A stretch of 64,000 nt of DNA from a virus, in IMG/VR virus record IMGVR_UViG_3300027832_000010, positions 1 through 64,000 of that record. The stretch is one strand, 5' to 3'. Position 1 is the first letter of the stretch, and each line of letters opens with the position of its first letter. A model generated the notes under the pieces. It had not been told where the DNA came from, made no database searches, and worked only from the letters and a program-made list of their open reading frames with translations. Positions 1-64,000 of the stretch are shown piece by piece. The position numbers and the translations under genes are program-made.

Positions 1-3
1 TGA

Positions 4-66
4 TTCTCTTTTCTTCTCTTTTCTTCTCTTTTCTTCTTCTTTTCTTCTTCTTTTCTTCTTCTTTTC
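4..66. repeat. Polypyrimidine tandem repeat
   Basis: Three perfect 10-bp units (TTCTCTTTTC, 4-33) are followed by three perfect 11-bp units (TTCTTCTTTTC, 34-66), then a looser T/C run to about 80. One strand is all pyrimidine, so a triplex or slippage-prone structure is possible. The minus strand is open through the repeat in at least one frame and would read as Lys/Arg/Glu, but no start or stop signal shows it to be coding. Confidence 0.85.
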
Positions 67-362
67 TTTATTCTTTATTTTAAACAGCTTTTTAAAAATA
101 CACCGAGTGCAAATCACCACCTCACTTCTGTAAGTACTTCACCTACATTTTTTACGCAGCAATTTTTTTAACTTGCAAATACCCATTTCGGACCTGCTGC
201 TTAATCCTATAAATATTAGTATGCTTGCTACGCTTACACTTACCACAGTTCAATTATACTTCTTATTAGGTACAGCGTGGGGTGCTGGTTACAATACTTC
301 TAGCATGGATAGGTTCGAAGTTGTAAATTTTTTGCGCACAATTTTTTTACTTGCGCAATATG

Positions 363-389
363 AGTTCTACTAGTTCTACTAGTTCTACT
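363..389. repeat. Three 9-bp direct repeats
   Basis: The unit AGTTCTACT occurs three times head to tail without mismatch and is followed by a partial unit (AGT). The arrangement is iteron-like, but there is no replication initiator gene nearby in this window, so the role is unknown. Confidence 0.8.
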
Positions 390-502
390 AGTGCAGTACT
401 ACGCTTTAGTGTAATATCAAACTCTGTGTACAGCTGAATACTTGCATAGTTTTATTTAACCTCGCACCACAGTGAGTCGCAGACGATAGTCAAGCGAGCT
501 GT

Positions 503-521
503 CAGACTGCTGGGCAGTCTG
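503..521 (+). terminator. 8-bp hairpin abutting a late promoter
   Basis: CAGACTGC (503-510) pairs perfectly with GCAGTCTG (514-521) around a 3-nt TGG loop. No T-run follows on the plus strand; the TATAAATA box begins two bases later. It could insulate the downstream gene from upstream transcription, or be a structure at the promoter edge. Confidence 0.4.
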
Positions 522-522
522 T

Positions 523-530
523 TATAAATA
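523..530 (+). promoter_or_regulatory. Late promoter TATAAATA, 5 nt before ATG
   Basis: A perfect T4-type late promoter box at 523-530 is followed by TCTAT and the ATG at 536. In T4 the box spans about -13 to -6, so transcription should begin at or next to the A of the start codon. Confidence 0.75.
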
Positions 531-535
531 TCTAT

Positions 536-778
536 ATGATCTACACATGGTTAGTTACTGTTGAGCGCAAGGATACAGATGCTTTTAAGTATGCACGATT
601 GGGCAAGGTACAGCACACTAGAGTAGAGTTAAGCTATATGGGATTCAAGTTGTACACACTAGAAGACTACTATACGTTTATAGCTGCTCATCATCGTGAG
701 TCAATGATCACACTAGCACAGCTTCAATTGGATTATATAAGATGTATGCACTACGATTCAACTACAAAGATAGTCTAG
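536..778 (+). CDS. Small hypothetical protein behind a late promoter
   Basis: An 80-residue protein of unknown function. The main support for it being a gene is the perfect TATAAATA box ending six bases before its ATG, the same geometry as at several certain genes in this window. It has no Shine-Dalgarno sequence, which fits a leaderless message. The protein is mixed in composition, rich in Tyr and His, with no signal peptide or membrane segment and no motif I recognise. The next frame overlaps it by 37 nt. Confidence 0.5.
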   Translation: MIYTWLVTVERKDTDAFKYARLGKVQHTRVELSYMGFKLYTLEDYYTFIAAHHRESMITLAQLQLDYIRCMHYDSTTKIV

Positions 779-957
779 AACCTATACTCTGTGACACTCA
801 CACGTTCACGGCTGGGGTGACACTGTACATACGTGGCATACACACTGTACAGTTGGACAGCTCTACACTAGAGTTTGAGTCAGCTAGTCAGCGTACCTAT
901 GCTGTACTGTTGTTGAGTGCAAGCACAGTGTATACGGTTAGTGTAGTTGAGGCATAG
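742..957 (+). CDS. Possible small hypothetical protein
   Basis: A 71-residue frame overlapping the end of the preceding gene in another frame. The predicted protein alternates hydrophobic and polar residues, as in a small beta-rich domain, but there is no recognisable family and no clear ribosome binding site. The overlap would allow translational coupling. It may be a chance frame. Confidence 0.3.
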   Translation: MYALRFNYKDSLEPILCDTHTFTAGVTLYIRGIHTVQLDSSTLEFESASQRTYAVLLLSASTVYTVSVVEA

Positions 958-1109
958 TGCATAAAGACTCATCTTTTGTTCTACCGTTGTTTAACGCCGA
1001 AAGCAACACGGCGGAATGTGCTTGTACGCATGGTTGAGTAGTTTCTTTTTATGCACTAGCACAGTGTACACGTATAGCGGCTAGTGAATATATGCGTAGT
1101 TTAAGATGT

Positions 1110-1151
1110 AAAAAATCTGCGTTCAACGCTTCGCGCAAGAATAATCTTGCG
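1110..1151 (-). terminator. Terminator after gp41
   Basis: Reading the minus strand downstream of the gp41 stop (1174), a perfect 7-bp stem CGCAAGA/TCTTGCG (1151-1134) is followed by a second small hairpin GCGTT-GA-ACGC (1129-1119) and a run of six T. The copies of GCGAAGCG around it are also self-complementary. This fits a Rho-independent end for the helicase transcript. Confidence 0.6.
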
Positions 1152-1173
1152 TTGGCGCTTCGCGCTTGTGTTC

Positions 1174-2592
1174 TTAATCTGTGTTGATGTTGTTGATAAA
1201 CTGTTTGAGCAGGGTGCTATTGGTCTCACCGCGCACCTTTGGAGCGTTGGCACCGTCAGCCGGATCTTCTTTTGCAGTGCTGTTGCGCTTGAGTGCATTT
1301 ACAATTGCATTGCCACTACTGGTATTTGAATAGTTGTTCTCACCTTCGTCGTCTTGATCACAGTCAATAATACGCAGTGTGTCTACATCAAAGCCTAGAT
1401 CAATTTTTTGTCCTACACCTGAACTGTTACGTGTCTTCATCAGCTGTAGCTGATAGCGACTACGCTCACGCATTGCACGACTTGTAAAGATACCAAACAC
1501 GTTGTCTGCTGTTTGAATCTTACTAAGTCCACCTGAGATATGACTGTGATCGAATTCAATTTCTTCTACAGCTCCACGATTCAACTGTGCTGCTGTAACA
1601 AACACTGTCTTCAATTCCATTGCTAGGTTACGCAGTTCTTCTGATACATACTTGTCTTTGATGTACAAGTTCTCTGCGCTTACTTTCATACTTGCAGGCA
1701 TCAACAAATCCAAATAGTCCAACAACAGTACATCAACATGTCGGCTGGTCTTAATCTCGTATTCTTTGATATAGCTGCGAATATCGTTTGCAGTCTTACC
1801 TGAAGGCATGTACTTGACCTGTATAGCACCGCTCTTCTTGCCGATCATTTTTACTTTAAGTTCAACGTCGTCAATCTGTTTAAAGATCTCACGTGTGCTA
1901 ATACCAGTTAACATACTGTCGATACGCATACTCACTAGACTCTCTGCAAGCTCTAGTGTTATGTACAACACATTCATGCCCTTCAATGCCATGTTAACAC
2001 CGATGTTGGCTAAGAACAAACTCTTACCTGCACCTGATCCACCTGCAAAGATGTTAAGCTCGCCTCTGTTGAAGCCACCAAACAATTTCTTGTCCATAGC
2101 AGCCCAACCAGTGCTCACCTGTCCGTTTGTATCTTTAATCGCTTCAAGTCGTTTGCGTGGATCAGCAAAGTAGTCTGTACCTAAATCTTTTTGCAATCCA
2201 ATCTGTACTGCCTTCTTAACTAGATCCTCAACTGGACCATATTCGCCCTTCTCCAGTAAGTCGGCACTCTTAAGGATAGCTGCTTCAAGTGCTTTGTGTC
2301 TTGAGAATGTTTCAAACTCTGCCAGCAGCCAATCATAATGATTCTCTTGCAACATCCCTGGATTTTTTAAATCAGTATTAGTTGCTGCATTGATCATTTC
2401 AAATGTAGGCAGCGCATTATGATCAGTTACGTAATCATTAAGAAACTTTGCTGCTGGAGCAAGCCTACGATCAAATGCATCTGGATCAAATACAGCTTGG
2501 CAGCGTACGAAGCTCTCTGCATCAGTAAGCATCATTTCAAGATATACTCGTTGTATATCATAACCATAGTTTGTGTTTTGTCTAGTTGCCAT
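1174..2592 (-). CDS. gp41: Replicative DNA helicase (T4 gp41 / DnaB family)
   Basis: A 472-residue hexameric 5'-3' helicase that unwinds the fork and recruits the gp61 primase. The N-terminal half (about 1-140) is helical like the DnaB primase-interaction domain; the RecA-like motor follows with Walker A GGSGAGKS near residue 180, a Walker B-like VDVLLLDYLD, and a late Gln-containing motif TAAQLNRG. Length matches T4 gp41 (475). The open frame extends 12 codons further to a TTG, but that TTG is the first part of the TTGACA -35 box and the intervening codons are the promoter, so ATG 2592 is chosen. The primase gene lies upstream on the same strand. Confidence 0.93.
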   Translation of the reverse strand: MATRQNTNYGYDIQRVYLEMMLTDAESFVRCQAVFDPDAFDRRLAPAAKFLNDYVTDHNALPTFEMINAATNTDLKNPGMLQENHYDWLLAEFETFSRHKALEAAILKSADLLEKGEYGPVEDLVKKAVQIGLQKDLGTDYFADPRKRLEAIKDTNGQVSTGWAAMDKKLFGGFNRGELNIFAGGSGAGKSLFLANIGVNMALKGMNVLYITLELAESLVSMRIDSMLTGISTREIFKQIDDVELKVKMIGKKSGAIQVKYMPSGKTANDIRSYIKEYEIKTSRHVDVLLLDYLDLLMPASMKVSAENLYIKDKYVSEELRNLAMELKTVFVTAAQLNRGAVEEIEFDHSHISGGLSKIQTADNVFGIFTSRAMRERSRYQLQLMKTRNSSGVGQKIDLGFDVDTLRIIDCDQDDEGENNYSNTSSGNAIVNALKRNSTAKEDPADGANAPKVRGETNSTLLKQFINNINTD

Positions 2593-2598
2593 ATTACT

Positions 2599-2628
2599 AT
2601 TATACTGCCGTATGCCAGGTGTTGTCAA
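2599..2628 (-). promoter_or_regulatory. Sigma70-type promoter of gp41, leaderless geometry
   Basis: Minus strand TTGACA (2628-2623), 18-bp spacer, TATAAT (2604-2599), then six bases and the ATG at 2592. Both hexamers are perfect consensus. The start point is predicted at the A of ATG. No Shine-Dalgarno can exist between the -10 box and the start codon. Confidence 0.85.
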
Positions 2629-2767
2629 GAATTATTTTTTGTTTTGTTTGTGCTAGCACTGCGCCTACGCAACTACCAGGGTCACCTGGGTTCTGCGGAA
2701 CATGTATACTATTCCACATAGGCTGAATCTTATCAACTGCTTGCCGATTCAGTGCGCCACCGCCTGC
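2600..2767 (-). pseudogene. C-terminal remnant of a NodU-type carbamoyltransferase
   Basis: One minus-strand frame reads a 55-residue tail carrying AGGGALN, then IHVPQNPGDPG and GAVLAQ, matching in order the glycine-rich AGGxALN and the I-PxxPGDxG-GA motifs of the carbamoyltransferase family (NodU/HypF-like). The frame is closed upstream by two stops and has no start. Its stop codon lies inside the -10 box of the gp41 promoter, so the remnant's end was either retained as promoter sequence or already contained it. The identification rests on motif recall, not on a search. Confidence 0.6.
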
Positions 2768-2816
2768 TGTTCTTTATATTCAGTGTAGGGCCATGTGATG
2801 AATGCCCAAATCTTTT

Positions 2817-3803
2817 TTAAGTAAACCATTTCTTTGCTCTCAATCTAATTTTAAGTGGGCTAGTTTCAGCAGCACTAGCAATGCTGTATAATGTATATAG
2901 TCTGCCGTACTTAGCCACAGCGTCACCGATATCGTTAATGTCAGCATCCCATTCCGGTAAGCTAACACCCCATCCGCGTTCGATAGCAGCTTCAATTAGT
3001 TTGCTACCTGCCTTGTCTCTGTCTGGTACAACATAAATGTCTTTAGCTAGTCTATTAATTAGCAGTGCTTGTTGATCGCCAATTTCACTTCCGGTTAGCG
3101 CACATCCGTCTATGTGAATAGCGTCTACTTGGCCTTCGCATACAATAGCAAACACCTTGTTATGACCTTGCTCGTCTAGTCCGTATACGTACCCGGGCTG
3201 TGTTTCTGTAAGGTATTTGGGCTGTTTGTCTGCTATAATAGTTCTAGCAGACCATCCTACAATACGTTTCTCGTAGTAGAACGGAATGATCAGTCTGTCA
3301 CGATAGCCCAAGCTAGGACTCCAATAGTAATCTGTATCATCTAAGTTTAAGTTGCGTGCAGCCATGTATTCTAAGATAGCCATACTAAATTTATTAAACT
3401 CAGTAATATCTGATACCTTAACAGCATCGGGCGGTAATGGTACAGTTTCAAATGTAGGAATATCAATCTTACGTTGCTTTACTTCTACACCTTCATTGAT
3501 GCGCATTACATCTAGTGTTAGCTTGTTGATTGCATCATCAGGTGCACCTAACCAAACAAGTAGCCGACGCAGTCCTTTGCTAACACCGCGCCCGGGTTGC
3601 CAGCTGGCTTTGAATCCACAGTTAAAGCAATGGAAGCTAACAGTATCACCTTCTGAGATAAGTCCGCCGCGACCTCTAGTGTCAGCAGTGTTGCCGTTGT
3701 GATGACAGCAGGGCGCATTTCTTGACATCCAACCGCTTGGTGTAGTTTTTACTTTACTACCTTGTGTATAATATGCAATTAATACATCCGAAACTATTGA
3801 CAT
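2817..3803 (-). CDS. gp61: DNA primase (T4 gp61 family)
   Basis: A 328-residue primase that lays RNA primers with the gp41 helicase. The N-terminus has a zinc-binding module with APCCHH near residue 31 and CFNC near 59. The central Toprim-type core shows VCEGQVDAIH near 221 and VPDRDKAG near 258, giving the catalytic acidic residues. Length is close to T4 gp61 (342). The start at 3803 has GAGG a few bases upstream. Immediately upstream, and abutting the start with its own stop codon, lies an endonuclease remnant, and beyond that a second copy of the first six codons (MSIVSD) under a strong promoter. Confidence 0.9.
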   Translation of the reverse strand: MSIVSDVLIAYYTQGSKVKTTPSGWMSRNAPCCHHNGNTADTRGRGGLISEGDTVSFHCFNCGFKASWQPGRGVSKGLRRLLVWLGAPDDAINKLTLDVMRINEGVEVKQRKIDIPTFETVPLPPDAVKVSDITEFNKFSMAILEYMAARNLNLDDTDYYWSPSLGYRDRLIIPFYYEKRIVGWSARTIIADKQPKYLTETQPGYVYGLDEQGHNKVFAIVCEGQVDAIHIDGCALTGSEIGDQQALLINRLAKDIYVVPDRDKAGSKLIEAAIERGWGVSLPEWDADINDIGDAVAKYGRLYTLYSIASAAETSPLKIRLRAKKWFT

Positions 3804-4001
3804 TTAATCCTCAATTATCCGCACTTGCCATCCATCTTTTGACGGCTTGTTATTTCTAATAGTATTATACAGTTTATAATAAGGATAATTATTATCCTTG
3901 CACCATCCTCTAAATGATTTTACAACTTCTGTATGACCGTCTGGAAATGTTACTTCATATGTTTTTGACTTTTTAAGCCAGGCAAGTGTGTTGTTATAAT
4001 G
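3804..4001 (-). pseudogene. C-terminal remnant of a homing endonuclease
   Basis: The 65-residue open frame has the pattern YEVTFPDGHTEVVKSF...FRGWCKDNNYPYYKLYNTI, which resembles the C-terminal DNA-recognition repeats of phage GIY-YIG and HNH homing endonucleases. It has no start codon and no catalytic domain. Its TAA directly precedes the primase ATG. The body of the endonuclease appears deleted, leaving the tail between two versions of the primase 5' end. Confidence 0.55.
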
Positions 4002-4018
4002 TCAGAAACAATACTCAT
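3950..4018 (-). pseudogene. Orphan copy of the primase start
   Basis: A 22-codon frame begins MSIVSDII, the same first six residues as the primase at 3803, then diverges and stops. Four of those six codons differ between the copies only by synonymous changes, so they are not a recent duplication. This copy sits behind the sigma70-type promoter and is probably the original 5' end of the primase gene, cut off by endonuclease insertion. Confidence 0.6.
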
Positions 4019-4024
4019 GCTATT

Positions 4025-4053
4025 ATTATAGCATTAATGTATCCATGTGTCAA
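4025..4053 (-). promoter_or_regulatory. Sigma70-type promoter of the primase unit, leaderless geometry
   Basis: Minus strand TTGACA (4053-4048), 17-bp spacer, TATAAT (4030-4025), six bases, then ATG at 4018. It faces the orphan primase start and presumably drives the primase itself by read-through. It lies just outside the end of the glycosyltransferase gene. Confidence 0.85.
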
Positions 4054-4803
4054 TCAGTTTTGGAGTATTTTTTTACCAGAAAATGTATTAAAGCCTTGGC
4101 CTTCGTACTTGTCGTTTCCTGCTAGATGCACAAGGATCTTCTTTACAACTGGATTAGTAAAGACTCCTCTAAATTTTCCGCCAGCAAGATCTCTAACTTG
4201 ATATCCTCTACGCTCGTGCAGTATAGCAAACCAAAAACCGTCCCAGCTCTTAGGAAGTTCAAATATTTCGCCAGTGTCGTATGCACTAGTAATATGTTCT
4301 TTTAGGTCACCTATTTGTTCATGATGCTTGTTGAATATAAGTAATCCAGTTTCATAGTGTGCCATACCTTTTAGTCTTTCAAAGTGTACACTAAACAAAC
4401 ATTTTTCTGATAATGATTCTAATGCCCCTGGATGGACATTGTTTATAGTATAAGTGTCTCCGTCTAAGTATATAAGATAATCGTGATTGCTGTGTAATGC
4501 ATGTTCGATTGCATAAACTTTATGACACCACTTTACTGTCTTTTCTATTTTATGAATTAACTTTTTGTTAGTTTCTGATTCAAGACTAATGTTACAATTT
4601 TTTTTAAATGCAAGTAACTTTGGACTTACGTCATTTAGATTAATTATTTCAATCCTTGGATCGTCAACTACTAAATTATGCTCAGCATATATTCGTAATG
4701 TGTATCCACTAGCTGGCCAATACTGTTGCCAAGTCTCAATTAATTTTTTCCCATACAAGTAGTAACCGTCTTCTGAAAACGTAGTTATAACTAGAGTAGA
4801 CAT
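4054..4803 (-). CDS. Glycosyltransferase-like protein
   Basis: A 249-residue GT-A-like protein, probably transferring a sugar from a nucleotide-sugar donor. It begins LVITTFSEDGYYLYGKKL, has YLIYLDGDTYTI near residue 101, in which the DxD (DGD) would bind metal and donor, and ends with WDGFWFAILHE. It is a paralogue of the protein at 14891-15736, which shares the TTF-EG--YG opening and the VWMDADSY motif. It follows the virion protein at 4804 directly (stop and start adjacent). A role in decorating the virion or host surface is inferred. Confidence 0.7.
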   Translation of the reverse strand: MSTLVITTFSEDGYYLYGKKLIETWQQYWPASGYTLRIYAEHNLVVDDPRIEIINLNDVSPKLLAFKKNCNISLESETNKKLIHKIEKTVKWCHKVYAIEHALHSNHDYLIYLDGDTYTINNVHPGALESLSEKCLFSVHFERLKGMAHYETGLLIFNKHHEQIGDLKEHITSAYDTGEIFELPKSWDGFWFAILHERRGYQVRDLAGGKFRGVFTNPVVKKILVHLAGNDKYEGQGFNTFSGKKILQN

Positions 4804-5586
4804 TTAATTCCTTATTAAAATTTTTGTTATTTTATCTGCAGGATCTGCTGATGCTTGGAATCTTACAAAACTAAACACTCCGTTAAAGTTTACAGGTGTA
4901 GGTTCTGTTTCAGTTCCGACAAGTGTTATAGTTGTAATGTCTGTCCAAACTGTTGTGCCGGTAACTTGATTTTCTAACGTAGCTTGGACAACTACATTAC
5001 CAATATAACTGTCAGTGTATACTACAGCAGTATGTAATGCATCGTTGCCGTTTATACCTGGCTGTGCGTTAGTTGATTCGCTATTCCATACACTATTATC
5101 TTCAGTAAAAGTAATAATGCTAGTTGCGGCTGCGGGCCCTGGAAATGCTGTTTCACTTACATAGATCGTTCCGTTCATTCCAAAATTAGTATTTGAATAA
5201 GTTAACACTGGAACATTAGTGGTGTTGTCTATAAGGTGTACGTTGTAAGAAAGATATTGTTGATCAATGTTTAATAGATCGTTGTCAGTAACTGTAACTT
5301 TGAATAGTCCTCTAGTAGGAGCGCTATCGTCGCCGGTAATAAGTTCGCCGTTGTGTTCAATTACTAATAATCTATTTTCATCAAACGCTTGGAACTTGGG
5401 TGTATAGTTTGTAATGTCAATTGGCTTTTGATCAGCATTGAGTATTTTAAAATCAAGCACATTGTCAATGCCTCTATATACGTTTATATGTCTTTGATAC
5501 ACTGGTCTGTACTCCGTAATGAATCCTGCGTCATTAGTAATAATGGTCGTTCTGTTATTGACTAAATATCTAGGTGTTAATTGCAT
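4804..5586 (-). CDS. Putative virion protein
   Basis: A 260-residue beta-rich protein with no catalytic motif, rich in Thr, Asn, Ile and Val. Composition and the late promoter immediately before its ATG suggest a structural role, for example a tail or decoration protein. The sequence NNRTTIITNDAGFITEYRPVY at the start and FSFVRFQASADPADKI near the end (residues about 237-252) recall virion proteins of marine myoviruses, but I cannot name the family. It precedes the glycosyltransferase at 4054 in the same unit. Confidence 0.6.
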   Translation of the reverse strand: MQLTPRYLVNNRTTIITNDAGFITEYRPVYQRHINVYRGIDNVLDFKILNADQKPIDITNYTPKFQAFDENRLLVIEHNGELITGDDSAPTRGLFKVTVTDNDLLNIDQQYLSYNVHLIDNTTNVPVLTYSNTNFGMNGTIYVSETAFPGPAAATSIITFTEDNSVWNSESTNAQPGINGNDALHTAVVYTDSYIGNVVVQATLENQVTGTTVWTDITTITLVGTETEPTPVNFNGVFSFVRFQASADPADKITKILIRN

Positions 5587-5590
5587 CTAG

Positions 5591-5598
5591 TATTTATC
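5591..5598 (-). promoter_or_regulatory. Late promoter GATAAATA, 4 nt before ATG
   Basis: Minus-strand GATAAATA (5598-5591) followed by CTAG and ATG at 5586. The predicted start lies within one base of the start codon, so the message is probably leaderless. Confidence 0.7.
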
Positions 5599-5605
5599 GA
5601 GAAAT

Positions 5606-5974
5606 ATGTTATTAAAAGATATTGAAAACAACTTCCCCTTTATCAGCGTAGTCACTTATGGTGGCAACGAGTACGTCGGCATCATTGCAAATCAAGATGC
5701 ATATATAACCAGCATGTATATATTCACCTCGTTAAAGACTAACTTAGAGAAGGAAGCATTTTTAGAAATGGGCAATGTTTGGTGGTGGGAGTCAAATAGG
5801 ATGCTGCCTATAAACATTTTCCTAATAAAAGAAATGCAGGCATTTAGTTATGCAATGATGACTATGAACAGCAAGGATGTTAGAGTAACAATAGGACCGT
5901 GTGTTAATCTAAACGATCTAAATTTTAAACGTATCAAACGTAAAAGTGTACAGCTGATACGCAAAGTTAGGTAG
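5606..5974 (+). CDS. Conserved-looking hypothetical protein
   Basis: A 122-residue protein of unknown function, the only plus-strand gene between 1 and 37.7 kb with good coding character. It has an acidic, hydrophobic N-terminal part with WWWES near residue 52 and a basic C-terminus (KRIKRKSVQLIRKVR) that could bind nucleic acid. No membrane segment. Its end overlaps the end of the convergent gene at 5967 by 8 nt. Confidence 0.6.
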   Translation: MLLKDIENNFPFISVVTYGGNEYVGIIANQDAYITSMYIFTSLKTNLEKEAFLEMGNVWWWESNRMLPINIFLIKEMQAFSYAMMTMNSKDVRVTIGPCVNLNDLNFKRIKRKSVQLIRKVR

Positions 5975-6524
5975 ACAACTGTTCGCATATTAAATTCATG
6001 TGTACAACACAAGCTGCTGCGTAGGCAATACCGTGGGCCTTCTTAAAGTAATACTCGCCGTTGGTCGGCTTAGTCCAAACTCCCTGCATTATCTTTCCCC
6101 AGCTTTCGTTCGCTAGATGTCTCTTGGCTGGACGAATGATCGCCAGCGTCGCTGCTAACTGTGATACCGATGTAGGTTTCAATTGCTTCAATAGTGCGCC
6201 GTGGCCGTTCAGATGAAATACTTTTTCGCTGAAGTCCTCGTGCTCCAATAGTTGCCATAGTGGTTCCTTCTCCATTAATTCTGTTAAATGTGTTTCGTCT
6301 CTAACATCTTTATAGATGCTGACGTTTAGAAAGTCTAGTTTAAAGTAGCCACGTTCTTCAGCAGTCTTGTAGTCAACGGTGGCTAAGTTGTCTACAGGGT
6401 TGTGTGGAATTTCAGTTGCATAGACTCCTGTGTTATGCTTCTTGTCTGAGTCAAGTTTAGCAACACGGTGCTTGAGTTGTGCAAGCACAATTGTTCTGTC
6501 AGCAAAGTCTATATCAATATCCAT
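5967..6524 (-). CDS. Miniature DNA polymerase III alpha-like protein
   Basis: A 185-residue protein carrying isolated fragments of the bacterial C-family polymerase. MDIDIDFADR at the very start resembles the DnaE motif with two catalytic Asp (PDFDVDF in E. coli), HNTGVYATEIPHNPV resembles the NxGVHAxG region, and FKLDFLNV near residue 80 resembles KFDFLGL, which holds the third catalytic Asp. KAHGIAYA near 165 resembles the H-AYA segment. The full polymerase is over 1,100 residues, so most domains are absent. T4-like phages use a B-family polymerase, so this is not the replicase; a role as a nuclease, repair or regulatory protein is open. Confidence 0.55.
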   Translation of the reverse strand: MDIDIDFADRTIVLAQLKHRVAKLDSDKKHNTGVYATEIPHNPVDNLATVDYKTAEERGYFKLDFLNVSIYKDVRDETHLTELMEKEPLWQLLEHEDFSEKVFHLNGHGALLKQLKPTSVSQLAATLAIIRPAKRHLANESWGKIMQGVWTKPTNGEYYFKKAHGIAYAAACVVHMNLICEQLST

Positions 6525-6605
6525 TTACGCCTCCTTGCACTTTGCGCCGTGCCAACGCAAATAATTTTGTTTTGTTATTTGCTTTCCGCAATGCTCGCAA
6601 ATCAG
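6525..6605 (-). pseudogene. Zinc-ribbon tail, probably an endonuclease remnant
   Basis: In frame with, and just after, the stop of the nucleotidyltransferase gene, a roughly 26-codon frame without ATG reads ICEHCGKQ...NYLRWHGAKCKE. The CxxC...RWHxxxC pattern is typical of the C-terminal zinc module of phage GIY-YIG/HNH homing endonucleases. Its TAA directly precedes the ATG of the Pol III-like gene, the same arrangement as at the primase. It could be translated by read-through or reinitiation, but is more likely a relic. Confidence 0.45.
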
Positions 6606-6608
6606 GCA

Positions 6609-7022
6609 TTATAGTTTACCTTGTTCTCTTAGTTGTGCTCTAATTTGTGTAGCACTTATATTATGTATCTCTTCGCCTAGGTCATGTTGCGTAAATGTAT
6701 ATCCTACGCCACGACCATAACTAATATCTACAATGTTTGGTACTTGCATTATAACATATTCGTTGTTATATGTAAAGCCCTCATTAAACAATGCAGCAAT
6801 AATATTATTCTTTACAGTTTCAAATTCAAAAGGATTGTCGTCTTGTTTTGTTGCAGTTCTATCAGCGCCAGCGTCAGTTCCAACAATGCCGCCAACATCA
6901 CGAATTTGAATACAAACTTGTCCAGTCTCTAGCAATGCTTTTTTAAATAGTGCAGTGTGGCCAGGATGCCAAGGTTGCCATCTTCCTAGCATCTGTGTTG
7001 TAGGTTTTTTATAATCAAACAT
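6609..7022 (-). CDS. Nucleotidyltransferase (HxGH family)
   Basis: A 137-residue enzyme of the cytidylyltransferase/NMNAT fold that joins a nucleoside monophosphate to a phosphate-bearing substrate. The signature GRWQPWHPGHTALF (about residues 13-26) supplies the HxGH motif, and ISATQIRAQLR near the C-terminus matches the second signature, ISxTxIR. Its start overlaps the end of the DUF2061 gene by 8 nt, and that gene overlaps the kinase, so the three are translationally coupled. Substrate is unknown; NMN, a sugar phosphate or sulfate-type chemistry are candidates. Confidence 0.8.
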   Translation of the reverse strand: MFDYKKPTTQMLGRWQPWHPGHTALFKKALLETGQVCIQIRDVGGIVGTDAGADRTATKQDDNPFEFETVKNNIIAALFNEGFTYNNEYVIMQVPNIVDISYGRGVGYTFTQHDLGEEIHNISATQIRAQLREQGKL

Positions 7023-7218
7023 TTTGTCCCCAAGTTATTTTATTCCAAATTCTTTCATGAGCATAATATAACAAGGTATTTGCAACAAGCTGAATTAATG
7101 CAATAGATCCCGCTGCGGTAATATTTCCTAATATCAAATATGAAATTACAAACGTTGCGCCGCTTCCTGTGAACCTCCAAGTAATTGTTTTAGTAAGGCT
7201 TCGTTTATTTGAGTCCAT
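7015..7218 (-). CDS. DUF2061-like small membrane protein
   Basis: A 67-residue protein with the DUF2061 pattern: KRSLTKTITWRFTGSGATFVISYLI at residues about 4-28, then a second hydrophobic segment AAGSIALIQLVANTLLYYAHERIW. Two membrane helices are predicted by eye. It lies between a kinase and a nucleotidyltransferase, overlapping both, which suggests a common pathway acting near the membrane. Function is not established. Confidence 0.75.
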   Translation of the reverse strand: MDSNKRSLTKTITWRFTGSGATFVISYLILGNITAAGSIALIQLVANTLLYYAHERIWNKITWGQNV

Positions 7219-7633
7219 TGTGTTTCATGTAAGAAGTTATAACTTGCATAAGTTGTAGGTGTGTGTCATTAAACCATTTAGCAACATGATAATTAAAGTT
7301 GTCAGGTTTCTCAAACATCTTGTTAGTGTCTTCAAATCTACCTGCTTTAATTGTGTCCATCCAAACTGTAAAGTCTGGATTAAACTCCGCTCGAGCTGCT
7401 TCTGTAGGACAAACAAAGTCTGCAATAGCAATCTTGCCTGCCTTAACAACACCGTCTGCTAAGAATTTCATACGCATTGCTTGCCGCATTCGACCTTCAG
7501 GAGTAAAGTCCCAGTCGTCGTATTCTTTGCGTACTGCATCTGCATTAAGCCATATGCCGCCTACTAGTTTAGCAAACGGTTCTGCTAGTGTACTCTTACC
7601 GCTTCCGGGCAATCCAAATATTAAAATTTTCAC
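7205..7633 (-). CDS. Adenylylsulfate-kinase-like P-loop kinase
   Basis: A 142-residue kinase. Walker A GLPGSGKS is at residues 7-14; WLNADAVRKEYDDWDF (28-43) and the following RMRQAMRM fit the substrate-binding part of APS kinase (CysC-like), and KIAIADFVCPTEAAR (about 68-82) matches the next conserved strand and loop. True CysC is about 200 residues, so this is a short form. Together with DUF2061 and the nucleotidyltransferase it could activate and transfer a small phosphorylated or sulfated group; the exact substrate is inferred only. Confidence 0.75.
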   Translation of the reverse strand: MKILIFGLPGSGKSTLAEPFAKLVGGIWLNADAVRKEYDDWDFTPEGRMRQAMRMKFLADGVVKAGKIAIADFVCPTEAARAEFNPDFTVWMDTIKAGRFEDTNKMFEKPDNFNYHVAKWFNDTHLQLMQVITSYMKHNGLK

Positions 7634-8322
7634 AAATTACTTTCCTTAGCTACATCTTTAACAAGTTGTACATCAGTGGGTTGTTTCTTAAATCGCATAG
7701 CCCAATGCTGCGGATCAACAATATTATATATCATACTTAATTGTTCGTCATTAAACTTACCTAATAATTCTTTTCCGCTCTTACAATTAAGAACCAACCA
7801 CGGACTAATCTTTCCGTCTCTAATATTCCACACTGCCTTGTTCAAACTTACATAGTTAAAATAATGATTCCACACGCTGTTGTTTTCAGTAGCCCATTCA
7901 ACCATAGTATTAACGCTGCGCTCTAGGGCAGTTTCAACACCTTCTTTTTTAATTAGCTCAACTGCATATGCTTCATACATTTCTTCTCTGCACCATTGGT
8001 CAAGTTTAACCCCTGACGTTACTACATAATTGATATACTTCTCAGGATATAACGGTTTTACATTTGATACAAAACTACCAAACTTTACAAATGCATTATA
8101 GTAACTGCTCTTGCAAAACTCTTCGTATGTTTTATCTTTCTTTGACCCAGCACTTAATTTATAGAATTGATTAAATGCAATGTAACCTAACTGTACTCGC
8201 TTCTCGCCCTTTTGTAAAGCTCTACGTTTTTGCTCACACATATGTACTATGAGAGTTTTCTCACGGCTATATCCTGTTCTGCAATATTCGCAAACGTATG
8301 GTTTCTCAGAGCTTGATATCAA
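7630..8322 (-). CDS. Zinc-finger protein of unknown function
   Basis: About 230 residues. The N-terminus has a C2HC-like finger: YVCEYC...HMCEQKRR, followed by a basic stretch, suggesting nucleic-acid binding. The remainder is helical with many Trp and Tyr and no catalytic motif I recognise. The open frame begins at TTG 8376, but that part overlaps the upstream gene in a different frame; TTG 8322 is a more economical start, and no ATG precedes the finger. The end overlaps the kinase start by 4 nt (ATGA). Confidence 0.65.
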   Translation of the reverse strand: MISSSEKPYVCEYCRTGYSREKTLIVHMCEQKRRALQKGEKRVQLGYIAFNQFYKLSAGSKKDKTYEEFCKSSYYNAFVKFGSFVSNVKPLYPEKYINYVVTSGVKLDQWCREEMYEAYAVELIKKEGVETALERSVNTMVEWATENNSVWNHYFNYVSLNKAVWNIRDGKISPWLVLNCKSGKELLGKFNDEQLSMIYNIVDPQHWAMRFKKQPTDVQLVKDVAKESNL

Positions 8323-8773
8323 TGTCGTAATCTTCTGCGAGTTGTTTAAGTTCTTTTTTTGTAGATATTCCAGCAAGTTGTTCTACCTCTTTCATTTTCA
8401 TATTAGGATATACTTGAGATAACAATTTAATTGCTGCGTTGTTACCGGCTTCTTTTTTCTTAAAGCCAATATAAGGATGGTATTCGATCTTACCTGTTGC
8501 TCCACTTGCACACAATAGCTGCCACATTAGATGTTGATGTCCGTTCTCTTTGCCAACGCCAATGTCGTTAAAGTGTTTGTTATAATATTCATTAGTTTTA
8601 AACACAGCAAGCTCTTGTGCTTCTCTATTACCTTGTACAGCACTTACATATCTGTTTAGCAACCAAAAGCTAACTTGCTTCTTTTCTTCATCAGACAATT
8701 CTTTCCAAACGCTTTTTGCGTTCATGTCAACTGCTGCAAGTATGTCTTTAGTTGGAAGTTTCTTATCACTCAT
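8306..8773 (-). CDS. Possible clamp-loader small subunit (gp62-like)
   Basis: A 155-residue helical protein. The layout FWLLNRYVSAVQGN ... HLMWQLLCAS ... YHPYIGFKKK ... AAIKLLSQVYPN ... KKELKQLAEDYDID follows in order the features of T4 gp62 and its cyanophage versions: a conserved helix with an Asn, a hydrophobic helix, a basic loop, and a C-terminal helix-turn-helix-like end. Similarity is weak and no partner gp44 is in the window, so this is tentative. It has its own sigma70-type promoter. Confidence 0.4.
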   Translation of the reverse strand: MSDKKLPTKDILAAVDMNAKSVWKELSDEEKKQVSFWLLNRYVSAVQGNREAQELAVFKTNEYYNKHFNDIGVGKENGHQHLMWQLLCASGATGKIEYHPYIGFKKKEAGNNAAIKLLSQVYPNMKMKEVEQLAGISTKKELKQLAEDYDIDIKL

Positions 8774-8779
8774 GTTTAT

Positions 8780-8808
8780 ATTTTACACTAATTAATTAAA
8801 TTTGTCAA
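8780..8808 (-). promoter_or_regulatory. Sigma70-type promoter, leaderless geometry
   Basis: Minus strand TTGACA (8808-8803), 17-bp spacer, TAAAAT (8785-8780), six bases, then ATG at 8773. The -35 box lies inside the decayed end of an SGNH-hydrolase-like remnant. Confidence 0.8.
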
Positions 8809-8910
8809 ATGAATACCAAACAATATCATCAATTACTTTTTCAAAATCTTTGTAGTATTAGGCAATGCTTGCCCGTAAGTATTACTACAACCAAATGCAA
8901 CTAATCTCAT
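8792..8910 (-). pseudogene. Remnant of an SGNH/GDSL-hydrolase-like gene
   Basis: ATG 8910 overlaps the previous stop (ATGA) and opens a 25-codon frame, MRLVAFGCSNTYGQALP..., whose FGCSxTYG resembles the first (GDSx) block of SGNH hydrolases. It stops at 8833. In a different frame the DNA up to 8792 reads FEKVIDDIVWYSFDKFN and a stop, which looks like a protein C-terminus. The simplest reading is a gene with a large internal deletion and frame change. Confidence 0.5.
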
Positions 8911-9203
8911 TTGTTTTCCTTCACTGTATAATAAGTTACTACCAACTTATCTAATAGTTTTTTTATAGTTGGATATGTTAAACTTAGTTCGCACAGCTCT
9001 TGCCATTCTTGATAACACAACAGATCGCCCTGTGCTCTTGCAATACCAGCAGGGTCACCGCCGATGATCCAACGGGGAATTTTATTGTGAGGAGCATCTC
9101 GATAACGAGCATACACAACGTTGTCGTTCCGCTCATATATCAATGCTTCACCGGGGATCATCCTAGCCAACTGCTGTTCCTGATGAGCGTCGCTTGATGT
9201 CAT
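8907..9203 (-). CDS. Hypothetical protein
   Basis: A 98-residue protein starting MTSSDAHQEQQLARMIPG, with ALIYERNDNVVYARY and PRWIIGGDPAGIARAQ. The conserved-looking Arg/Trp-rich centre and the paired overlaps with its neighbours (41 nt with the cupin, 4 nt with the next remnant) suggest a real gene. No family recognised. The frame is open 10 codons further, but ATG 9203 is the first ATG that gives this compact domain. Confidence 0.5.
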   Translation of the reverse strand: MTSSDAHQEQQLARMIPGEALIYERNDNVVYARYRDAPHNKIPRWIIGGDPAGIARAQGDLLCYQEWQELCELSLTYPTIKKLLDKLVVTYYTVKENK

Positions 9204-9516
9204 TGTGATTAAACTCTGCCCAATACAACTCAAATGCTACTCCGTCTTCAACACCTTCGAACTGATGAATCTTACCTGGTTTAACTTGTGTAAAGTCGCC
9301 TGCTTCAAGAATAGTTTCATCAATTAATCCTTGATCGTTGTGCCAAACACGCACAATCATCTTGCCCGACTCTACAAAGAACCCGTTCCATTTAAATTCG
9401 TGTTCATGCTCTGAACATTTATATCCTGCTTTGAACTTGATACGATGAAACTCTAGTACACCGTTAGCGTGAATCATCTCTGTTGATCCCCAAATTTTTC
9501 CTGATTTAATACTCAT
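9163..9516 (-). CDS. Cupin-fold protein
   Basis: A 117-residue single-domain cupin. CSEHEHEFKWNGFFVESG (about 34-51) supplies the first motif with two His and a Glu, and PGKIHQFEG (about 80-88) the second motif His; these would hold a metal. It resembles stand-alone cupins found beside sugar-modifying genes. AAGGAA is placed before the ATG. Function (sugar epimerase-like, isomerase or binding) cannot be fixed. Confidence 0.75.
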   Translation of the reverse strand: MSIKSGKIWGSTEMIHANGVLEFHRIKFKAGYKCSEHEHEFKWNGFFVESGKMIVRVWHNDQGLIDETILEAGDFTQVKPGKIHQFEGVEDGVAFELYWAEFNHNDIKRRSSGTAVG

Positions 9517-9525
9517 ATTGTTTCC

Positions 9526-10032
9526 TTACATTAGCATAGTAAAATCTATTGTTTCACTTTGTCTACTGATATCTTTTACAAAAAATGCACACAATGGATT
9601 CTTGCCATCCGTAATAGGAACACTTAGTAGTTGTCCGTTTTTCATTTTAGGAAAGTACCACTTTACATCATTGTAAAAATTTACAACTTTTAATGTACCA
9701 AAGTCAAATTTGAAACTTTTTAAAGGATTAAAAAGAAATACTTCAAACCCTCTATCATTAATACTAGTTAGTGGCAGTACTTCTAAGTCGTTACCACTTT
9801 GAGAATCGCCTACTGCAATATGCCAATCGACTGGCATCATTACTTCGTGTCCGTTAATTTCTAATACAATAGCAGGAGCGCTAAATGATTCTAGAAAGAT
9901 AAGTGGTACAAAAAAGAAATCTGGATCTTTAGGATCACTATTGTCTAATACACTAAAGCGTACATCTTCGTCGAGCTCATCAGGAAGATTGTTAAGCATA
10001 AAGCATTCGTTATCTAATGTTAATATTTTCAT
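9526..10032 (-). CDS. Hypothetical protein next to uvsW
   Basis: A 168-residue acidic protein of unknown function. It begins MKILTLDNECFMLNNLPDE, is strand-rich and carries VDWHIAVGDSQSG near the centre, with no zinc or nucleotide motif. Its ATG directly follows the uvsW stop (TAAATG), so it is probably co-translated with the C-terminal uvsW fragment. Confidence 0.6.
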   Translation of the reverse strand: MKILTLDNECFMLNNLPDELDEDVRFSVLDNSDPKDPDFFFVPLIFLESFSAPAIVLEINGHEVMMPVDWHIAVGDSQSGNDLEVLPLTSINDRGFEVFLFNPLKSFKFDFGTLKVVNFYNDVKWYFPKMKNGQLLSVPITDGKNPLCAFFVKDISRQSETIDFTMLM

Positions 10033-10872
10033 TTAATTCCAATCCACTTTTTCAATTGTAAATGGGTACTGTGCTTCGGCATAAAACTTCTTACGCTGAG
10101 TCAAGTGCCGCTTCGCAAACTTGCACGTTGAAGTCAAGTCCCATATTTGTACGAAGTCTTTGTCTTTTGCTTTTCTTACACCCCGGCCAATGCTCTGGAT
10201 AACTCTAACAAAACTTTTGCCAGGTTCAAGAAGAACAAGATTAAAGATCCGCGGTATATTAAGTCCAACAGCCGCAACACCATAGGTTGCAATAATAACC
10301 TCGTTAGTGCCTTCACGGATAGTGTCATACGTTTCTTTTCTATCTTTAACTTTAACTGCGCCACTTACAAAAGTGCTGCCAGGCATAAGTTTCTGTAGTT
10401 CTTGACCTGCACTAATCCGATCTACCAAAATAAGTGTGTTACCAGTCTGTGATACCTTGTTCATCATCTTACCAATGTATGCTAGTCTTGCAGTATCAGT
10501 TGTTAGATATTTTAATTCTGATTGATAATCAGTGTGTACCACAACATCAATTAACTGACATACATTAACATGGCATTCTGATAGTACGCCTTTGTCTTGT
10601 AATGACTTTGCACTGATACTTCCAATCACCGGACCAAGACTAGCATGAATGCTTTCAAACTCAAACTTCTCTTTAGGTACAGTGCCAGTTAGTCCCCAAC
10701 GAATCGGAGCGTTGCGCAAGTTACGTGTAAGCAAGTTTTTAAGAACTTCTGCTTTAGCTTGGTGACAATTTGCAACAACAGCATCATTTGCAACATAATT
10801 ATGATCATTTTTAATGTGTAAATTGTAAACCTCTGGTAGGTTACTAATTACTGTTTTCTTAACTAGTTTCAT
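10033..10872 (-). CDS. uvsW: UvsW helicase, C-terminal part with C-intein
   Basis: 279 residues. Residues 1-35 are the C-intein: block F/G region YNLHIKNDHNYVANDAVVAN, ending in the Asn that cyclises. The +1 residue is Cys36, which begins CHQAKAE, the second half of the DECH helicase motif II. The rest is the UvsW C-terminal motor, with GLTGT (motif III), TLILVDRI, ATYGVAAVGLNIPR (motif V) and QSIGRGVRKAKD (motif VI, Arg fingers). Joined to the N-terminal part it would give a 487-residue helicase, close to T4 UvsW (503). AGGA precedes ATG 10872; the start overlaps the end of the endonuclease gene by 14 nt. Confidence 0.92.
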   Translation of the reverse strand: MKLVKKTVISNLPEVYNLHIKNDHNYVANDAVVANCHQAKAEVLKNLLTRNLRNAPIRWGLTGTVPKEKFEFESIHASLGPVIGSISAKSLQDKGVLSECHVNVCQLIDVVVHTDYQSELKYLTTDTARLAYIGKMMNKVSQTGNTLILVDRISAGQELQKLMPGSTFVSGAVKVKDRKETYDTIREGTNEVIIATYGVAAVGLNIPRIFNLVLLEPGKSFVRVIQSIGRGVRKAKDKDFVQIWDLTSTCKFAKRHLTQRKKFYAEAQYPFTIEKVDWN

Positions 10873-11767
10873 ATAATTTCCTAATTTTATTTTTTGTATT
10901 ATCGTCAAAGTTGTCTAAGTTAGTAGGAGGCTTTTTGTTAATAAAATATTCTTTATTTGCTATTATAACAGCATATCCATTAGTTGTACTCCATTCTTTT
11001 GCAGCATTAATCTTTGCTTTAGTTTTTTCGTCATACATTAGTTCTTCTGGCTTTACTTCTATTAATGTCTTTGTATCATGATTTACAAAGTCAACAATGT
11101 AAATGTGTTCTTTATTATTATAAACGTAAGGAATTCTGATAGTTTCGTATTCTGCATCTTTATCAAAGTATTGGTATAATGCTTCCCAAGAACTTCTATA
11201 TTTTTTATTTTTATAAAATGTATCCCAATGCGTATTTCTATTATTTGAGTTAGGAGTAAAAGTACCGTTTAATATTTTTTCTTTCATGATATTACTACGA
11301 TGAAGTTTGTCTTCGGCTGACATAATTGTTCCATACATGCCATTTTTTGAACCAGTGTTGGCTGCACTAATCTTTTCTTTAGTTTCGGCTAGCATTGTGT
11401 ATGCATACGGATAGTCGCCTTTTGTTCCTTTGTTCCATGGTATTCCTGTATTTAAATTGTGTTTTATTATTTCTTTATGCATCAACTGGCAATTAATTCC
11501 ACCTTGCTTTGAGGTAACACTTCTTGCTTGTTTTTCTGCTGCAATACGAGTAGATTTGTGTATACTATAAATATCATCAAAATTTTGTCTCCAACAATTG
11601 TGTCCAGTTAATACTCTTTTCTTACACAATCGAACATCTTGCTCCGAAGTTAATGATAATCCGTTTGATAATTCAATTTCTTTTCCTGTTATCTTAACTG
11701 CATATACAGTTTGATTAGCTGTAGACAATAAACTATTAAACTTATTAATATCAAATTTTTTCGCCAT
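10859..11767 (-). CDS. Homing endonuclease, PD-(D/E)XK type, between uvsW halves
   Basis: A 302-residue free-standing endonuclease. Residues about 110-170 hold a NUMOD3-like helical DNA-binding repeat (ETKEKISAANTGSKNG, then SAEDKLHRSNIMKEKI). The C-terminal catalytic part has YRSSWEALYQYF, then IYIVDFVN, then LIEVKP: the spaced Glu, Asp and E-x-K of a PD-(D/E)XK nuclease, similar in layout to the Vsr-like endonucleases described with fractured split-intein genes. It would cut intein-less uvsW alleles and spread the intein pair. It has its own Shine-Dalgarno (GGAGAGG) and a late promoter box. Confidence 0.85.
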   Translation of the reverse strand: MAKKFDINKFNSLLSTANQTVYAVKITGKEIELSNGLSLTSEQDVRLCKKRVLTGHNCWRQNFDDIYSIHKSTRIAAEKQARSVTSKQGGINCQLMHKEIIKHNLNTGIPWNKGTKGDYPYAYTMLAETKEKISAANTGSKNGMYGTIMSAEDKLHRSNIMKEKILNGTFTPNSNNRNTHWDTFYKNKKYRSSWEALYQYFDKDAEYETIRIPYVYNNKEHIYIVDFVNHDTKTLIEVKPEELMYDEKTKAKINAAKEWSTTNGYAVIIANKEYFINKKPPTNLDNFDDNTKNKIRKLYETS

Positions 11768-11780
11768 AAATACCTCTCCG

Positions 11781-12812
11781 TTAGCTATATGTATTTATGT
11801 CTACAATTTCTAAATCTTCAGTTAATGCATCTGCTCTAACCCATCCATGATTAGTTAAAAATTTATGGTTTGCGGTGACTTGTATTATTACCCCATTATT
11901 AAACTCTAGTTCTAGCATTTTTTCACTATTGCTGTGAGATAAATTTTTATGAACTCTAACAACTGTATCTTCTTTGTATTGCTGTGTTTTTTCACAAAGA
12001 TTTATTACTTTGTCGCCGGGGATTAAGTCCTTGATGGCAATTTTACCTAACGGAGTAGTAACTAATGTGTCGCCTGCAAGGCATTCATCAACAATAACAG
12101 CGGTTACACCTTCAAGGAACTCTGCAAGACTTAACACTGCGCTGCCGTCCTTGTTCTTCTTGTCAAGAATATTCAAACTCTGCCAAGTGCAAATAGTGTG
12201 AGTCTTACCTAGCATCTTTCTGTCGCCGAAGTACACTCCAACGTCAAGTCCGCAATTAATATAGTCTTCTTCAGTTTGTTCAACAAGTGATTTATTTGGA
12301 ACAATGATTAGGCTACGTCCATAGGGCTCTACCATGTGCGACAATGTTGCTGTCGTAATCGTCTTACCTGCACCAGTAGCAATCTGTTGCAAGCTCTGTG
12401 GGTTAGCAAGGAAATTATTAATTGCTTCGACTTGATAGTCACGCAGAATAATTTCTGTACCTGCTACTGGATGTCCTTCTGGCCAACATACGCCTTGGTC
12501 TGCCCAGTAACGTTCGGTTACTGGTACAAAGTTTAATTTAATAGGGTGTCTGTTATCTTGGATGTCTACGATTTCTACATTGTTCTTTTGTAGAATATCA
12601 CAAACAACGTCAAGATGATTAACGTAACCACTGCCGCCGATACCAAAGAACGCAACCTTGCCATCCCATCGTCCAAGTTTGTACTGAGGCATGTGCTTTG
12701 CATATGGCACTTCAAACTTTAATGCGTTTGCAATTTTACGTCGAACGTCTACCTCTAAGCCTTCTAGCTTAATGTTGACTTCGTCTTCAATAATTAATCT
12801 GCAACTTGCCAT
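11781..12812 (-). CDS. uvsW: UvsW helicase, N-terminal part with N-intein
   Basis: 343 residues: N-extein 1-243, N-intein 244-343. The extein has the UvsW N-terminal domain and first motor half with ILRDYQVEAI (Q motif), Walker A ATGAGKT (145-151), IIVPNKSLVEQ (motif Ia) and ends ...VIVDE at the first half of DECH. The intein starts CLAGDTLV (block A) and has VTANHKFLTNHGW (block B, with the conserved His), ending at a stop. UvsW reverses stalled forks and branch-migrates recombination intermediates; with its halves apart, ligation by protein trans-splicing is required for an intact motif II. Confidence 0.92.
   Translation of the reverse strand: MASCRLIIEDEVNIKLEGLEVDVRRKIANALKFEVPYAKHMPQYKLGRWDGKVAFFGIGGSGYVNHLDVVCDILQKNNVEIVDIQDNRHPIKLNFVPVTERYWADQGVCWPEGHPVAGTEIILRDYQVEAINNFLANPQSLQQIATGAGKTITTATLSHMVEPYGRSLIIVPNKSLVEQTEEDYINCGLDVGVYFGDRKMLGKTHTICTWQSLNILDKKNKDGSAVLSLAEFLEGVTAVIVDECLAGDTLVTTPLGKIAIKDLIPGDKVINLCEKTQQYKEDTVVRVHKNLSHSNSEKMLELEFNNGVIIQVTANHKFLTNHGWVRADALTEDLEIVDINTYS
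11792..11799 (-). promoter_or_regulatory. Late-type box before the uvsW endonuclease
   Basis: Minus-strand CATAAATA (11799-11792) with about 24 nt to ATG 11767, containing GGAGAGG. It would let the endonuclease be expressed apart from uvsW. Confidence 0.5.
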
Positions 12813-14032
12813 TAAATTTTCTCTATTACTTGTGGTGTACTGTATTTTTTAAACGGACTAATATCAGTGTCATAATGAATAACTAAATCTAATTCTTGTA
12901 AATATGTATCCATCTTAGTAGAACGAATACTCCCCATTAGTATAGCTGCCTGAGGACGCCAACTAGATTTTAGTAATGTCTTTGACATCTTATTAATATT
13001 AGTATACACTATTTTAGAATTAATTGCAAGAGGATTGTTCAGATTATTGTCTTTAATATATTGATTAAATTCAATATTTTCTGCAACATCATTTTCTTTT
13101 CTGTAGAGTGTACAGAAGTCATTGTTGCCAAAAATATTTCTAAAACTATAATGCACTGTTTGTAAACTACTAAAATCATTGCCGTCATTCAAACAAACCA
13201 ATAAAGGATATCTATTAAGTTCTAGTAGAGACTCTGCTACTCTATCAAATGTATGTTCAGTATTGTTAACTAATATAAGCGGGCGTGTTCTTTTTACAAT
13301 TTTTTGACTAAGTGTTGTTAGTTTATTAATGCTGCTATTTAAATCACCTTCGTCAAAATGTTTAATACCAAATAGTTGGCTTCTATCTTTATACAGTGCT
13401 AGATTATCAACATCAGGATTTCCGACAGACGATATCATATAATCTATTGCTTTAGTGTGTAAGTTTTGTAATTTAAGTCCGTATATACCGGGAATATAAT
13501 TGTTTTTGTTGTTATGCATCATTTCCAATAAATTGTATCTTTCTTGTAGTTCTAACTCTATTTCAAAACTTTTATCTTTTAATTCATTTATTACTTTATG
13601 TAGATTAATTTCGGTAAAAATAAAATAATGTATTTTTTCAACGGTGTTATATAGTCCTCTTTCTTCTATGTTAGAAAGAACTTCTATCGCTGATATTAAT
13701 TTTTTATTGAATGTAAATCGAACACCGATATATAATTGATCTTTAATTAAGGCTGTGCGAATCCATCGAGCCCTATCGATATGCCTAATAGGTATACGAG
13801 TATTTTTGATTGCTTCGTGTATTGGATATTCTAATGCTGTAAATTGATCAGCATAGGATAGTAGTTTTTCTTTTACTACTTCATACTGTCTATCAGTTAA
13901 CCCGACTCCTTTATGCACTTGTCGTGCAATACTATTGAGTATGGTAAAATCACTAGGCTGGATTGTGAAGGTTTCATTACTGTCAAACCCAGTTAATAAT
14001 TCAAGATATGATTCAATTGTTTTCTCAGTCAT
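12812..14032 (-). CDS. Hypothetical protein coupled to uvsW
   Basis: A 406-residue protein. The N-terminal part (about 20-70) is helical with VGLTDRQYEVVKEKL; the C-terminal half has alternating strands and helices (RPLILVNNTEHTFDRVAE, YPLLVCLNDGND, WRPQAAILMGSIRSTKM) like a Rossmann or helicase-C fold but without Walker motifs. Its stop shares bases with the uvsW start, so it is coupled to it, and it has its own strong promoter, suggesting early expression and a role in replication or repair. I do not recognise the family. Confidence 0.6.
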   Translation of the reverse strand: MTEKTIESYLELLTGFDSNETFTIQPSDFTILNSIARQVHKGVGLTDRQYEVVKEKLLSYADQFTALEYPIHEAIKNTRIPIRHIDRARWIRTALIKDQLYIGVRFTFNKKLISAIEVLSNIEERGLYNTVEKIHYFIFTEINLHKVINELKDKSFEIELELQERYNLLEMMHNNKNNYIPGIYGLKLQNLHTKAIDYMISSVGNPDVDNLALYKDRSQLFGIKHFDEGDLNSSINKLTTLSQKIVKRTRPLILVNNTEHTFDRVAESLLELNRYPLLVCLNDGNDFSSLQTVHYSFRNIFGNNDFCTLYRKENDVAENIEFNQYIKDNNLNNPLAINSKIVYTNINKMSKTLLKSSWRPQAAILMGSIRSTKMDTYLQELDLVIHYDTDISPFKKYSTPQVIEKI

Positions 14033-14038
14033 ACTAGT

Positions 14039-14067
14039 AGTATAACGTATTACAGCTTATCTGTCAA
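14039..14067 (-). promoter_or_regulatory. Sigma70-type promoter of the uvsW operon, leaderless geometry
   Basis: Minus strand TTGACA (14067-14062), 17-bp spacer, TATACT (14044-14039), six bases, ATG at 14032. Fourth case in the window with this exact spacing to the start codon. Confidence 0.85.
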
Positions 14068-14901
14068 GTGGTTAAGTGGAATGCCTTGTGATATTTCTTG
14101 CACTGTCCATTCAGTATGTGCATAGTCATTAAGCCACTGTTGCCTATCTGGCATTAACGGTGCTTCTATATCGTGCATGAAGTCTATGTCATTACCTACG
14201 TCATACGCCAACGAGCTGGCGCCTACAAACGCTGGAATGCCGTTACGTATACTATGTATGCCCGGATTGCTAGAGTAGCTTACAATCGCGTGTATGTTAT
14301 TAAAACGCATGTCGTAGTCGTCATATGTGCCGTTTAACTTCATAGGATGTTGCCTACGTACATTTTTAAATTCATGTTCAATGTTAGGCAAGAGACAACG
14401 AGGATGGGGCCGGAATAGTATAGGACGATCGCTATGCTTTCGAATTTCTTTTATAGTGTTCATTATCCACTTACTCATAGTTGGCATATTTTGCCATTGC
14501 AAGCTCTTGTCATGCTGCCCGCAGATAAGAACAAACTCTCCGCCTGTGCTCCAAGGCTTTAACGACAGGCCCAATAGACGATGGCGATCATTGTTATTAT
14601 TAGTGGGCCCAAAGTAAGCATCTCTATTAATCCCATTTAGACCTACCTTCCATGTTGTTCCACGCTGTATGCCGCCAACTTCTAAAACTATAGTTGGCTT
14701 AGCGTTAGTAGAGTTTTTCTCCCAGATAGCTTTGTTAGCAGCCATTCTTCCACTAAACAGTACGCTCCAAATAACATCAACGTCGGCGTTATTGCTATTA
14801 TCGACGCAAGTAAACCCAAGGCTGTGACAGCCTTGCCTAAAAGCATTAAAGACAGGTTTACTGTTTAGTGCGCCGTATTGTGTCCAAAGACTAAACTTCA
14901 T
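14050..14901 (-). CDS. Capsule/LPS-type glycan protein, paralogue A
   Basis: 283 residues. The C-terminal half has DRPILFRPHPR, IHAIVSYSSNPGIHSIRNGIPAF and ...IEAPLMPDRQQWLNDYAHTEW, a pattern shared with the proteins at 15733 and the second half of 16631: a conserved Arg/His-Pro, a Ser-rich nucleotide-loop-like segment with Gly-Ile-Pro, and a closing Asp-Arg-Gln-x-Trp-Leu. This resembles GT-B-like enzymes of capsule polysaccharide export or Kdo transfer. It overlaps the glycosyltransferase upstream by 11 nt. Substrate unknown. Confidence 0.6.
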   Translation of the reverse strand: MKFSLWTQYGALNSKPVFNAFRQGCHSLGFTCVDNSNNADVDVIWSVLFSGRMAANKAIWEKNSTNAKPTIVLEVGGIQRGTTWKVGLNGINRDAYFGPTNNNNDRHRLLGLSLKPWSTGGEFVLICGQHDKSLQWQNMPTMSKWIMNTIKEIRKHSDRPILFRPHPRCLLPNIEHEFKNVRRQHPMKLNGTYDDYDMRFNNIHAIVSYSSNPGIHSIRNGIPAFVGASSLAYDVGNDIDFMHDIEAPLMPDRQQWLNDYAHTEWTVQEISQGIPLNHLTDKL

Positions 14902-15736
14902 TCCAGTATGCTTCTGTTCTATTAACCATTATGTCTGAACGCTTTGATTTACCATCTTTCTTGCGCTCGCCTTTCATATGGTCCATGTATTTGCCTAGCT
15001 CAGTATTAATTAACGGATGTCCGCCGCCGCCACTTTTAGCTTCACTCATATACATTTGTGCAGAATAATCATAATCCGCATTAAACTGTTTAAACTGTTT
15101 CAACACTTCTCCAAAGATATAACTGTCATGCCATTCGGGTAATAAGAACATGCCTTTCTCAGCATCCTCATACATACGTTCAAATTCTTCTAAGAAACTA
15201 TGACACACAGGATGATTCATATTCAGTCCGTAGAATCCACATTCTGGCCATGTCTGTGATCCTTTGCCTCTACCAACATACGTGATATATTTGTTTTCGG
15301 GTAATAAGTTTTTAAATGCAGCATAACTCCAGTTACTGTGAATATAACTATCTGCATCCATCCACACTATCCAGTTGCCTTCCCTTTTATTGCATGCATC
15401 AAACACTGCGTACACTTTGTTTGCAAAGCGAACTGCATCCCACTTGAATGCTTTTTTACTATCTTTGCGTTTGCTTCTAATTGGATCTGAACTTATATTG
15501 CCATTAGCTTTTGGAATGTCTTTCCAAGTTTCTTTAAACACATTTAATTTAAGTAAAGTTGCTTTTGCATCTTGTATTATAATCTGTCTAGGATCTGGAT
15601 TTGCAGGTGTACAATCTTCTGCGTAGACAATTAGTTTGATATTTTTGTCAACTCGCTGTGCAAAGCTGTCTATAAATCGTTGCCCGTATGTTGTTAATCC
15701 TTCGTGATGGAACGTAGTTACTACTGTTATTGTCAT
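14891..15736 (-). CDS. Glycosyltransferase
   Basis: 281 residues, GT-A-like. It starts MTITVVTTFHHEGLTTYG and has NWIVWMDADSYIH near residue 120, where DAD is the metal-binding DxD, and PEWHDSYIFGEVLKQF later. It is a larger paralogue of the protein at 4054. The open frame extends 9 codons further, but ATG 15736 overlaps the previous stop in the ATGA form used throughout this operon and is preferred. Confidence 0.75.
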   Translation of the reverse strand: MTITVVTTFHHEGLTTYGQRFIDSFAQRVDKNIKLIVYAEDCTPANPDPRQIIIQDAKATLLKLNVFKETWKDIPKANGNISSDPIRSKRKDSKKAFKWDAVRFANKVYAVFDACNKREGNWIVWMDADSYIHSNWSYAAFKNLLPENKYITYVGRGKGSQTWPECGFYGLNMNHPVCHSFLEEFERMYEDAEKGMFLLPEWHDSYIFGEVLKQFKQFNADYDYSAQMYMSEAKSGGGGHPLINTELGKYMDHMKGERKKDGKSKRSDIMVNRTEAYWNEV

Positions 15737-16644
15737 ATAAATTTTCTCATGTGATTCCAGCAACTGCCATCTTCTAGTTCACTAAACTTCCAATGAAACA
15801 TGCTAATTCTTTCTAACCATTTTTGTCTGTCAAACTCTAAAGGTGTTTCTATTTTACTAAAATCTGTATTGCTAACTTCTGCGCACTGGCTATCAATAGG
15901 GTCAGTTAAGAAACAATGATATCCTTGAATGATAGGTCCGACGGCTGCACTACTGTTATGATTAATAACAGCCCACGCATTATTCAAGTCTTGTTGTAAT
16001 GCAGTTCCGATATTACTTATAGTAACGTTTCTCATATATTGCAATACTCGCAATAGCGACTGTGTATAAGTACGCGCAGTTTTGTCTCCCGGATGTGTTC
16101 TTATCACTATTGGCCTATTAGTATATTTACGCAGCTGATTAATTATATTTACTGTCCATTGCTGCACGTCTGTACCTTTGAGACTCCATCCTTTATTTCG
16201 TTGTAATAATAACACAATATGTCGGCCGTTAGTTTTATAGTTCTTTAATTGTATTGTAGTATCTTTAGAAATTTGTTGCCATCTAGTCGGGTCAATCTCT
16301 GTATCGCAATATATCCCTGTAGTAGGAAATATTCCATTAAAACTATATCGTATATAACCGTGCGGGTTAGTTTTATCTTTATATAAAAAAAGATTAGCAT
16401 CACCTGATACTACAGTTTGTGTATCTATTAATTGTTTTCTTAACTTTAAATGGGGGCTACTAATATCAGAATATACCCATCCCTGTATTATTGCTACGTC
16501 AGAAGGTTGGGCAATATCACTGTTACTAACTATTCCGTTATCGCCGCAAGCATTTACGCCTTGTATAAATTTTCTTAATATTTCAGGCTTTTGCAGATTA
16601 GAGTTCCTTGCCGGAACTGTTTTTAAATAACTAATTACTTTCAT
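15733..16644 (-). CDS. Capsule/LPS-type glycan protein, paralogue B
   Basis: 303 residues with the same C-terminal pattern as its neighbours: RPIVIRTHPGDKTA near residue 180, NAWAVINHNSSAAVGPIIQGY near 222, and IETPLEFDRQKWLERISMFHW near 267. The Asn-Ser-Ser-Ala-Ala segment is the likely donor-binding loop of a GT-B-like fold. The start overlaps the end of the fusion gene at 16631 by 14 nt. The role in glycan transfer is inferred from family likeness and neighbours. Confidence 0.6.
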   Translation of the reverse strand: MKVISYLKTVPARNSNLQKPEILRKFIQGVNACGDNGIVSNSDIAQPSDVAIIQGWVYSDISSPHLKLRKQLIDTQTVVSGDANLFLYKDKTNPHGYIRYSFNGIFPTTGIYCDTEIDPTRWQQISKDTTIQLKNYKTNGRHIVLLLQRNKGWSLKGTDVQQWTVNIINQLRKYTNRPIVIRTHPGDKTARTYTQSLLRVLQYMRNVTISNIGTALQQDLNNAWAVINHNSSAAVGPIIQGYHCFLTDPIDSQCAEVSNTDFSKIETPLEFDRQKWLERISMFHWKFSELEDGSCWNHMRKFI

Positions 16645-18325
16645 TTAATATACTCCACGCATAGCCTGTCCGAATTTCACGCGGAGTAAATTGACAGTAA
16701 CTAAGGTGCGCTGCAAATGCAGTAACTTCATCTGCTGTCGGAATGTGCAAATTGTTAATTTGCTCTATTGCTGTATTACATAACATTCTAGCTGAATTTG
16801 GAGCAAGTGCTATGGCAGGTAATCCGTATAGTATTGCTTCAGTAGCAGCAATACTATTGTATGTTACTACACAATATGCGTTCTCCATAGCTTGTTGAAT
16901 TGTATTAGTTGTTACCCGTTCAGTGCGACCTGGCTTTAGTCTAATCGTAATCGGTCTATTGGTGTATTTTTTAATTTCTGCAACTGTAAAAGTCATCCAA
17001 GAATCAAGATCATGTCCGTAAAATTTCATAACTTTTTCACTAGGAGGAACAACTAAAATGTGTTTTCCCGGTTTATGTTTTTTATAACGCCACTTTAGTA
17101 TACTTAACCTATCAGTGTCTCTTTCAATTATCGGTCCTAAATTTTGTAAATTATTTTTAGTAATACGATGATAGTCTTTACGTGTTGAAGGTTGCAAATA
17201 TCCAGTGTCAATTGCATAATAATCTATATTATTTTCTATGCAATACCGTAACGCTTTCTGGCTTCCGCCGCCAAGGCCTCTTATTACTAAGGTGTTGTTT
17301 GTGCCTTTTTGCAAGTCGAAGCTGCTAATCTTGCCGCCGGCTCCTATAATAAAATCTTGCAAATAAGAATCATATTCTAAGCCTTTTTTACTAAGATCAA
17401 AGTCATCTGCTGTTGGTGCGATCGCCGCCACTTTTATTCCCATATTTTCTTCCAATATCTGTCTTATTGTCTCTTTTGTTTTATATATTTCTTCATCAGG
17501 ATCTATAAGATTGTGTAAGTAGGCAGCTAACAGTGTTTTAGTTTTCTTAGGTAATGTTAAATCATCTATTTCAAATGTTCTAGATTTTAAATTTTGTATT
17601 TCTTGAGTTAACTCATTTACTTTAGTTGCATACATCTTAGATTGCATTTGGTACCACTCAGATGAATATTCACAGTTTTTATAATTATCAAACCACGGGC
17701 CACCTTCAGTATAATGTAAAAACTTAGGTTTACCATCTGTAGGTTCTTTGTACCAGCCAACTAACCAATTCCATTCGTGACTTAGTTTGCCTATTTCATT
17801 ATCCTTAAGCCAACTAAATCTATGCAGATATTTCCCATCAATTTCTGGATTATTCACAAACTCTGCTGATAGTTTAGCATTACTAGGATGAGCACAATTA
17901 ATTAACATCATGCTTGACCAATTCTTACGTGGATACACAGTTTGTTTCTCACCATCCATTTTTGTACCTTCTTTAGGAGTATAGTCGTGGTGAGCACACA
18001 TTACAGCGTACTTGTCATTACGTTGGTCAAACAATTTTTTAACATCTTCTAATGCAACAAAGTCACAATCAATAAACAATGCCCAACCCATAAAATCTTG
18101 AAGAGTAGGCACTAAAAATCTAGTAAACGTAAATTCTGTGCTAGCCAGTTTGTCTTTTTCTCTCCAATAGACTCCTTCGCTCTTTAAAACTTTTTGCTTC
18201 AATGGTATTATTTCAACAGGAACAGTTGCAGTATCAAGTATACTTTTTTTGCATACTTGATAAGCAATATCTTCTCGGCTGTCCCATCCTATAAAAATTT
18301 TAAACGGTTTAATCTCTTCGTTCAA
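16631..18325 (-). CDS. Two-domain glycosyltransferase fusion
   Basis: 564 residues. Domain 1 (about 1-235) is a GT8/GT24-like transferase: KIFIGWDSREDIAYQVC, FTRFLVPTL, WALFIDCDFVALEDV (DxD as DCD) and KPKFLHYTEGGPW. Domain 2 (about 310-560) is the paralogue of the proteins at 14050 and 15733, with RPITIRLKPGR and AYCVVTYNSIAATEAILYG. The start is TTG 18325, which has GGAGG six bases upstream; the GTG at 18340 lies at the ribosome site itself. One polypeptide would thus carry two sugar-handling activities. Confidence 0.7.
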   Translation of the reverse strand: MNEEIKPFKIFIGWDSREDIAYQVCKKSILDTATVPVEIIPLKQKVLKSEGVYWREKDKLASTEFTFTRFLVPTLQDFMGWALFIDCDFVALEDVKKLFDQRNDKYAVMCAHHDYTPKEGTKMDGEKQTVYPRKNWSSMMLINCAHPSNAKLSAEFVNNPEIDGKYLHRFSWLKDNEIGKLSHEWNWLVGWYKEPTDGKPKFLHYTEGGPWFDNYKNCEYSSEWYQMQSKMYATKVNELTQEIQNLKSRTFEIDDLTLPKKTKTLLAAYLHNLIDPDEEIYKTKETIRQILEENMGIKVAAIAPTADDFDLSKKGLEYDSYLQDFIIGAGGKISSFDLQKGTNNTLVIRGLGGGSQKALRYCIENNIDYYAIDTGYLQPSTRKDYHRITKNNLQNLGPIIERDTDRLSILKWRYKKHKPGKHILVVPPSEKVMKFYGHDLDSWMTFTVAEIKKYTNRPITIRLKPGRTERVTTNTIQQAMENAYCVVTYNSIAATEAILYGLPAIALAPNSARMLCNTAIEQINNLHIPTADEVTAFAAHLSYCQFTPREIRTGYAWSILNESN

Positions 18326-19074
18326 TGTCTTCCTCCACACATGCTTCGCCGTATTGTATTTCTACAAGTTTTAATGGCTTAGTAGTTTCATTAGCTAGCA
18401 TATGCCATTGCGTCTTAGGGATATGTAATGCTTGATGTTTAGTGAATGTTCCTACTAACTCAGTATCAGTACTGCTGTCTAATGTGTACACACTAGCAGT
18501 GCCTTCAACAACAAACCAATGCTCTGCACGATGTTGATGTCGTTGCATTGATAATGTTTTGCCCGGACCTACAGTAAGTTCTTTTACTTTAGTGTGTTTA
18601 TCGTATTCGTGTATCACACGATAGTATCCCCATTGTCGTTCTGTCTTAGGTGCTTTCCATTCAGTAAGGATCCAACTTGAGCTATTCTTTTTATCCTCTC
18701 CGCCGACCCCAAACACAAACTCTAAGTTATTGTCCACTAAGTCCATCTCTGGAATGTTTTCTTTAGTACGATCGCCGCCATTGGCAAATATAATTGTAGC
18801 GTCTGGATACATTGCTCTAACACCAGTAATAGTATTTTTACTGCTGTCATCTGCATCAGGGTAGCACACAACTTTATCTACAACTGCTAATGATTCTATA
18901 ATGCGACAACGTTCGTACACGTCCATGAAAGGCCTACCTTTTTTACGAGTAAGCCATTCGTCTGAATTTAGACCAACAACTAAATGGTCGCCTAATTCTT
19001 TTGCTGCTTTGAAGTAGGCAATATGCCCAGAATGCAATGGATCAAAAGCCGCCTGTAACTAGAACTATATTCAT
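18309..19074 (-). CDS. Nucleotidyltransferase-cupin fusion, +1 frameshift near start
   Basis: About 254 residues if read through. ATG 19074 opens MNIVLVTGGF and meets TGA at 19044-19042; a +1 shift at TTT-TGA restores DPLHSGHIAYFKAAKELG, the HxGH active site of a cytidylyltransferase. Residues about 135-250 are a mannose-6-phosphate-isomerase-type cupin (QRHQHRAEHWFVVEGTA, HIPKTQWHMLAN). The TTG at 19037 would lose the first strand and half the active-site loop. The site recalls the CUU-UGA shift of prfB. The first codons are a recoded copy of an orphan start found upstream of the adjacent endonuclease. Confidence 0.75.
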
Positions 19075-19730
19075 ATTACGCCTCCTTTCTTCGTTGGACG
19101 TCCAACAAACCAACCGGGTGGCTGGGTGTTTTCATAATGATATTTTGTTTCACCTAGATAATTATGATAAATTTTCATTCCTTGTATTTTATTACACGTA
19201 GTTCGCCGGATTTCAATTTGGGCTGGGTCTTCAAATTGTTTTTTATTTCCTTCTCTCCATCGTTGTAATGTCTCTTCAGAATATATCTTGCCTGGTCGGG
19301 TTGGCATAATCTGAAGTGCTCTTTTGGCTCGCATCTTGGCCTTTACTTCTTCTGAATGAGTTTTTCCATAATATGGATTATTTTCTCCAATTAGATATTT
19401 AGAAATATTATTTCTTGTGTTTGAGATTATAGCATTATAAGTTCGAGAACTAATCTTGTATCGTTGTTGATACGAGTTTTCTTGATTGATTAAACATCTA
19501 ATAGCATATGACATTTTCATCTTATCTTTTCCAATAGTCATTTTTACTAATAATCTATGGCAAATAAAGTGCTCCCTAGCAGTCAATGCAACAATATTTT
19601 CTTTTTTGTTACTTCCGCCAAGGCTTTTTGGAATAATATGATGTTTTTCAACATACCCTACTCTAGGATTGGTTTTCCTATTCTCAATAATGCGATAGTA
19701 ACACTTTGAATATTTGTTTGTAATAAACAT
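19071..19730 (-). CDS. HNH homing endonuclease inserted at a nucleotidyltransferase start
   Basis: 219 residues. The N-terminus has VEKHHIIPKSLGGSNKKEN and IVALTAREHFICHRLL (residues about 27-60), an HNH nuclease with His-His, Asn and His in order. Residues 120-190 carry NUMOD3-like repeats (GENNPYYGKTHSEEVKAKM, IYSEETLQRWREGNKKQF) for DNA contact. Upstream are a late-type box and AGGAG. Its TGA overlaps the ATG of the downstream enzyme (ATGA). It lies between an orphan copy of that enzyme's first 12 codons and the recoded working copy, which would make the recipient resistant to its cut. Confidence 0.85.
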   Translation of the reverse strand: MFITNKYSKCYYRIIENRKTNPRVGYVEKHHIIPKSLGGSNKKENIVALTAREHFICHRLLVKMTIGKDKMKMSYAIRCLINQENSYQQRYKISSRTYNAIISNTRNNISKYLIGENNPYYGKTHSEEVKAKMRAKRALQIMPTRPGKIYSEETLQRWREGNKKQFEDPAQIEIRRTTCNKIQGMKIYHNYLGETKYHYENTQPPGWFVGRPTKKGGVI

Positions 19731-19747
19731 ACTGTCTCCTGTATGTT

Positions 19748-19798
19748 TTATTTATCTGACTTGGGATCAAATCCGCCAGTGCAAAGTACAATTTTCAT
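19748..19798 (-). pseudogene. Orphan 5' end of the nucleotidyltransferase gene, copy 2
   Basis: A 16-codon frame, MKIVLCTGGFDPKSDK, then stop. The first 12 residues match the start of the nucleotidyltransferase at 19074 apart from two substitutions, with six further codons differing only in the third base. GGGAG lies upstream. It ends in a GATAAATA box that serves the endonuclease. Confidence 0.7.
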
Positions 19799-19851
19799 TT
19801 TTTAATAATTCTCCCTTTTATATATCCGCCAGTGCAAAGTACAATTTTCAT
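19771..19851. repeat. 28-bp direct repeat of a gene start
   Basis: Two perfect 28-bp copies, 19771-19798 and 19824-19851, spaced 53 bp apart start to start. Each covers the first nine codons of the nucleotidyltransferase gene. The copies diverge at both edges, so this is a bounded duplication. Confidence 0.9.
19795..19851 (-). pseudogene. Orphan 5' end of the nucleotidyltransferase gene, copy 1
   Basis: An 18-codon frame, MKIVLCTGGYIKGRIIKK, then TGA overlapping the ATG of copy 2. It sits five bases behind a late promoter box and is probably the original transcription and translation start of the enzyme gene. Confidence 0.65.
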
Positions 19852-19856
19852 GTAGT

Positions 19857-19864
19857 TATTTATG
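19857..19864 (-). promoter_or_regulatory. Late promoter CATAAATA, 5 nt before ATG
   Basis: Minus-strand CATAAATA (19864-19857), ACTAC, then ATG 19851. It lies directly behind the end of the FkbM methyltransferase gene. Confidence 0.65.
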
Positions 19865-19878
19865 TACGCAGTTAATAC

Positions 19879-20505
19879 CTACCAACCAAAAATGTAATCT
19901 TTTCTAACATTGATTAATTCTATTGCGCCTAACGATTTAAGATAATCACCTGCACAATATTCAGTGTCACGATGTTGTTCACAAACAATAATAGGTTTGT
20001 ATTTTAATAATGTTTCTGTAGCACCCTTTAGTACTTCTAATTCGTGTCTTTCGCAATCTATTTTAATTAATCCAAACTTAGGAAGATCTAAATCGTCCAT
20101 ACGTTTTAATTCAATAGTACCTGTGCCTAGTGTATTCATATCAACATGACTCTGGCCAGTATTTTCACTGTCGTAAATCATATCAATAAACCCAGTAGTA
20201 CTGCTAAGTGCAAACCGATTTATTTCTACAGGTAGATCTTTTACATTTAATTCTAAACATTTGTACACATGATCAATTGGCTCGTATGCAATAACACGAT
20301 TAAATTTTTCTGTTAATGGCCTAGCCCATAATCCTACATTAGCACCAACATCAACACATATATTAAAGTCTGTAACATATTTGTATGCAGCATCTCTAAC
20401 ATCATCTTGATATTCTGCGGGGCCGCCATTCATAATACGCTTTGCAATCAACCGTTCAAAATGACTATCAGTATCAGGCATCCAATAATTGTAAACTTGT
20501 TTCAT
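19879..20505 (-). CDS. FkbM-family methyltransferase
   Basis: A 208-residue SAM-dependent methyltransferase. CVDVGANVGLWARPL (about 50-64) is the SAM-binding motif I, RVIAYEPIDHVYKCLELN (69-87) motif II, and FGLIKIDCERHELEVLKGA (about 143-161) the FkbM signature with its acidic loop. FkbM enzymes O-methylate sugars or other hydroxyl groups, which fits the glycan cluster downstream. The gene follows the small methyltransferase remnant with a 2-nt gap. Confidence 0.85.
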   Translation of the reverse strand: MKQVYNYWMPDTDSHFERLIAKRIMNGGPAEYQDDVRDAAYKYVTDFNICVDVGANVGLWARPLTEKFNRVIAYEPIDHVYKCLELNVKDLPVEINRFALSSTTGFIDMIYDSENTGQSHVDMNTLGTGTIELKRMDDLDLPKFGLIKIDCERHELEVLKGATETLLKYKPIIVCEQHRDTEYCAGDYLKSLGAIELINVRKDYIFGW

Positions 20506-20507
20506 TA

Positions 20508-20744
20508 TTAGACCTTTTGTAAATACACAATATATTTTGTAACATGTCGCGGTGGACCTTTTTTTACAGTAGCATGTCTCTCTGTAATTTCTTCACTAAT
20601 AATTTTCCAACCAAAATCTAAAATTGATTTAATATTGTTTTTAGTAATTAACGCTTTTACATCTTTAGGAAGTGCCGATGTATTTCCAAATGTTTTTTTA
20701 CTATGTAAAGTTTGTAGTTCTTCTAGATACTTTTCTGAATGCAT
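20508..20744 (-). CDS. Internally deleted methyltransferase
   Basis: 78 residues. The first 45 residues (HSEKYLEELQTLHSKKTFGN ... IKSILDFG) match the opening of small phage class I methyltransferases up to motif I, where LDFGCGKG would be expected. The frame then jumps to WKIISEEITERHATVKKG...KYIVYLQK, which looks like the C-terminal strands of the same family. SAM binding should be lost. It keeps a ribosome binding site (AGGAA) and an intact frame, so a short product may still be made. Confidence 0.5.
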   Translation of the reverse strand: MHSEKYLEELQTLHSKKTFGNTSALPKDVKALITKNNIKSILDFGWKIISEEITERHATVKKGPPRHVTKYIVYLQKV

Positions 20745-20754
20745 TTATATGTTC

Positions 20755-21210
20755 CTATATGCTAGCATCTTCCATGCCTGCTACTCTGAGCTTAACTACG
20801 TTTGTAATTTGCCATTGCTTTTGATCAAGACCTTTTAGAAGACCTAGCCATTTATTGCGTAGCAATGCAAACTCGTTAATAATCTTTTCATAGTCAACAA
20901 CGTCTGCCTCACCGTCAACGTATTTTTCAACGTCACGACTGCTTAATGCTCGTTGATAGTTTTCGAGGTATTTCTTAAAATACGAACTACGCAATCTACG
21001 TAGTTCGATATTTAAATAGTTGAGGATTGCTTCGATCTCTTGGAGTTGATTAAAGCGTTGTTCAACAATGCCTGGCATTTCAGCCGCAGCACGTTCTACA
21101 TTACCTTTGAGTTTGACCTCATGTTTTGCAGACAACAGTTCGTTTTCATAATGCGCTACTGCATCAGGAATTTTAGAAATGTCACGCGATACGATTGAAT
21201 ACCAGCCCAT
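20755..21210 (-). CDS. uvsY: UvsY-like recombination mediator
   Basis: A 151-residue highly helical, charged protein located two genes downstream of uvsX. The central and C-terminal part (LRRLRSSYFKKYLENYQRAL ... VEKYVDGEADVVDYEKIINE ... LGLLKGLDQKQWQITNVVKL) follows the order of T4 UvsY: a helix with a YY/YF-K-Y pattern, a short acidic hinge, and a long C-terminal helix pair ending in an amphipathic segment. UvsY loads UvsX onto gp32-covered DNA. Sequence likeness is low, so the call leans on position. Confidence 0.5.
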   Translation of the reverse strand: MGWYSIVSRDISKIPDAVAHYENELLSAKHEVKLKGNVERAAAEMPGIVEQRFNQLQEIEAILNYLNIELRRLRSSYFKKYLENYQRALSSRDVEKYVDGEADVVDYEKIINEFALLRNKWLGLLKGLDQKQWQITNVVKLRVAGMEDASI

Positions 21211-21212
21211 TA

Positions 21213-21449
21213 TTAATCCTCATCTTCCCATGAATCGTCATCAGCAAAATTTTCTTCGTCGATATCTAAGAAGTAATTAATTGCACCGTCTAGCACCGCA
21301 TCAGAACCTAGTGTATTAGTTAGGGTGTCATCTGCTACGCCGTAGTCAGCTAGCAAATCAACAAACCGCTCTGCTGCAAGTTCATGATTCTTTTTATCAA
21401 TGTACTCTTTAAATAAAGTCCACACTTCTACAATTTGACTCTCGTCCAT
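21213..21449 (-). CDS. Small acidic protein between uvsX and uvsY-like gene
   Basis: A 78-residue, very acidic protein ending DIDEENFADDDSWEDED. Helical N-terminus (VEVWTLFKEYIDKKNHELAAERF) followed by AVLDGAINYFLD. The acidic tail could mimic DNA or bind a basic partner such as a recombination or transcription factor. It lies with 3-nt gaps between recombination genes, so it is co-expressed with them. Family not recognised. Confidence 0.6.
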   Translation of the reverse strand: MDESQIVEVWTLFKEYIDKKNHELAAERFVDLLADYGVADDTLTNTLGSDAVLDGAINYFLDIDEENFADDDSWEDED

Positions 21450-21452
21450 AGA

Positions 21453-22535
21453 TTATTCCTCAAAAGTTTCTTCGATTAAATCAGCTGTATCTTCAACAAC
21501 TTCACCGGTATTTACCACAGTAGCTGTTTTTTCTTTGTACTCTGACATAATCATTTCAAGTTTAGGACCATTCCATTGCTTACGATAATCGATATGCTCG
21601 ACACCAGCTAAGTCAATGTACTTGAGTCGATTGCCTTGCTTAACCAATAAGTTTTTCTTCTCAAACAATTCAACTAAACCAGAGTAAGGATTCATACCAG
21701 TTTCATAAGGAATCTTAACCTGCACACCTTCAAACGGTTTTGCATAGCGTGTCTTCATTACTTTACAACCAGCGCGGATACCCATAACTTCTGTGATCTT
21801 ATTGCCGTCTTCGTCTTCTTTTAACTTCATCTTTTTCATTGCAACAACAATACTTGATGCATAGATAAAGCCACTACCGCCTGAGATCTTATCATCTGGG
21901 TCAAACATGTCCTGCGATGCATATGTGTGGTTAGTACAAACTAGTCCAACATTGTAGCTGCCGATCATGTTTACAGTGTTACGAACTAATGAAGTAAGTG
22001 CTTTAGGCTTACGACCCATATCGCCCTTCATATCACCCTTTTGGAACTGATCGACGTCAGTAGGTGTTAGTAACATACCCAAGCTGTCAATAACAAACAA
22101 TACTTTAGGACGATCTTCTTCGTTCATTGCTTTGTAGTCAATCATGAAAGTTGAGATAGTTTTTGCTACGTCATCAATCATTGCCATATTAAGTTTAAGC
22201 AATTTGTCTTCGCCAGTCTGCACACCTAGTGCATGCAACCAGCTTTCGTCAAGTGCATTCTCTGAGTCAACTAGGACTACATAGATACCTTGCTCTTGTG
22301 CGTTCTTTACAATGTTGCCACTGCAAAAATACGACTTGCCTGCACCTGATTCGCCTGCGAATACAGTTACTTTACCCAACGGAACACCTTTGTTAAAGTC
22401 TCCTGAAATAAGCAAGTTTAATGCGTATGATCCTGTTGAAATCCAATCAGTAGGATCGTTAAATCCAGCACTCACGCCTGAGATACTTTTAGTCAAGTCC
22501 TTACGGAACTTACTAACATCAAATGATTTAGCCAT
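21453..22535 (-). CDS. uvsX: UvsX recombinase (RecA-like)
   Basis: A 360-residue strand-exchange protein. Walker A FAGESGAGKSYF lies near residue 63, the Walker B strand PKVLFVIDSLGM near 144, and CTNHTYASQDMF near 200 covers the L1/L2-side loop. GGSGFIYASSIVVAMKKM matches the RecA-core region. T4 UvsX is 391 residues. AGGAGA precedes the ATG. It lies downstream of gp32 and upstream of the uvsY-like gene, the group needed for recombination-dependent replication. Confidence 0.93.
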   Translation of the reverse strand: MAKSFDVSKFRKDLTKSISGVSAGFNDPTDWISTGSYALNLLISGDFNKGVPLGKVTVFAGESGAGKSYFCSGNIVKNAQEQGIYVVLVDSENALDESWLHALGVQTGEDKLLKLNMAMIDDVAKTISTFMIDYKAMNEEDRPKVLFVIDSLGMLLTPTDVDQFQKGDMKGDMGRKPKALTSLVRNTVNMIGSYNVGLVCTNHTYASQDMFDPDDKISGGSGFIYASSIVVAMKKMKLKEDEDGNKITEVMGIRAGCKVMKTRYAKPFEGVQVKIPYETGMNPYSGLVELFEKKNLLVKQGNRLKYIDLAGVEHIDYRKQWNGPKLEMIMSEYKEKTATVVNTGEVVEDTADLIEETFEE

Positions 22536-22607
22536 TATTTCTCCTATTTAAAGCCAAGATAACTAGGGCGTATGCTTATAGCACAGAGGCCCCAGCCGTG
22601 TTGTTTA

Positions 22608-23597
22608 TTAAGCCTGCTGTTGACGTGCGCGGATCATCGCTAGGATGTCGCCTGCACCACCAGTTGCTGCCGGGGCAGGTGCTGCTTGTGCTACTGGAGC
22701 AGGTGCTGCTTGTGCTACTGGAGCAGGTGCTGCTTGTGCTACTGGAGCACTTTGGCTAGTTGCAGTTGCACCTACACTTGCGGCTTTCATAGGATCGCCT
22801 GTGCGAGCTTGCATACCGCTTGGTCGGAAGTATTGGCTCCAACGATCTGCATCATATGCTTCACCATCTACTGATGCTTCAAACATTTCTTTCATCACTT
22901 TAATAGCAACGTCGTCTGGCTTCTTAGGAAGGAAGTCATTCATGTTATACAATCCATGAGTCTGAACTGCTAACATTTCTGCATCACTCAGTGGACGATC
23001 TCTACGTGCCCAAGTGCTTGTACCATAGTCTGCGTATCCACCTTTAGACGTTTTGTTAAGACGGAAGTCTACGCCTGCAGTATAGTCTGTTGGTAATTCT
23101 TCCATGTCTGGATCCATTAATGCTGCTTTAATGATCTGGAAGATCTGAGGACCAATGATGAATCGTCGAATTGGATTTTCTGGCTTTTCTTCTTGCAAGG
23201 GATTTTCTGTTACAAACCCTTGGAAAATGTAAGAACGTTTTTTCCAGTACTTACGACCCATATCTTCTAATGAAGCGTCCTTAAACCAGCCGCGAACTTC
23301 CTGTAGAATAGGACATGCTTCGCCGTACATTTCCATACATGGAACTTGTACTTGTACAGGGCGTGAATCAGTTTCACCTTTAATGCCTGCAAATGGAAGT
23401 TTAATAATCAAACGCTCTTTCCAGAAGAAAGTGTTTTCAGTGTCGCCATCTGGAAGGAAACGCATCGTTGCCGATTCGCCTTCTTTAATATTCCAAAATG
23501 GGTAAATTGCGTTATCACCGCCGCCTTGGGTATTATTGCCCCCTGTGCGTGATTCTTGCTCTTTGAGCTTTGCTCGGATTTCTGCTAATGATGCCAT
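22608..23597 (-). CDS. gp32: gp32 single-stranded DNA-binding protein
   Basis: A 329-residue protein that coats ssDNA during replication. The core has YPFWNIKEGESATMRFLPDG and KYWKKRSYIFQGFV, typical of the gp32 OB-fold with its aromatic DNA-contact residues. VPCMEMYGEACP may correspond to the zinc site. Residues about 278-310 are three copies of APVAQAAP, and the tail ends DILAMIRARQQQA. T4 gp32 ends in a strongly acidic domain; here the tail is Ala/Pro/Gln-rich with two Arg. Transcription comes from the promoter at 23677-23705 with a roughly 70-nt leader. Confidence 0.88.
   Translation of the reverse strand: MASLAEIRAKLKEQESRTGGNNTQGGGDNAIYPFWNIKEGESATMRFLPDGDTENTFFWKERLIIKLPFAGIKGETDSRPVQVQVPCMEMYGEACPILQEVRGWFKDASLEDMGRKYWKKRSYIFQGFVTENPLQEEKPENPIRRFIIGPQIFQIIKAALMDPDMEELPTDYTAGVDFRLNKTSKGGYADYGTSTWARRDRPLSDAEMLAVQTHGLYNMNDFLPKKPDDVAIKVMKEMFEASVDGEAYDADRWSQYFRPSGMQARTGDPMKAASVGATATSQSAPVAQAAPAPVAQAAPAPVAQAAPAPAATGGAGDILAMIRARQQQA
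22675..22746. repeat. 24-bp tandem repeat in gp32
   Basis: Three nearly perfect copies of a 24-bp unit (GCAGGTGCTGCTTGTGCTAC plus TGGA on the plus strand) encode the APVAQAAP octapeptide repeat linking the gp32 core to its tail. Confidence 0.8.
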
Positions 23598-23676
23598 AGT
23601 TAATGCCTCCTAAAATGTTGCCTATGTGCAGTAGCGTTATTGCTACTAGTGCCTTAAAGTGTATAGCACAGTTACT

Positions 23677-23705
23677 ACTATACACTGATATTTAGCAGAC
23701 GTCAA
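23677..23705 (-). promoter_or_regulatory. Sigma70-type promoter of gp32
   Basis: Minus strand TTGACG (23705-23700), 17-bp spacer, TATAGT (23682-23677). Unlike the leaderless group, about 70 nt separate the predicted start from ATG 23597, and TAGGAGG lies just before that ATG. The longer leader could carry control of gp32, as T4 gp32 autoregulates its translation. Confidence 0.75.
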
Positions 23706-23734
23706 GTGATATCTGCTGAATTTTTGAATTTATT

Positions 23735-25258
23735 TTATATGCCTGATAGTCTACGGATACTGTTTAGTTCGTCGTCTTGTTCGACTGTTGGTTCCATCAT
23801 AGTTCCAGCAGTTGGTTCATCAAACTCAATTTCCTGTATTGCAGGGCCTGCATTAAGTTCTTCGTACTTTGCATTGATTGCTTCGATAAACGCTTTAGCC
23901 GGGTTAATGTATTGTTCGCCGTAGTCTTTTTCTATTGCTGTTAATATTGCTGTTTCGCCTTTTGGAAACTGTCCTGTTTCACGATCGAACATGCTAAGGA
24001 TGTATTCAGTCACTGGTGTCTTTTGTTCTTTTTCAAGTGTAATTTCATCACCGTCGGGGCCGTCAATCTTGTCGCCTTTTTTCTTGCCGTTCATTTTGGC
24101 CTGTTGCACTGCTTGTGCATATGCATTGCCTTCTTCAAAATCATCATCTTTAGATTCTGCAAACTGTCCCATCATTTCTTCAAATGCATTATTAATATCT
24201 GATTCATACGCTTTAACTCCGCCAGGTGACACTTCTGTGCCAACTCCAGAGACAGTATCAGCCTCACCTAGTAAATCTTCAGCTGTTAGTTCTTTTGCTC
24301 TTGTTGCTTCACTTACTAGTTTGTAGATGTATGGAAACACATCTGATAGTTCTTCGTTAAACTGTTTGATAGTTAATTGATCAATCCAGTTTTCTTTAAC
24401 ATCTGCAGGAACATCTTCCATAACTGCTACTTCAAAAGAACAAAATGCTTCTGCATAGTAGTTTGGTTTTTGTAGACTTTCGATAGTCTTTTTAACTGAC
24501 TTAATACGATCGTTTACTACACTAGTATACCCAGCTAAACTTTCTGCCATTACAGCACTGCGGCCCATGTAAGATTTAAACTTGCGGAGTTTATTCATTT
24601 CTTCTGATAAGCCAACAATGTGTGTACCAAAGTCATCAAATGGTTTGCCGCCTTCTGCTACGTGACGTGCCATTGCTCTTGCACCACTTAGATGCTTAAA
24701 TGGATATATGAAGCGCTCGCCGTCTGCGCTTTCAATATATATCTTTCCAATACTGCGTGTGCGGCCACCTGCAAGTTCTGTGTTAACACTTTCAGTATGT
24801 TTAACTACTATTCTTGCTCCATCAACCTTTTGATAGCTCACACGGTTTGTTCCGTACATCTTTGATTCACTCATTGTTTCTTCTCCGCGATTTTGTGCTA
24901 AAAATTTATAATCTCTTTTGTCGAGGTTTGACTTGTTTATGTTACGAGTGTCAAACGTCATTAATCTTTTCTTGCTAAACTGTCTAATTTCCTTTAGAAA
25001 ATTGTACCAATTTTGTTTTGTAATTTCGTCTTGTTCTGAAACAAAACTATCACTGTACATAATTTCAACACTTTTTTCAGATAAACTTATGCTAATTTTT
25101 CCTAAGTTTGCAGCACCTTCTTTGTAATCAAAATCAAAGAATCGTGCATCTGTAGGAACGTTAGTAACTTTGCCTTCGCCGTCACCTAACGTAACACTTG
25201 GAAACCGTCCACGTATTTTATTAAAAAGTTCTTCTGCTATTAGATCTAAATTTTTCAT
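23735..25258 (-). CDS. Large hypothetical protein, likely virion-associated
   Basis: 507 residues, no family recognised. The N-terminal 130 residues are strand-rich, the centre (about 140-340) is helical, and the C-terminal 150 residues are acidic and low-complexity (FAESKDDDFEEGN, KKKGDKIDGPDGDE, FDEPTAGTMMEPTVEQDD). The late-type box GATAAATA lies 7 nt before the ATG, and the gene sits between the terminase and gp32. A scaffold, internal head or DNA-associated virion role is possible. Two gaps in acidic content suggest flexible linkers. Confidence 0.6.
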   Translation of the reverse strand: MKNLDLIAEELFNKIRGRFPSVTLGDGEGKVTNVPTDARFFDFDYKEGAANLGKISISLSEKSVEIMYSDSFVSEQDEITKQNWYNFLKEIRQFSKKRLMTFDTRNINKSNLDKRDYKFLAQNRGEETMSESKMYGTNRVSYQKVDGARIVVKHTESVNTELAGGRTRSIGKIYIESADGERFIYPFKHLSGARAMARHVAEGGKPFDDFGTHIVGLSEEMNKLRKFKSYMGRSAVMAESLAGYTSVVNDRIKSVKKTIESLQKPNYYAEAFCSFEVAVMEDVPADVKENWIDQLTIKQFNEELSDVFPYIYKLVSEATRAKELTAEDLLGEADTVSGVGTEVSPGGVKAYESDINNAFEEMMGQFAESKDDDFEEGNAYAQAVQQAKMNGKKKGDKIDGPDGDEITLEKEQKTPVTEYILSMFDRETGQFPKGETAILTAIEKDYGEQYINPAKAFIEAINAKYEELNAGPAIQEIEFDEPTAGTMMEPTVEQDDELNSIRRLSGI

Positions 25259-25265
25259 TGTAATA

Positions 25266-25273
25266 TATTTATC
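25266..25273 (-). promoter_or_regulatory. Late promoter GATAAATA, 7 nt before ATG
   Basis: Minus-strand GATAAATA (25273-25266), seven bases, ATG 25258. It overlaps the stop codon of the terminase C-terminal gene. A transcript would have a leader of about 2 nt. Confidence 0.6.
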
Positions 25274-26669
25274 AATAGTTTGTGCTTATGAAGATTGGCA
25301 TTGGTGCATCGTAATCTTCCATATTTTCAGCTTGTGTAAACGTGTTATAGATTCTAGGATCCCAATCTTTTAATACCGCCATCATTCTTATAGCAAGCAG
25401 TGTGGCACTAACAAGATCATCACTTTGTCCTGCTTTTGATTGATAACTTGATCCTGTTGCAACAAAGTTTTTAAGCTCAGATATAAATGGCTTACTGTGT
25501 ATAATCATTTTGTCATTTTCAAGCATAGTTTTAAGTCTACTACAAGCAGTAATTTTACTACCATGTGTAGTGTTGAAACCTTTACGGAATTTCCTGACGT
25601 GCCCTTTTCTAATTGGTTCGCTCACAAATAGACCTGGAATGTTCTCTTCACCAAAGTCGTTTATAACGATTAGTGCTGCTTCGCCGATACCGTTGTTTTC
25701 AACACTCCAGTAAATTCCGTTCTGGTTCCCTGTTTCCTGTGCAAGGTACTTACATATATCTGCAAGCACTCTTATCTGCCCGGGAATAGCAGTGGTGTTA
25801 TGTTGCCATTCTGCAACTTGTTCATAACTTGGTAATTCAAATACTTGTATTGCAGCATTGTCGCCACCTGTGCCCATACTCGGATCAAGTGCTACTGCAT
25901 ACGTATATTGGCTTGTAGGTTTCTTATACCAGCGTGTTTGTCCCATATTAACTAGCGGAGTATCACCTGCCATGGTAGCAAGTTTAATGCTGCTAACAAG
26001 TGTTTCGTCAAATACTAGGAATTCACAGTCGTATTCACGACGGAATCGTTCTTCGCCGATACGTCCTAGTTCTTCCTGTTTCCATTTTTCATCTCTATCT
26101 GGATGTTCTGTCCAATAACTACGGAAGCTGTGGAAGCCGTTAATTCCTAATTCTTGTTCATTGCCGTGCTCGTCAAACTTATCTTCTGCCTGTTTCCAAA
26201 TAGTAGCAAATGTATCTTCATCTGAGTTTGGTGTGCTTGTAAGAATAGCACGGCCACCAGTTGCTAGTGTAGGAGATATTGATGTCCAAAAGTCTGTAGC
26301 TACGTTAGGCTGCACAAACGCAAATTCGTCGCATTGATGAGAGTTAATATTATTTGCAATTATTACATGATTTTCTGCATTAAATATTTCATAAGTATCT
26401 TCTAAAACCAAGTATGTTAAGTCTGCGACAGTTTTAACAGTAGTGTGCGAATCTACCTCGTCACCTACACATATATCATTTACTTTTGTTTCTGTGCCAT
26501 TAATAAAAAACCGATGTTCTAACGTTGCAGTAACAAACGTACTGTCTGTAAATGTTATTTTACAAGATTCTTTATTTGCATTTTCATTTAAGAAAATGCC
26601 TTCAAAGTCTTCCCACCCGTTAGGAGTTAATATTTGATATTCTGTATTAGGTGCGTATATTTGTTTCAT
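25272..26669 (-). CDS. gp17: Terminase large subunit, C-terminal part with long C-intein
   Basis: 465 residues. Residues 1-112 are the C-intein and include TLEHRFFING (block B-like His), then ENHVIIANNINSHQ at the splice end. The last intein residue is Gln112, not Asn. Cys113 is +1 and begins CDEFAFVQP, the Walker B Asp-Glu of the packaging ATPase. The C-extein continues with TSTPNSDEDTF (coupling motif) and the RNase H-like nuclease: VALDPSMGTGGDNAA (first Asp), IYWSVENNGIGEAAL and DDLVSATLLA. AGGAG lies 4 nt before ATG 26669, which overlaps the endonuclease end by 23 nt. Confidence 0.92.
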   Translation of the reverse strand: MKQIYAPNTEYQILTPNGWEDFEGIFLNENANKESCKITFTDSTFVTATLEHRFFINGTETKVNDICVGDEVDSHTTVKTVADLTYLVLEDTYEIFNAENHVIIANNINSHQCDEFAFVQPNVATDFWTSISPTLATGGRAILTSTPNSDEDTFATIWKQAEDKFDEHGNEQELGINGFHSFRSYWTEHPDRDEKWKQEELGRIGEERFRREYDCEFLVFDETLVSSIKLATMAGDTPLVNMGQTRWYKKPTSQYTYAVALDPSMGTGGDNAAIQVFELPSYEQVAEWQHNTTAIPGQIRVLADICKYLAQETGNQNGIYWSVENNGIGEAALIVINDFGEENIPGLFVSEPIRKGHVRKFRKGFNTTHGSKITACSRLKTMLENDKMIIHSKPFISELKNFVATGSSYQSKAGQSDDLVSATLLAIRMMAVLKDWDPRIYNTFTQAENMEDYDAPMPIFISTNY

Positions 26670-27543
26670 TAAACTCCTTTACCAATCTTGCTCCGCTTAC
26701 TGGTGCTGATTCATGCATATCGGTATTAATCATCTTAGCAAACATGTTAAACTCGTACAATGATTTATCAATAGTATAACTAGCGTTAGTTAACAATAGC
26801 CCTATTGTAATACTACATGCACTGTGTTTTGATACGTTTTCTTTCCACGGAAGCATTTGTAAATTATGTACACTTCCTATAAGCAACGGACTAACATGAT
26901 CTTTGTATCCTTGCATGATAGAAAATATATGGTCTATGTGATACGCTCCGGCGACTCCCGCAAGTCCAGTTTTATAACCTAATGTTATTGCTGACCTGTG
27001 CTGTTCGGTGACATACGTTACTATTGACTTATAACGATAAAACTCATTACGTTGTGACGGTTCTAATATAAGACCATTAGCTGCTTTTGTTGCGTTACCT
27101 TTAGTAATTGCAAGAGTTGCTAATTGCGAATAACCGTTACGGCCAAACGCGTCGATATTGCTCATATGCGTTGCTCTAGTTTTTTGACCTTTTTTACTAT
27201 ATCCGCTAATGCCATCGGCGTCTAGCTTAGATAGTGTTTGTCGGGCAGTAACTTGCGATGTTTCGTAAGCAGTTAATCCAGTAACATCGTCAATTGTACT
27301 TAGTCCTTTTTTAATGTTTGCTGTTCGTGCATTGCTAACTCCCCGAACCCCCGGGTGTAGCTTGTCGTACTCTGCTACGCTCATGCATAACACCCGCTCA
27401 ATGTACGATGTCTTAATCATACTAAGACGTTCGTTGCTCACAGGACATAATATATAATCTATGCCTGATTGTAATGACAATTCGTACAAGTGCGCGTTAC
27501 GTCTTCGATTTCGTTTCTTAAATGCTTGTATTTTTATATCCAT
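26647..27543 (-). CDS. HNH homing endonuclease between terminase halves
   Basis: 298 residues. The catalytic part near residue 200 has AYHIDHIFSIMQG, then NLQMLPWKENVSKHSA: the His-x-Asp-His, Asn and Asn/Lys of an HNH nuclease. The basic N-terminus (KKRNRRRNAHLYEL) and repeats such as ARQTLSKLDADGISGYSKKG and ARTANIKKGLSTIDDVTG probably read DNA. It would spread the split intein to intein-free terminase genes. The start ATG 27543 is chosen because a perfect TATAAATA lies four bases upstream; the open frame extends 10 codons more. Confidence 0.85.
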   Translation of the reverse strand: MDIKIQAFKKRNRRRNAHLYELSLQSGIDYILCPVSNERLSMIKTSYIERVLCMSVAEYDKLHPGVRGVSNARTANIKKGLSTIDDVTGLTAYETSQVTARQTLSKLDADGISGYSKKGQKTRATHMSNIDAFGRNGYSQLATLAITKGNATKAANGLILEPSQRNEFYRYKSIVTYVTEQHRSAITLGYKTGLAGVAGAYHIDHIFSIMQGYKDHVSPLLIGSVHNLQMLPWKENVSKHSACSITIGLLLTNASYTIDKSLYEFNMFAKMINTDMHESAPVSGARLVKEFNETNIRT

Positions 27544-27547
27544 ACTG

Positions 27548-27555
27548 TATTTATA
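27548..27555 (-). promoter_or_regulatory. Late promoter TATAAATA, 4 nt before ATG
   Basis: Minus-strand perfect T4 late box (27555-27548), CAGT, then ATG 27543 of the endonuclease. It gives the mobile gene its own late, probably leaderless, transcript. Confidence 0.75.
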
Positions 27556-27569
27556 CAAATGCAAACTTA

Positions 27570-28208
27570 TCACACGATAATTATGTTAGGGTTGTGTAGC
27601 CTAATGTACAAATCTCGAAGAGTTATATCTTCTTCAACAAGGGTATGCTTATTACGAACTTTAACAGTAGTTGTATCACCATCTAAACAATAGAGTAACG
27701 AGATACTCATACCACGTCCTGTGTTGCCTGTTGTAGTAGCACTAACAATACGACTTCCATTTTCAAATTCGATTGAGCCTTTGTTGTAGTTAGTAACACC
27801 TGCTCTAATGTGATCTGGGCATAACTCATAAATGTAACGGATGCGCTGCATAATCTCTTGCGCACCTGTGTACTTGTGTGCAGCAATAAGGATTGTTTGA
27901 TCGGGTACAAACATTGCATACCATGCTAAGTAGATTGCCGCACATGTAGTCTTGCCTGTTTGACGAGGTAACATGTTGATATTAAAGCGAAAATTATGAT
28001 AACTTTGTAACAAGCGTTCTTGATACTCATACGGATCAAATAGCAACTTGCCTTTTACTGGATGTTGTATGTATGCAAACTTACGAGCAAAATACAAATA
28101 GCCGTCTACAGGATCCATACACTTAAAAAGGTCAGCAATCTGCGCTTCAGTAAACGTTTCCTGCCTGTTTGCTTTTTTAATTAATACGCCGTCTAATGAT
28201 TTTGCCAT
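27570..28208 (-). CDS. gp17: Terminase large subunit, N-terminal part with short N-intein
   Basis: 212 residues: N-extein 1-173, N-intein 174-212. The extein has LLFDPYEYQERLLQSY (adenine-binding Q-type region), MLPRQTGKTT (Walker A near 81-88) and GRGMSISLLY just before the junction. The intein begins CLDGDTTT and continues TLRDLYIRL, then stops after 39 residues. Such short N-inteins are known from atypically split TerL inteins such as AceL-TerL. After trans-splicing the ATPase would be 526 residues, near T4 gp17 (610) and shorter homologues. Confidence 0.92.
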   Translation of the reverse strand: MAKSLDGVLIKKANRQETFTEAQIADLFKCMDPVDGYLYFARKFAYIQHPVKGKLLFDPYEYQERLLQSYHNFRFNINMLPRQTGKTTCAAIYLAWYAMFVPDQTILIAAHKYTGAQEIMQRIRYIYELCPDHIRAGVTNYNKGSIEFENGSRIVSATTTGNTGRGMSISLLYCLDGDTTTVKVRNKHTLVEEDITLRDLYIRLHNPNIIIV

Positions 28209-28216
28209 ACGTTTAT

Positions 28217-28567
28217 TTAACCTATTTTATCACTGTAATATCCGATGTCGAAGCGCAGATCAAATAGCTTGCGTCTATCTTGTTGGATTAAAATATGCGT
28301 AGGAGCAGCATGTTTGCCGTATCTAGGCTCGCTCCATAACCATTCATATTGCAAACTAGTATCTAGCTTACTACAAAGTTTCTTTAACCGTCTACGATTA
28401 TAGTTGGGCACAATGTAAACAATTGCTTGGTTATTTTCTAAGTGTTCCCACTTCCCACACCATCGTGTAACTTTAATTTCGCCCTTTTTCCACGCTGCTG
28501 CGCTCCAAGGACAAACAGGCTTTATACTATCAAAGTATGCTGTCCAATTAATATCGTCTTTTACCAT
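28217..28567 (-). CDS. Hypothetical protein before the terminase
   Basis: A 116-residue, Trp-rich and basic protein (CPWSAAAWKKGEIKVTRWCGKWEHL, QYEWLWSEPRYGKH, RRKLFDLRFDIGYY). No domain recognised. A late promoter box precedes its ATG and the terminase follows after 8 nt, so it belongs to the late packaging unit. Confidence 0.6.
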   Translation of the reverse strand: MVKDDINWTAYFDSIKPVCPWSAAAWKKGEIKVTRWCGKWEHLENNQAIVYIVPNYNRRRLKKLCSKLDTSLQYEWLWSEPRYGKHAAPTHILIQQDRRKLFDLRFDIGYYSDKIG

Positions 28568-28572
28568 ATAAC

Positions 28573-28580
28573 TATTTACT
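28573..28580 (-). promoter_or_regulatory. Late promoter AGTAAATA, 5 nt before ATG
   Basis: Minus-strand AGTAAATA (28580-28573), GTTAT, ATG 28567. The first two bases depart from TATAAATA but spacing to the start codon matches the other late starts. Confidence 0.55.
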
Positions 28581-28582
28581 CA

Positions 28583-28609
28583 AGCAAATAGGCCCCGAAT
28601 GACCTATTT
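28583..28609 (-). terminator. Hairpin after the repeat-rich virion gene
   Basis: CAAATAGG and CCTATTTG form a perfect 8-bp stem around a roughly 10-nt loop, about 35 nt after the stop of the gene at 28644. There is no T-run, so termination strength is doubtful. Confidence 0.4.
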
Positions 28610-28643
28610 GGTTAGTACATCTAATTACTAAGACTTACTATTT

Positions 28644-30380
28644 TTACTTGCCGCGGCCACGTCCAGCCATTAACTTGTCTTTACCACGTCCGGCCATTAC
28701 TTTACCACGACCTTCAGCAGTTTTTGTATCTTCAACTTTCTTTTTACCACGTCCACGTCCGGCCATTACTTTACCACGACCTTCAGCAGTTTTTGTATCT
28801 TCAACTTTCTTTTTACCGCGGCCACGGCCTTCAGTAGTTTTCTTCTCAGTCAAAGCTGCCCAAAGTTGAGTTTTAATTGATTCAACTGCCATTGCGTTGT
28901 CACCGTCTTGTGCTTTAGCATATGCTTTCTTAGGACGGTTAAGACCACCAGCTAAGTCATTGAGCATATAATTAGCATCTTTATATTCTTCGTCTGGACT
29001 GTTGTCCCACTCTGCAACTACTGCATCATATTCAGAGGTGTCTTCACTGCATGACATTTCTTCATGTACGTAGCCGCAAACGCTGCAAGGTTTTCCTGGG
29101 CCTTCCATTTCGTCGCCGCCTACCATATTAATAAAGTCAGCCATGTTATCTTGATTAGGTGCCGCTGCTCCCATTGGAGGCGTCGGTGCCATCATACTAC
29201 TTACAGGTGCTGCATCTGACATACCTGCATTTTTTAGCAGCTTCATTAGTTCTGCAACTTGATCAGCAGTGTCAGCTGTCATTGATACATTCATTGAAGC
29301 TGATTCGTTCATTGCTTTTTTCATGTTATAGTCCTTACTTTGATTTTGTTGTGTTGGTGCTGTTGCCGGCTTGCCACCATTTGGTGCTCTTCCAAGAATA
29401 AATTGATCGTTGATGTCCGGCTTGCCGCCGGCGCGTGTTAACCATTCTTGATCTTCCGGGCTTAGTTTTGAAAACTTATCTGCGTCTGCCCCAGCATACG
29501 GATTTGGTGTTTTCGGAGCTGCTGGAGGTGTTGCTGCTGTTGCTGCCGGATCTGCTTCATCTGGGTTATTACCTGCTGGAGGTGTTGCTGCTGTTGCTGC
29601 CGGATCTGCTTCATCTGGGTTATTACCTGCTGGAGGTGTTGCTGCTGTTGCTGCTGGTGTTGCTGCTGGTGTTGCTGCTGGTGTTGCTGCTGGTGTTGCT
29701 GCTGGTTCCGCTGCTGCTGGTCCACCTGATTTTGCTATCAGTGCTTTAATAGTGTTAGGACCAGTTTGTCCATCGGCTTTTAAACCGTTCGCCTTTTGGA
29801 AATCTTGTACAGCTTTAAATACACCGTTACCGTATATACCATCAATTTTACCTGGATCAAACCCAGCACGTGATAATGCGGTTTGTACAGTTTTAACTTG
29901 ATCCATTGGCTGCTTGCCGCCATCTTGGTAATCTTTCATCAAGTTAGCTGATGTGATTTGACCTAACTTAGCAGGTAAGTTACTAGTTTGTTGTCCAGGA
30001 CGTGCTGGTGGTGCTGTTGGGCCTCGACCACGCCGTTTGGGCGCTGCTGGTTCCGCTGCTGCTGGTTCCGCTGCTGCTGGGTTAATTTTTGCCAATGTGC
30101 TGTTAAGTCTTTGTAACTCAGTGCCACTCATTTCAGCTCGTAAATCAGCAGTAAGATCTGCGTTTCTATACATAGTTTTATATACATCAGACACGCTTTT
30201 AAATTCTTCAGGTGATTTAATCTGAGCCAATGCTTTCATTATAGCCTGTTCATCTGTTCCAAATGTTTTGCCAGAGCCTGCATTATAGAGGCCTTTTGCT
30301 AATTCCTGTGCGGATGCCTCCAATAGTGTATATTCGCTATATAAATTTGTAATATTAATAAAATCTTTAATATCGCTCAT
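28644..30380 (-). CDS. Repeat-rich protein with peptidoglycan-binding domain and RG-rich tail
   Basis: 578 residues. Residues about 155-215 form a peptidoglycan-binding-1 domain (VKTVQTALSRAGFDPGKIDG, then FQKANGLKADGQTGPNTI). It is followed by TPAA repeats and two 18-residue repeats containing AGNNPDEADPAAT. A CxxC...C cluster (CSVCGYVHEEMSC) lies near 440. The last 60 residues are basic repeats of GRGRGKKKVEDTKTAEGRGK. The first 100 residues are helical. The mix suggests a virion protein that touches cell wall and nucleic acid, perhaps injected; no lytic active site is visible. Confidence 0.65.
   Translation of the reverse strand: MSDIKDFINITNLYSEYTLLEASAQELAKGLYNAGSGKTFGTDEQAIMKALAQIKSPEEFKSVSDVYKTMYRNADLTADLRAEMSGTELQRLNSTLAKINPAAAEPAAAEPAAPKRRGRGPTAPPARPGQQTSNLPAKLGQITSANLMKDYQDGGKQPMDQVKTVQTALSRAGFDPGKIDGIYGNGVFKAVQDFQKANGLKADGQTGPNTIKALIAKSGGPAAAEPAATPAATPAATPAATPAATAATPPAGNNPDEADPAATAATPPAGNNPDEADPAATAATPPAAPKTPNPYAGADADKFSKLSPEDQEWLTRAGGKPDINDQFILGRAPNGGKPATAPTQQNQSKDYNMKKAMNESASMNVSMTADTADQVAELMKLLKNAGMSDAAPVSSMMAPTPPMGAAAPNQDNMADFINMVGGDEMEGPGKPCSVCGYVHEEMSCSEDTSEYDAVVAEWDNSPDEEYKDANYMLNDLAGGLNRPKKAYAKAQDGDNAMAVESIKTQLWAALTEKKTTEGRGRGKKKVEDTKTAEGRGKVMAGRGRGKKKVEDTKTAEGRGKVMAGRGKDKLMAGRGRGK
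28655..28830. repeat. DNA repeat encoding the RG-rich tail
   Basis: Two long, nearly identical segments (about 69 bp each) containing the plus-strand words CCACGACCTTCAGCAG and TCTTCAACTTTCTTTTTACC encode the repeated basic tail of the preceding protein. Confidence 0.7.
29521..29705. repeat. 54-bp and 12-bp tandem repeats
   Basis: A 54-bp unit begins at 29521, 29575 and, partially, 29629; after it a 12-bp unit (GTTGCTGCTGGT) repeats about five times to 29705. They encode the Ala/Pro-rich linker of the protein at 28644. The repeats are in frame and have no spacer structure of a CRISPR. Confidence 0.85.
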
Positions 30381-30895
30381 GATATTTCACCTTTCGGTGC
30401 TGCTGCCATTGGGTCAATGTCGCGTTCTTTACGAGACATTTCTAATTCTTTTAACAAGCTCATTATACGTTCGCCGCCTACGTCTGCCTGTGCGCTTTCA
30501 CCGCCCATATCTTCAGTTGCTAAAAGTGCTTCATATGGCTTATTGTCTGCTGCTTCCTCTTGCTGAGCCTCAACAGGATCACCTTCGCCACGTACAATAA
30601 GGTAACTATGCGGAATTCTGCAATTGTCAACTAGGTAATGTTCAAGTACGTGTGCAGTAACAGGATACTTTAATTCTGCTTCGTAATGTGTAACTTCCAT
30701 ATTTTGTAATCTTGGAAAGTCTGCAGGCTTTGCTGTAATTGGAGCTCTCTTGCCGGCGCTCAGTTTTATTACTTCGTACTTTGCTAAACTGGCCTTCATA
30801 CGATCTACAAATCCTTCGGGTACCTCGCCTGCTACTCGGATTTTAAATTTGTAAGTTTTTGTAGACTCGGTTAACAATTCTTTAAATGATTTCAT
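30377..30895 (-). CDS. Putative head-associated protein
   Basis: 172 residues. It opens MKSFKELLTE, an N-terminal form common on virion and prohead proteins of marine T4-like phages, followed by an alpha/beta domain (YKFKIRVAGEVPEGFVDRMK, VTHYEAELKYPVTAHVLEHY) resembling a small ferredoxin-like fold. The C-terminal 60 residues are acidic and flexible. It lies between the small terminase and the repeat-rich protein, overlapping the latter by 4 nt. Function unknown. Confidence 0.6.
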   Translation of the reverse strand: MKSFKELLTESTKTYKFKIRVAGEVPEGFVDRMKASLAKYEVIKLSAGKRAPITAKPADFPRLQNMEVTHYEAELKYPVTAHVLEHYLVDNCRIPHSYLIVRGEGDPVEAQQEEAADNKPYEALLATEDMGGESAQADVGGERIMSLLKELEMSRKERDIDPMAAAPKGEIS

Positions 30896-30916
30896 GACAT
30901 GGGTTCCCTGTTATAC

Positions 30917-31414
30917 TTATTTATCCATGTTTTTAAGTTTTTCGAGTAAACTGTTGCGGTCTGTTACTACGTACCCGTCGCCATTTACTACGTCACCATC
31001 TGGATTTGATTTTTGATCTATTGCTTGTTTTTTAAGTTGTAGCTCAACCATTTTTAATTTCTTATCTAGTTTAGCCACTTTAGCATCTAGACTAGTTTTA
31101 AGCATTCCGCCGGCTACTTCAAAAACTCTACTTGCATAACGGCTTTCTACGTTCATACCCAAGTCCATTAAGTCTTCGTATGAGGCCATTGCCTTATCAG
31201 CAATTTCGTTAAGTTCGGTATCAGCCATTTCGCCTAAGCCTTTAACACTCGGTAATGCTGCTGCAATTTTATCAAATTCTGCAATATCGCGGAAAGTGTT
31301 ATGCTGGTCTACTACAGCAACTTTTGCTCTACTCTTTTTTTCTTCTGCCTTTGCATCATCTACAATTTCTTTAGAGTCAGGCAAATTTAGTAATTCTTCA
31401 AGTTTTTTTGTCAT
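30917..31414 (-). CDS. gp16: Terminase small subunit (gp16-like)
   Basis: 165 residues, helical. The start MTKKLEELLNLPDSKEIV and the coiled-coil region DLMDLGMNVESRYASRVFEV ... LDKKLKMVELQLKKQAID match the layout of gp16, a ring-forming protein that starts packaging and stimulates TerL ATPase. ATG 31414 has AAGGA upstream and is preferred over the further-upstream start of the frame. It lies in the packaging region next to gp4. Confidence 0.65.
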   Translation of the reverse strand: MTKKLEELLNLPDSKEIVDDAKAEEKKSRAKVAVVDQHNTFRDIAEFDKIAAALPSVKGLGEMADTELNEIADKAMASYEDLMDLGMNVESRYASRVFEVAGGMLKTSLDAKVAKLDKKLKMVELQLKKQAIDQKSNPDGDVVNGDGYVVTDRNSLLEKLKNMDK

Positions 31415-31452
31415 GCAGACTTTATCCTTAATATACACACTTATTTAGTATG

Positions 31453-31887
31453 TTATCGTCTACCGCCGTGAAAAATATCGTGTTCAGTTACTATGCGGAA
31501 TTTTATACCGTTTTGTTTGCAATATGCATTTGCTGCTTCCCATTTAGCAGCGTTAACTACAGCGTGTAATTGATTGTGTCTACTCTTTCCTGCTTCTTTT
31601 AAACTAGTTTGATTTGAAGGTTTTACTTCAATAAGTTCGACAAACTGTTTACCAGTTTTATCTGCATACGCAATAAAGAAGTCTGGTACATAGATTGTGT
31701 GCTTGCCAGTTAACGGATTACGATATGGAATACGTATTGCTTCGCTTGCCCATTGTGTAACATTAGCATTTTCGTCACAAAATTTCATAAATGCAAATTC
31801 CCAACCTGACCGATATGTTGGAACTTTGCCGCCTATATATTTTGCTGGATTTTTGCAGTTGAATTTACCTTGTGCAAACCTTGACAT
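31453..31887 (-). CDS. gp4: Head completion protein gp4
   Basis: 144 residues, close to T4 gp4 (150). KYIGGKVPTYRSGWEFAFMKFC ends with the Glu of a PD-(D/E)XK-type fold (residues about 17-38), TIYVPDFFIAY gives the PD, and VELIEVKPSNQ the E-x-K. gp4 is needed to finish the packaged head, and its nuclease-like fold may trim or bind the DNA end. The uvsW endonuclease shares this motif order, so the two folds are probably related. Confidence 0.8.
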   Translation of the reverse strand: MSRFAQGKFNCKNPAKYIGGKVPTYRSGWEFAFMKFCDENANVTQWASEAIRIPYRNPLTGKHTIYVPDFFIAYADKTGKQFVELIEVKPSNQTSLKEAGKSRHNQLHAVVNAAKWEAANAYCKQNGIKFRIVTEHDIFHGGRR

Positions 31888-31888
31888 G

Positions 31889-32257
31889 TTATACCGCTAT
31901 GTTTCGCTTTTCCAAAGTATTGGTATTTGTAGTATTTTTAAATCCAAGTACACTAGTACTCAATCTATTATAATTTAATACTTCTGCAACAACTGCACTC
32001 AGTTTTGCTTCGTCAAAACCTTTAAGGGTATCTAATAGTACAAATACTTTAATATTGTCTAACTTTGCTTGTTGCAAAAGAATAGATCCAGTACTAATAG
32101 CTGCTGACTTTTCAAAACCTCTTTTTTCAAAAAATGCAACAACTGCATCAACTTCATTAGATGCAAATTCTAGCTTTGCAGTAAAATACTTATCAAAGAA
32201 TGAAGTTACACGTTTGTCATTTGTTTGTGTAGTAACTGGTAAGCTGCCGTTATTCAT
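31889..32257 (-). CDS. Hypothetical protein in the tail gene block
   Basis: 122 residues with a compact alpha/beta pattern (KLEFASNEVDAVVAFFEKRGF, KVFVLLDTLKGFDEAKLSAVVAEVL). It sits with a 1-nt gap between the tail-tube-like gene and gp4, so it is co-expressed with virion genes. No family recognised; a tail completion or neck role is possible. Confidence 0.6.
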   Translation of the reverse strand: MNNGSLPVTTQTNDKRVTSFFDKYFTAKLEFASNEVDAVVAFFEKRGFEKSAAISTGSILLQQAKLDNIKVFVLLDTLKGFDEAKLSAVVAEVLNYNRLSTSVLGFKNTTNTNTLEKRNIAV

Positions 32258-33541
32258 TTATAATCCTAATTTTTTATCTAGTGCAGCCATGGCACTTGGA
32301 TTGTTTTTAGTTGCGGCATACGCTGCTGCGCCCAGTGCAGCTGACCCACCACCTGCTGCTTGGAAATTTTTAATTGATTGACGTTGTCTTGCACTATCTA
32401 ATGCTGCGGCATTGGTTTTAAGAGCTTTTATTGAACTAGTTACAGCTGATGCAAGGCCAACACCTGCTGCCGCTAATAGTACATCTTTGCCGCCACCTTT
32501 TCCGCCGTTCTTTGGAAAGAAAGTCTGTGCTACACCACTAACATTAATTCCAGTTGCTTGACCAATTGCTCCTGTAAGAATATTAAATCCTTCTTGACGT
32601 AATCCTTCTTTTGATAAATTTCTTATATTACCAATTAACTGAGCACCCTGTAATATACTAAGCAATGGATTATTATATGATTCGCCACTAGCAATAAATT
32701 CATATAGGTCTAATGCGCTACCTATTGTGCCGCCTAACCCTAACTTGGCTCCACCTTCTAATGATATAGGACTAGGTGTCGTATCGTAATGATCTTGACC
32801 AAATCCGACAGGATCGCCTTGCGGGCCTGTAGTAATACTGTTTTGGCTATAAAACACTGCCTCATATGCTACTTGTATACTGTTACTCATAGTGCCAGCG
32901 CCGTCGCTGTTGTTAACACTATCGTGACTCCAGCTAGTTAGTATTGGGTTTACTAATGTATATGTAGTGTACTCACCTCTAGCTAGTACACTTATTTTAA
33001 TGCTTTTAAAGAAAGGTACTCCTGGATTGTTTACATCCATACCAAACTTATAATTATTACGAGAGCTACCTTGGTACGTACTGTGAGGTGCAACAGCATA
33101 TGCTCTACCAGAATCTTTTTGTTGATTACCGTCTGCAAAATAGTATCTATAATATGCTTGTAATAATGCAGTGGTAATGCCTTCATTGTCATCATGTAAC
33201 TCAATGTTTACAGGTTCATAACTTATTGAAGTTTGTGCATTTTTTACTCTGTTATATTTTTTCTTAGTTTCTATTTGAACACTAAATTTAGGCAAGTCTG
33301 CACTTTTTACAAGCATACCTATTTCGTTTAACGTAGACCCCGTAAACAACTTAGGAGCAATTCCTTTTGCAACATCTGATACTTCAAACTGCACATGATA
33401 AAGGAATTTAGTTTTTGGCGCAAGGGCCATATCTCTATCAGTATACAGCCGTGCAGCATGTTGCCAATCGGCCATATTGCCTTTGGGACTTAATATACCG
33501 TTTGAAATTGAATCTAATAAACCGTTAAACTTATTTGCCAT
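32258..33541 (-). CDS. Tail-tube-like baseplate protein
   Basis: 427 residues. The first 240 residues are strand-rich and resemble a tail tube fold (VQFEVSDVAKGI, LPKFSVQIETKKKYNRVKNA, TLVNPILTSWSHDSVNN, SIQVAYEAVFY), recalling gp19 and the gp48/gp54 tube-initiation proteins of T4. The C-terminal part is Ala/Gly-rich and helical. It directly follows the gp19 terminator and has its own late promoter. gp54 or gp48 equivalence is a guess; the tube-like fold is the firmer part. Confidence 0.55.
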   Translation of the reverse strand: MANKFNGLLDSISNGILSPKGNMADWQHAARLYTDRDMALAPKTKFLYHVQFEVSDVAKGIAPKLFTGSTLNEIGMLVKSADLPKFSVQIETKKKYNRVKNAQTSISYEPVNIELHDDNEGITTALLQAYYRYYFADGNQQKDSGRAYAVAPHSTYQGSSRNNYKFGMDVNNPGVPFFKSIKISVLARGEYTTYTLVNPILTSWSHDSVNNSDGAGTMSNSIQVAYEAVFYSQNSITTGPQGDPVGFGQDHYDTTPSPISLEGGAKLGLGGTIGSALDLYEFIASGESYNNPLLSILQGAQLIGNIRNLSKEGLRQEGFNILTGAIGQATGINVSGVAQTFFPKNGGKGGGKDVLLAAAGVGLASAVTSSIKALKTNAAALDSARQRQSIKNFQAAGGGSAALGAAAYAATKNNPSAMAALDKKLGL

Positions 33542-33546
33542 ACAAA

Positions 33547-33554
33547 TATTTATC
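33547..33554 (-). promoter_or_regulatory. Late promoter GATAAATA, 5 nt before ATG
   Basis: Minus-strand GATAAATA (33554-33547), TTTGT, ATG 33541. Exact leaderless spacing. Confidence 0.75.
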
Positions 33555-33582
33555 CTTTAGTATTAAGTACGTATATAAAGGT

Positions 33583-33610
33583 AAAGGGAGCCGAAGCTCC
33601 CTTTTGTTTT
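33583..33610 (-). terminator. UUCG-loop terminator after gp19
   Basis: On the minus strand GGGAGC-TTCG-GCTCCC forms a 6-bp GC-rich stem (33601-33586) with the extra-stable CUUCGG tetraloop often used in T4 terminators; TTT follows. On the plus strand the same stem is followed by TTTTGTTTT, so it may work both ways. It separates gp19 from the next late promoter. Confidence 0.85.
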
Positions 33611-33629
33611 AGACTAAATGATAATAGTA

Positions 33630-34259
33630 TTAAACGCCGCCGCCTGTAACGGAAGTATTAACTGTACGTCCAACTGCTGTACCAATACCAGTACCGTTTG
33701 GTGATTGTAATGCGTTATCGTAACGGATGTTAAGTGTAACACTAACTGGATCAGTTGAGTTAGAATATGACAAACTGTTGTAGTTTGCACTTTCTACATA
33801 GCAACCGTAAAGTTCAAAAGTTTCAAGTACGTTTGGTGTGTTAGCACCGTTGCCGCCATCTAAGATTTCAATGCGTGTTACGAATTTATAATCTTGTCCT
33901 GATGCTGCACTTGATTGCTCGTAAAAGTCGAACTGCTTCTGTAGCTGCTCGCCAACAAGTTTTTGCACATTGTTGTTAACATCTTCACGTAAGTTAAGCG
34001 TAATTGGTTCCCATGTATGTTTACCTGCTAGGTATACTCTTGAGTTATATACGTCAATTGTCATTTGTTCAAAACTTACGTTAGGACGAGTTACGTCAAT
34101 AACTTGTTTTGTAAGTTCTGTAGTCGGTGTTGATACACCAAAGTTTTCCAGTGACACTCTAAAGCGATACTGGAGTTTTGGCATCAATAGTCCCTGACTA
34201 CTAGCGGAATCTCCGCTAGCTAGGGGAACTGATATTTTTGATAATGTTGAAATAGCCAT
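33630..34259 (-). CDS. gp19: Tail tube protein gp19
   Basis: 209 residues. MPKLQYRFRVSLENFG, VIDVTRPNVSFEQMTIDVYN, WEPITLNLREDVNNNV and FELYGCYVESANYNSLSYSN are the standard gp19 segments, in order; T4 gp19 is 163 residues, so this one has modest insertions. It polymerises into the inner tube through which DNA passes. AGGAG precedes ATG 34259. It is followed by the strong terminator at 33586, consistent with high expression. Confidence 0.93.
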   Translation of the reverse strand: MAISTLSKISVPLASGDSASSQGLLMPKLQYRFRVSLENFGVSTPTTELTKQVIDVTRPNVSFEQMTIDVYNSRVYLAGKHTWEPITLNLREDVNNNVQKLVGEQLQKQFDFYEQSSAASGQDYKFVTRIEILDGGNGANTPNVLETFELYGCYVESANYNSLSYSNSTDPVSVTLNIRYDNALQSPNGTGIGTAVGRTVNTSVTGGGV

Positions 34260-34282
34260 TTAGTCTGCTCCTGTTCTATAAG

Positions 34283-34290
34283 TATTTATC
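34283..34290 (-). promoter_or_regulatory. Late promoter of gp19
   Basis: Minus-strand GATAAATA (34290-34283) with about 18 nt of leader before ATG 34259, including CAGGAG. A leadered late promoter, unlike the flush group. Confidence 0.65.
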
Positions 34291-34292
34291 GT

Positions 34293-37200
34293 TTAAAGTC
34301 CGTTGATTTCGCCGGTGTTTTTCAAGCGTAATGGAATGTAGATAAATTCAACTGCTTTAACAGGTTCAATAGCTATGTCTAAGTATAGTTCATTTCTATC
34401 AATTCTGCTTGGAGTATTATTTGACTCATCACAAACAACTAGGTAATCATAAAGACCACGTTGTCCAACTAATTCAAGTAATAAACTCTCTGCTGCTTGT
34501 TTAATCTCATTGCGAGTAATAGTATCATTTGGCTCAAAGATGTAAGGTTTAGCAAGCGTGTTTAGCTGACTACGTAAGTAGATAACCAGACGTGCTACGT
34601 TAATACGATCTAATGCACTTGTACCTCTTGCACGAGTTTTCTGTCCAAAGTTAACAAGTCCGGCACCACTAATAAACGTAATTGGGTTTATGTTGTTGCT
34701 GTACAATGTATCGCGTTGACCTTCGTTTAGTGACACACTTTGGAATTCGCCTTCGCTTGTGATATAACCAGTTGAACTTGCGTTAGTAACTCCGCCGCGT
34801 CTTGTACCTGCTGGTGCAAACCATGGATAGCTAACCTGGTCGCTTAGTGCAACTGTTCTTAACATCATGTGCGAAGCTGGAACTACAACGTTGTTACCAA
34901 AGTTGTCACTTGTAAATCCACATGGATAAAACACGCCTAGGTATTCATCGCGACTAACAAGACCATCATCGTTGTCTTCTACTGCTAGGTTAACGTTAGT
35001 TGCCCACTCGTTTAAGCTAGTAGCATCTGGTGTTAAACGGAATGGACTATCACCTAGGATAAATGCTGTTAAGCCTCTATCGTAGTTTAAGCTGATCATT
35101 TCGCCGATTAGTTCTGAATAACCTGGGCAAGCCATTAAGTTGAACAAGCGTGATTCATCATCACGTATTTCGTCATTTGAGTTAACAACTGCTTGTAGAG
35201 CTTGTACAACAACTTTACGCTGTGCCTTGCGTCCAAAGCTACCTGCACCATTTTCTTGGTTACCTGATTCAGTAACCCAACGGTGCGGATAGTAACCTGA
35301 CATCGGGTACTCGCCTGCATCACCTAAGCGTAGGTTGTCTGCATTTGTATCAATATAGTTGCGCTCAAAACGTTTTACGTTGAATCCACTTCTGCGTAAG
35401 TTCCATAGTAGCATACCTTTTGGATATAGTGCTGCTTGTGGTGCATCCGGGTCTAAGTAGTTGCTTACACGTAATTCAGCAATACTTGCGTCTGTCATAA
35501 CTTCAGTTGTTCCGCCGCTTACACTGTAACGTGCATCAGCAAATAGGATACCTTCTTCAGTAGTTTGATCGCTAGCATCTAGCGGTGATCCCCATTTTTG
35601 CGCTGTTGTACCTGCAACGTTATTGTTATAACGATAAATTGTTGGGTAGTTTTCTAAGTCAGCTGTACTAACCCATAGATCACCTGTTACTAGTGTGCTG
35701 CCATCTGATTGTACTAGTGGCATACTTGCTGCAACAATTGGACCTTCGGCATCTGCATCTGGAAACGCAGTTGCATCGTTATATCCAACCCATGTTGTAC
35801 CGTTGTGATACATAACATCAACTTCGTCAACAATCGAGTTGTACCATAGTTGTCCGGCAGCTGCCAATGAGTTTGGTGCATTATCGCTTGGTGTATACGT
35901 TAGTATGCGCCAGTTAGTTGCAGCAAATTGTTTTGGTGATGTGTCAACAGTTGTACCGTCTGCATATGCTAAGTTAACAGTGCTGTTTGATGCAGTTGCA
36001 ATATACGGAGTAAATCCGATAGCGTTTAACAATCCGTTGGTGTCAACAAAGTTAATTTCGCCACCTAATGCATGTGTAATTACAACTTTATTTTGCGCAT
36101 CAACTGTTGCACTTACGTTAGCAACACCTGCTGATGTAATTGCACTTGCAATTAATACTGCGTCGCCGCTTGCACTGCCTGTTGTTGCAGGCACAGTTAC
36201 TGTTACTGGACTACCCATTGTTGCAACACCCGCAACAATTGTAACAACTGACATAGTGAATGTTTTAGTTGCTGATGAACTATTGCCTGGCGCTGCGCCC
36301 GTTATTGCTGCACTTCTTATAACAGTTGCACCACTTGCTTGTCTACGATAGATTGTAAATGTGCCCAATGGTTGAGCGTCTGCTGCAACGTTTGTTTTAG
36401 CAAACAATTCACCAACTGCTAGGTTTACGCCGCTGCCAGTACTGTCTAAACCGTACACTGCTGCTGCATTGTTGTCGTACATTGGTGTTGTTTTTTCGTC
36501 CCAAAGTAATGTCTCTGAATTCCAAAGTTTTACTTTTAAATTTCCGCCGCCATTTGGAGCAGTTGTTTTAACCCAAATACTACCTGTTGGGCGAGTATAT
36601 GTATCAGTAATTTTAAATTGTGGAACACTTGTATGTGCCGATACTTGTACTGCTGGTGGGTAATAAGTTCCTGAGCTAATGCCTAATAGTGCTAATTTAG
36701 CAGTATCGCCGCCAATGATGACTGGACCGCCACGTGTACTATCATCTGCACCTGAACTTTCACCAGTGCTATAAATTTCAAGGAATCCGTCTACTGCTGC
36801 TGATGTAATACCAACACTTGCTAAGAAGCTAGTAATTGAACTTGCAACGTCAGTAATTGTATTTGCACCAACTGAAATAGCAGTACCGTTGATTGTAATA
36901 TCAGCCGGTGGACTGCCAAGTGTAGGATTAGCTATAGTACTTTTAACAGTTGGCCAGCTTGCTGTCCAAGCATCACTGCCTACTTCAACCCATGCGCCTA
37001 CTGCATTTTTAAACCAAGTGCGGTTTAATGTAGTAACTGCAACAATTGCATAGTCACCAATAGCACCAATACTAGCTAGTGGAGTATAATCTTCGTCTTC
37101 ATAGTCAACTACTCCGTCTGTTGTTGTAATAACAATTGGAGTTTTAGTTGTAAACGTTTGACCACCAATTGTAGTAAATGCTGCACCGTTCCACTGTTGA

Positions 37201-37637
37201 ATTCCGTATTTTGAATTTTCTGTATCGAACCAGTATGTATTTGCTAATGGATCTGCACTAGGAGCAGTTGCAGTTGGTGCTAATTCAGCTAAGTCGATAT
37301 CTGCACGTACGACCCATGCTCTGTTACTAACACCTAACAAACTGTAGGCTGCTTGTAAGCCGTATTCATTACGCTCGCCACCGTGAATTGGATTGTTGTT
37401 TGCATCAATTTGGAAAAGTGGATCACCAAATGTATCCGCTAAATCTCTTTGTGATGTAAGTAAGTAAGGTTTCCCTGCGTTAGCTTTTAATGTGCCCTGT
37501 GCAGTTCCTGTTCCAGCTGCATTAGTCTTATTACTTGCAGATGCAACAAAAACCATTGGTACTGTACCTGGTTCAGCCGGAGTGTAGAAACTCTCGTCAA
37601 TTACGCTAACCTGTACGCCTGGTGATGTCAATGCCAT
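34293..37637 (-). CDS. gp18: Tail sheath protein gp18 with large insertion
   Basis: 1,114 residues; T4 gp18 is 659. The N-terminus (MALTSPGVQVSVIDESFY) and the C-terminal third (YLGVFYPCGFTSDNFGN, WFAPAGTRRGGV, ARLVIYLRSQLNTLAKPYIF, DIAIEPVKAVEFIYIPLRL) are typical sheath core. Between about residues 120 and 690 lie repeated surface-type modules, such as PLANTYWFDTENSKYGIQQW and AAGQLWYNSIVDEVDVMYHN, likely exposed decorations on the sheath. ATG 37637 has AGGAG; the open frame extends 14 codons further without a ribosome site. Confidence 0.92.
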   Translation of the reverse strand: MALTSPGVQVSVIDESFYTPAEPGTVPMVFVASASNKTNAAGTGTAQGTLKANAGKPYLLTSQRDLADTFGDPLFQIDANNNPIHGGERNEYGLQAAYSLLGVSNRAWVVRADIDLAELAPTATAPSADPLANTYWFDTENSKYGIQQWNGAAFTTIGGQTFTTKTPIVITTTDGVVDYEDEDYTPLASIGAIGDYAIVAVTTLNRTWFKNAVGAWVEVGSDAWTASWPTVKSTIANPTLGSPPADITINGTAISVGANTITDVASSITSFLASVGITSAAVDGFLEIYSTGESSGADDSTRGGPVIIGGDTAKLALLGISSGTYYPPAVQVSAHTSVPQFKITDTYTRPTGSIWVKTTAPNGGGNLKVKLWNSETLLWDEKTTPMYDNNAAAVYGLDSTGSGVNLAVGELFAKTNVAADAQPLGTFTIYRRQASGATVIRSAAITGAAPGNSSSATKTFTMSVVTIVAGVATMGSPVTVTVPATTGSASGDAVLIASAITSAGVANVSATVDAQNKVVITHALGGEINFVDTNGLLNAIGFTPYIATASNSTVNLAYADGTTVDTSPKQFAATNWRILTYTPSDNAPNSLAAAGQLWYNSIVDEVDVMYHNGTTWVGYNDATAFPDADAEGPIVAASMPLVQSDGSTLVTGDLWVSTADLENYPTIYRYNNNVAGTTAQKWGSPLDASDQTTEEGILFADARYSVSGGTTEVMTDASIAELRVSNYLDPDAPQAALYPKGMLLWNLRRSGFNVKRFERNYIDTNADNLRLGDAGEYPMSGYYPHRWVTESGNQENGAGSFGRKAQRKVVVQALQAVVNSNDEIRDDESRLFNLMACPGYSELIGEMISLNYDRGLTAFILGDSPFRLTPDATSLNEWATNVNLAVEDNDDGLVSRDEYLGVFYPCGFTSDNFGNNVVVPASHMMLRTVALSDQVSYPWFAPAGTRRGGVTNASSTGYITSEGEFQSVSLNEGQRDTLYSNNINPITFISGAGLVNFGQKTRARGTSALDRINVARLVIYLRSQLNTLAKPYIFEPNDTITRNEIKQAAESLLLELVGQRGLYDYLVVCDESNNTPSRIDRNELYLDIAIEPVKAVEFIYIPLRLKNTGEINGL

Positions 37638-37669
37638 ATCGTTTTCTCCTATTGGATTGTTATTGCTAG

Positions 37670-37677
37670 TATTTAGC
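37670..37677 (-). promoter_or_regulatory. Late promoter of gp18
   Basis: Minus-strand GCTAAATA (37677-37670), leader of about 27 nt with AGGAG before ATG 37637. Divergent from the HNH gene at 37745. Confidence 0.65.
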
Positions 37678-37732
37678 ATACTACGATAAATTTATACGAG
37701 TTATAGTGGTATAAAAGGGACCGAAAAGGTGA

Positions 37733-37740
37733 GGTAAATA
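37733..37740 (+). promoter_or_regulatory. Late promoter GGTAAATA, 4 nt before ATG
   Basis: GGTAAATA (37733-37740), CAAT, ATG 37745. The box and spacing resemble those of the terminase endonuclease. Confidence 0.55.
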
Positions 37741-37744
37741 CAAT

Positions 37745-38080
37745 ATGAGACCATTATGCCAATGTAACCAACGTCCTGCGGCAATAAACTATCGTAAGGA
37801 CGGAAAAATACACTATCGTAAGTTATGCGAGCGTTGCTTACGTAGCGGAGTTAATCACGGCGTACCTAAATGGAAGCAAGCTGGTTACGAAAAGAAACCA
37901 CTGTGCGAAAAATGTGGATTTAAATCAAAACACTCAGAGCAGTTTAATGTATTTCATATAGACGGCGAGTTAAACAACTGCCGTATTAGTAATCTTAAAA
38001 CTATATGTGCTAACTGTCAACGCACTCTTCAAAAGGAAGGCGTTAAGTGGAAGCAGGGCGATTTAGTACCTGACTTCTAA
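37745..38080 (+). CDS. HNH-type zinc-binding endonuclease
   Basis: 111 residues. CERCLRSGVNHGV and PLCEKCGFKSKHSEQFNVFH provide CxxC pairs and the His, FHIDGELNNCRISNLKTICANC the rest of the HNH core with Asn and a CxxC-like pair (residues about 76-97). This is a free-standing HNH protein, possibly a homing or packaging-associated nuclease. It is on the opposite strand to gp18, between sheath and neck genes. Confidence 0.7.
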   Translation: MRPLCQCNQRPAAINYRKDGKIHYRKLCERCLRSGVNHGVPKWKQAGYEKKPLCEKCGFKSKHSEQFNVFHIDGELNNCRISNLKTICANCQRTLQKEGVKWKQGDLVPDF

Positions 38081-38081
38081 T

Positions 38082-38585
38082 TTAAGCGTCTAAGAATTTC
38101 ATTAACTGATCTATGTTAAACTGTAAGTCTTCCAAGGTGCCGTTATTATCAATAGTATAATCAGCCATCCACTGTTCTAAGCTCATTGAGTCTTTTGCTT
38201 CAAGTGGTAAGTAATCACTACGATCAACCCAGATAGCATAATCAAATACTTCGGTGTTACGCATAGCATGATATTCTTTTTTATTGCGTAGGCCGCAATA
38301 GATATCATACGCATTAAACATTTCGCGTCCTAGACGCGCTGGGTCAGGAACATTATAAGCGCAGATAGCATCATACCATTCTGCTCTGTGATTATGCCTG
38401 TCAGCATAACACTCTTCCTCATTAGCATATCCATACTTTTCCTTTAAGTCGTTATAGATAAAACGTTTTGAACAAAATCTACTACTACTTTCAAAACTGT
38501 AATTATACTTGTCACGCAGTATTTCGCATACAGTATCTTTGCCGTGACGTCCGTGACCGATAATTAGTAGTTTAAGTTTGTTCAT
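38082..38585 (-). CDS. Deoxynucleoside monophosphate kinase-like protein
   Basis: 167 residues. LLIIGHGRHGKDTVCEIL at the start is a P-loop of the gp1/adenylate kinase type, followed by the lid/acceptor Arg-rich stretch SSRFCSKRFIYNDLKEKYG, and DYTIDNNGTLEDLQFNIDQL at the end matches the C-terminal helix of phage dNMP kinases. It would phosphorylate dNMPs for phage DNA synthesis. It has its own sigma70-type promoter and converges with the HNH gene (1-nt gap). Confidence 0.7.
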   Translation of the reverse strand: MNKLKLLIIGHGRHGKDTVCEILRDKYNYSFESSSRFCSKRFIYNDLKEKYGYANEEECYADRHNHRAEWYDAICAYNVPDPARLGREMFNAYDIYCGLRNKKEYHAMRNTEVFDYAIWVDRSDYLPLEAKDSMSLEQWMADYTIDNNGTLEDLQFNIDQLMKFLDA

Positions 38586-38608
38586 ACAAATGATCCAATG
38601 TTTCTATT

Positions 38609-38636
38609 AGTATAACAGAAATTAAAGCATTGTCAA
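38609..38636 (-). promoter_or_regulatory. Sigma70-type promoter of the dNMP kinase
   Basis: Minus strand TTGACA (38636-38631), 16-bp spacer, TATACT (38614-38609). The predicted leader is about 17-18 nt, so this early promoter is not of the flush type. Confidence 0.7.
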
Positions 38637-38643
38637 GTAGTTT

Positions 38644-39393
38644 TTAACCTATTAAAAATCCGAATCCGGTGCCGCCGGCCATTGCCATAGCAACTTCATT
38701 TTCAAGTTTATCCATTTCAGCTTGTGCTTCTGATTTTAAACTTGATCCGTTAAGACTAGTGCCGCCTTGTGGTCCTGCAATAGTAGCAAATTTTTCTCTT
38801 GCTTCTCCTAGCATATATTTGCAAGTTGCAAGAGTATAATCTTTAATCCACTGTTGTGCCATATAATCGTTTAGTAATTCTTCATCTGGACGATAATTAT
38901 AGCAATATAACATTAGAGTTTCATTTGCTCTAGGACGCTGAAGCATGGTAAGTTTTTTACTAGAACTATTCCATTTAAATTCAATAAAGCTACCAAACAT
39001 ACGGCCTACTAGTTCTTGATATTGTGAAAACATATCATATGTTGCAAGACCGCCCATATTACTAGAACTTAGCAAGTAAGTATTTGTATACGCCATGTTA
39101 AACGGTTCAAACAAACTGCCGCCATCACCGCCGCCTGTACGAGCGCCAATGCTTCTACGGAATATTTGTCTTACTTCGATTACTTCTTGAGGCAGGATGT
39201 ATTCGTTTTGATCAAGTATAGTTGGCAGGAACAAATACGATTCTTCAACTGAATTATTGCTACGCTGTCTAAATCTAGTTAATGATTTTTTTAGTGCCGT
39301 TTCATAATGAATTGGATCGAGTTCAACATCGACCATACCTCCGCCTAGCAGCGTGTGTACGTAATCATATACTTCTTGTTTTGTTGTTGCCAT
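38644..39393 (-). CDS. gp13: Neck protein gp13
   Basis: 249 residues (T4 gp13 is 309). MATTKQEVYDYVHTLLGGGM, VDVELDPIHYETALKKSL, YLFLPTILDQNEYILPQEVI and NETLMLYCYNYRPDEELLND are in the order expected of the gp13 head-completion family. It closes the portal and joins the head to gp14 and the tail. GGGAG precedes the ATG, and a late promoter lies just upstream. Confidence 0.8.
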   Translation of the reverse strand: MATTKQEVYDYVHTLLGGGMVDVELDPIHYETALKKSLTRFRQRSNNSVEESYLFLPTILDQNEYILPQEVIEVRQIFRRSIGARTGGGDGGSLFEPFNMAYTNTYLLSSSNMGGLATYDMFSQYQELVGRMFGSFIEFKWNSSSKKLTMLQRPRANETLMLYCYNYRPDEELLNDYMAQQWIKDYTLATCKYMLGEAREKFATIAGPQGGTSLNGSSLKSEAQAEMDKLENEVAMAMAGGTGFGFLIG

Positions 39394-39409
39394 TTTAATG
39401 TCTCCCTAG

Positions 39410-39417
39410 TATTTATC
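39410..39417 (-). promoter_or_regulatory. Late promoter of gp13
   Basis: Minus-strand GATAAATA (39417-39410); leader of about 12 nt with GGGAG before ATG 39393. It lies back to back with the plus-strand late box of gp14. Confidence 0.65.
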
Positions 39418-39433
39418 GTTACAGTGGTAAGAC

Positions 39434-39441
39434 GCTAAATA
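39434..39441 (+). promoter_or_regulatory. Late promoter GCTAAATA, 5 nt before ATG
   Basis: GCTAAATA (39434-39441), TGTAT, ATG 39447. The earlier ATG at 39441 begins inside the box and could not be on the transcript, so the box decides the gp14 start. Confidence 0.65.
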
Positions 39442-39446
39442 TGTAT

Positions 39447-40583
39447 ATGCCACGATTAAGTTTATATAAACCACAAAAAGGTAACGACTACCACTTTATA
39501 GACAAGCAAGTGCTTGAAATGTTTACTGTTGGCGGTACCGATCTTCATATACACAAGTACTTAGGTACAGATAATCCAACGGATGCAAATGCAACTGCGG
39601 ATCAACCTCAATACGATAGTGTAAAACCAACTAATATACAAGACTTACTATTTCTTGAAAATAGGGATAGAAAGTACGATCCAGATATCTACACATTACG
39701 TGGAATTTATAACGTACAAGATATTGACTTTAATTTAAGCCAATTTGGATTGTTTATGACCAATGACACGTTGATGCTTACTATACATATTAATAGCAGT
39801 GTTAAAACAATTGGTAGAAAAATTATAGCAGGTGACGTAATTGAATTACCTCACTTAAAAGATGAATACGCACTAAACGATCACAGTGTAGCACTTAAAA
39901 GGTTCTATGTTGTAGAAGATGTTAATCGTGCAAGTGAAGGATTCAGTCAAACTTGGTATCCGCACTTGTATAGACTTAAACTTAAACAAATTATTGACAG
40001 TCAAGAATTTAAAGAAATACTTGACCTCCCTGCAGAAGAAGAAAATCCAGGTGGCAATACATTACGTGATTTGCTTTCAACATATGATAAAGAGATGCAA
40101 ATCAATAATGCTGTTATAGCGCAAGCAGAAGTAGATGCTCCTAAATCAGGATACAATACTAATCATTACTTTAGCCTACAACTAGATGCAGATGGTAATA
40201 CCCAATTAGTTGACACTGATGCCGATAATATTCCTGATACAATGCAAACAGTAGAACGTTCTGGATATAACGGTTATTTACTAGGAGATGGTATTCCAAC
40301 AAATGGAGAAGCATTTGGATTTGGAATTACGTTTCCGGGTGTGCCTATTACAGGAGATTTCTTCTTACGCAATGATTTTGCACCTAATAGATTGTTTAGA
40401 TATGACGGAGTGCGTTGGGTTAAGCAAGAAGATAATGTTAGAATGACACTAACAAACACTAATATACGCAGTACGCAAAAAGGTACGTTTGTTAATAATA
40501 CTAGTACCGACACTATCGGTGGTGAAACAACTACTGAAAGACAGAGTTTGTCTCAAGCACTTAGACCACGGGCGGATAATTAA
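39447..40583 (+). CDS. gp14: Neck protein gp14
   Basis: 378 residues (T4 gp14 is 256). The first 200 residues match the family: DLLFLENRDRKYDPDIYTLR, DIDFNLSQFGLFMTNDTLML, IIAGDVIELPHLKDEYALN and LKRFYVVEDVNRAS. The extra C-terminal part ends in a module with LFRYDGVRWVKQEDN, like modules in gp15 and gp18. gp14 completes the head neck with gp13. The start ATG 39447 is set by the late promoter. Confidence 0.75.
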   Translation: MPRLSLYKPQKGNDYHFIDKQVLEMFTVGGTDLHIHKYLGTDNPTDANATADQPQYDSVKPTNIQDLLFLENRDRKYDPDIYTLRGIYNVQDIDFNLSQFGLFMTNDTLMLTIHINSSVKTIGRKIIAGDVIELPHLKDEYALNDHSVALKRFYVVEDVNRASEGFSQTWYPHLYRLKLKQIIDSQEFKEILDLPAEEENPGGNTLRDLLSTYDKEMQINNAVIAQAEVDAPKSGYNTNHYFSLQLDADGNTQLVDTDADNIPDTMQTVERSGYNGYLLGDGIPTNGEAFGFGITFPGVPITGDFFLRNDFAPNRLFRYDGVRWVKQEDNVRMTLTNTNIRSTQKGTFVNNTSTDTIGGETTTERQSLSQALRPRADN

Positions 40584-40864
40584 TGCAAATTTACAAATGT
40601 ACACATATCGAAAGCGGAAAATGCTATATAGGTCAAACTATACAAAGTGTTGATCGCTGCAAGTATGAACACCTTTCACATTCAAAACATTCTAAAAAAA
40701 CATATCACTTTCATAATGCGTTAAGAAAAGACGGTGGACCAATGAAGGGGAAAACTTGCTCAGAGGAACATAAAAGAAAAGTAAGTTTAGCAAATAAAGG
40801 CAAATTTAAAAACAAGACTTGGAAGCTAATCGACGGCAAACGTGTTTGGATGGAGGCAGAATAA
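40583..40864 (+). CDS. Shortened GIY-YIG homing endonuclease
   Basis: 93 residues. YKCTHIESGKCYIGQTIQSV shows the GIY-YIG catalytic start, here in the form IYK...CYIG. The sequence then jumps from YHFHNALRKDGG to a NUMOD3-like helix (GKTCSEEHKRKVSLANKG) and a short basic end. The Arg/Glu part of the domain and most of the linker are missing, as if by an in-frame internal deletion, so activity is doubtful. It shares one base with the gp14 stop (TAATG) and one with the gp15 start (TAATG). Confidence 0.7.
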   Translation: MQIYKCTHIESGKCYIGQTIQSVDRCKYEHLSHSKHSKKTYHFHNALRKDGGPMKGKTCSEEHKRKVSLANKGKFKNKTWKLIDGKRVWMEAE

Positions 40865-42396
40865 TGGGATATCAACATTTTTACGATGGTCAAATACGCA
40901 GATACATAACGCAGCTTGTGCGTATGATGAGTAACTTTAGTTATAAAGATGGCAAAGGTGCTCTCACTCAGATTCCAGTTATGTACGGTGATTTAACTCG
41001 GCAAGTTGCCAACATCATTAGAGAAAACTCAGAAAATAAGATTCCAAGCGCACCAAGAATGGCTGTATATATTACTGGTCTTGAAATGGATGTCAATCGT
41101 CTAAGTGACAGCAGCTACGTTAACAAAGTAAATATTAGAGAACGTGCATATGATGCAGCTGGTAAAGAATATTTAAATACTGAAGGTAAAAATTTTACCG
41201 TTGAAAGACTGATGCCTACTCCATATACACTAACTGTTAATGTTGATGTGTGGAGTTCAAATACAGATCAAAAGCTACAAATATTAGAACAAATTTTAAT
41301 GTTGTTTAATCCAAGTTTAGAGATTCAAACAACTGACAACTACATTGACTGGACAAGTTTAAGTGTTGTTAATATGACAGGGCTAACATTTAGCAGCAGA
41401 ACAATTCCTACAGGAACAGAAAGCGATATTGATATTGCTACGTTAACTTTTACTACACCTATTTGGATTAGTCCACCAGTTAAAGTTAAACGGCTCGGAG
41501 TCATTACGCAAGTCATACACAGTATTTTTAATGAAAGTGCCGGAACAATTGATCTTGATTTGTCAAGAGGTGGAGTAGGCCATACAACAAATCCTTCAGC
41601 GACGACAGAAGCTGATATTAGAACTAAAATAGTAAAAGATCAAACCGGAACAACTTCAATAGATAGCGGAGTTAAAGAAGTAATTAATCTTGAAAGCACT
41701 TGGATAAGTGATGTTGATGCTTCTTTAATATCTTCACATGATAACTACAGTCTACTAGTATTAGGCACAACTGCTAAATTAGTTAGAAAAGGTATTGTGG
41801 GTGCAGAAACTTGGACAGGATATTTAAAATCTATGCCGTTTGAATTTGATAGTGGTATTACAGAGTTAAGATTAACTAGACGAGATTTAGATAACGAAAT
41901 CGTAGGCACTGTTGTGGTTAATCCATTAGACCAGTACGAATTAGCAATTGTATGGGACGGCGATACATTACCTGCAGACACAGTAATGTCAGGCCCGGGT
42001 GTTGATCGCAATAAGATTGATTATATTATTAATCCTTATAAAACTAATCCTACAGACTTAAAAGCAAGTAATCCTCGTATACTAATACTTGCTGATATTA
42101 ACGATAGTGATAATGTAGGCCAAGATGCAGGATATGAAACGCCCGACAACTATGCATACGATGGCCCAGATGCTTGGAAAAATAACGACGGTTCAGACTT
42201 TGTTGCAGGCGCTAATGACATTATCGAATGGGATGGTGTTCGCTGGCATGTAGTATTTGACGCTAGTACGCAGGACGATACTGTTGTGTATACATCTAAT
42301 CTTAATACCGGCAAACAATATAAGTTTGAAGCAAGCGAGTGGATACTAGCATACGACGGTGAATATCCAAACGGCACATGGAGACTTGCATACTAA
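40864..42396 (+). CDS. gp15: Tail sheath stabiliser and completion protein gp15
   Basis: 510 residues (T4 gp15 is 272). HFYDGQIRRYITQLVRMMSN and QIPVMYGDLTRQVANII match the gp15 opening, and MPTPYTLTVNVDVWSSNTDQ and TLTFTTPIWISPPV the conserved middle. The C-terminal 280 residues are additional and end in modules such as IEWDGVRWHVVFDAST and YKFEASEWILAYDGEYPNG. It caps the tail and holds the sheath. GGAGG precedes ATG 40864. Confidence 0.8.
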   Translation: MGYQHFYDGQIRRYITQLVRMMSNFSYKDGKGALTQIPVMYGDLTRQVANIIRENSENKIPSAPRMAVYITGLEMDVNRLSDSSYVNKVNIRERAYDAAGKEYLNTEGKNFTVERLMPTPYTLTVNVDVWSSNTDQKLQILEQILMLFNPSLEIQTTDNYIDWTSLSVVNMTGLTFSSRTIPTGTESDIDIATLTFTTPIWISPPVKVKRLGVITQVIHSIFNESAGTIDLDLSRGGVGHTTNPSATTEADIRTKIVKDQTGTTSIDSGVKEVINLESTWISDVDASLISSHDNYSLLVLGTTAKLVRKGIVGAETWTGYLKSMPFEFDSGITELRLTRRDLDNEIVGTVVVNPLDQYELAIVWDGDTLPADTVMSGPGVDRNKIDYIINPYKTNPTDLKASNPRILILADINDSDNVGQDAGYETPDNYAYDGPDAWKNNDGSDFVAGANDIIEWDGVRWHVVFDASTQDDTVVYTSNLNTGKQYKFEASEWILAYDGEYPNGTWRLAY

Positions 42397-42409
42397 GATA
42401 ATTATTAGT

Positions 42410-42847
42410 ATGAGTCCAAATACTATCATTTGCAGTGGCGCAATTGTATACGCCCTTAACACTAAACGCTTTTTATTCTTACATAGAGTAAAAGGTCGTT
42501 CGGGTGATTTATGGGGATTAGTTGGTGGCACAACTGAAAAAGCCGAAACTCCTTGGGAAGGCCTAAAGCGTGAAATCTTTGAAGAAATTGGTGAAATTTC
42601 TATTAAGAAAACAATGCCCTTAGAAACGTTCATTAGCAACGATACCCAATTTCACTTTCATACATATCTGTGTGTAGTAGAAGAAGAATTTATGCCTCTA
42701 CTAAATAACGAGCACGACGGTTATGCATGGGTAGAGTTTGGTAAATGGCCTCGTCCACTACATCACGGATTAAACAACACCTTACAAAACAAAGTTAATT
42801 TAAAAAAACTTGAAACAGTTTTTAAAGTTATAGATTTATTAGATTAG
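42410..42847 (+). CDS. Nudix hydrolase
   Basis: 145 residues. The Nudix box reads GGTTEKAETPWEGLKREIFE (residues about 42-61) followed by EIG, that is G-x5-E-x7-REUxEExGU. FLFLHRVKGRSGDLWGLVGG precedes it, as in NTP-hydrolysing members. It would clean or recycle a nucleotide or nucleotide-sugar. ATG 42410 is chosen; the open frame runs 17 codons further into the gp15 end. Confidence 0.88.
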   Translation: MSPNTIICSGAIVYALNTKRFLFLHRVKGRSGDLWGLVGGTTEKAETPWEGLKREIFEEIGEISIKKTMPLETFISNDTQFHFHTYLCVVEEEFMPLLNNEHDGYAWVEFGKWPRPLHHGLNNTLQNKVNLKKLETVFKVIDLLD

Positions 42848-42857
42848 AGAATATTAA

Positions 42858-43193
42858 ATGAACGACACAGTTATTAAAACTGATTACGGATACGAAATTG
42901 TATGGGCAGACGCCGAAACATATTGTGGGAAAATTTTAGTATTTGAAAAATCAAATAGTAAAATGCCTTTGCACTTTCACAAGGATCGATCAAAAAGCTG
43001 GTTTGTTAATGCTGGTAAATTTAAAATACAATGGATAGACACTACAGACGGAAAAACGTATGCTCAAGAATTGCTAGAAGGTAGTGTATTTCACATACCA
43101 GAACTAATGCCAGTTATGCTAGAGAGTTTAGCAGATAATAGTGCAATAGCAGAAACAAGTAATAACAACAGCAATTATTTTAGGTTAAGCTAA
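42858..43193 (+). CDS. Cupin-fold protein
   Basis: 111 residues. KMPLHFHKDRSKSWFVNAG (residues about 35-53) gives the first cupin motif with two His, and VFHIPELMPVML the second, whose His is not clearly placed. The overall layout recalls mannose-6-phosphate isomerase-like cupins, like the cupin half of the protein at 18309. It lies between the Nudix hydrolase and a small helical protein, overlapping the latter by one base. Confidence 0.65.
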   Translation: MNDTVIKTDYGYEIVWADAETYCGKILVFEKSNSKMPLHFHKDRSKSWFVNAGKFKIQWIDTTDGKTYAQELLEGSVFHIPELMPVMLESLADNSAIAETSNNNSNYFRLS

Positions 43194-43450
43194 TGTTAAA
43201 ATTAAGTCAATCAACTAAATTTCAAAAAGAATTTAAAAGATACAAGTCTGTTATTGATAAAATAGAAAACGAATCTGTGCGCCAACGTAATTATAAACTG
43301 TTAGACGAATTAAGACACCAATGCAATTTAATTGACGAAACACACAGTACAAATAATAAAAGTATTGATCCAACAAAAGTGCGTGAAAATGTAGAAAAAA
43401 TGGTCAGTATAAGAATGACATTAAATCAACTAGTAAAAGATTTTAAATAA
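43193..43450 (+). CDS. Small helical protein
   Basis: 85 residues, almost all helix and strongly charged (STKFQKEFKRYKSVIDKIEN, VRQRNYKLLDELRHQC), with a likely coiled coil and no catalytic motif. ATG shares a base with the cupin stop. It converges with the cupredoxin-like gene (8-nt overlap). Function unknown. Confidence 0.6.
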   Translation: MLKLSQSTKFQKEFKRYKSVIDKIENESVRQRNYKLLDELRHQCNLIDETHSTNNKSIDPTKVRENVEKMVSIRMTLNQLVKDFK

Positions 43451-44420
43451 CGCTTAATCGCTTAATAGTAATTCCGCCTACCATTGCCACGTGCAATTGA
43501 CACTGATATCTGTAAGTTCCGAATATAGATTCCGGAACTCTCCAATATAATGTTCCGCTAGATTTATCTTGAGCTGCTGCTCCGATAGATACTACCCCTG
43601 TAGTTGACACATGTACTAATCCAGTATTATAAGGAGCACCTGCAGAATCTTGTATTTGAAAAGGATGTCCAGGAACAGCACTTAAATCAAATGCAATTGT
43701 TGTTCCTGCTAGTACATATATTGTAGGATTATTGCCTGCATAATGACTATTAAATGTATATACTGACGTTCCTACATTATCAACTCTTAGCATTGCAATA
43801 GCAGGCTCGTATATCTTATCAATGGTTAAACTTGCAGTCGATGCGTCTGTTAATGTTGCAAACGTAGTAGAAGCGGCAGCGGAAGTGATTGTAATATTAC
43901 CTTCTGCATCGCTGCTAGTAGTAATTCCGGTGCCGCCAATAATTTGTATACTTTCGTTAGATGATATAATTCTTAATGTAGAATCATCAGCAGCTATCGA
44001 AAATAACTCTGCAGATCCCAATGGTATTCCTGTAGATAATAATATAGCATTATCTACGTAAGCCGCTGTAGCATAACCTGCTAAACTAGGTATTGTAGGA
44101 GTATTTATTAAATCGTTATAACTGCCACTAGTTGCAACTGTTGCAAAAGTTGGTTTATTATTAACATTATCCCATTCAACTCCGCCTGTACTACTAACTC
44201 CGGCAGCAGTTGCTTTTGCTAAAAAATTTGTATTTGAAACATTATTAAGATCAGCACGAGCAATTTCAAAACCACCGGCAATTTTTCCGTTATACACTCG
44301 AAGGCTACTAGAATCACTATTAAAATAAACTTGACCGTTAGAACCTACGTTACGATCTAAGAAATCGTTAGGTCTTGGTATAATTCTAATTCTATCTACA
44401 ATTGGTGCTGATGACGCCAT
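43443..44420 (-). CDS. Tail protein with cupredoxin-like domain
   Basis: 325 residues. The N-terminus (IIPRPNDFLDRNVGSNGQVY) and the Gly/Ser/Thr-rich middle look like a tail fibre or collar protein. The last 110 residues resemble a plastocyanin-like cupredoxin: NPTIYVLAGTTIAFDLSAVP, GHPFQIQDSAGA, and YRYQCQLHVAMVGGITI. The His in GHPF and the C-x2-H-x2-M line up with the four type I copper ligands. Copper binding, or a stable beta-sandwich for adhesion, is inferred. Confidence 0.65.
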   Translation of the reverse strand: MASSAPIVDRIRIIPRPNDFLDRNVGSNGQVYFNSDSSSLRVYNGKIAGGFEIARADLNNVSNTNFLAKATAAGVSSTGGVEWDNVNNKPTFATVATSGSYNDLINTPTIPSLAGYATAAYVDNAILLSTGIPLGSAELFSIAADDSTLRIISSNESIQIIGGTGITTSSDAEGNITITSAAASTTFATLTDASTASLTIDKIYEPAIAMLRVDNVGTSVYTFNSHYAGNNPTIYVLAGTTIAFDLSAVPGHPFQIQDSAGAPYNTGLVHVSTTGVVSIGAAAQDKSSGTLYWRVPESIFGTYRYQCQLHVAMVGGITIKRLSVI

Positions 44421-44442
44421 GCTGTTGCTGTCTCCTATATTG

Positions 44443-44450
44443 TATTTATT
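44443..44450 (-). promoter_or_regulatory. Late promoter of the cupredoxin-like tail gene
   Basis: Minus-strand AATAAATA (44450-44443); leader of about 18 nt with AGGAG before ATG 44420. Confidence 0.5.
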
Positions 44451-44484
44451 ACCTACAAGCCAAAATGTATAATCAGTAAAAACT

Positions 44485-44500
44485 TGTACAATAAATATGT
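44485..44500 (+). promoter_or_regulatory. Possible late promoter of groES-groEL
   Basis: CAATAAATATG at about 44489-44499 fits the late box. The leader to groES would be about 70 nt and contains an eight-codon frame (MLEELIHI) opening right after the box and AAAGGAAAA before ATG 44574. The short frame may be a leader peptide or chance. Confidence 0.4.
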
Positions 44501-44573
44501 TAGAGGAGCTAATTCATATCTAAAAGATTATTGAAAAATTGCTTATAAAATAAACAATTAAAGGAAAAGATAT

Positions 44574-46548
<1,975 letters not shown>

Positions 46549-46556
46549 ATAAGGAT

Positions 46557-46588
46557 AAAAAAGCAGAGTTAAACTCTGCTTTTTTTTA
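46557..46588. terminator. Bidirectional terminator between groEL and tail chaperone gene
   Basis: AAAAAAGCAGAG-TTAAA-CTCTGCTTTTTTTT: GC-containing stem with A-run before and T-run after, so it works on both strands. It ends groEL (plus) and the convergent gene at 46586 (minus). Confidence 0.9.
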
Positions 46589-47023
46589 TGGCTTAGTTGG
46601 CCACTGTGGATCCCAGGGATAACCTTGTTGTTCCGTTACATCTCGCAGTGCCTGGCGATAAGTTCCCCATTCAGCAATTTTTTCTGCGATCATTTTTTCT
46701 TGAATTGAAGGAAATTCAGTATAATCACTTTCAACAAGTAATTGAGTTCTCTTCTTGAGAGCCGCTTCTTCCAATTCTAGCTGATTGGGCGGTATTGTAA
46801 TATACCACTCCCCAATTCCTTCAGTAAGTTCGCCGAACTCGCCGGCCTTCAACCGAACATACATGTCAGACTGAAAACTATCGCTAAACGCTTCAGTTGC
46901 ATAAAATGGAATCGAATTCTGACATCCTTTAAACAGTACGGTACACCAAACTGCATCTACGCCTAGCATACTAGCAGCCTTAGTAACTTCTTGAATATCA
47001 TCTATTGTAAATACCTTTGACAT
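46586..47023 (-). CDS. Tail assembly chaperone-like protein
   Basis: 145 residues. The C-terminus WGTYRQALRDVTEQQG, followed by YPWDPQWPTKP, is the signature of the phage tail assembly chaperone-like domain found at the ends of tail-fibre assembly proteins. The N-terminal part is alpha/beta (AVWCTVLFKGCQNSIPFYA). AGGAGG precedes the ATG. It opens the oxygenase/halogenase island and may aid fibre folding or attachment. Confidence 0.7.
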   Translation of the reverse strand: MSKVFTIDDIQEVTKAASMLGVDAVWCTVLFKGCQNSIPFYATEAFSDSFQSDMYVRLKAGEFGELTEGIGEWYITIPPNQLELEEAALKKRTQLLVESDYTEFPSIQEKMIAEKIAEWGTYRQALRDVTEQQGYPWDPQWPTKP

Positions 47024-47049
47024 AATTCCTCCTAGTATTAATTGTATCT

Positions 47050-47655
47050 CTAGTTATTTATCCCAGTTGTTAATACTCCTAGTTTTGGGCGTTTATCAAA
47101 CGCATATTCTGGGTAAAACGGGCCATTGACATCGATATAGTGAAAAAATGCCTGCACTTGATAGCTGGTGTTACTTGCTACAAACGGATCTCTCCAATGC
47201 TCAACATCACATCCTCTATAAATTATAGCATCTCCCGGATCTTGATTAATTAACATATCAGGTTCAACATACATCCCCCAACGATAATCTGCAGGGGTTG
47301 ATTTATAGTTAAATCCAAAACATACAGTTGTGCTTATTTCGCAACTTGGCCTATCTCGATGTCTATGCAACTCCATACCTGGTCGATATACGCGGTAATA
47401 TGTATAAGTGGGACATAGTTTTAAACCGGTATTTTTTTCCATGTGCGGTTGCAAAAAATGTATCATTGTTTCCATTAATGTATCGCCGTAGACTGAATGA
47501 GAATTTTCTACTTGCGCAGTAGTACCTAAATCTGGTGAAAATTCTGTTTCTTCTTTTAGTAGAGCGTATCGTGTAATTATACGGCATAAATCAATAGGAA
47601 CTAATTTTTTTACATCAATGTATTTGTTTTTTTTAAATAGATCTGGGTTATTCAT
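47050..47655 (-). CDS. 2OG-Fe(II) oxygenase
   Basis: 201 residues, prolyl-4-hydroxylase-like. YYRVYRPGMELHRHRDRPSC gives HxD (H-R-D) and GCDVEHWRDPF the distal His; ISTTVCFGFNYKS and QAFFHYID are the flanking strands. It would use 2-oxoglutarate and O2 to hydroxylate a substrate. The 2OG-binding Arg after the distal His is less clear than in the neighbours. The start overlaps the next oxygenase by 4 nt. Confidence 0.75.
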   Translation of the reverse strand: MNNPDLFKKNKYIDVKKLVPIDLCRIITRYALLKEETEFSPDLGTTAQVENSHSVYGDTLMETMIHFLQPHMEKNTGLKLCPTYTYYRVYRPGMELHRHRDRPSCEISTTVCFGFNYKSTPADYRWGMYVEPDMLINQDPGDAIIYRGCDVEHWRDPFVASNTSYQVQAFFHYIDVNGPFYPEYAFDKRPKLGVLTTGINN

Positions 47656-48440
47656 TTAAATGGTGCTCCTAAACTCCAGCTAACTAAACTATATCTAGTA
47701 CCGCAAGTAACTGGTGTTACTTGATGAGGGACGTGTGAAGGAAATACTATAATTGATCCTTTTGGTCGAATTTCAGTACAAGTATGATATTGATCTGGGC
47801 GATGCGCTCCTAAATCAAATTTTAAGTTACCTCCTTCATAGTCGTCGGGATTGTTAAGGCTAATAGTTACACTAAGTTTGCGTATTTTTCCAATCATATT
47901 GGAATTATCTGTTGCCTGATGATCCTCTGGAGATGTTTCTCCAAAATGATTAGTATACGGAGATCCGTTGGTATTTTTACGAATGGAGTCAACTTCAGGG
48001 TTAAATAGTCGATACGGCAATTCTGATGAATCAGAATGCCAACCGTAGAATTGATCAACACTGTACTTTGTAAATTGCATGTCTTCGGTATAATCCCAAT
48101 CAAAGTTCCAGGCAGCACGCTGATTGGCTTCTCGAATAAAAGGCCATACAAGATCATATAAATTTGGATCATTTAAAAATGTTACCGACGAATCTCTAAG
48201 ATATACATTATCAATGTCAATGCCTTTGTTAACCAAATTTGCAGCAGTTTCAGTGTTTGAAGGAATTTTATCCTTACCAGCTTGCTTTTGTCTCCATCCT
48301 CCAGTTGTTCCTGCTATTACATGGTCTCCAAATTTTTTACGCTCGTCGTGCATTTTCCTTAAACCCATTTCGACTATTTGGTCGCAGATATATTCGGGAA
48401 TTGCCGATTTAAAGTACCAGTAATGATATTTTAGTATCAT
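47652..48440 (-). CDS. 2OG-Fe(II) oxygenase (PKHD type)
   Basis: 262 residues. QFYGWHSDSSE gives H-S-D, KLSVTISLNNPDDYEGGNLKF the conserved centre, and GSIIVFPSHVPHQVTPVTCG followed by TRYSLVSW the distal His and the Arg for 2OG. This is the PiuC-like/PKHD arrangement. AATTTAA separates it little from its neighbours, and the operon reads 49054 to 47050. Confidence 0.85.
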   Translation of the reverse strand: MILKYHYWYFKSAIPEYICDQIVEMGLRKMHDERKKFGDHVIAGTTGGWRQKQAGKDKIPSNTETAANLVNKGIDIDNVYLRDSSVTFLNDPNLYDLVWPFIREANQRAAWNFDWDYTEDMQFTKYSVDQFYGWHSDSSELPYRLFNPEVDSIRKNTNGSPYTNHFGETSPEDHQATDNSNMIGKIRKLSVTISLNNPDDYEGGNLKFDLGAHRPDQYHTCTEIRPKGSIIVFPSHVPHQVTPVTCGTRYSLVSWSLGAPFK

Positions 48441-49054
48441 TTAAATATTGCTCCATGAACATGTCCTACTATAATACGTTTAACTCCATTAGTTACAGCG
48501 TTAATTTTGTAAGGCATGTATGATGGAAAAATTAAACAAGCGCCTTGATCGTTCAATTCCGATTGTGATGTATCGATATTTAAAAATTCAATATCACCGC
48601 CATTGTATGTTGTAGGATCAGACAAATTGATTATAAAGGTAATTTTTCTAGAAGGGGCCATCGGCGTTAATTCTAAATGCATGTTATAGAAATCGTCTTC
48701 TGAATATGTAAATACTTGGGGGAAGTCTTGGTCAATAATTCCTATAAGATTGAAATCGTAAATTTCGGTATTTGCATTTTTTGTAATTTCTCTAATATTT
48801 AGAAAAGGAAATCCAGCAGTGTCGCCGCGCAACTTTTGTCTTTTAGATTGATGAAATTCTTTAGATCCTATAACAGTTGACGGTAGCCATAATTCTTCAA
48901 CGCAAGTAGATAGAATCTGATCACACTCGTCCTTAGAAAACATCATAGCTTTATTGATTGATGTAATTTCTAATGTTGGTATGTTTGTTGTAACGAGTTC
49001 TGCCGGGTCAGTAAAATTACTGTCGGACAAAGTTTCTAGATTGTCAGTAGTCAT
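48437..49054 (-). CDS. Degenerate 2OG oxygenase-fold protein
   Basis: 205 residues. It is a paralogue of the preceding oxygenase (ITFIINLSDPTTYNGGDIEF, GACLIFPSYMPYKINAV, KRIIVGHVHGAIFK), but the metal triad is altered: H-L-D is H-L-E (YNMHLEL) and the distal His is Tyr (MPYKIN). Iron binding is probably lost, so it may act as a non-catalytic partner. ATG 49054 has GGAG; the open frame extends 31 codons more. Confidence 0.65.
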   Translation of the reverse strand: MTTDNLETLSDSNFTDPAELVTTNIPTLEITSINKAMMFSKDECDQILSTCVEELWLPSTVIGSKEFHQSKRQKLRGDTAGFPFLNIREITKNANTEIYDFNLIGIIDQDFPQVFTYSEDDFYNMHLELTPMAPSRKITFIINLSDPTTYNGGDIEFLNIDTSQSELNDQGACLIFPSYMPYKINAVTNGVKRIIVGHVHGAIFK

Positions 49055-49092
49055 TGAGGCACTCCAATTTGTTGTGTTGATGTTTATTCTAA

Positions 49093-49100
49093 TATTTATT
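49093..49100 (-). promoter_or_regulatory. Late-type box before the minus-strand oxygenase operon
   Basis: Minus-strand AATAAATA (49100-49093), leader of about 40 nt with GGAG before ATG 49054. Confidence 0.45.
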
Positions 49101-49164
49101 AGTTTACATAGACTAGTATGTAAATTATGAGTTATCGCTTTCAACATTGTGTAACTAGCAGCTT

Positions 49165-49172
49165 AATAAATA
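49165..49172 (+). promoter_or_regulatory. Late-type box before the plus-strand halogenase operon
   Basis: AATAAATA (49165-49172), leader of about 16 nt with GAAGG before ATG 49194. It is divergent from the box at 49093. Confidence 0.5.
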
Positions 49173-49193
49173 CTTCATAATAGAAGGTAAAAA

Positions 49194-49805
49194 ATGAGTA
49201 CCCCGATTTTAACAGACTCAAGTATAACACATGCTCAAGTTCAAGTAACGCCTCGAGAGAATGAATTTATTGAACATTATGTGTTAGGGCCGCACTTTCC
49301 TTGGTTCTGGCAAGATCATCAGACATTTAAAGACGATCCAAACTTACCTTTAGAAATTAAAGAAAATCTTAAGTTTTATAACGGACCGTTCTTAAGTCAT
49401 ACACTACTACATCGATTCGAGGATGAGAGTGTAAAGCATACCGAACGAGATAGTAAACACATTAGTACACATTTTGAGTTTTTTTTAGAAATATTTCACC
49501 GATTTATGTCCAACAATGGGCTTAAATATAGTAATATATTTAGAGCAAACTTAAATTTAACTTGGCACTCTAGCGACTTACATTCAGCACCCCATTTAGA
49601 TCATACCTGGCCGCATAATAATTTTATTATGTATCTTACTACTTGTAAAGACGGACATACAATTATATGGTCAGAAGATTTTTTAACAAGCTACATGATA
49701 CCGTGTGAAAAATATATTGCAGCAACTTTTAGACAACAATGGCATGCACAGAGATACCCTGCACCAAGTTCTAAGCGAGTTGTATTAGTAATTACATATA
49801 TATAA
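49194..49805 (+). CDS. 2OG-Fe(II) oxygenase
   Basis: 203 residues. HSAPHLDHTWPHNNFIMYLT gives H-L-D, and WHAQRYPAPSSKRVVLVITY the distal His with the 2OG Arg. HFPWFW near residue 34 is shared with the oxygenases at 51355 and 55321, so these three form a subfamily. It opens the first halogenase operon. Confidence 0.8.
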   Translation: MSTPILTDSSITHAQVQVTPRENEFIEHYVLGPHFPWFWQDHQTFKDDPNLPLEIKENLKFYNGPFLSHTLLHRFEDESVKHTERDSKHISTHFEFFLEIFHRFMSNNGLKYSNIFRANLNLTWHSSDLHSAPHLDHTWPHNNFIMYLTTCKDGHTIIWSEDFLTSYMIPCEKYIAATFRQQWHAQRYPAPSSKRVVLVITYI

Positions 49806-49820
49806 TATTAGGAAATTTAA

Positions 49821-51380
49821 ATGAATATAGTTATTGTTGGCGGAGGAACAGCTGGATGGGCAACTGCTATGATGGCTGCTAAACGACATCCAGCCCATAG
49901 TGTCACAGTTATAGAATCTTCTAAGATTGGAATTATTGGGGTCGGCGAAAGCACTACTGGTCGTATGACTGACTTACTGATGAACTTGTTTGACGATTAT
50001 GGCTGTGACATGAATGAGTTTATCGAAGAAACTGGCGCAACTTTAAAATATGGTATTGAGCACAAAGGATGGACTGATAATATTGATCAGTCATACTTTG
50101 GTCCTATTGACGGTAGTTGGACACACGCTAGTGCTCCTGATCCTATATTTTCTTGGGGACTTAAAAAGTTATCGCATGATAAATTACTAACTACTGCAAA
50201 ATGTGGATATTGGATTGATAACGGTATATCAACTTTTAACAGAGATACTATGTCATTCTTAACTCCTAATAATGCTATGCATGTAGATGCGCAGTTAGTA
50301 GGAGAATATTTCAAAAGAAAATGTTTAAATAATACAAATGCTAGACATATCGACAGTGAAGTGGTAGACGTTAGTCTTGATTCAATTACAGGAAATATTA
50401 AAAGTGTTAAATTGCGCAGCGATGAGATAGTCAATGGTGATTTTTTTATCGACTGTACTGGATTTTCAAAAGTATTAATGAATAAATTAGATAGCAAATG
50501 GATAGGGTATCGAGATCAACTGCCGCTTAATACTGCTATTCCTTTTTGGCTGGATTATGAAAAAGATGAGATACCAGCTATTGCTTCTGTTGCGTGGGCA
50601 CAAAAAAACGGATGGATGTGGCAAATTCCGCTGATGGATCGTAAAGGGGCGGGCTATATATTTGATGATAGATTTACTACTGTCGAAAAAGCTCAAGAAG
50701 AAGTTGAAACAATATTAGGTTGCCCGGTCGACGTACGAAAGGTTATAAAGTTTGATGCAGGTCGACAAGAATCATCTTGGATTAAAAATTGTCTGGCTAT
50801 TGGTCTATCGTCAGCATTTTTAGAGCCATTAGAAGCAACTTCGATTCATTCAACAATTGTACAAGCACACATGTTCTTGTATCAATACGTAAAACCCACG
50901 ATCGAAGAAACATTAAACGACGGTGCAAGAAAAATTCACAATCAACGAGTTCGTCAGATGTATGACGATATCAAAGATTTCTTAGTCATGCATTATATGG
51001 GTGGAAGAAGCGATAGTGACTTTTGGAAGTACGTTAAATTTGATATTGACAAACCAGAGTATATATTGAATCTTGTTGAGTTGTCAAAATCAGGGATGCC
51101 TAATACGCACGAATTTCCTAGCTATCAGGGATCAGCAGGTTGGCCTCTTTATAGTTATGTTATGGCAGGGCTTGGGCTGATAAACAAAGAAGCTGCATAT
51201 GCAGGATTAAATTTTAATCTTTCAGGATATGGCAATTGCGAACAGGCAGCTGCCCATGCATATTATGAATTACAAGATACATGGAAACAAGATGCTAAAG
51301 CCTGTTTAACCTACAAAGAATTTATTCAACATTTTAGAGAGTTAAGATTTAAAAATGGCTTTTCAAATAAACAATATTAA
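49821..51380 (+). CDS. Flavin-dependent halogenase 1 (tryptophan halogenase family)
   Basis: 519 residues. IVIVGGGTAGWATAM is the FAD-binding GxGxxG. TLKYGIEHKGW near residue 75 places the Lys that carries the chlorinating intermediate in PrnA (Lys79), GWMWQIPL the WxWxIP motif that blocks mono-oxygenase chemistry, and SSAFLEPLEATS the second active-site Glu (PrnA Glu346). All halogenase hallmarks are present. Substrate unknown; a viral homologue, VirX1, accepts several substrates. The next gene starts inside its end (26-nt overlap). Confidence 0.88.
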   Translation: MNIVIVGGGTAGWATAMMAAKRHPAHSVTVIESSKIGIIGVGESTTGRMTDLLMNLFDDYGCDMNEFIEETGATLKYGIEHKGWTDNIDQSYFGPIDGSWTHASAPDPIFSWGLKKLSHDKLLTTAKCGYWIDNGISTFNRDTMSFLTPNNAMHVDAQLVGEYFKRKCLNNTNARHIDSEVVDVSLDSITGNIKSVKLRSDEIVNGDFFIDCTGFSKVLMNKLDSKWIGYRDQLPLNTAIPFWLDYEKDEIPAIASVAWAQKNGWMWQIPLMDRKGAGYIFDDRFTTVEKAQEEVETILGCPVDVRKVIKFDAGRQESSWIKNCLAIGLSSAFLEPLEATSIHSTIVQAHMFLYQYVKPTIEETLNDGARKIHNQRVRQMYDDIKDFLVMHYMGGRSDSDFWKYVKFDIDKPEYILNLVELSKSGMPNTHEFPSYQGSAGWPLYSYVMAGLGLINKEAAYAGLNFNLSGYGNCEQAAAHAYYELQDTWKQDAKACLTYKEFIQHFRELRFKNGFSNKQY

Positions 51381-52005
51381 AAACGAAATACTCGTTATAG
51401 ATAATGTTGTGCCTGCTACTTTTCAACTAGCAATTATCAATAGAGTACAAGGTGTAAATCATTTCCCATGGTTTTTACTACATCGTATCGGACATCCTGA
51501 TCACTATGGGATAGGAACAACTTCTAATTATGTTGATCCAAATATAACTGATGACGTTGGGTTCTTTCATATGGCATTTGATGGTAAAACTACTTCTCCT
51601 CATTATGATTTTTTTAGAACAATTTTAGAATTTTTTGCAGAGAAAACAAATATCAATGTAGGAAATTTACTAAGAATAAGACTTCGTTATACACATAAAG
51701 GGCAAGGTCATACTGAGCACAAATATGCAGCCCCACATGTGGATTTTAATACTGGAAAACCTTACAGTACGCTTATCTATTATGTAGATGACAGCGATGG
51801 CGATACTATTATATTTGATAAAATTTTTGATTCTACTCAAGAAATATATAATCCAGCATCGGCTGATCCTCTACCAGAGTTGCTAAGGATAACTCCTAAA
51901 AAAGGGTCAGCATTATTTTTTAACGGACATCGATATCATGCAGGAAATTATCCAATAACCTGTAGTTCTAGAATAGTAATTAATTTTGACTTTGAGCAAC
52001 TATGA
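51355..52005 (+). CDS. 2OG-Fe(II) oxygenase
   Basis: 216 residues. YAAPHVDFNTGKPYSTLIYY gives H-V-D, and GHRYHAGNYPITCSSRIVIN the distal His and Arg; NHFPWFLLHRIG marks the shared subfamily. It overlaps halogenase 1 by 26 nt and the next oxygenase by 4 nt, so the three are made together. Confidence 0.82.
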   Translation: MAFQINNIKNEILVIDNVVPATFQLAIINRVQGVNHFPWFLLHRIGHPDHYGIGTTSNYVDPNITDDVGFFHMAFDGKTTSPHYDFFRTILEFFAEKTNINVGNLLRIRLRYTHKGQGHTEHKYAAPHVDFNTGKPYSTLIYYVDDSDGDTIIFDKIFDSTQEIYNPASADPLPELLRITPKKGSALFFNGHRYHAGNYPITCSSRIVINFDFEQL

Positions 52006-52658
52006 CACATCCGTATAAAAACTATTTCATTTGCAGAGATAGCTATTTTGAAAAACCAGAAGATGTTATTGAATTATCAAAAACTCTAAACTACGCTAGA
52101 TCTACATATTATCCAGGAGAGCGTACTGGCAACTTGTTAGGATTTGAAGATCCGGAAATTAAAAAATTTGCCGACTGGTTTGCCAATAGACTTAGTCATG
52201 ATATATTTCCAGGTATTAGCATGTATGAATTATATCTATGTTTTCATGTTAATGTTCCTTGTAGTGATCCGCGCTATAATAAAGGATGGATACATAATGA
52301 TTACGGAAATCTAGCAGGATTAGTATATCTAACACCAGGCGAAGACAACCTAAATACAGGAACTTCAATTTTTAACAGCGACGTTAATGAATTATCAAAT
52401 ATTGAAGAATTGAAAACTGATGCTGCTGCATTAAAAGAGTTTTATCTTTACAATAAGATCACACCCGAGTTTATTACAGGTTTTGAAAATAATCGTCAAA
52501 TGTTTGAGGATCAAGAAACTATTAGGATAGGCAATAAATTTAATAGAATGATTGCATACGACTCTAAATTTTGGCATAGACCTAATAGCTTCACTACAAC
52601 ATTAAATACCCCTAGACTGTCGCTACTGTTTTTTGTATCACAATTTAATTATAACTAA
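52002..52658 (+). CDS. 2OG-Fe(II) oxygenase-like protein
   Basis: 218 residues. KGWIHNDYGNLAGLVYLTPG gives H-N-D and KFWHRPNSFTTTLNTPRLSL the distal His and Arg. Between them lies a long insert (about 125-180). It resembles DUF6445-type oxygenases. Its ATG overlaps the previous stop (ATGA). Confidence 0.75.
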   Translation: MTHPYKNYFICRDSYFEKPEDVIELSKTLNYARSTYYPGERTGNLLGFEDPEIKKFADWFANRLSHDIFPGISMYELYLCFHVNVPCSDPRYNKGWIHNDYGNLAGLVYLTPGEDNLNTGTSIFNSDVNELSNIEELKTDAAALKEFYLYNKITPEFITGFENNRQMFEDQETIRIGNKFNRMIAYDSKFWHRPNSFTTTLNTPRLSLLFFVSQFNYN

Positions 52659-52681
52659 GTAGTAAACAGGACATATTATAA

Positions 52682-54148
52682 ATGCACACATTAAAAAAGA
52701 TTTCAGTAGTTGGTGGGGGGACCGCAGGATTTGTTTCTGCGTTGATTCTAAAAACTCGTTTCCCTCATTTAGACATTAATATTATCCGATCTAAAAAAAT
52801 TGGAATCATCGGAGTAGGCGAAGGTAGTACAGAGCACTGGAATGAATTCATGCAGTATATCGGAGTTCCGTTTCAAACTATTATTAAAGAATGCGATGCT
52901 ACCTTTAAATGTGGAATTATGTTTAAAGGATGGGGAGACGATTATATGCATAGTATTGGGCCAGAAAATGATATTAAAAATGGACAATATGCATCGGTCT
53001 ATGGCAAATTAATTGGAGAGCAATCTCCTGCAAAAACAATAAATCCTAGTTTTTCTTGGAATAGCAGAGTATATGCAAATAGATTAGACCCTGCTTCTGG
53101 GTCTCCGTGGAATCAATATCATTTCAATACCAGTAAACTTAACGATTTTTTATTAAAGGTATCCCTTAATAAAGGTATTACTATGGTAGACGACGAAATA
53201 CTAGATGTTGTATTGTCTGAATCTGGAGAGATAGATTATCTTGTTGGCGAACTAGCCCAATATCCTGCTGATTTTTATATTGATAGCACAGGATTTAGTA
53301 AAGTATTAATATCAAAGTTAGGTGCCAAATGGCAATCGTACGGCGAATATCTCAAAATGAAAGCTGCTATTGTATTCCCATTGGGAGATACTGACGAGTA
53401 TAATATGTGGACCCTGGCACAAGCAATGGACTATGGTTGGATGTTTAAAATTCCGGTATGGGGTCGTAGCGGAAATGGATATATTTTTGATAGTGATTAT
53501 ATAACTCCGGAGCAGGCTAAGGAAGAAGTTGAAAAATTACTAGGGCACGAAATTCAAGTTGCAAAAACTCTTAAATTTGATCCGGGCTCATTAGATCGAG
53601 TGTGGATTAAAAATTGTTGCGCAGTTGGGCTGAGCGCTAGTTTTGTTGAACCGTTAGAAGCTACTAGTATAGGTACAAGTATTCAACAGGCATTTTTACT
53701 AATGCACCGATTGCCAAATTATGACGAAGCAACAATAAACAAATATAATAAAGATGTTAACGATATCTTAATTAACATTAGAGATTTTGTTATATTGCAC
53801 TATATTACAAAAAAAGATAATACTCAATTTTGGCGTGATATACAAACAATGCCAGTTCCAGAAAGTCTTACAGAAAATTTAAAAAAATGGCGTAAGAACT
53901 TGCCTATTGCTGATGACTTTAAAGGCACTACTGATTACAAATTATTTAGCGAAGCGCATCATATTCATATCCTTGCTGGATTAGACCTGTTTGATACAGA
54001 GTTAATTAGACAAGAATACAATATGATGCATCCAAAGATAAAAGAACAGGCTGAAAATTTTATTAGAGAAACAAGAACATTTGAAAAAATAAACCCTACC
54101 GTAGGACACAAGCAGTACATTGCCCATGTTCGTAGTACCAAATATTAA
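52682..54148 (+). CDS. Flavin-dependent halogenase 2
   Basis: 488 residues. ISVVGGGTAGFVSAL binds FAD; ATFKCGIMFKGW contains the catalytic Lys and SASFVEPLEATS the Glu. The WxWxIP motif is GWMFKIPV, with the second Trp replaced by Phe. Whether halogenation is retained cannot be said from sequence. It ends the first halogenase operon and converges with the minus-strand oxygenases (4-nt overlap). Confidence 0.8.
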   Translation: MHTLKKISVVGGGTAGFVSALILKTRFPHLDINIIRSKKIGIIGVGEGSTEHWNEFMQYIGVPFQTIIKECDATFKCGIMFKGWGDDYMHSIGPENDIKNGQYASVYGKLIGEQSPAKTINPSFSWNSRVYANRLDPASGSPWNQYHFNTSKLNDFLLKVSLNKGITMVDDEILDVVLSESGEIDYLVGELAQYPADFYIDSTGFSKVLISKLGAKWQSYGEYLKMKAAIVFPLGDTDEYNMWTLAQAMDYGWMFKIPVWGRSGNGYIFDSDYITPEQAKEEVEKLLGHEIQVAKTLKFDPGSLDRVWIKNCCAVGLSASFVEPLEATSIGTSIQQAFLLMHRLPNYDEATINKYNKDVNDILINIRDFVILHYITKKDNTQFWRDIQTMPVPESLTENLKKWRKNLPIADDFKGTTDYKLFSEAHHIHILAGLDLFDTELIRQEYNMMHPKIKEQAENFIRETRTFEKINPTVGHKQYIAHVRSTKY

Positions 54149-54729
54149 CTAAAGTTCATTGCAATTGATATTCTTGGATCTACATTTGTTCCTTGTTCTA
54201 CACAATGTCGAAGATACGCTCTAAATATAATCAATGTACCTGAAGTTGGAGTGTATGAAATCCTAGAATAACTTAATGTATTCTTTTTAGTGAGACTTTT
54301 AAGTGGGAACATATCTGGTTCTTTAGGATCTTCAAATATTATTCGGCCTGAGCCTTCTGGAGCAACAGGGTAATATACAGCACTAAAAATATTTGCATTG
54401 TGCGTGTGAAATTCTTGCCAGGATTCTTTATTAGAGATATTCATCCATGCGTAGTTAGTTTCATAAGTCCCATCACAGTTATGCATCTTTGCAAATTTAT
54501 GTACATGCTGAGTTGTAGCTGCAATAAGTGGATGTATTACTGGGTCGTCAAGAAGATTATGTGTTTGGTGAGTGTTATACGTTCCCCCTAACCACTCTAA
54601 TCCTCCGCTAGGAGTATGTTTCTGAATGTCTAAACAATGTTGTTTAATTTTTTCATTTTCTTCAGCAGACATTAGAGCATCTTCTGTATAAACAGCTACT
54701 GGAAACCACATTTCAATTTTTTGCATCAT
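54145..54729 (-). CDS. 2OG-Fe(II) oxygenase (TIGR02466-like) A
   Basis: 194 residues. NKESWQEFHTHNANIFSAVY, then YPVAPEGSGRIIFEDPKEPD, and AYLRHCVEQGTNVDPRISIA match the TIGR02466-type family; the first metal motif reads H-T-H rather than H-x-D, as in its neighbour. ATG 54729 lies in the end of the next gene; the further-upstream frame start would overlap it fully. Confidence 0.75.
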   Translation of the reverse strand: MMQKIEMWFPVAVYTEDALMSAEENEKIKQHCLDIQKHTPSGGLEWLGGTYNTHQTHNLLDDPVIHPLIAATTQHVHKFAKMHNCDGTYETNYAWMNISNKESWQEFHTHNANIFSAVYYPVAPEGSGRIIFEDPKEPDMFPLKSLTKKNTLSYSRISYTPTSGTLIIFRAYLRHCVEQGTNVDPRISIAMNFS

Positions 54730-55324
54730 TATCCGCCCATATGTTAAATGAAACAGATATTCTATTTCTATTAGATTTATTTTGTTGTACAGTATGTTGT
54801 AACCACGATTCAAATATCAACATTTCCCCCACTACAGGGCTATATTTTACATGACTGTAATTGTATTGATTATCTGCTTTTTTAATTCTGTCAAAAAAAG
54901 TATTTGATGCTCTTCGAGTTTCTAATGGATTATGAAATAGAATATCCCCAGAATTTTCTGGGACTTCTAAATAAAACACTCCGCTTATCAATGCGCCATA
55001 ATGATCATGTCTAACAAAATATGAGCCGGGTTGATTGTATTGTAACCAAGATGTTATTTCTACATAGCATCGTGGATCGTACCCTATTAGATCTAAATAC
55101 TCTCGAGATGCATTGTTAATATAATTTAACAAAGTTATATCACCTAATTTTCCTAAAAAGTCTTTATCTTTATAAAATGTGGTTAGCAATTCACCAGGTG
55201 CCGTTGGGTGAGAAAAATTAGTATCCGTAATAAACTGATTAACCAATTCGGTTGTATTTTTTACTATTTCATCGTCTACTACATATGTAGCAATAGGAAT
55301 TGGAAAAACATTATCAAATTTCAT
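54713..55324 (-). CDS. 2OG-Fe(II) oxygenase (TIGR02466-like) B
   Basis: 203 residues. VRHDHYGALISGVFYLEVPE gives H-D-H, GDILFHNPLETRR the central strand, and WLQHTVQQNKSNRNRISVSF the distal His and Arg. It is a paralogue of gene A, and both overlap their neighbours by a few bases. The family often lies near tail-fibre genes in marine phages. Confidence 0.75.
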   Translation of the reverse strand: MKFDNVFPIPIATYVVDDEIVKNTTELVNQFITDTNFSHPTAPGELLTTFYKDKDFLGKLGDITLLNYINNASREYLDLIGYDPRCYVEITSWLQYNQPGSYFVRHDHYGALISGVFYLEVPENSGDILFHNPLETRRASNTFFDRIKKADNQYNYSHVKYSPVVGEMLIFESWLQHTVQQNKSNRNRISVSFNIWADNDAKN

Positions 55325-55938
55325 AGCGGTAACAAATTAAGATTAATAATTACTCGATTGGTGCTTTCTATAGGATTACTAGCAGTATGATACTGCAACC
55401 CGTTGATCCACACTAATCGATTAGCTTTAGGAGTTACTCTACTTTGCGTAGTAAACGAGTCTGGACCTAACGGCAGCGTACCAGTAGGCGTAGCCCATTC
55501 ATTAAATATTCTAGTATCTCCATCACTGTCATTAAGATAAAAAATAAATGATTCGTGAGGGAAAAAATAATCAACATGCGGTATGTTATAGTTATCACTG
55601 GTAAACCCTTGCTTTTGAAATTTTAAACTAAGTCTTGCTCTAACTAGATGCTGCTGAGTAAATCCAAATTCTTTATTAATTTTTTCAAAGAACGGTTGTA
55701 AATATTCATAAGTAAAACTCTTAACATTCCATTCTTGTTCAAAAACTGAATGGTGAAATCCCCAAGTTTCTTTAGCTAAGGGATCTTTTATTAATGCAGA
55801 GTCGCTAGGATCAAGAGAGACATGTTCTCCAAAGAACCAAGGAAATTTTGGTCCTAGTACAAGTTCAGCTAGTTTGTTAAACTCTGCACTATCAAGAAAA
55901 TTATCAAAAACTTGTAAACTGTTGCTCATGCTGATCAT
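55321..55938 (-). CDS. 2OG-Fe(II) oxygenase
   Basis: 205 residues. YNIPHVDYFFPHESFIFYLN gives H-V-D and LQYHTASNPIESTNRVIINL the distal His and Arg; GPKFPWFFGEHV marks the 49194/51355 subfamily. The late promoter box four bases before ATG 55938 decides the start (MISMSNS); the open frame begins 22 codons earlier, inside and beyond the promoter. Confidence 0.82.
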   Translation of the reverse strand: MISMSNSLQVFDNFLDSAEFNKLAELVLGPKFPWFFGEHVSLDPSDSALIKDPLAKETWGFHHSVFEQEWNVKSFTYEYLQPFFEKINKEFGFTQQHLVRARLSLKFQKQGFTSDNYNIPHVDYFFPHESFIFYLNDSDGDTRIFNEWATPTGTLPLGPDSFTTQSRVTPKANRLVWINGLQYHTASNPIESTNRVIINLNLLPL

Positions 55939-55942
55939 ATAG

Positions 55943-55950
55943 TATTTATG
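55943..55950 (-). promoter_or_regulatory. Late promoter CATAAATA, 4 nt before ATG
   Basis: Minus-strand CATAAATA (55950-55943), CTAT, ATG 55938. It drives the three minus-strand oxygenases between 54145 and 55938. Confidence 0.65.
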
Positions 55951-56009
55951 GAAATATTTTTTACCAAGAGTAAAAGTGATAAGTACTATTATTAATGAAG
56001 GCAAAACTA

Positions 56010-56675
56010 ATGAGTCAAAACAGTTACGAACAATACTGGAAAGATGTACATAAAAATAAATTTAAGTTTGCATCTAAAACTAATGTATCAGTGCTACCAT
56101 GGGATATACAAACTCATTATGCTAACCTACAAGAGATACTTGATATTTTTAATTTATCTAGTGGAAATGCACTAGAACTAGGATGCGGAACTGGATACGA
56201 TTCTAAATTTCTTTTTGAGCAAGGTTTCGAAGTTACTGCTATAGACATTTCTGAAGATGCTATTGAAATAGCAAAACACAACACTTCCGAAATTGATATT
56301 GACTATATAGTAGGAGATTTTTTTAAGGATCTACCCAACAAACAATTTGATTTGGTATACGATAGAGGGTTTTTACATAATTATCAAAATAATTTTTTAG
56401 AAATCTTTGAAAAATTAAACGATGTGATGGCCGAACATGGAAAATATATTTTTATCACCGGTAATCCAAATCAGCCAATAATCGATACATGTATGCCTCC
56501 TCCAGTCTTTTTAGGAGCAATCGAAAGTTACTCTTCGCATTGGTTTAAGGTTGTATTCGTTAAAGAAATAGTATTTAAGGTTGACAAAAATTATCAAGAC
56601 TGTCTAGGATATATATTCTTATTAGAAAAAAGATTACCAAATCCTACAACCGATACAATAGTGAGAAATAAGTAA
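56010..56675 (+). CDS. SAM-dependent methyltransferase
   Basis: 221 residues, class I. NALELGCGTGYDSKFLFEQG (about 53-72) is motif I, VTAIDISEDAIEIAKHN motif II, YIVGDFFKDLP and FDLVYDRGFLHNYQ motifs III-IV. It resembles TPMT/Tehb-like small-molecule methyltransferases. GAAGG lies before ATG 56010; an earlier ATG at 55995 lies upstream of that ribosome site. It starts the second halogenase operon. Confidence 0.82.
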   Translation: MSQNSYEQYWKDVHKNKFKFASKTNVSVLPWDIQTHYANLQEILDIFNLSSGNALELGCGTGYDSKFLFEQGFEVTAIDISEDAIEIAKHNTSEIDIDYIVGDFFKDLPNKQFDLVYDRGFLHNYQNNFLEIFEKLNDVMAEHGKYIFITGNPNQPIIDTCMPPPVFLGAIESYSSHWFKVVFVKEIVFKVDKNYQDCLGYIFLLEKRLPNPTTDTIVRNK

Positions 56676-56679
56676 TATT

Positions 56680-58149
56680 ATGAAAGTAGAAACTCTAACA
56701 ATAGTAGGAGGCGGAACAAGTGCATGGATGGCTGCAGCCTATATATCACATAACCATCCTGCAATTTCAGTAACTGTTATAGACAAAGAAGTAGGAAATT
56801 CAATAGGAGTAGGTGAAGCTACACTATTAACTTTTCAGCCATTTATGGAAGAATGCGGATTTCCTATAGATGATTGGTTTACAAAAATAGATTGCGGATA
56901 TAAGTCTGGAATTTTATTTGCTAACTGGAGGGAGAAGGGTAATAATATTTGGCATCCTTTTTTTAAAGGTAATAGAAGAATTACAGAACACTACCATTTA
57001 TGGGACGTATGGTCTCTAGTTCAAGAATTAGATTTTAAAACATATAGTACGGGCAGCTATAGCTCTAGTATACTACACAATACTGTTGACTCTACTAATC
57101 TTCACAGTTATGCTTCTCACATTGATTGCGGAAAATTGGTTTTATATATTCAAGATCAATTAAAAAATAAAATTAAAATTATAAAGTCTGATGTAATTAT
57201 AGTCAATAAAGATGACAAAGAAAATGTAGCTTCTTTAGAACTTAAAGACGGAAGTATAATCTCATCTGATTTATACTTAGATTGTACAGGATTTCATAGT
57301 ATATTGAGGAAATCTAAGAATAAAGTAGATTTACTAGGAAGACTATTTGTTAATACTGCTGTAGTATGTCAAGTACCATATCAAGATAGACCAAACGAAT
57401 TTAAACCATATGCAGAATGCGAGGCTGTTGACCACGGATGGATTTGGAAAATTGGGGTGGCTTCTCGTATTGGTAGCGGGATGGTTTTTAACAGAAATAT
57501 TACTGATCCTGAAGAAGCAAAGGATTACTTTGTTGAGCATTGGAATAATCGAATCAAGAAAGAAAATGTTAGAATAATTAATTGGGATCCTTTTTATAAT
57601 ACAGATCCATGGTCCGGAAATGTAGTTCAAATTGGGTTAAGTAATGGATTTATAGAGCCGCTAGAAAGCACAGGCATAGGTTTGATTACAGTAGGAATTA
57701 CTCAACTAAGCAATGCAATAATGGAACAATGGTATGGTGATAATGATGTTGCTAATTTTAATTCACAATTGAATACACTGTATGAAGATTGTATTGATTT
57801 TGTAAGTATGCATTATGCTAACAACAATAGAACTAGTAAATTTTGGAATTATGTTAGAGATACATTTGTTCCTTCAGAAAGAATGTTACATTATCTCGAC
57901 AGATTGACTAATCCTAATATTAAAGTTCCTGTTGACGGGAAATATAATTATATGTTTGGTGGAAGCAGTTGGTCTATGCTACTACAACAACTTGGTTACG
58001 ATATTGCTCCTCGTACCATTCCGTACTCGAAAGAGTATGCTACGGAAGTTATGGCTAGAAACTATATTGAGTATGAAAAAAATAAACATATCTGGAGTCG
58101 GCATCATAGCAGCGAAATTGATAGAATTATTGAACTTGGCAAATTATGA
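56680..58149 (+). CDS. Flavin-dependent halogenase 3
   Basis: 489 residues. LTIVGGGTSAWMAAA binds FAD (the usual AGW is SAW). CGYKSGILFANW carries the Lys and SNGFIEPLESTG the Glu. The WxWxIP motif is GWIWKIGV, with the Pro replaced by Gly. IGVGEATLLTFQPFMEECGF near 45 is close to PrnA's IGVGEAT segment, so this copy looks nearest to classical tryptophan halogenases. Its TGA overlaps the next ATG. Confidence 0.83.
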   Translation: MKVETLTIVGGGTSAWMAAAYISHNHPAISVTVIDKEVGNSIGVGEATLLTFQPFMEECGFPIDDWFTKIDCGYKSGILFANWREKGNNIWHPFFKGNRRITEHYHLWDVWSLVQELDFKTYSTGSYSSSILHNTVDSTNLHSYASHIDCGKLVLYIQDQLKNKIKIIKSDVIIVNKDDKENVASLELKDGSIISSDLYLDCTGFHSILRKSKNKVDLLGRLFVNTAVVCQVPYQDRPNEFKPYAECEAVDHGWIWKIGVASRIGSGMVFNRNITDPEEAKDYFVEHWNNRIKKENVRIINWDPFYNTDPWSGNVVQIGLSNGFIEPLESTGIGLITVGITQLSNAIMEQWYGDNDVANFNSQLNTLYEDCIDFVSMHYANNNRTSKFWNYVRDTFVPSERMLHYLDRLTNPNIKVPVDGKYNYMFGGSSWSMLLQQLGYDIAPRTIPYSKEYATEVMARNYIEYEKNKHIWSRHHSSEIDRIIELGKL

Positions 58150-58892
58150 ATATAGTTAATTGGTCTTTTATTACCAGCCAGCAGGTTAATATAGATCATC
58201 TAACATGCATTACTAAATTATTGGACGAAGATTATTATCCCTTCAAACACCTATCATCTGATATAGTTGCTAATAGGAAAGGTGCTGCTTTTTTAAAATG
58301 CCCTGCGCATACTGATTTTTTAAAAAACACATTTATCTTTTGTGCGCCATTTGATTTAACTATAGAGTTAGATATTTGTAATGAAACGAATACAGTTAAA
58401 ATATACTGCGAGAATATTTCTCAAGAAGCATTTGAATCAATTATTGATACTAGATTTTTATATGATAAAAATCGCGGAGTTTCCGAATATCCTCTGTTAG
58501 GAATTGATTGGCTAACTGTATTCATTGCTGATCAATCAACTATAATTCAGGTATTCCCAGCATTTATGCATCGAAATGATTTTACAGAAAAAACTACTAT
58601 TGTTCCTGGCGAGTACGACATTAGTAAATGGACCCGTCCTATTGAAACAGTCTTTGAAATTAAAAATATCAAAGAAAAAATTATTATTAAAAAAGGTGAT
58701 GCTATTTCTTATATCAAATTCATAACAGACGATATTACTAAGTTAGAACAGATTAGCACACCGTGGAACGATATTATTACATGTCATAATATTGTAAATT
58801 CAAATAGACTTAGACCGTTAAAAGAACGATATAAATCATTAGAAGAGATAAAATTAAATCAGGAATGTCAGTATGATTCAAAAAATAAATGA
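58146..58892 (+). CDS. Unknown protein between halogenases
   Basis: 248 residues, no family recognised. It has a strand-rich core (FIFCAPFDLTIELDICNETN, DWLTVFIADQSTIIQVFPAF) with CPAHTDF near residue 58 and FMHRNDFTEK near 142. The C-terminal third is helical and charged. It overlaps halogenase 3 by 4 nt and halogenase 4 by 20 nt, so it is tied to them; it could be a flavin- or substrate-delivery partner or another oxygenase-like fold without a clear triad. Confidence 0.6.
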   Translation: MNIVNWSFITSQQVNIDHLTCITKLLDEDYYPFKHLSSDIVANRKGAAFLKCPAHTDFLKNTFIFCAPFDLTIELDICNETNTVKIYCENISQEAFESIIDTRFLYDKNRGVSEYPLLGIDWLTVFIADQSTIIQVFPAFMHRNDFTEKTTIVPGEYDISKWTRPIETVFEIKNIKEKIIIKKGDAISYIKFITDDITKLEQISTPWNDIITCHNIVNSNRLRPLKERYKSLEEIKLNQECQYDSKNK

Positions 58893-60384
58893 AATTGTTA
58901 TACTCGGAGGCGGCTCTGCTGGTTGGCTTACTGCACTATATTTAAAAAAAGTTTTTCCGGATAATAACTATACACTCGTCGAGGATCCCGCTACTCCTCC
59001 AATAATTGCAGGAGAAAGCTCGGCTGCAATTTTAACTTCATTTTATAATTTTTTAGAAATCGATCAAACTGATTGGGCTATAAAAACACATGCATTACCA
59101 AAATTAGGTAGTAAATTTATAGACTGGAACGGTGTTGGTACAAATTTTATTCATGGTTTGATTTCAGATCAATATCGCACTGCTTATGATAGTAATTTTT
59201 TGTCAACATTTAATTTAAATAGAGATTTTATATCCTGTGCTCTTGCAGAAAATATAAAAATGGAAAATATTTTTTATTGTTCTGAAATGATCAAACAAGA
59301 TAAATTGCCAATAATACAAAAATCTAACAACACGTTTGAAGCACTACATCGTTTTATGTGGCATTTCAATAGTAGAGAAAACGCTGCATATTTAAAAAAT
59401 CTAGGGCAACAGCGAGGAATTAAATTAATTAAGAAAAAATATGTTAAATCTAATCTAGATGCATTGGGTAACATATCATCTGTAACTGTTGACGATGCTA
59501 CTAATATTGTCGGGGATTGGTTTTTTGATTGTAGTGGATTTGCAAGGTTATTATTACAAAAAACTCTAGGGGTTACTTCAACGGATTATTCTAATTTATT
59601 TCCAGCTAGAAGTGTTGTGGCTTGGTGGGACAGTAATACTACATTAGTAAACTATACTGCTGTGACTGCAATGAAATATGGGTGGTCTTGGAGAATTAAT
59701 TTAGACGATCGAACCGGCAACGGGTATGTGTTTGATCCCGATCACATTACCCCAGATCAAGCTGTGGAAGAAATAAAAAATAAATTTAATACTGACATAG
59801 TGCCAGTTGCAAATTTAAATTTTACACCATCATTGGTAAAAGAATATTGGAAAAATAATGTAATTGCTATAGGAATTAGTAGTGGGTTTTTAGAACCGTT
59901 AGAATCTAATGGTCTTGGGCAGGTAATTACACAATTAATACTATTAGAAAAATTTTGGAATCCTACTGAAACTGGACTATTCGATCAAAAATTATATAAT
60001 GATGAAGTAACTAGTCAAATGAAAGAAATTATTAATTTTTTATCATTGCATTATAAAGGACATCGTAGAGATACAGATTTTTGGAAAAGTCATTCGTTTG
60101 ATTCCAATAGAACCAACGACTATCTAAAAGAAAAAATTGAACAGTGGAATGAAGGTATTCTTGTTGACAATGATCTTACTGTGTATCCGTTTGAAAGCTA
60201 CGTTACTGTAATACAAGGGCTTGATTTAATTAATTTAGACAAGCTAAAAAAGCGATTATGTACTCGACCTAACATATTTAAAAATTTTTATAAATCGTAT
60301 AACAATACAATGTTAGAAAAACAAGAAATTATTGATCAGAGTTTAGATTTAAAAACATGGTACCGTTTAATGTTTGACAAATAA
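58873..60384 (+). CDS. Flavin-dependent halogenase 4
   Basis: 503 residues. IVILGGGSAGWLTAL binds FAD. ALPKLGSKFIDW has a Lys in the PrnA Lys79 region, and SSGFLEPLESNG the Glu. The WxWxIP motif reads GWSWRINL, with Asn for Pro. The GVGE segment is IAGESSA, the most divergent of the four. FSWxxx substrate loops also differ, so it probably acts on a different substrate. Confidence 0.8.
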   Translation: MIQKINEIVILGGGSAGWLTALYLKKVFPDNNYTLVEDPATPPIIAGESSAAILTSFYNFLEIDQTDWAIKTHALPKLGSKFIDWNGVGTNFIHGLISDQYRTAYDSNFLSTFNLNRDFISCALAENIKMENIFYCSEMIKQDKLPIIQKSNNTFEALHRFMWHFNSRENAAYLKNLGQQRGIKLIKKKYVKSNLDALGNISSVTVDDATNIVGDWFFDCSGFARLLLQKTLGVTSTDYSNLFPARSVVAWWDSNTTLVNYTAVTAMKYGWSWRINLDDRTGNGYVFDPDHITPDQAVEEIKNKFNTDIVPVANLNFTPSLVKEYWKNNVIAIGISSGFLEPLESNGLGQVITQLILLEKFWNPTETGLFDQKLYNDEVTSQMKEIINFLSLHYKGHRRDTDFWKSHSFDSNRTNDYLKEKIEQWNEGILVDNDLTVYPFESYVTVIQGLDLINLDKLKKRLCTRPNIFKNFYKSYNNTMLEKQEIIDQSLDLKTWYRLMFDK

Positions 60385-60403
60385 TTTTAGGATGATTAAT
60401 AAT

Positions 60404-61059
60404 ATGACAAAAATAAATTTATTCTCACCTATCTTTTACAAGTCTAGAATGGATCCGTTACTGTATAATAAAGATGAACTTTATTTAGATTTAAAACACA
60501 ATTACACATTAAACAATTCTAGAAAAGTTGAAGAAGCTGCGGCGGATTATTTTCCCGACACTAATTTTCATGTATATTATAAAGATTGGGATAATTTAAA
60601 TTATAAAAAAATAGATTTTACTTTGCTATACAATCAATATACTCAAGTAATTGAAGAATTTTTGTCTACTATTGGTTTTAATAATAATATAGAATACAAA
60701 TGGTATACTGTTAATATTAATGTAGCTAAAAATGGATTCTTAGATGAACATGACCATAACGGATCAATTCAGGAATATAAAGATTGGCCACATCAATTTT
60801 CTTTAGTACACTATTTTTCATTAAAACCACATCACTCTACTACATTTTTAAATCCAATAGGAGCTTGCACAGGGTTAGGAAAAAATTAGATAATACTGCT
60901 ATAGAAAATTCATCGTATTTTCAAAATTTTAACTTGCCTATGTTGGAAGATGATATTATTATCTTCCCCTGTTATATTAGGCATAGAGTTGATGAAAGCA
61001 AAATAACTACAGATGATTTACGAATTACTGTTGCAATAAACATAACAATTAAAGAATAA
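60404..61059 (+). CDS. 2OG-Fe(II) oxygenase with -1 frameshift
   Basis: About 218 residues if both parts are joined. Part 1 (60404-60889) has FLDEHDHNGSIQEYK with H-D-H and stops at TAG after GGA-AAA-AAT. Part 2, in the -1 frame to 61059, continues KKLDNTAIENSSYF and has CYIRHRVDESK with the distal His and DLRITVAINI with the Arg. The junction A-AAA-AAT is a heptamer of the bacterial -1 slippery type. Without the shift the protein lacks half its metal site. A single-base error in the A-run is equally possible. Confidence 0.65.
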
Positions 61060-61092
61060 TTACATCACAAAATCAACGCTACCTAAGAAAAA

Positions 61093-62229
61093 TTAATATT
61101 TTACAATAACTACGCCAGAACCGCCGGTACCTCCGTGTGCTCCGGATCCGCCGCCTGTGTTTGCTCCTCCGGGGCCGCCGCCCACAATAACACCGCAGGT
61201 GTTGCCTGTGTTAAGTGCTTGTCCGCCGCCCATAAATTGACGACCTTGAGCGCCGCCTGTTAACGGATTATTAGGGTTTGGCGCAGCTTGACCTCCGTAA
61301 GGTCCTGCATGATGATAGCCACCGCCGCCACCGCCGCCAACGCCTCCGGCATAGGTTCCCCATCCTAAATGGCCACCACCACCACCACCGCCGCCCCAGT
61401 AAAGTGTTGGTCCTAGTGTGTCTGCTGCACGACCTACTCCGCCGGTTACTTGATCACTTCTAAATGATCCTCTATAATTTTGTCTACCATCCGGAGCACT
61501 AGCGCCGCCACCACCTGCTCCACCACCACCACCACCGTTGTGAGTGTTTTCATTATCTACGTTAAATCTAACACCGCTTCCGCCTGGATAACCTTGGCCG
61601 CTAACACTCAATCCACCATAATTGCGGGTGCGACTGTCAATGCCATCACCTGTGTTGGCACCTCCGCCCCCAGAACCGCCTGGGCGCCCTGCTGTGGGTG
61701 TGCCTAAGCCCCCTGGTTGAGAATGGTTCCAAGTACCTCCTTGGCCGCCGCCCGTGCCTGTCAAACTTGAAAATACCGAGTTTGATCCGTTATTGGTGCC
61801 GCCACCGCCGCCGCCTACTGTTACTGCATATCCTGTACCGGCTGTTACTGGAAAACTACGATTAAGTATTACGCCACCGCCACCGCCACCACCTCCCCAA
61901 GAGCTGCCGCCGCCGCCGCCACCGCCAACAACTAATACTTCAACAGTACCTGTAAATGTGGGCGTAAAAGTATGGCCGCCTACACCAGTAAACATATGAG
62001 CAATGCCACCTCCGGGAATATATGTTATTGTGTCGCCGCCTGTTCCTACAAGACCTGGACTGTATCCAGTTACAGGACGCCAACCTGCATTATCATAAAA
62101 TTCTAGTGTGTTCTGTCCGTTTGTTGTATTGAGTCTAAGTTTTGCTGTACCTACACCGGTACTTGTGGCATTGCTTGGTAAACTCAGTGCCGATGTTGCT
62201 GTAAACGTAGTATTTTTTAAAATTGCCAT
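61093..62229 (-). CDS. Glycine-rich tail fibre 1
   Basis: 378 residues. The N-terminal part (TNGQNTLEFYDNAGWRPVTG) is the usual fibre-attachment-like module, followed by HTFTPTFTGTVEVLVVGGGG and many poly-Gly blocks separated by short loops, ending SGVVIVKY. Such Gly-rich domains form polyglycine-II-like sandwiches at fibre tips and bind host receptors. Start AAGGAAAAAAC-ATG. The variable loops between Gly blocks are the likely receptor-binding parts. Confidence 0.82.
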   Translation of the reverse strand: MAILKNTTFTATSALSLPSNATSTGVGTAKLRLNTTNGQNTLEFYDNAGWRPVTGYSPGLVGTGGDTITYIPGGGIAHMFTGVGGHTFTPTFTGTVEVLVVGGGGGGGSSWGGGGGGGGVILNRSFPVTAGTGYAVTVGGGGGGTNNGSNSVFSSLTGTGGGQGGTWNHSQPGGLGTPTAGRPGGSGGGGANTGDGIDSRTRNYGGLSVSGQGYPGGSGVRFNVDNENTHNGGGGGGAGGGGASAPDGRQNYRGSFRSDQVTGGVGRAADTLGPTLYWGGGGGGGGHLGWGTYAGGVGGGGGGGYHHAGPYGGQAAPNPNNPLTGGAQGRQFMGGGQALNTGNTCGVIVGGGPGGANTGGGSGAHGGTGGSGVVIVKY

Positions 62230-62241
62230 AGTGTTTTTTCC

Positions 62242-63375
62242 TTAATATCTTACAATCACAATGCCTGATCCACCGTTTCCAGCAATGCCGTATGCGCCCC
62301 CACCTCCACCACCTGTGTTATCTCCAGCACTGCCGCCATGATAATGTTGATTTCCGCCGGCTCCAGAATTTAACGCCATTCCGCCGCCAACTCCGTTGCC
62401 GTGGGGCGAGCCTGGATAGTTTGGGCCGCCGTGTGTTTGAGTTGAGCCGCCACCGCCGCCGATGCCGCCACTAGATGATAGAGTACTGTTACCATGGTGC
62501 GTTGCACCGCCACCGCCACCACCCCAGTATAAGGTATATCCCATGATGCTGTTAGCTATTCCAGGGCCGCCGTCCGCTAACAGCCCTTGTTGCTTATCAT
62601 CTTCGCTACTAAAACCAGGACCTCCTGCACCGCCGCCGCCACCTGCGCGGTGACTGTCTTCGCTTTGACGATTAAAACGGATTCCGCTACCGCCAGGAAA
62701 GCCTTGTCCTGCAACTCCAAAGCCTCCCAAATTTTTATTACGACTATCATTAGGACCGGTATGTCCATTAGAACCGGCGCCGTTTGATCCTGGGTTGCCG
62801 CCTCCGCCTGATCCCCCTGGGCGTCCAGCATATCCGTCCCAAGATCCACCACCACCACCACCTTGGGCAGTGATAGAGCCAAATACACTATTTGATCCGT
62901 TAGTTGACGATTGTGCGTAAGCAGGTGGTCCTGCTGCTGTTCCAGCTACTGTGATTGGAATGCCAGAACCGGCACTTACAGGAACCGCTCTGCTACTTAT
63001 TATTCCTCCTGCACCACCGCCTGCTCCTAAATGTCCACCGCCTGAACCGCCACTAGCGATTACTAACACTTCAACAGTACCTGTAAATGTCGGAGTAAAT
63101 GTGTGTGCTCCTGCTGAAGTAAACATATGTACTACACCGTTGGCTCTTCCTACATTTGATCCTGCGTATAAAATAGTATTTCCACCAGTTCCAATAGATC
63201 CTTTACTAATACCAGTAATTGGGCGCCACCCTGTTGCGTCATAAAATTCTAATAAATTGTTTGCATTATTAAGACGAATCATACCTGGAGTAGGCGATGG
63301 TCGCTGAGCAGTATTACCACTAGGTATAGTTATAAATCCTGTGTCGTTGATAGATGTGTTTTGTAGAGTTGCCAT
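62242..63375 (-). CDS. Glycine-rich tail fibre 2
   Basis: 377 residues, paralogue of the preceding gene: LLEFYDATGWRPITGISKG, HTFTPTFTGTVEVLVIASGG, then Gly-rich blocks with loops such as RFNRQSEDSHRAGG, ending SGIVIVRY. Only 12 nt separate it from fibre 1. Loop sequences differ while framework strands are kept, as expected of receptor-binding diversification. Confidence 0.82.
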   Translation of the reverse strand: MATLQNTSINDTGFITIPSGNTAQRPSPTPGMIRLNNANNLLEFYDATGWRPITGISKGSIGTGGNTILYAGSNVGRANGVVHMFTSAGAHTFTPTFTGTVEVLVIASGGSGGGHLGAGGGAGGIISSRAVPVSAGSGIPITVAGTAAGPPAYAQSSTNGSNSVFGSITAQGGGGGGSWDGYAGRPGGSGGGGNPGSNGAGSNGHTGPNDSRNKNLGGFGVAGQGFPGGSGIRFNRQSEDSHRAGGGGGAGGPGFSSEDDKQQGLLADGGPGIANSIMGYTLYWGGGGGGATHHGNSTLSSSGGIGGGGGSTQTHGGPNYPGSPHGNGVGGGMALNSGAGGNQHYHGGSAGDNTGGGGGGAYGIAGNGGSGIVIVRY

Positions 63376-63386
63376 TTATTAATTCC

Positions 63387-64000
63387 TTAGTATCTAACTA
63401 CGACTATGCCAGAGCCGCCTGCGCCATGTGTTGATCCACCATTGCCGCCGCCGCCGCCGGTGTTAGCTCCACCATTGCCGCCAAATCGAGCATGGCTGTC
63501 ACTGTTAGATGCATTTCCGCCTTGATTATATGCCTGGCCGCCGCCTCGACCATTACCTAATCCTGGACCAAACCCCGGAACATAGTGAGCAGCGCCACCA
63601 CCACCACCACCTACTCCGCCGTCACCACCACCGCCATCACAAATGTGTGGGCCGCTTGCGCCGCCGCCGCCCCAGTAAAGAATTTCGCCTAAAATATCGT
63701 GTGCAATACCGGGACCACCGTGTGTGGCTTGCTGTTGATTTTCATCTTGACTGGCTAGTCCTGGACCACCTGCTCCACCACCACTACCACCATTATGTGT
63801 GTTTTCACTGTCGTCGTTAAATCTTACGCCACTACCGCCAGGAAATCCTTGTCCAGTAATACCCGGTCCTCCGGAGACTCTAAATCTATTTCCAGTTACT
63901 CCGTCACCACTATTGCCACCTCCGCCGCCTGATCCGCCTGGACGACCCGGAGTGTTACTATTCCATACTCCGCCAGTGCCGCCACCAGTTGCGCTGTTAG
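63387..64000 (-). CDS. Glycine-rich tail fibre 3 (cut by window edge)
   Basis: The C-terminal 204 or so residues are present; the start lies beyond 64000. The readable part has Gly blocks, a TLYWGGGG-type segment also present in the other two, and a stop at 63387 after a VVVRY-type end. It is the third tandem copy. Confidence 0.8.
   Translation of the reverse strand, partial: NSATGGGTGGVWNSNTPGRPGGSGGGGGNSGDGVTGNRFRVSGGPGITGQGFPGGSGVRFNDDSENTHNGGSGGGAGGPGLASQDENQQQATHGGPGIAHDILGEILYWGGGGASGPHICDGGGGDGGVGGGGGGAAHYVPGFGPGLGNGRGGGQAYNQGGNASNSDSHARFGGNGGANTGGGGGNGGSTHGAGGSGIVVVRY

Follow-up and report, generated by a model that had tools for sequence, protein, structure and literature searches.

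Organization of the island

What do four halogenases and ten 2OG-Fe(II)-oxygenase-fold proteins act on in a virus that encodes them beside its fibre genes? The window analyzed here is the 64,000-nucleotide stretch at positions 1 to 64,000 of the IMG/VR record IMGVR_UViG_3300027832_000010, which is 78,905 bases long. The sheath protein of the record was nearest to those of the jumbo phages Atu_ph07 and Phosso (~41% identity), so the record probably represents part of a larger myovirus genome, and no DNA-level match to the window was found among deposited phages. The island (47050-61059) lies between the sheath stabiliser/GroEL and the fibres. Its four halogenases are full-length and FAD-dependent; it also holds ten genes of the 2OG-Fe(II)-oxygenase fold, a methyltransferase gene and one unknown gene, and it is bordered by a tail-fibre chaperone gene on one side and by three Gly-rich fibres on the other. 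The gene list that the first-pass annotation had given for this interval was correct gene by gene, and its coordinates and reading frames agreed with ours. Fifteen ORFs of at least 180 aa were present in the island and none in shuffled DNA of the same composition. The G+C content was 33%, compared with 38% in the window upstream of the island, and the gaps between island genes did not exceed ~45 bases. The features are listed below.

46586..47023, minus: tfa, tail-fibre assembly chaperone-like, left border of the island (PF16778 E 3.4e-11; phrog tail fibre assembly)
47050..47655, minus: ox1, 2OG-Fe(II) oxygenase-type (phrog_2954, named 'ferrochelatase', E 4.3e-42)
47652..48440, minus: ox2, 2OG-Fe(II) oxygenase (PF13640 E 2.9e-13)
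48437..49147, minus: ox3, conserved putative pseudo-oxygenase, ox2 paralogue (PF13640 E 1.8e-6)
49194..49805, plus: ox4, 2OG-Fe(II) oxygenase-type (phrog_274 E 1.2e-21; HxD...H)
49821..51380, plus: hal1, FAD-dependent halogenase with Lys, Glu and WMWQIP (PF04820 E 4.1e-86; alignment)
51355..52005, plus: ox5, 2OG-Fe(II) oxygenase (phrog_274 E 3.1e-25; HxD...H...R)
52002..52658, plus: ox6, DUF6445-type 2OG oxygenase, phrog_1644 (PF20043 E 5.9e-7; complete HxD...H...R)
52682..54148, plus: hal2, FAD-dependent halogenase, WMFKIP (PF04820 E 5.3e-90)
54145..54729, minus: ox7, 2OG-FeII_Oxy_5 type, HxH...H...R (PF13759 E 5.3e-17; listed ORF to 54813)
54713..55324, minus: ox8, 2OG-FeII_Oxy_5 type, HxH...H...R (PF13759 E 2.2e-23)
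55321..55935, minus: ox9, 2OG-Fe(II) oxygenase (phrog_274 E 1.4e-35; listed ORF to 56004)
55995..56675, plus: class I SAM methyltransferase, variable island member (PF13847 E 5.1e-16)
56680..58149, plus: hal3, FAD-dependent halogenase, WIWKIG (PF04820 E 2.5e-81)
58146..58892, plus: unk, beta-rich protein, conserved partner of hal3 (phrog_17480 only; 8-member alignment)
58873..60384, plus: hal4, FAD-dependent halogenase, WSWRIN, variable slot (PF04820 E 6e-91)
60374..61059, plus: ox10, frameshift-split 2OG-FeII_Oxy_5 gene (ORFs 60374-60889 and 60784-61059; PF13759/phrog_81 on the second part)
61093..62229, minus: Gly-rich fibre 1, 33% Gly (phrog_2295 E 6.2e-38, phrog_863)
62242..63375, minus: Gly-rich fibre 2, 29% Gly (PF21722 E 9.1e-11; phrog_2295, phrog_863)
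63387..64000, continuing to contig position 64454, minus: Gly-rich fibre 3, 31.5% Gly (L005:3387-4454)

Only two of the three fibres are complete in the window, the third (contig 63387-64454) overrunning its end. The ORFs at 54145-54813 and 55321-56004 more likely start at 54726/54729 and 55935, respectively. A RiPP-like system with its precursor peptide inside the island was ruled out, since the short gaps leave no room for one.

The four halogenases

Full-length PF04820 matches (profile cut-off 21 bits) were obtained for hal1-hal4, with E values from 2.5e-81 to 6e-91, and these were the only four halogenases of this family in the entire record. The GGG flavin motif, K76, and E335/E338 were invariant among the four in the alignment and were retained in their orthologues. 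The WxWxIP motif was exact in hal1 only, the corresponding sequences being WMFKIP in hal2, WIWKIG in hal3, and WSWRIN in hal4. By family and catalytic residues, hal1-hal4 are FAD-dependent halogenases of putative halogenating activity. Flavin reductases of the PF01613 type were absent across the record, so the host or an unseen gene must supply the reductant.

The pairwise identity among the four was ~24-31% (BLAST), and the tree placed them in four old, separate clades, with hal1-hal3 each grouped with its own orthologues in the relatives and hal4 as the sister of a halogenase on another contig (L084). Recent tandem amplification of one halogenase is ruled out by the low identity together with the separate clades. 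This separation suggests several target sites, not one repeated step. From the coupling of oxygenase and halogenase in one operon, successive tailoring of a single substrate had been proposed in the first-pass annotation; given the four old clades, action on more than one site or substrate is just as likely.

The oxygenases and the accessory genes

The ten oxygenase genes were called by Pfam or PHROGs, and their iron-ligand motifs were checked by alignment. The HxD/E...H iron triad was present in ox1, ox2, ox4, ox5, ox6, and ox9; it was conserved as HxD...H in 9/9 orthologues of ox1 and as HxD...H...R in 9/9 orthologues of ox2 and 8/8 of ox9. In ox7 and ox8, HxH...H...R replaced this triad in all aligned orthologues and paralogues, and the same motif was read from the sequence of ox10. 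The distal iron His of ox3 was changed to Tyr, Phe, or Trp in all nine orthologues, yet the gene was constrained (dN/dS 0.07-0.17), and ox3 is therefore predicted to be a pseudo-enzyme, conserved next to ox2, its presumably active paralogue. A second assembled contig, which matches at 99.97% identity over 10 kb, carries the identical frameshift in ox10; this argues against an error of a single assembly, although the two contigs possibly have reads in common.

Among the accessory genes, tfa was retained in 8/8 syntenic contigs, and the methyltransferase profile also matched the loci L183 and L184. The structure model of unk (pTM 0.67) gave only weak, dUTPase-like matches in Foldseek (TM 0.29 to the query). 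Its comparison with phrog_7084 of the cyanophage cassette gave an hhalign E value of 7e-4 but a probability of 26%, and an iterative HMM did not reach phrog_7084. In an alignment of eight fibres or fibre fragments, one Trp (GG-x-W) was invariant, and a Tyr-Trp/Phe pair ahead of the GGGG run was conserved. The conserved Trp may have a structural role; the structure model of the Gly-rich fibre (pLDDT 48) was discarded.

Conservation and selection of the island in relatives

When the four aligned halogenases were used to search IMG/VR, the top matches were contigs carrying four or five halogenases each. Eight of these share the order tfa-ox1-ox2-ox3-...-hal1-...-hal2-ox7-ox8-ox9-hal3-unk, mostly at 40-80% protein identity and with groES/groEL adjoining the island; some extend to the fibres, and one (L012) ends within hal2. 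A second search, which started from the fibre, was blind to halogenases, and left out the twin of the window, showed that 9/9 close fibre homologues adjoin the island, with the trio of Gly-rich fibres. Six of these nine contigs were new, which brings the island to 14 IMG/VR contigs, the window and its twin not counted. Gly-rich fibre loci lacking a halogenase were also found (45/66), mostly as distant N-terminal matches. The dN/dS values were ~0.03-0.20 for all tested island genes, comparable to groEL and indicative of purifying selection, and they are rough because dS is near saturation.

These results bear on an alternative in which recombination concentrates in the fibre region and has gathered there unrelated auxiliary metabolic genes of scattered function. 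Hypervariable regions near the fibres are known in such phages (PMC7029224), 2OG genes are scattered across cyanophage genomes, and part of the island fits this description: hal4, ox10, and the methyltransferase are variable, and ox10 is broken. Extra halogenases and oxygenases have been gained or lost between the core genes of the syntenic contigs. Independent dispersal of the genes in relatives, which the first-pass annotation had named as evidence against its proposal, was confined to hal4, ox10, the methyltransferase, and a few of the oxygenases, and the core genes stay in conserved order. We consider hitch-hiking improbable, since this order persists among contigs of such low identity, every tested gene is under purifying selection, and the same enzyme types stand beside fibres in unrelated phages as well as beside every close homologue recovered from the fibre itself.

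Exchange of the cassette with the fibre in cultured cyanophages

In Syn10, the source of VirX1, a small gene and a tandem pair of halogenases follow the phrog_863 Gly-rich fibres, and several 2OG oxygenases come next. VirX1 (PDB 6qgm) is an iodinating enzyme known as a small-molecule iodinase. The gene run of P-TIM40 resembles that of Syn10. In S-CREM1, a collagen-like protein and a single halogenase are accompanied by a series of genes annotated as 2OG oxygenase and JmjC, and in Sf-CH11 the 2OG genes and a halogenase are flanked by two fibre-like proteins. A halogenase lay within ~1.5 kb in all 12 Syn10-type and all 9 S-RIM44-type Gly-rich-fibre records, which, with one record in common, make up 20 records from 11 distinct phages related by descent. 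The whole-record phrog_863 search missed the fibres of the window itself and was not used for counts there.

The S-RIM44 isolates showed a natural exchange of the enzyme cassette jointly with the fibre gene. Four of them (KX349291/293/294/296) have Gly-rich fibres, two extra halogenases, and oxygenases, with three halogenases in all; the others (KU594607, KX349292/295/297) have another fibre and a single, distant halogenase, with none at the fibre site. In the detailed comparison of KX349294 with KX349295, the neck side was 95.7% identical. Between the giant structural protein and the neck gene gp13, isolate Np_42 has a trio of Gly-rich fibres and a chaperone-like gene, together with two halogenases, a phrog_7084-like gene, and several 2OG oxygenases. 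At the equivalent site, Sn_08 has the other fibre (12% Gly), accompanied by a protein of 121 aa and a single 2OG oxygenase. Fibres and accessory enzymes within the neck/baseplate interval, the arrangement of a host recognition cluster, were thus found in both the window and S-RIM44.

A phage-type 2OG gene was located within 10 kb of the halogenase at 26/38 viral loci (three or more 2OG genes at 22 of the viral loci) and at 0/65 bacterial-genome loci, the latter being those with enough flank and the oxygenase profiles being phage-built, so that divergent bacterial oxygenases could be missed. The halogenases of P-SSM2 and HTVC008M and the third halogenase of S-RIM44 are located away from Gly-rich fibres, and a fibre role therefore cannot be general for phage halogenases.

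Candidate substrates of the island

The linkage of the halogenases and oxygenases to the fibre shows a shared function, not a substrate. Three substrates had been suggested in the first-pass annotation: a fibre, a host glycan, and a secreted small molecule. The fibre gained support from the synteny, the fibre-first search, and the S-RIM44 exchange, and the other two stand as rivals. That the enzymes are kept or swapped with the fibre in related and unrelated phages suggests that these phages chemically finish the fibres with which they bind their hosts. Judged from gene content and order, the chances are about even that the island is a maturation cassette for the receptor-binding fibre, with hydroxylation and halogenation of its side chains. 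The wider proposal, that widespread phage cassettes of halogenases and 2OG oxygenases halogenate and hydroxylate the phage's receptor-binding fibre post-translationally and that the natural substrate of VirX1-type enzymes would then be a virion protein rather than a free metabolite, falls somewhat short of an even chance.

Under fibre maturation, the fibre trio would be made together with its chaperone late in infection. The 2OG oxygenases would hydroxylate side chains of the exposed polyglycine loops, with Pro before Gly, Asn/Asp, and His as candidates, and dead ox3 would probably assist ox2, either as its partner or as a subunit that holds the substrate. The FAD halogenases would draw reduced flavin from the host and chloride or bromide from the medium, and their targets could be conserved aromatic residues, namely the polyglycine domain's invariant Trp and those of the Tyr-Trp/Phe-Gly-Gly-Gly-Gly motif. 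The outcome would be adhesins of non-standard chemistry, with receptor binding tuned or resistance to proteolysis raised. In the accessible part of the S-SZBM1 virion proteomics study, no modification search is reported (PMC9146016).

The main rival is a glycan target, located either on the host or on the fibre: in relatives, heptose-type sugar genes accompany the same halogenases, and the window phage has a GT8 glycosyltransferase. The cassette would then hydroxylate and halogenate groups of the host envelope, leading to superinfection exclusion or receptor change, or a glycan attached to the fibre. Hal3-type halogenases adjoin RfaE-like heptose kinase/cytidylyltransferase genes in two lineages (the L018 group and S-SSM6a). 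In a sister group from this lineage (L016-L033), whose sheath is ~60% and neck ~67% identical, the same junction carries hal3 and hal1 but no 2OG gene; a cupin, an epimerase, and a PfkB heptose-type kinase/cytidylyltransferase accompany the two halogenases. O-carbamoyltransferases occur in the related clusters L039 and L045, and the GT8 gene of the window phage is accompanied by a mannose-phosphate-isomerase/cytidylyltransferase gene (16631-19037). However, no sugar gene was found among the island proteins, and, to our knowledge, all characterised FAD halogenases of the PF04820 family act on aromatic rings. Enzymes of the pelagimyophage host recognition cluster have been proposed to change the host surface (PMC7029224), but the joint exchange with the fibre gene itself suits a fibre substrate better, and a glycan target is rated as rather unlikely.

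Alternatively, a host amino acid or metabolite could be converted by the island enzymes into a diffusible halogenated small molecule that serves as an antibiotic, a signal, or an antioxidant. PrnA performs the first step of pyrrolnitrin synthesis and thereby offers a precedent. For prnA of cyanophages, the usual guess is protection by an antibiotic (PMC2984593, PMC9964418), and a halogenated amino-acid or sugar metabolite was predicted from the S-SSM6a cluster (Iyer 2021, PMC7824862). Such a product is improbable for the island, since no scaffold-making, ligase, NRPS/PKS, export, or resistance gene was found among its proteins with Pfam/PHROGs, four distinct halogenases are under selection without a core pathway, and the link to the fibre type would be left unexplained.

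Comparison with known systems

The substrates of cyanophage halogenases and of the many cyanophage 2OG oxygenases have been debated since ~2010. The proposed roles include antibiotic production, DNA repair, 2OG/nitrogen sensing, metabolite/capsule decoration, and host-surface change (PMC3037559, PMC9964418, PMC10452541, PMC7824862, PMC7029224). Cyanophages carry one or two prnA and up to five 2OG genes each (PMC3037559), 24 2OG genes are present in S-SCSM1 and ten in S-CREM1 (PMC9964418), and halogenases occur in 20/153 cyanophages (PMC10452541). The first-pass annotation had regarded a phage-borne tailoring system as new. Halogenases, 2OG clusters, and a predicted halogenase/2OG cluster had already been published (PMC3037559, PMC7824862), and the novelty is limited to the multi-halogenase, fibre-coupled form: an island of four to five halogenases with conserved order appears to be new. 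Our literature search, which covered sources other than subscription journals and preprints, found no paper linking phage halogenases, including VirX1, to tail fibres. The linkage points to a concrete place to look in cultured phages, namely the fibre. If fibre maturation is true, host recognition by phages includes enzyme-made amino acids that are invisible to sequence alone, which would bear on host-range prediction and on biocatalysis with enzymes that may halogenate peptides.

The tryptophan halogenases PrnA, RebH, and Thal, whose structures have been solved, share with the island halogenases the family profile and the catalytic Lys and Glu, and their WxWxIP-type motif is matched exactly by hal1 only; they are distant relatives, and the island context gives no hint of free tryptophan as the substrate. 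The Syn9/Syn10 run has the same combination of Gly-rich phrog_863 fibres, tandem PF04820 halogenases, and several 2OG oxygenases, but it has two halogenases in place of four, lies on one strand only, and belongs to another phage family. In the ten-gene cluster of S-SSM6a, also a large phage, for which a halogenated metabolite was predicted, one hal3-type halogenase adjoins 2OG oxygenase(s); unlike the island, this cluster contains a carbamoyltransferase, a cytidylyltransferase, and RfaE (PMC7824862). The host recognition cluster of pelagimyophages and cyanomyophages likewise combines variable fibres with accessory enzymes near the neck genes, but these include glycosyltransferases (PMC7029224), whereas the island has halogenases and oxygenases in a strongly conserved order.

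Oxygenases of the island

Three PHROG labels, phrog_2954 "ferrochelatase", phrog_274 "DNA endonuclease V" and phrog_1644 "minor coat protein", are misleading for the island proteins, the island members of all three being of the 2OG-oxygenase fold. In the alignment of ox3 (48437-49147), the iron-binding distal His was replaced by Tyr, Phe or Trp in all nine orthologues, each of which adjoined the active paralogue ox2, and ox3 is a conserved pseudo-oxygenase. The PF13759-type oxygenases (54145-55324 and relatives) displayed the pattern HxH...H...R in all homologues aligned, the superfamily pattern being HxD...H...R, and may possess a three-His iron site; their nearest solved chains, 3bvc and 2rg4, are both uncharacterised. 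The ox10 gene (60374-61059) carried a frameshift, and the sequence there was identical in the twin contig 3300007520_000030 (L177), which shared 99.97% identity with the window across 10 kb.

Halogenases in relatives

Between the relatives L007 and L008, hal1 showed 99% identity (dS 0.12), whereas the remaining island genes showed 69-84% (dS 1-2), which argues for recent local exchange of hal1. Compact halogenase-like proteins of 390-400 aa, matched by PF04820 in two pieces, were found in other contigs, with the Lys and EP-E motifs retained in those of L012 and L013:
L012:8176-9354
L013:5089-6264
L014:17847-19058

In the sister group L016-L033, hal3 and hal1 were accompanied by heptose-type sugar genes (PfkB/cytidylyltransferase, epimerase, cupin) and occupied the same neck-fibre junction as the island, as in these examples:
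L018:8383-13962
L029:3473-8944

Other features of the window

Adjoining the fibre region, phage-encoded GroES/GroEL was retained there in 8/8 syntenic contigs:
44574-46548, GroES/GroEL

The helicase gene at 10033-12812 (-) was seemingly broken into parts with an endonuclease gene between them, an arrangement resembling that of a split intein whose homing endonuclease is free-standing:
11781-12812, -, helicase N-part, its 3' end an intein N-half (Hint/intein profiles)
10859-11767, -, NUMOD3/TnsA-like endonuclease, between the two intein halves
10033-10908, -, intein C-half and helicase C-part

Several large proteins of the block at 12812-19037 (-) gave no match in the Pfam search; the block also contained these two genes:
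16631-18340, -, GT8 glycosyltransferase
18309-19037, -, cytidylyltransferase/mannose-phosphate-isomerase protein
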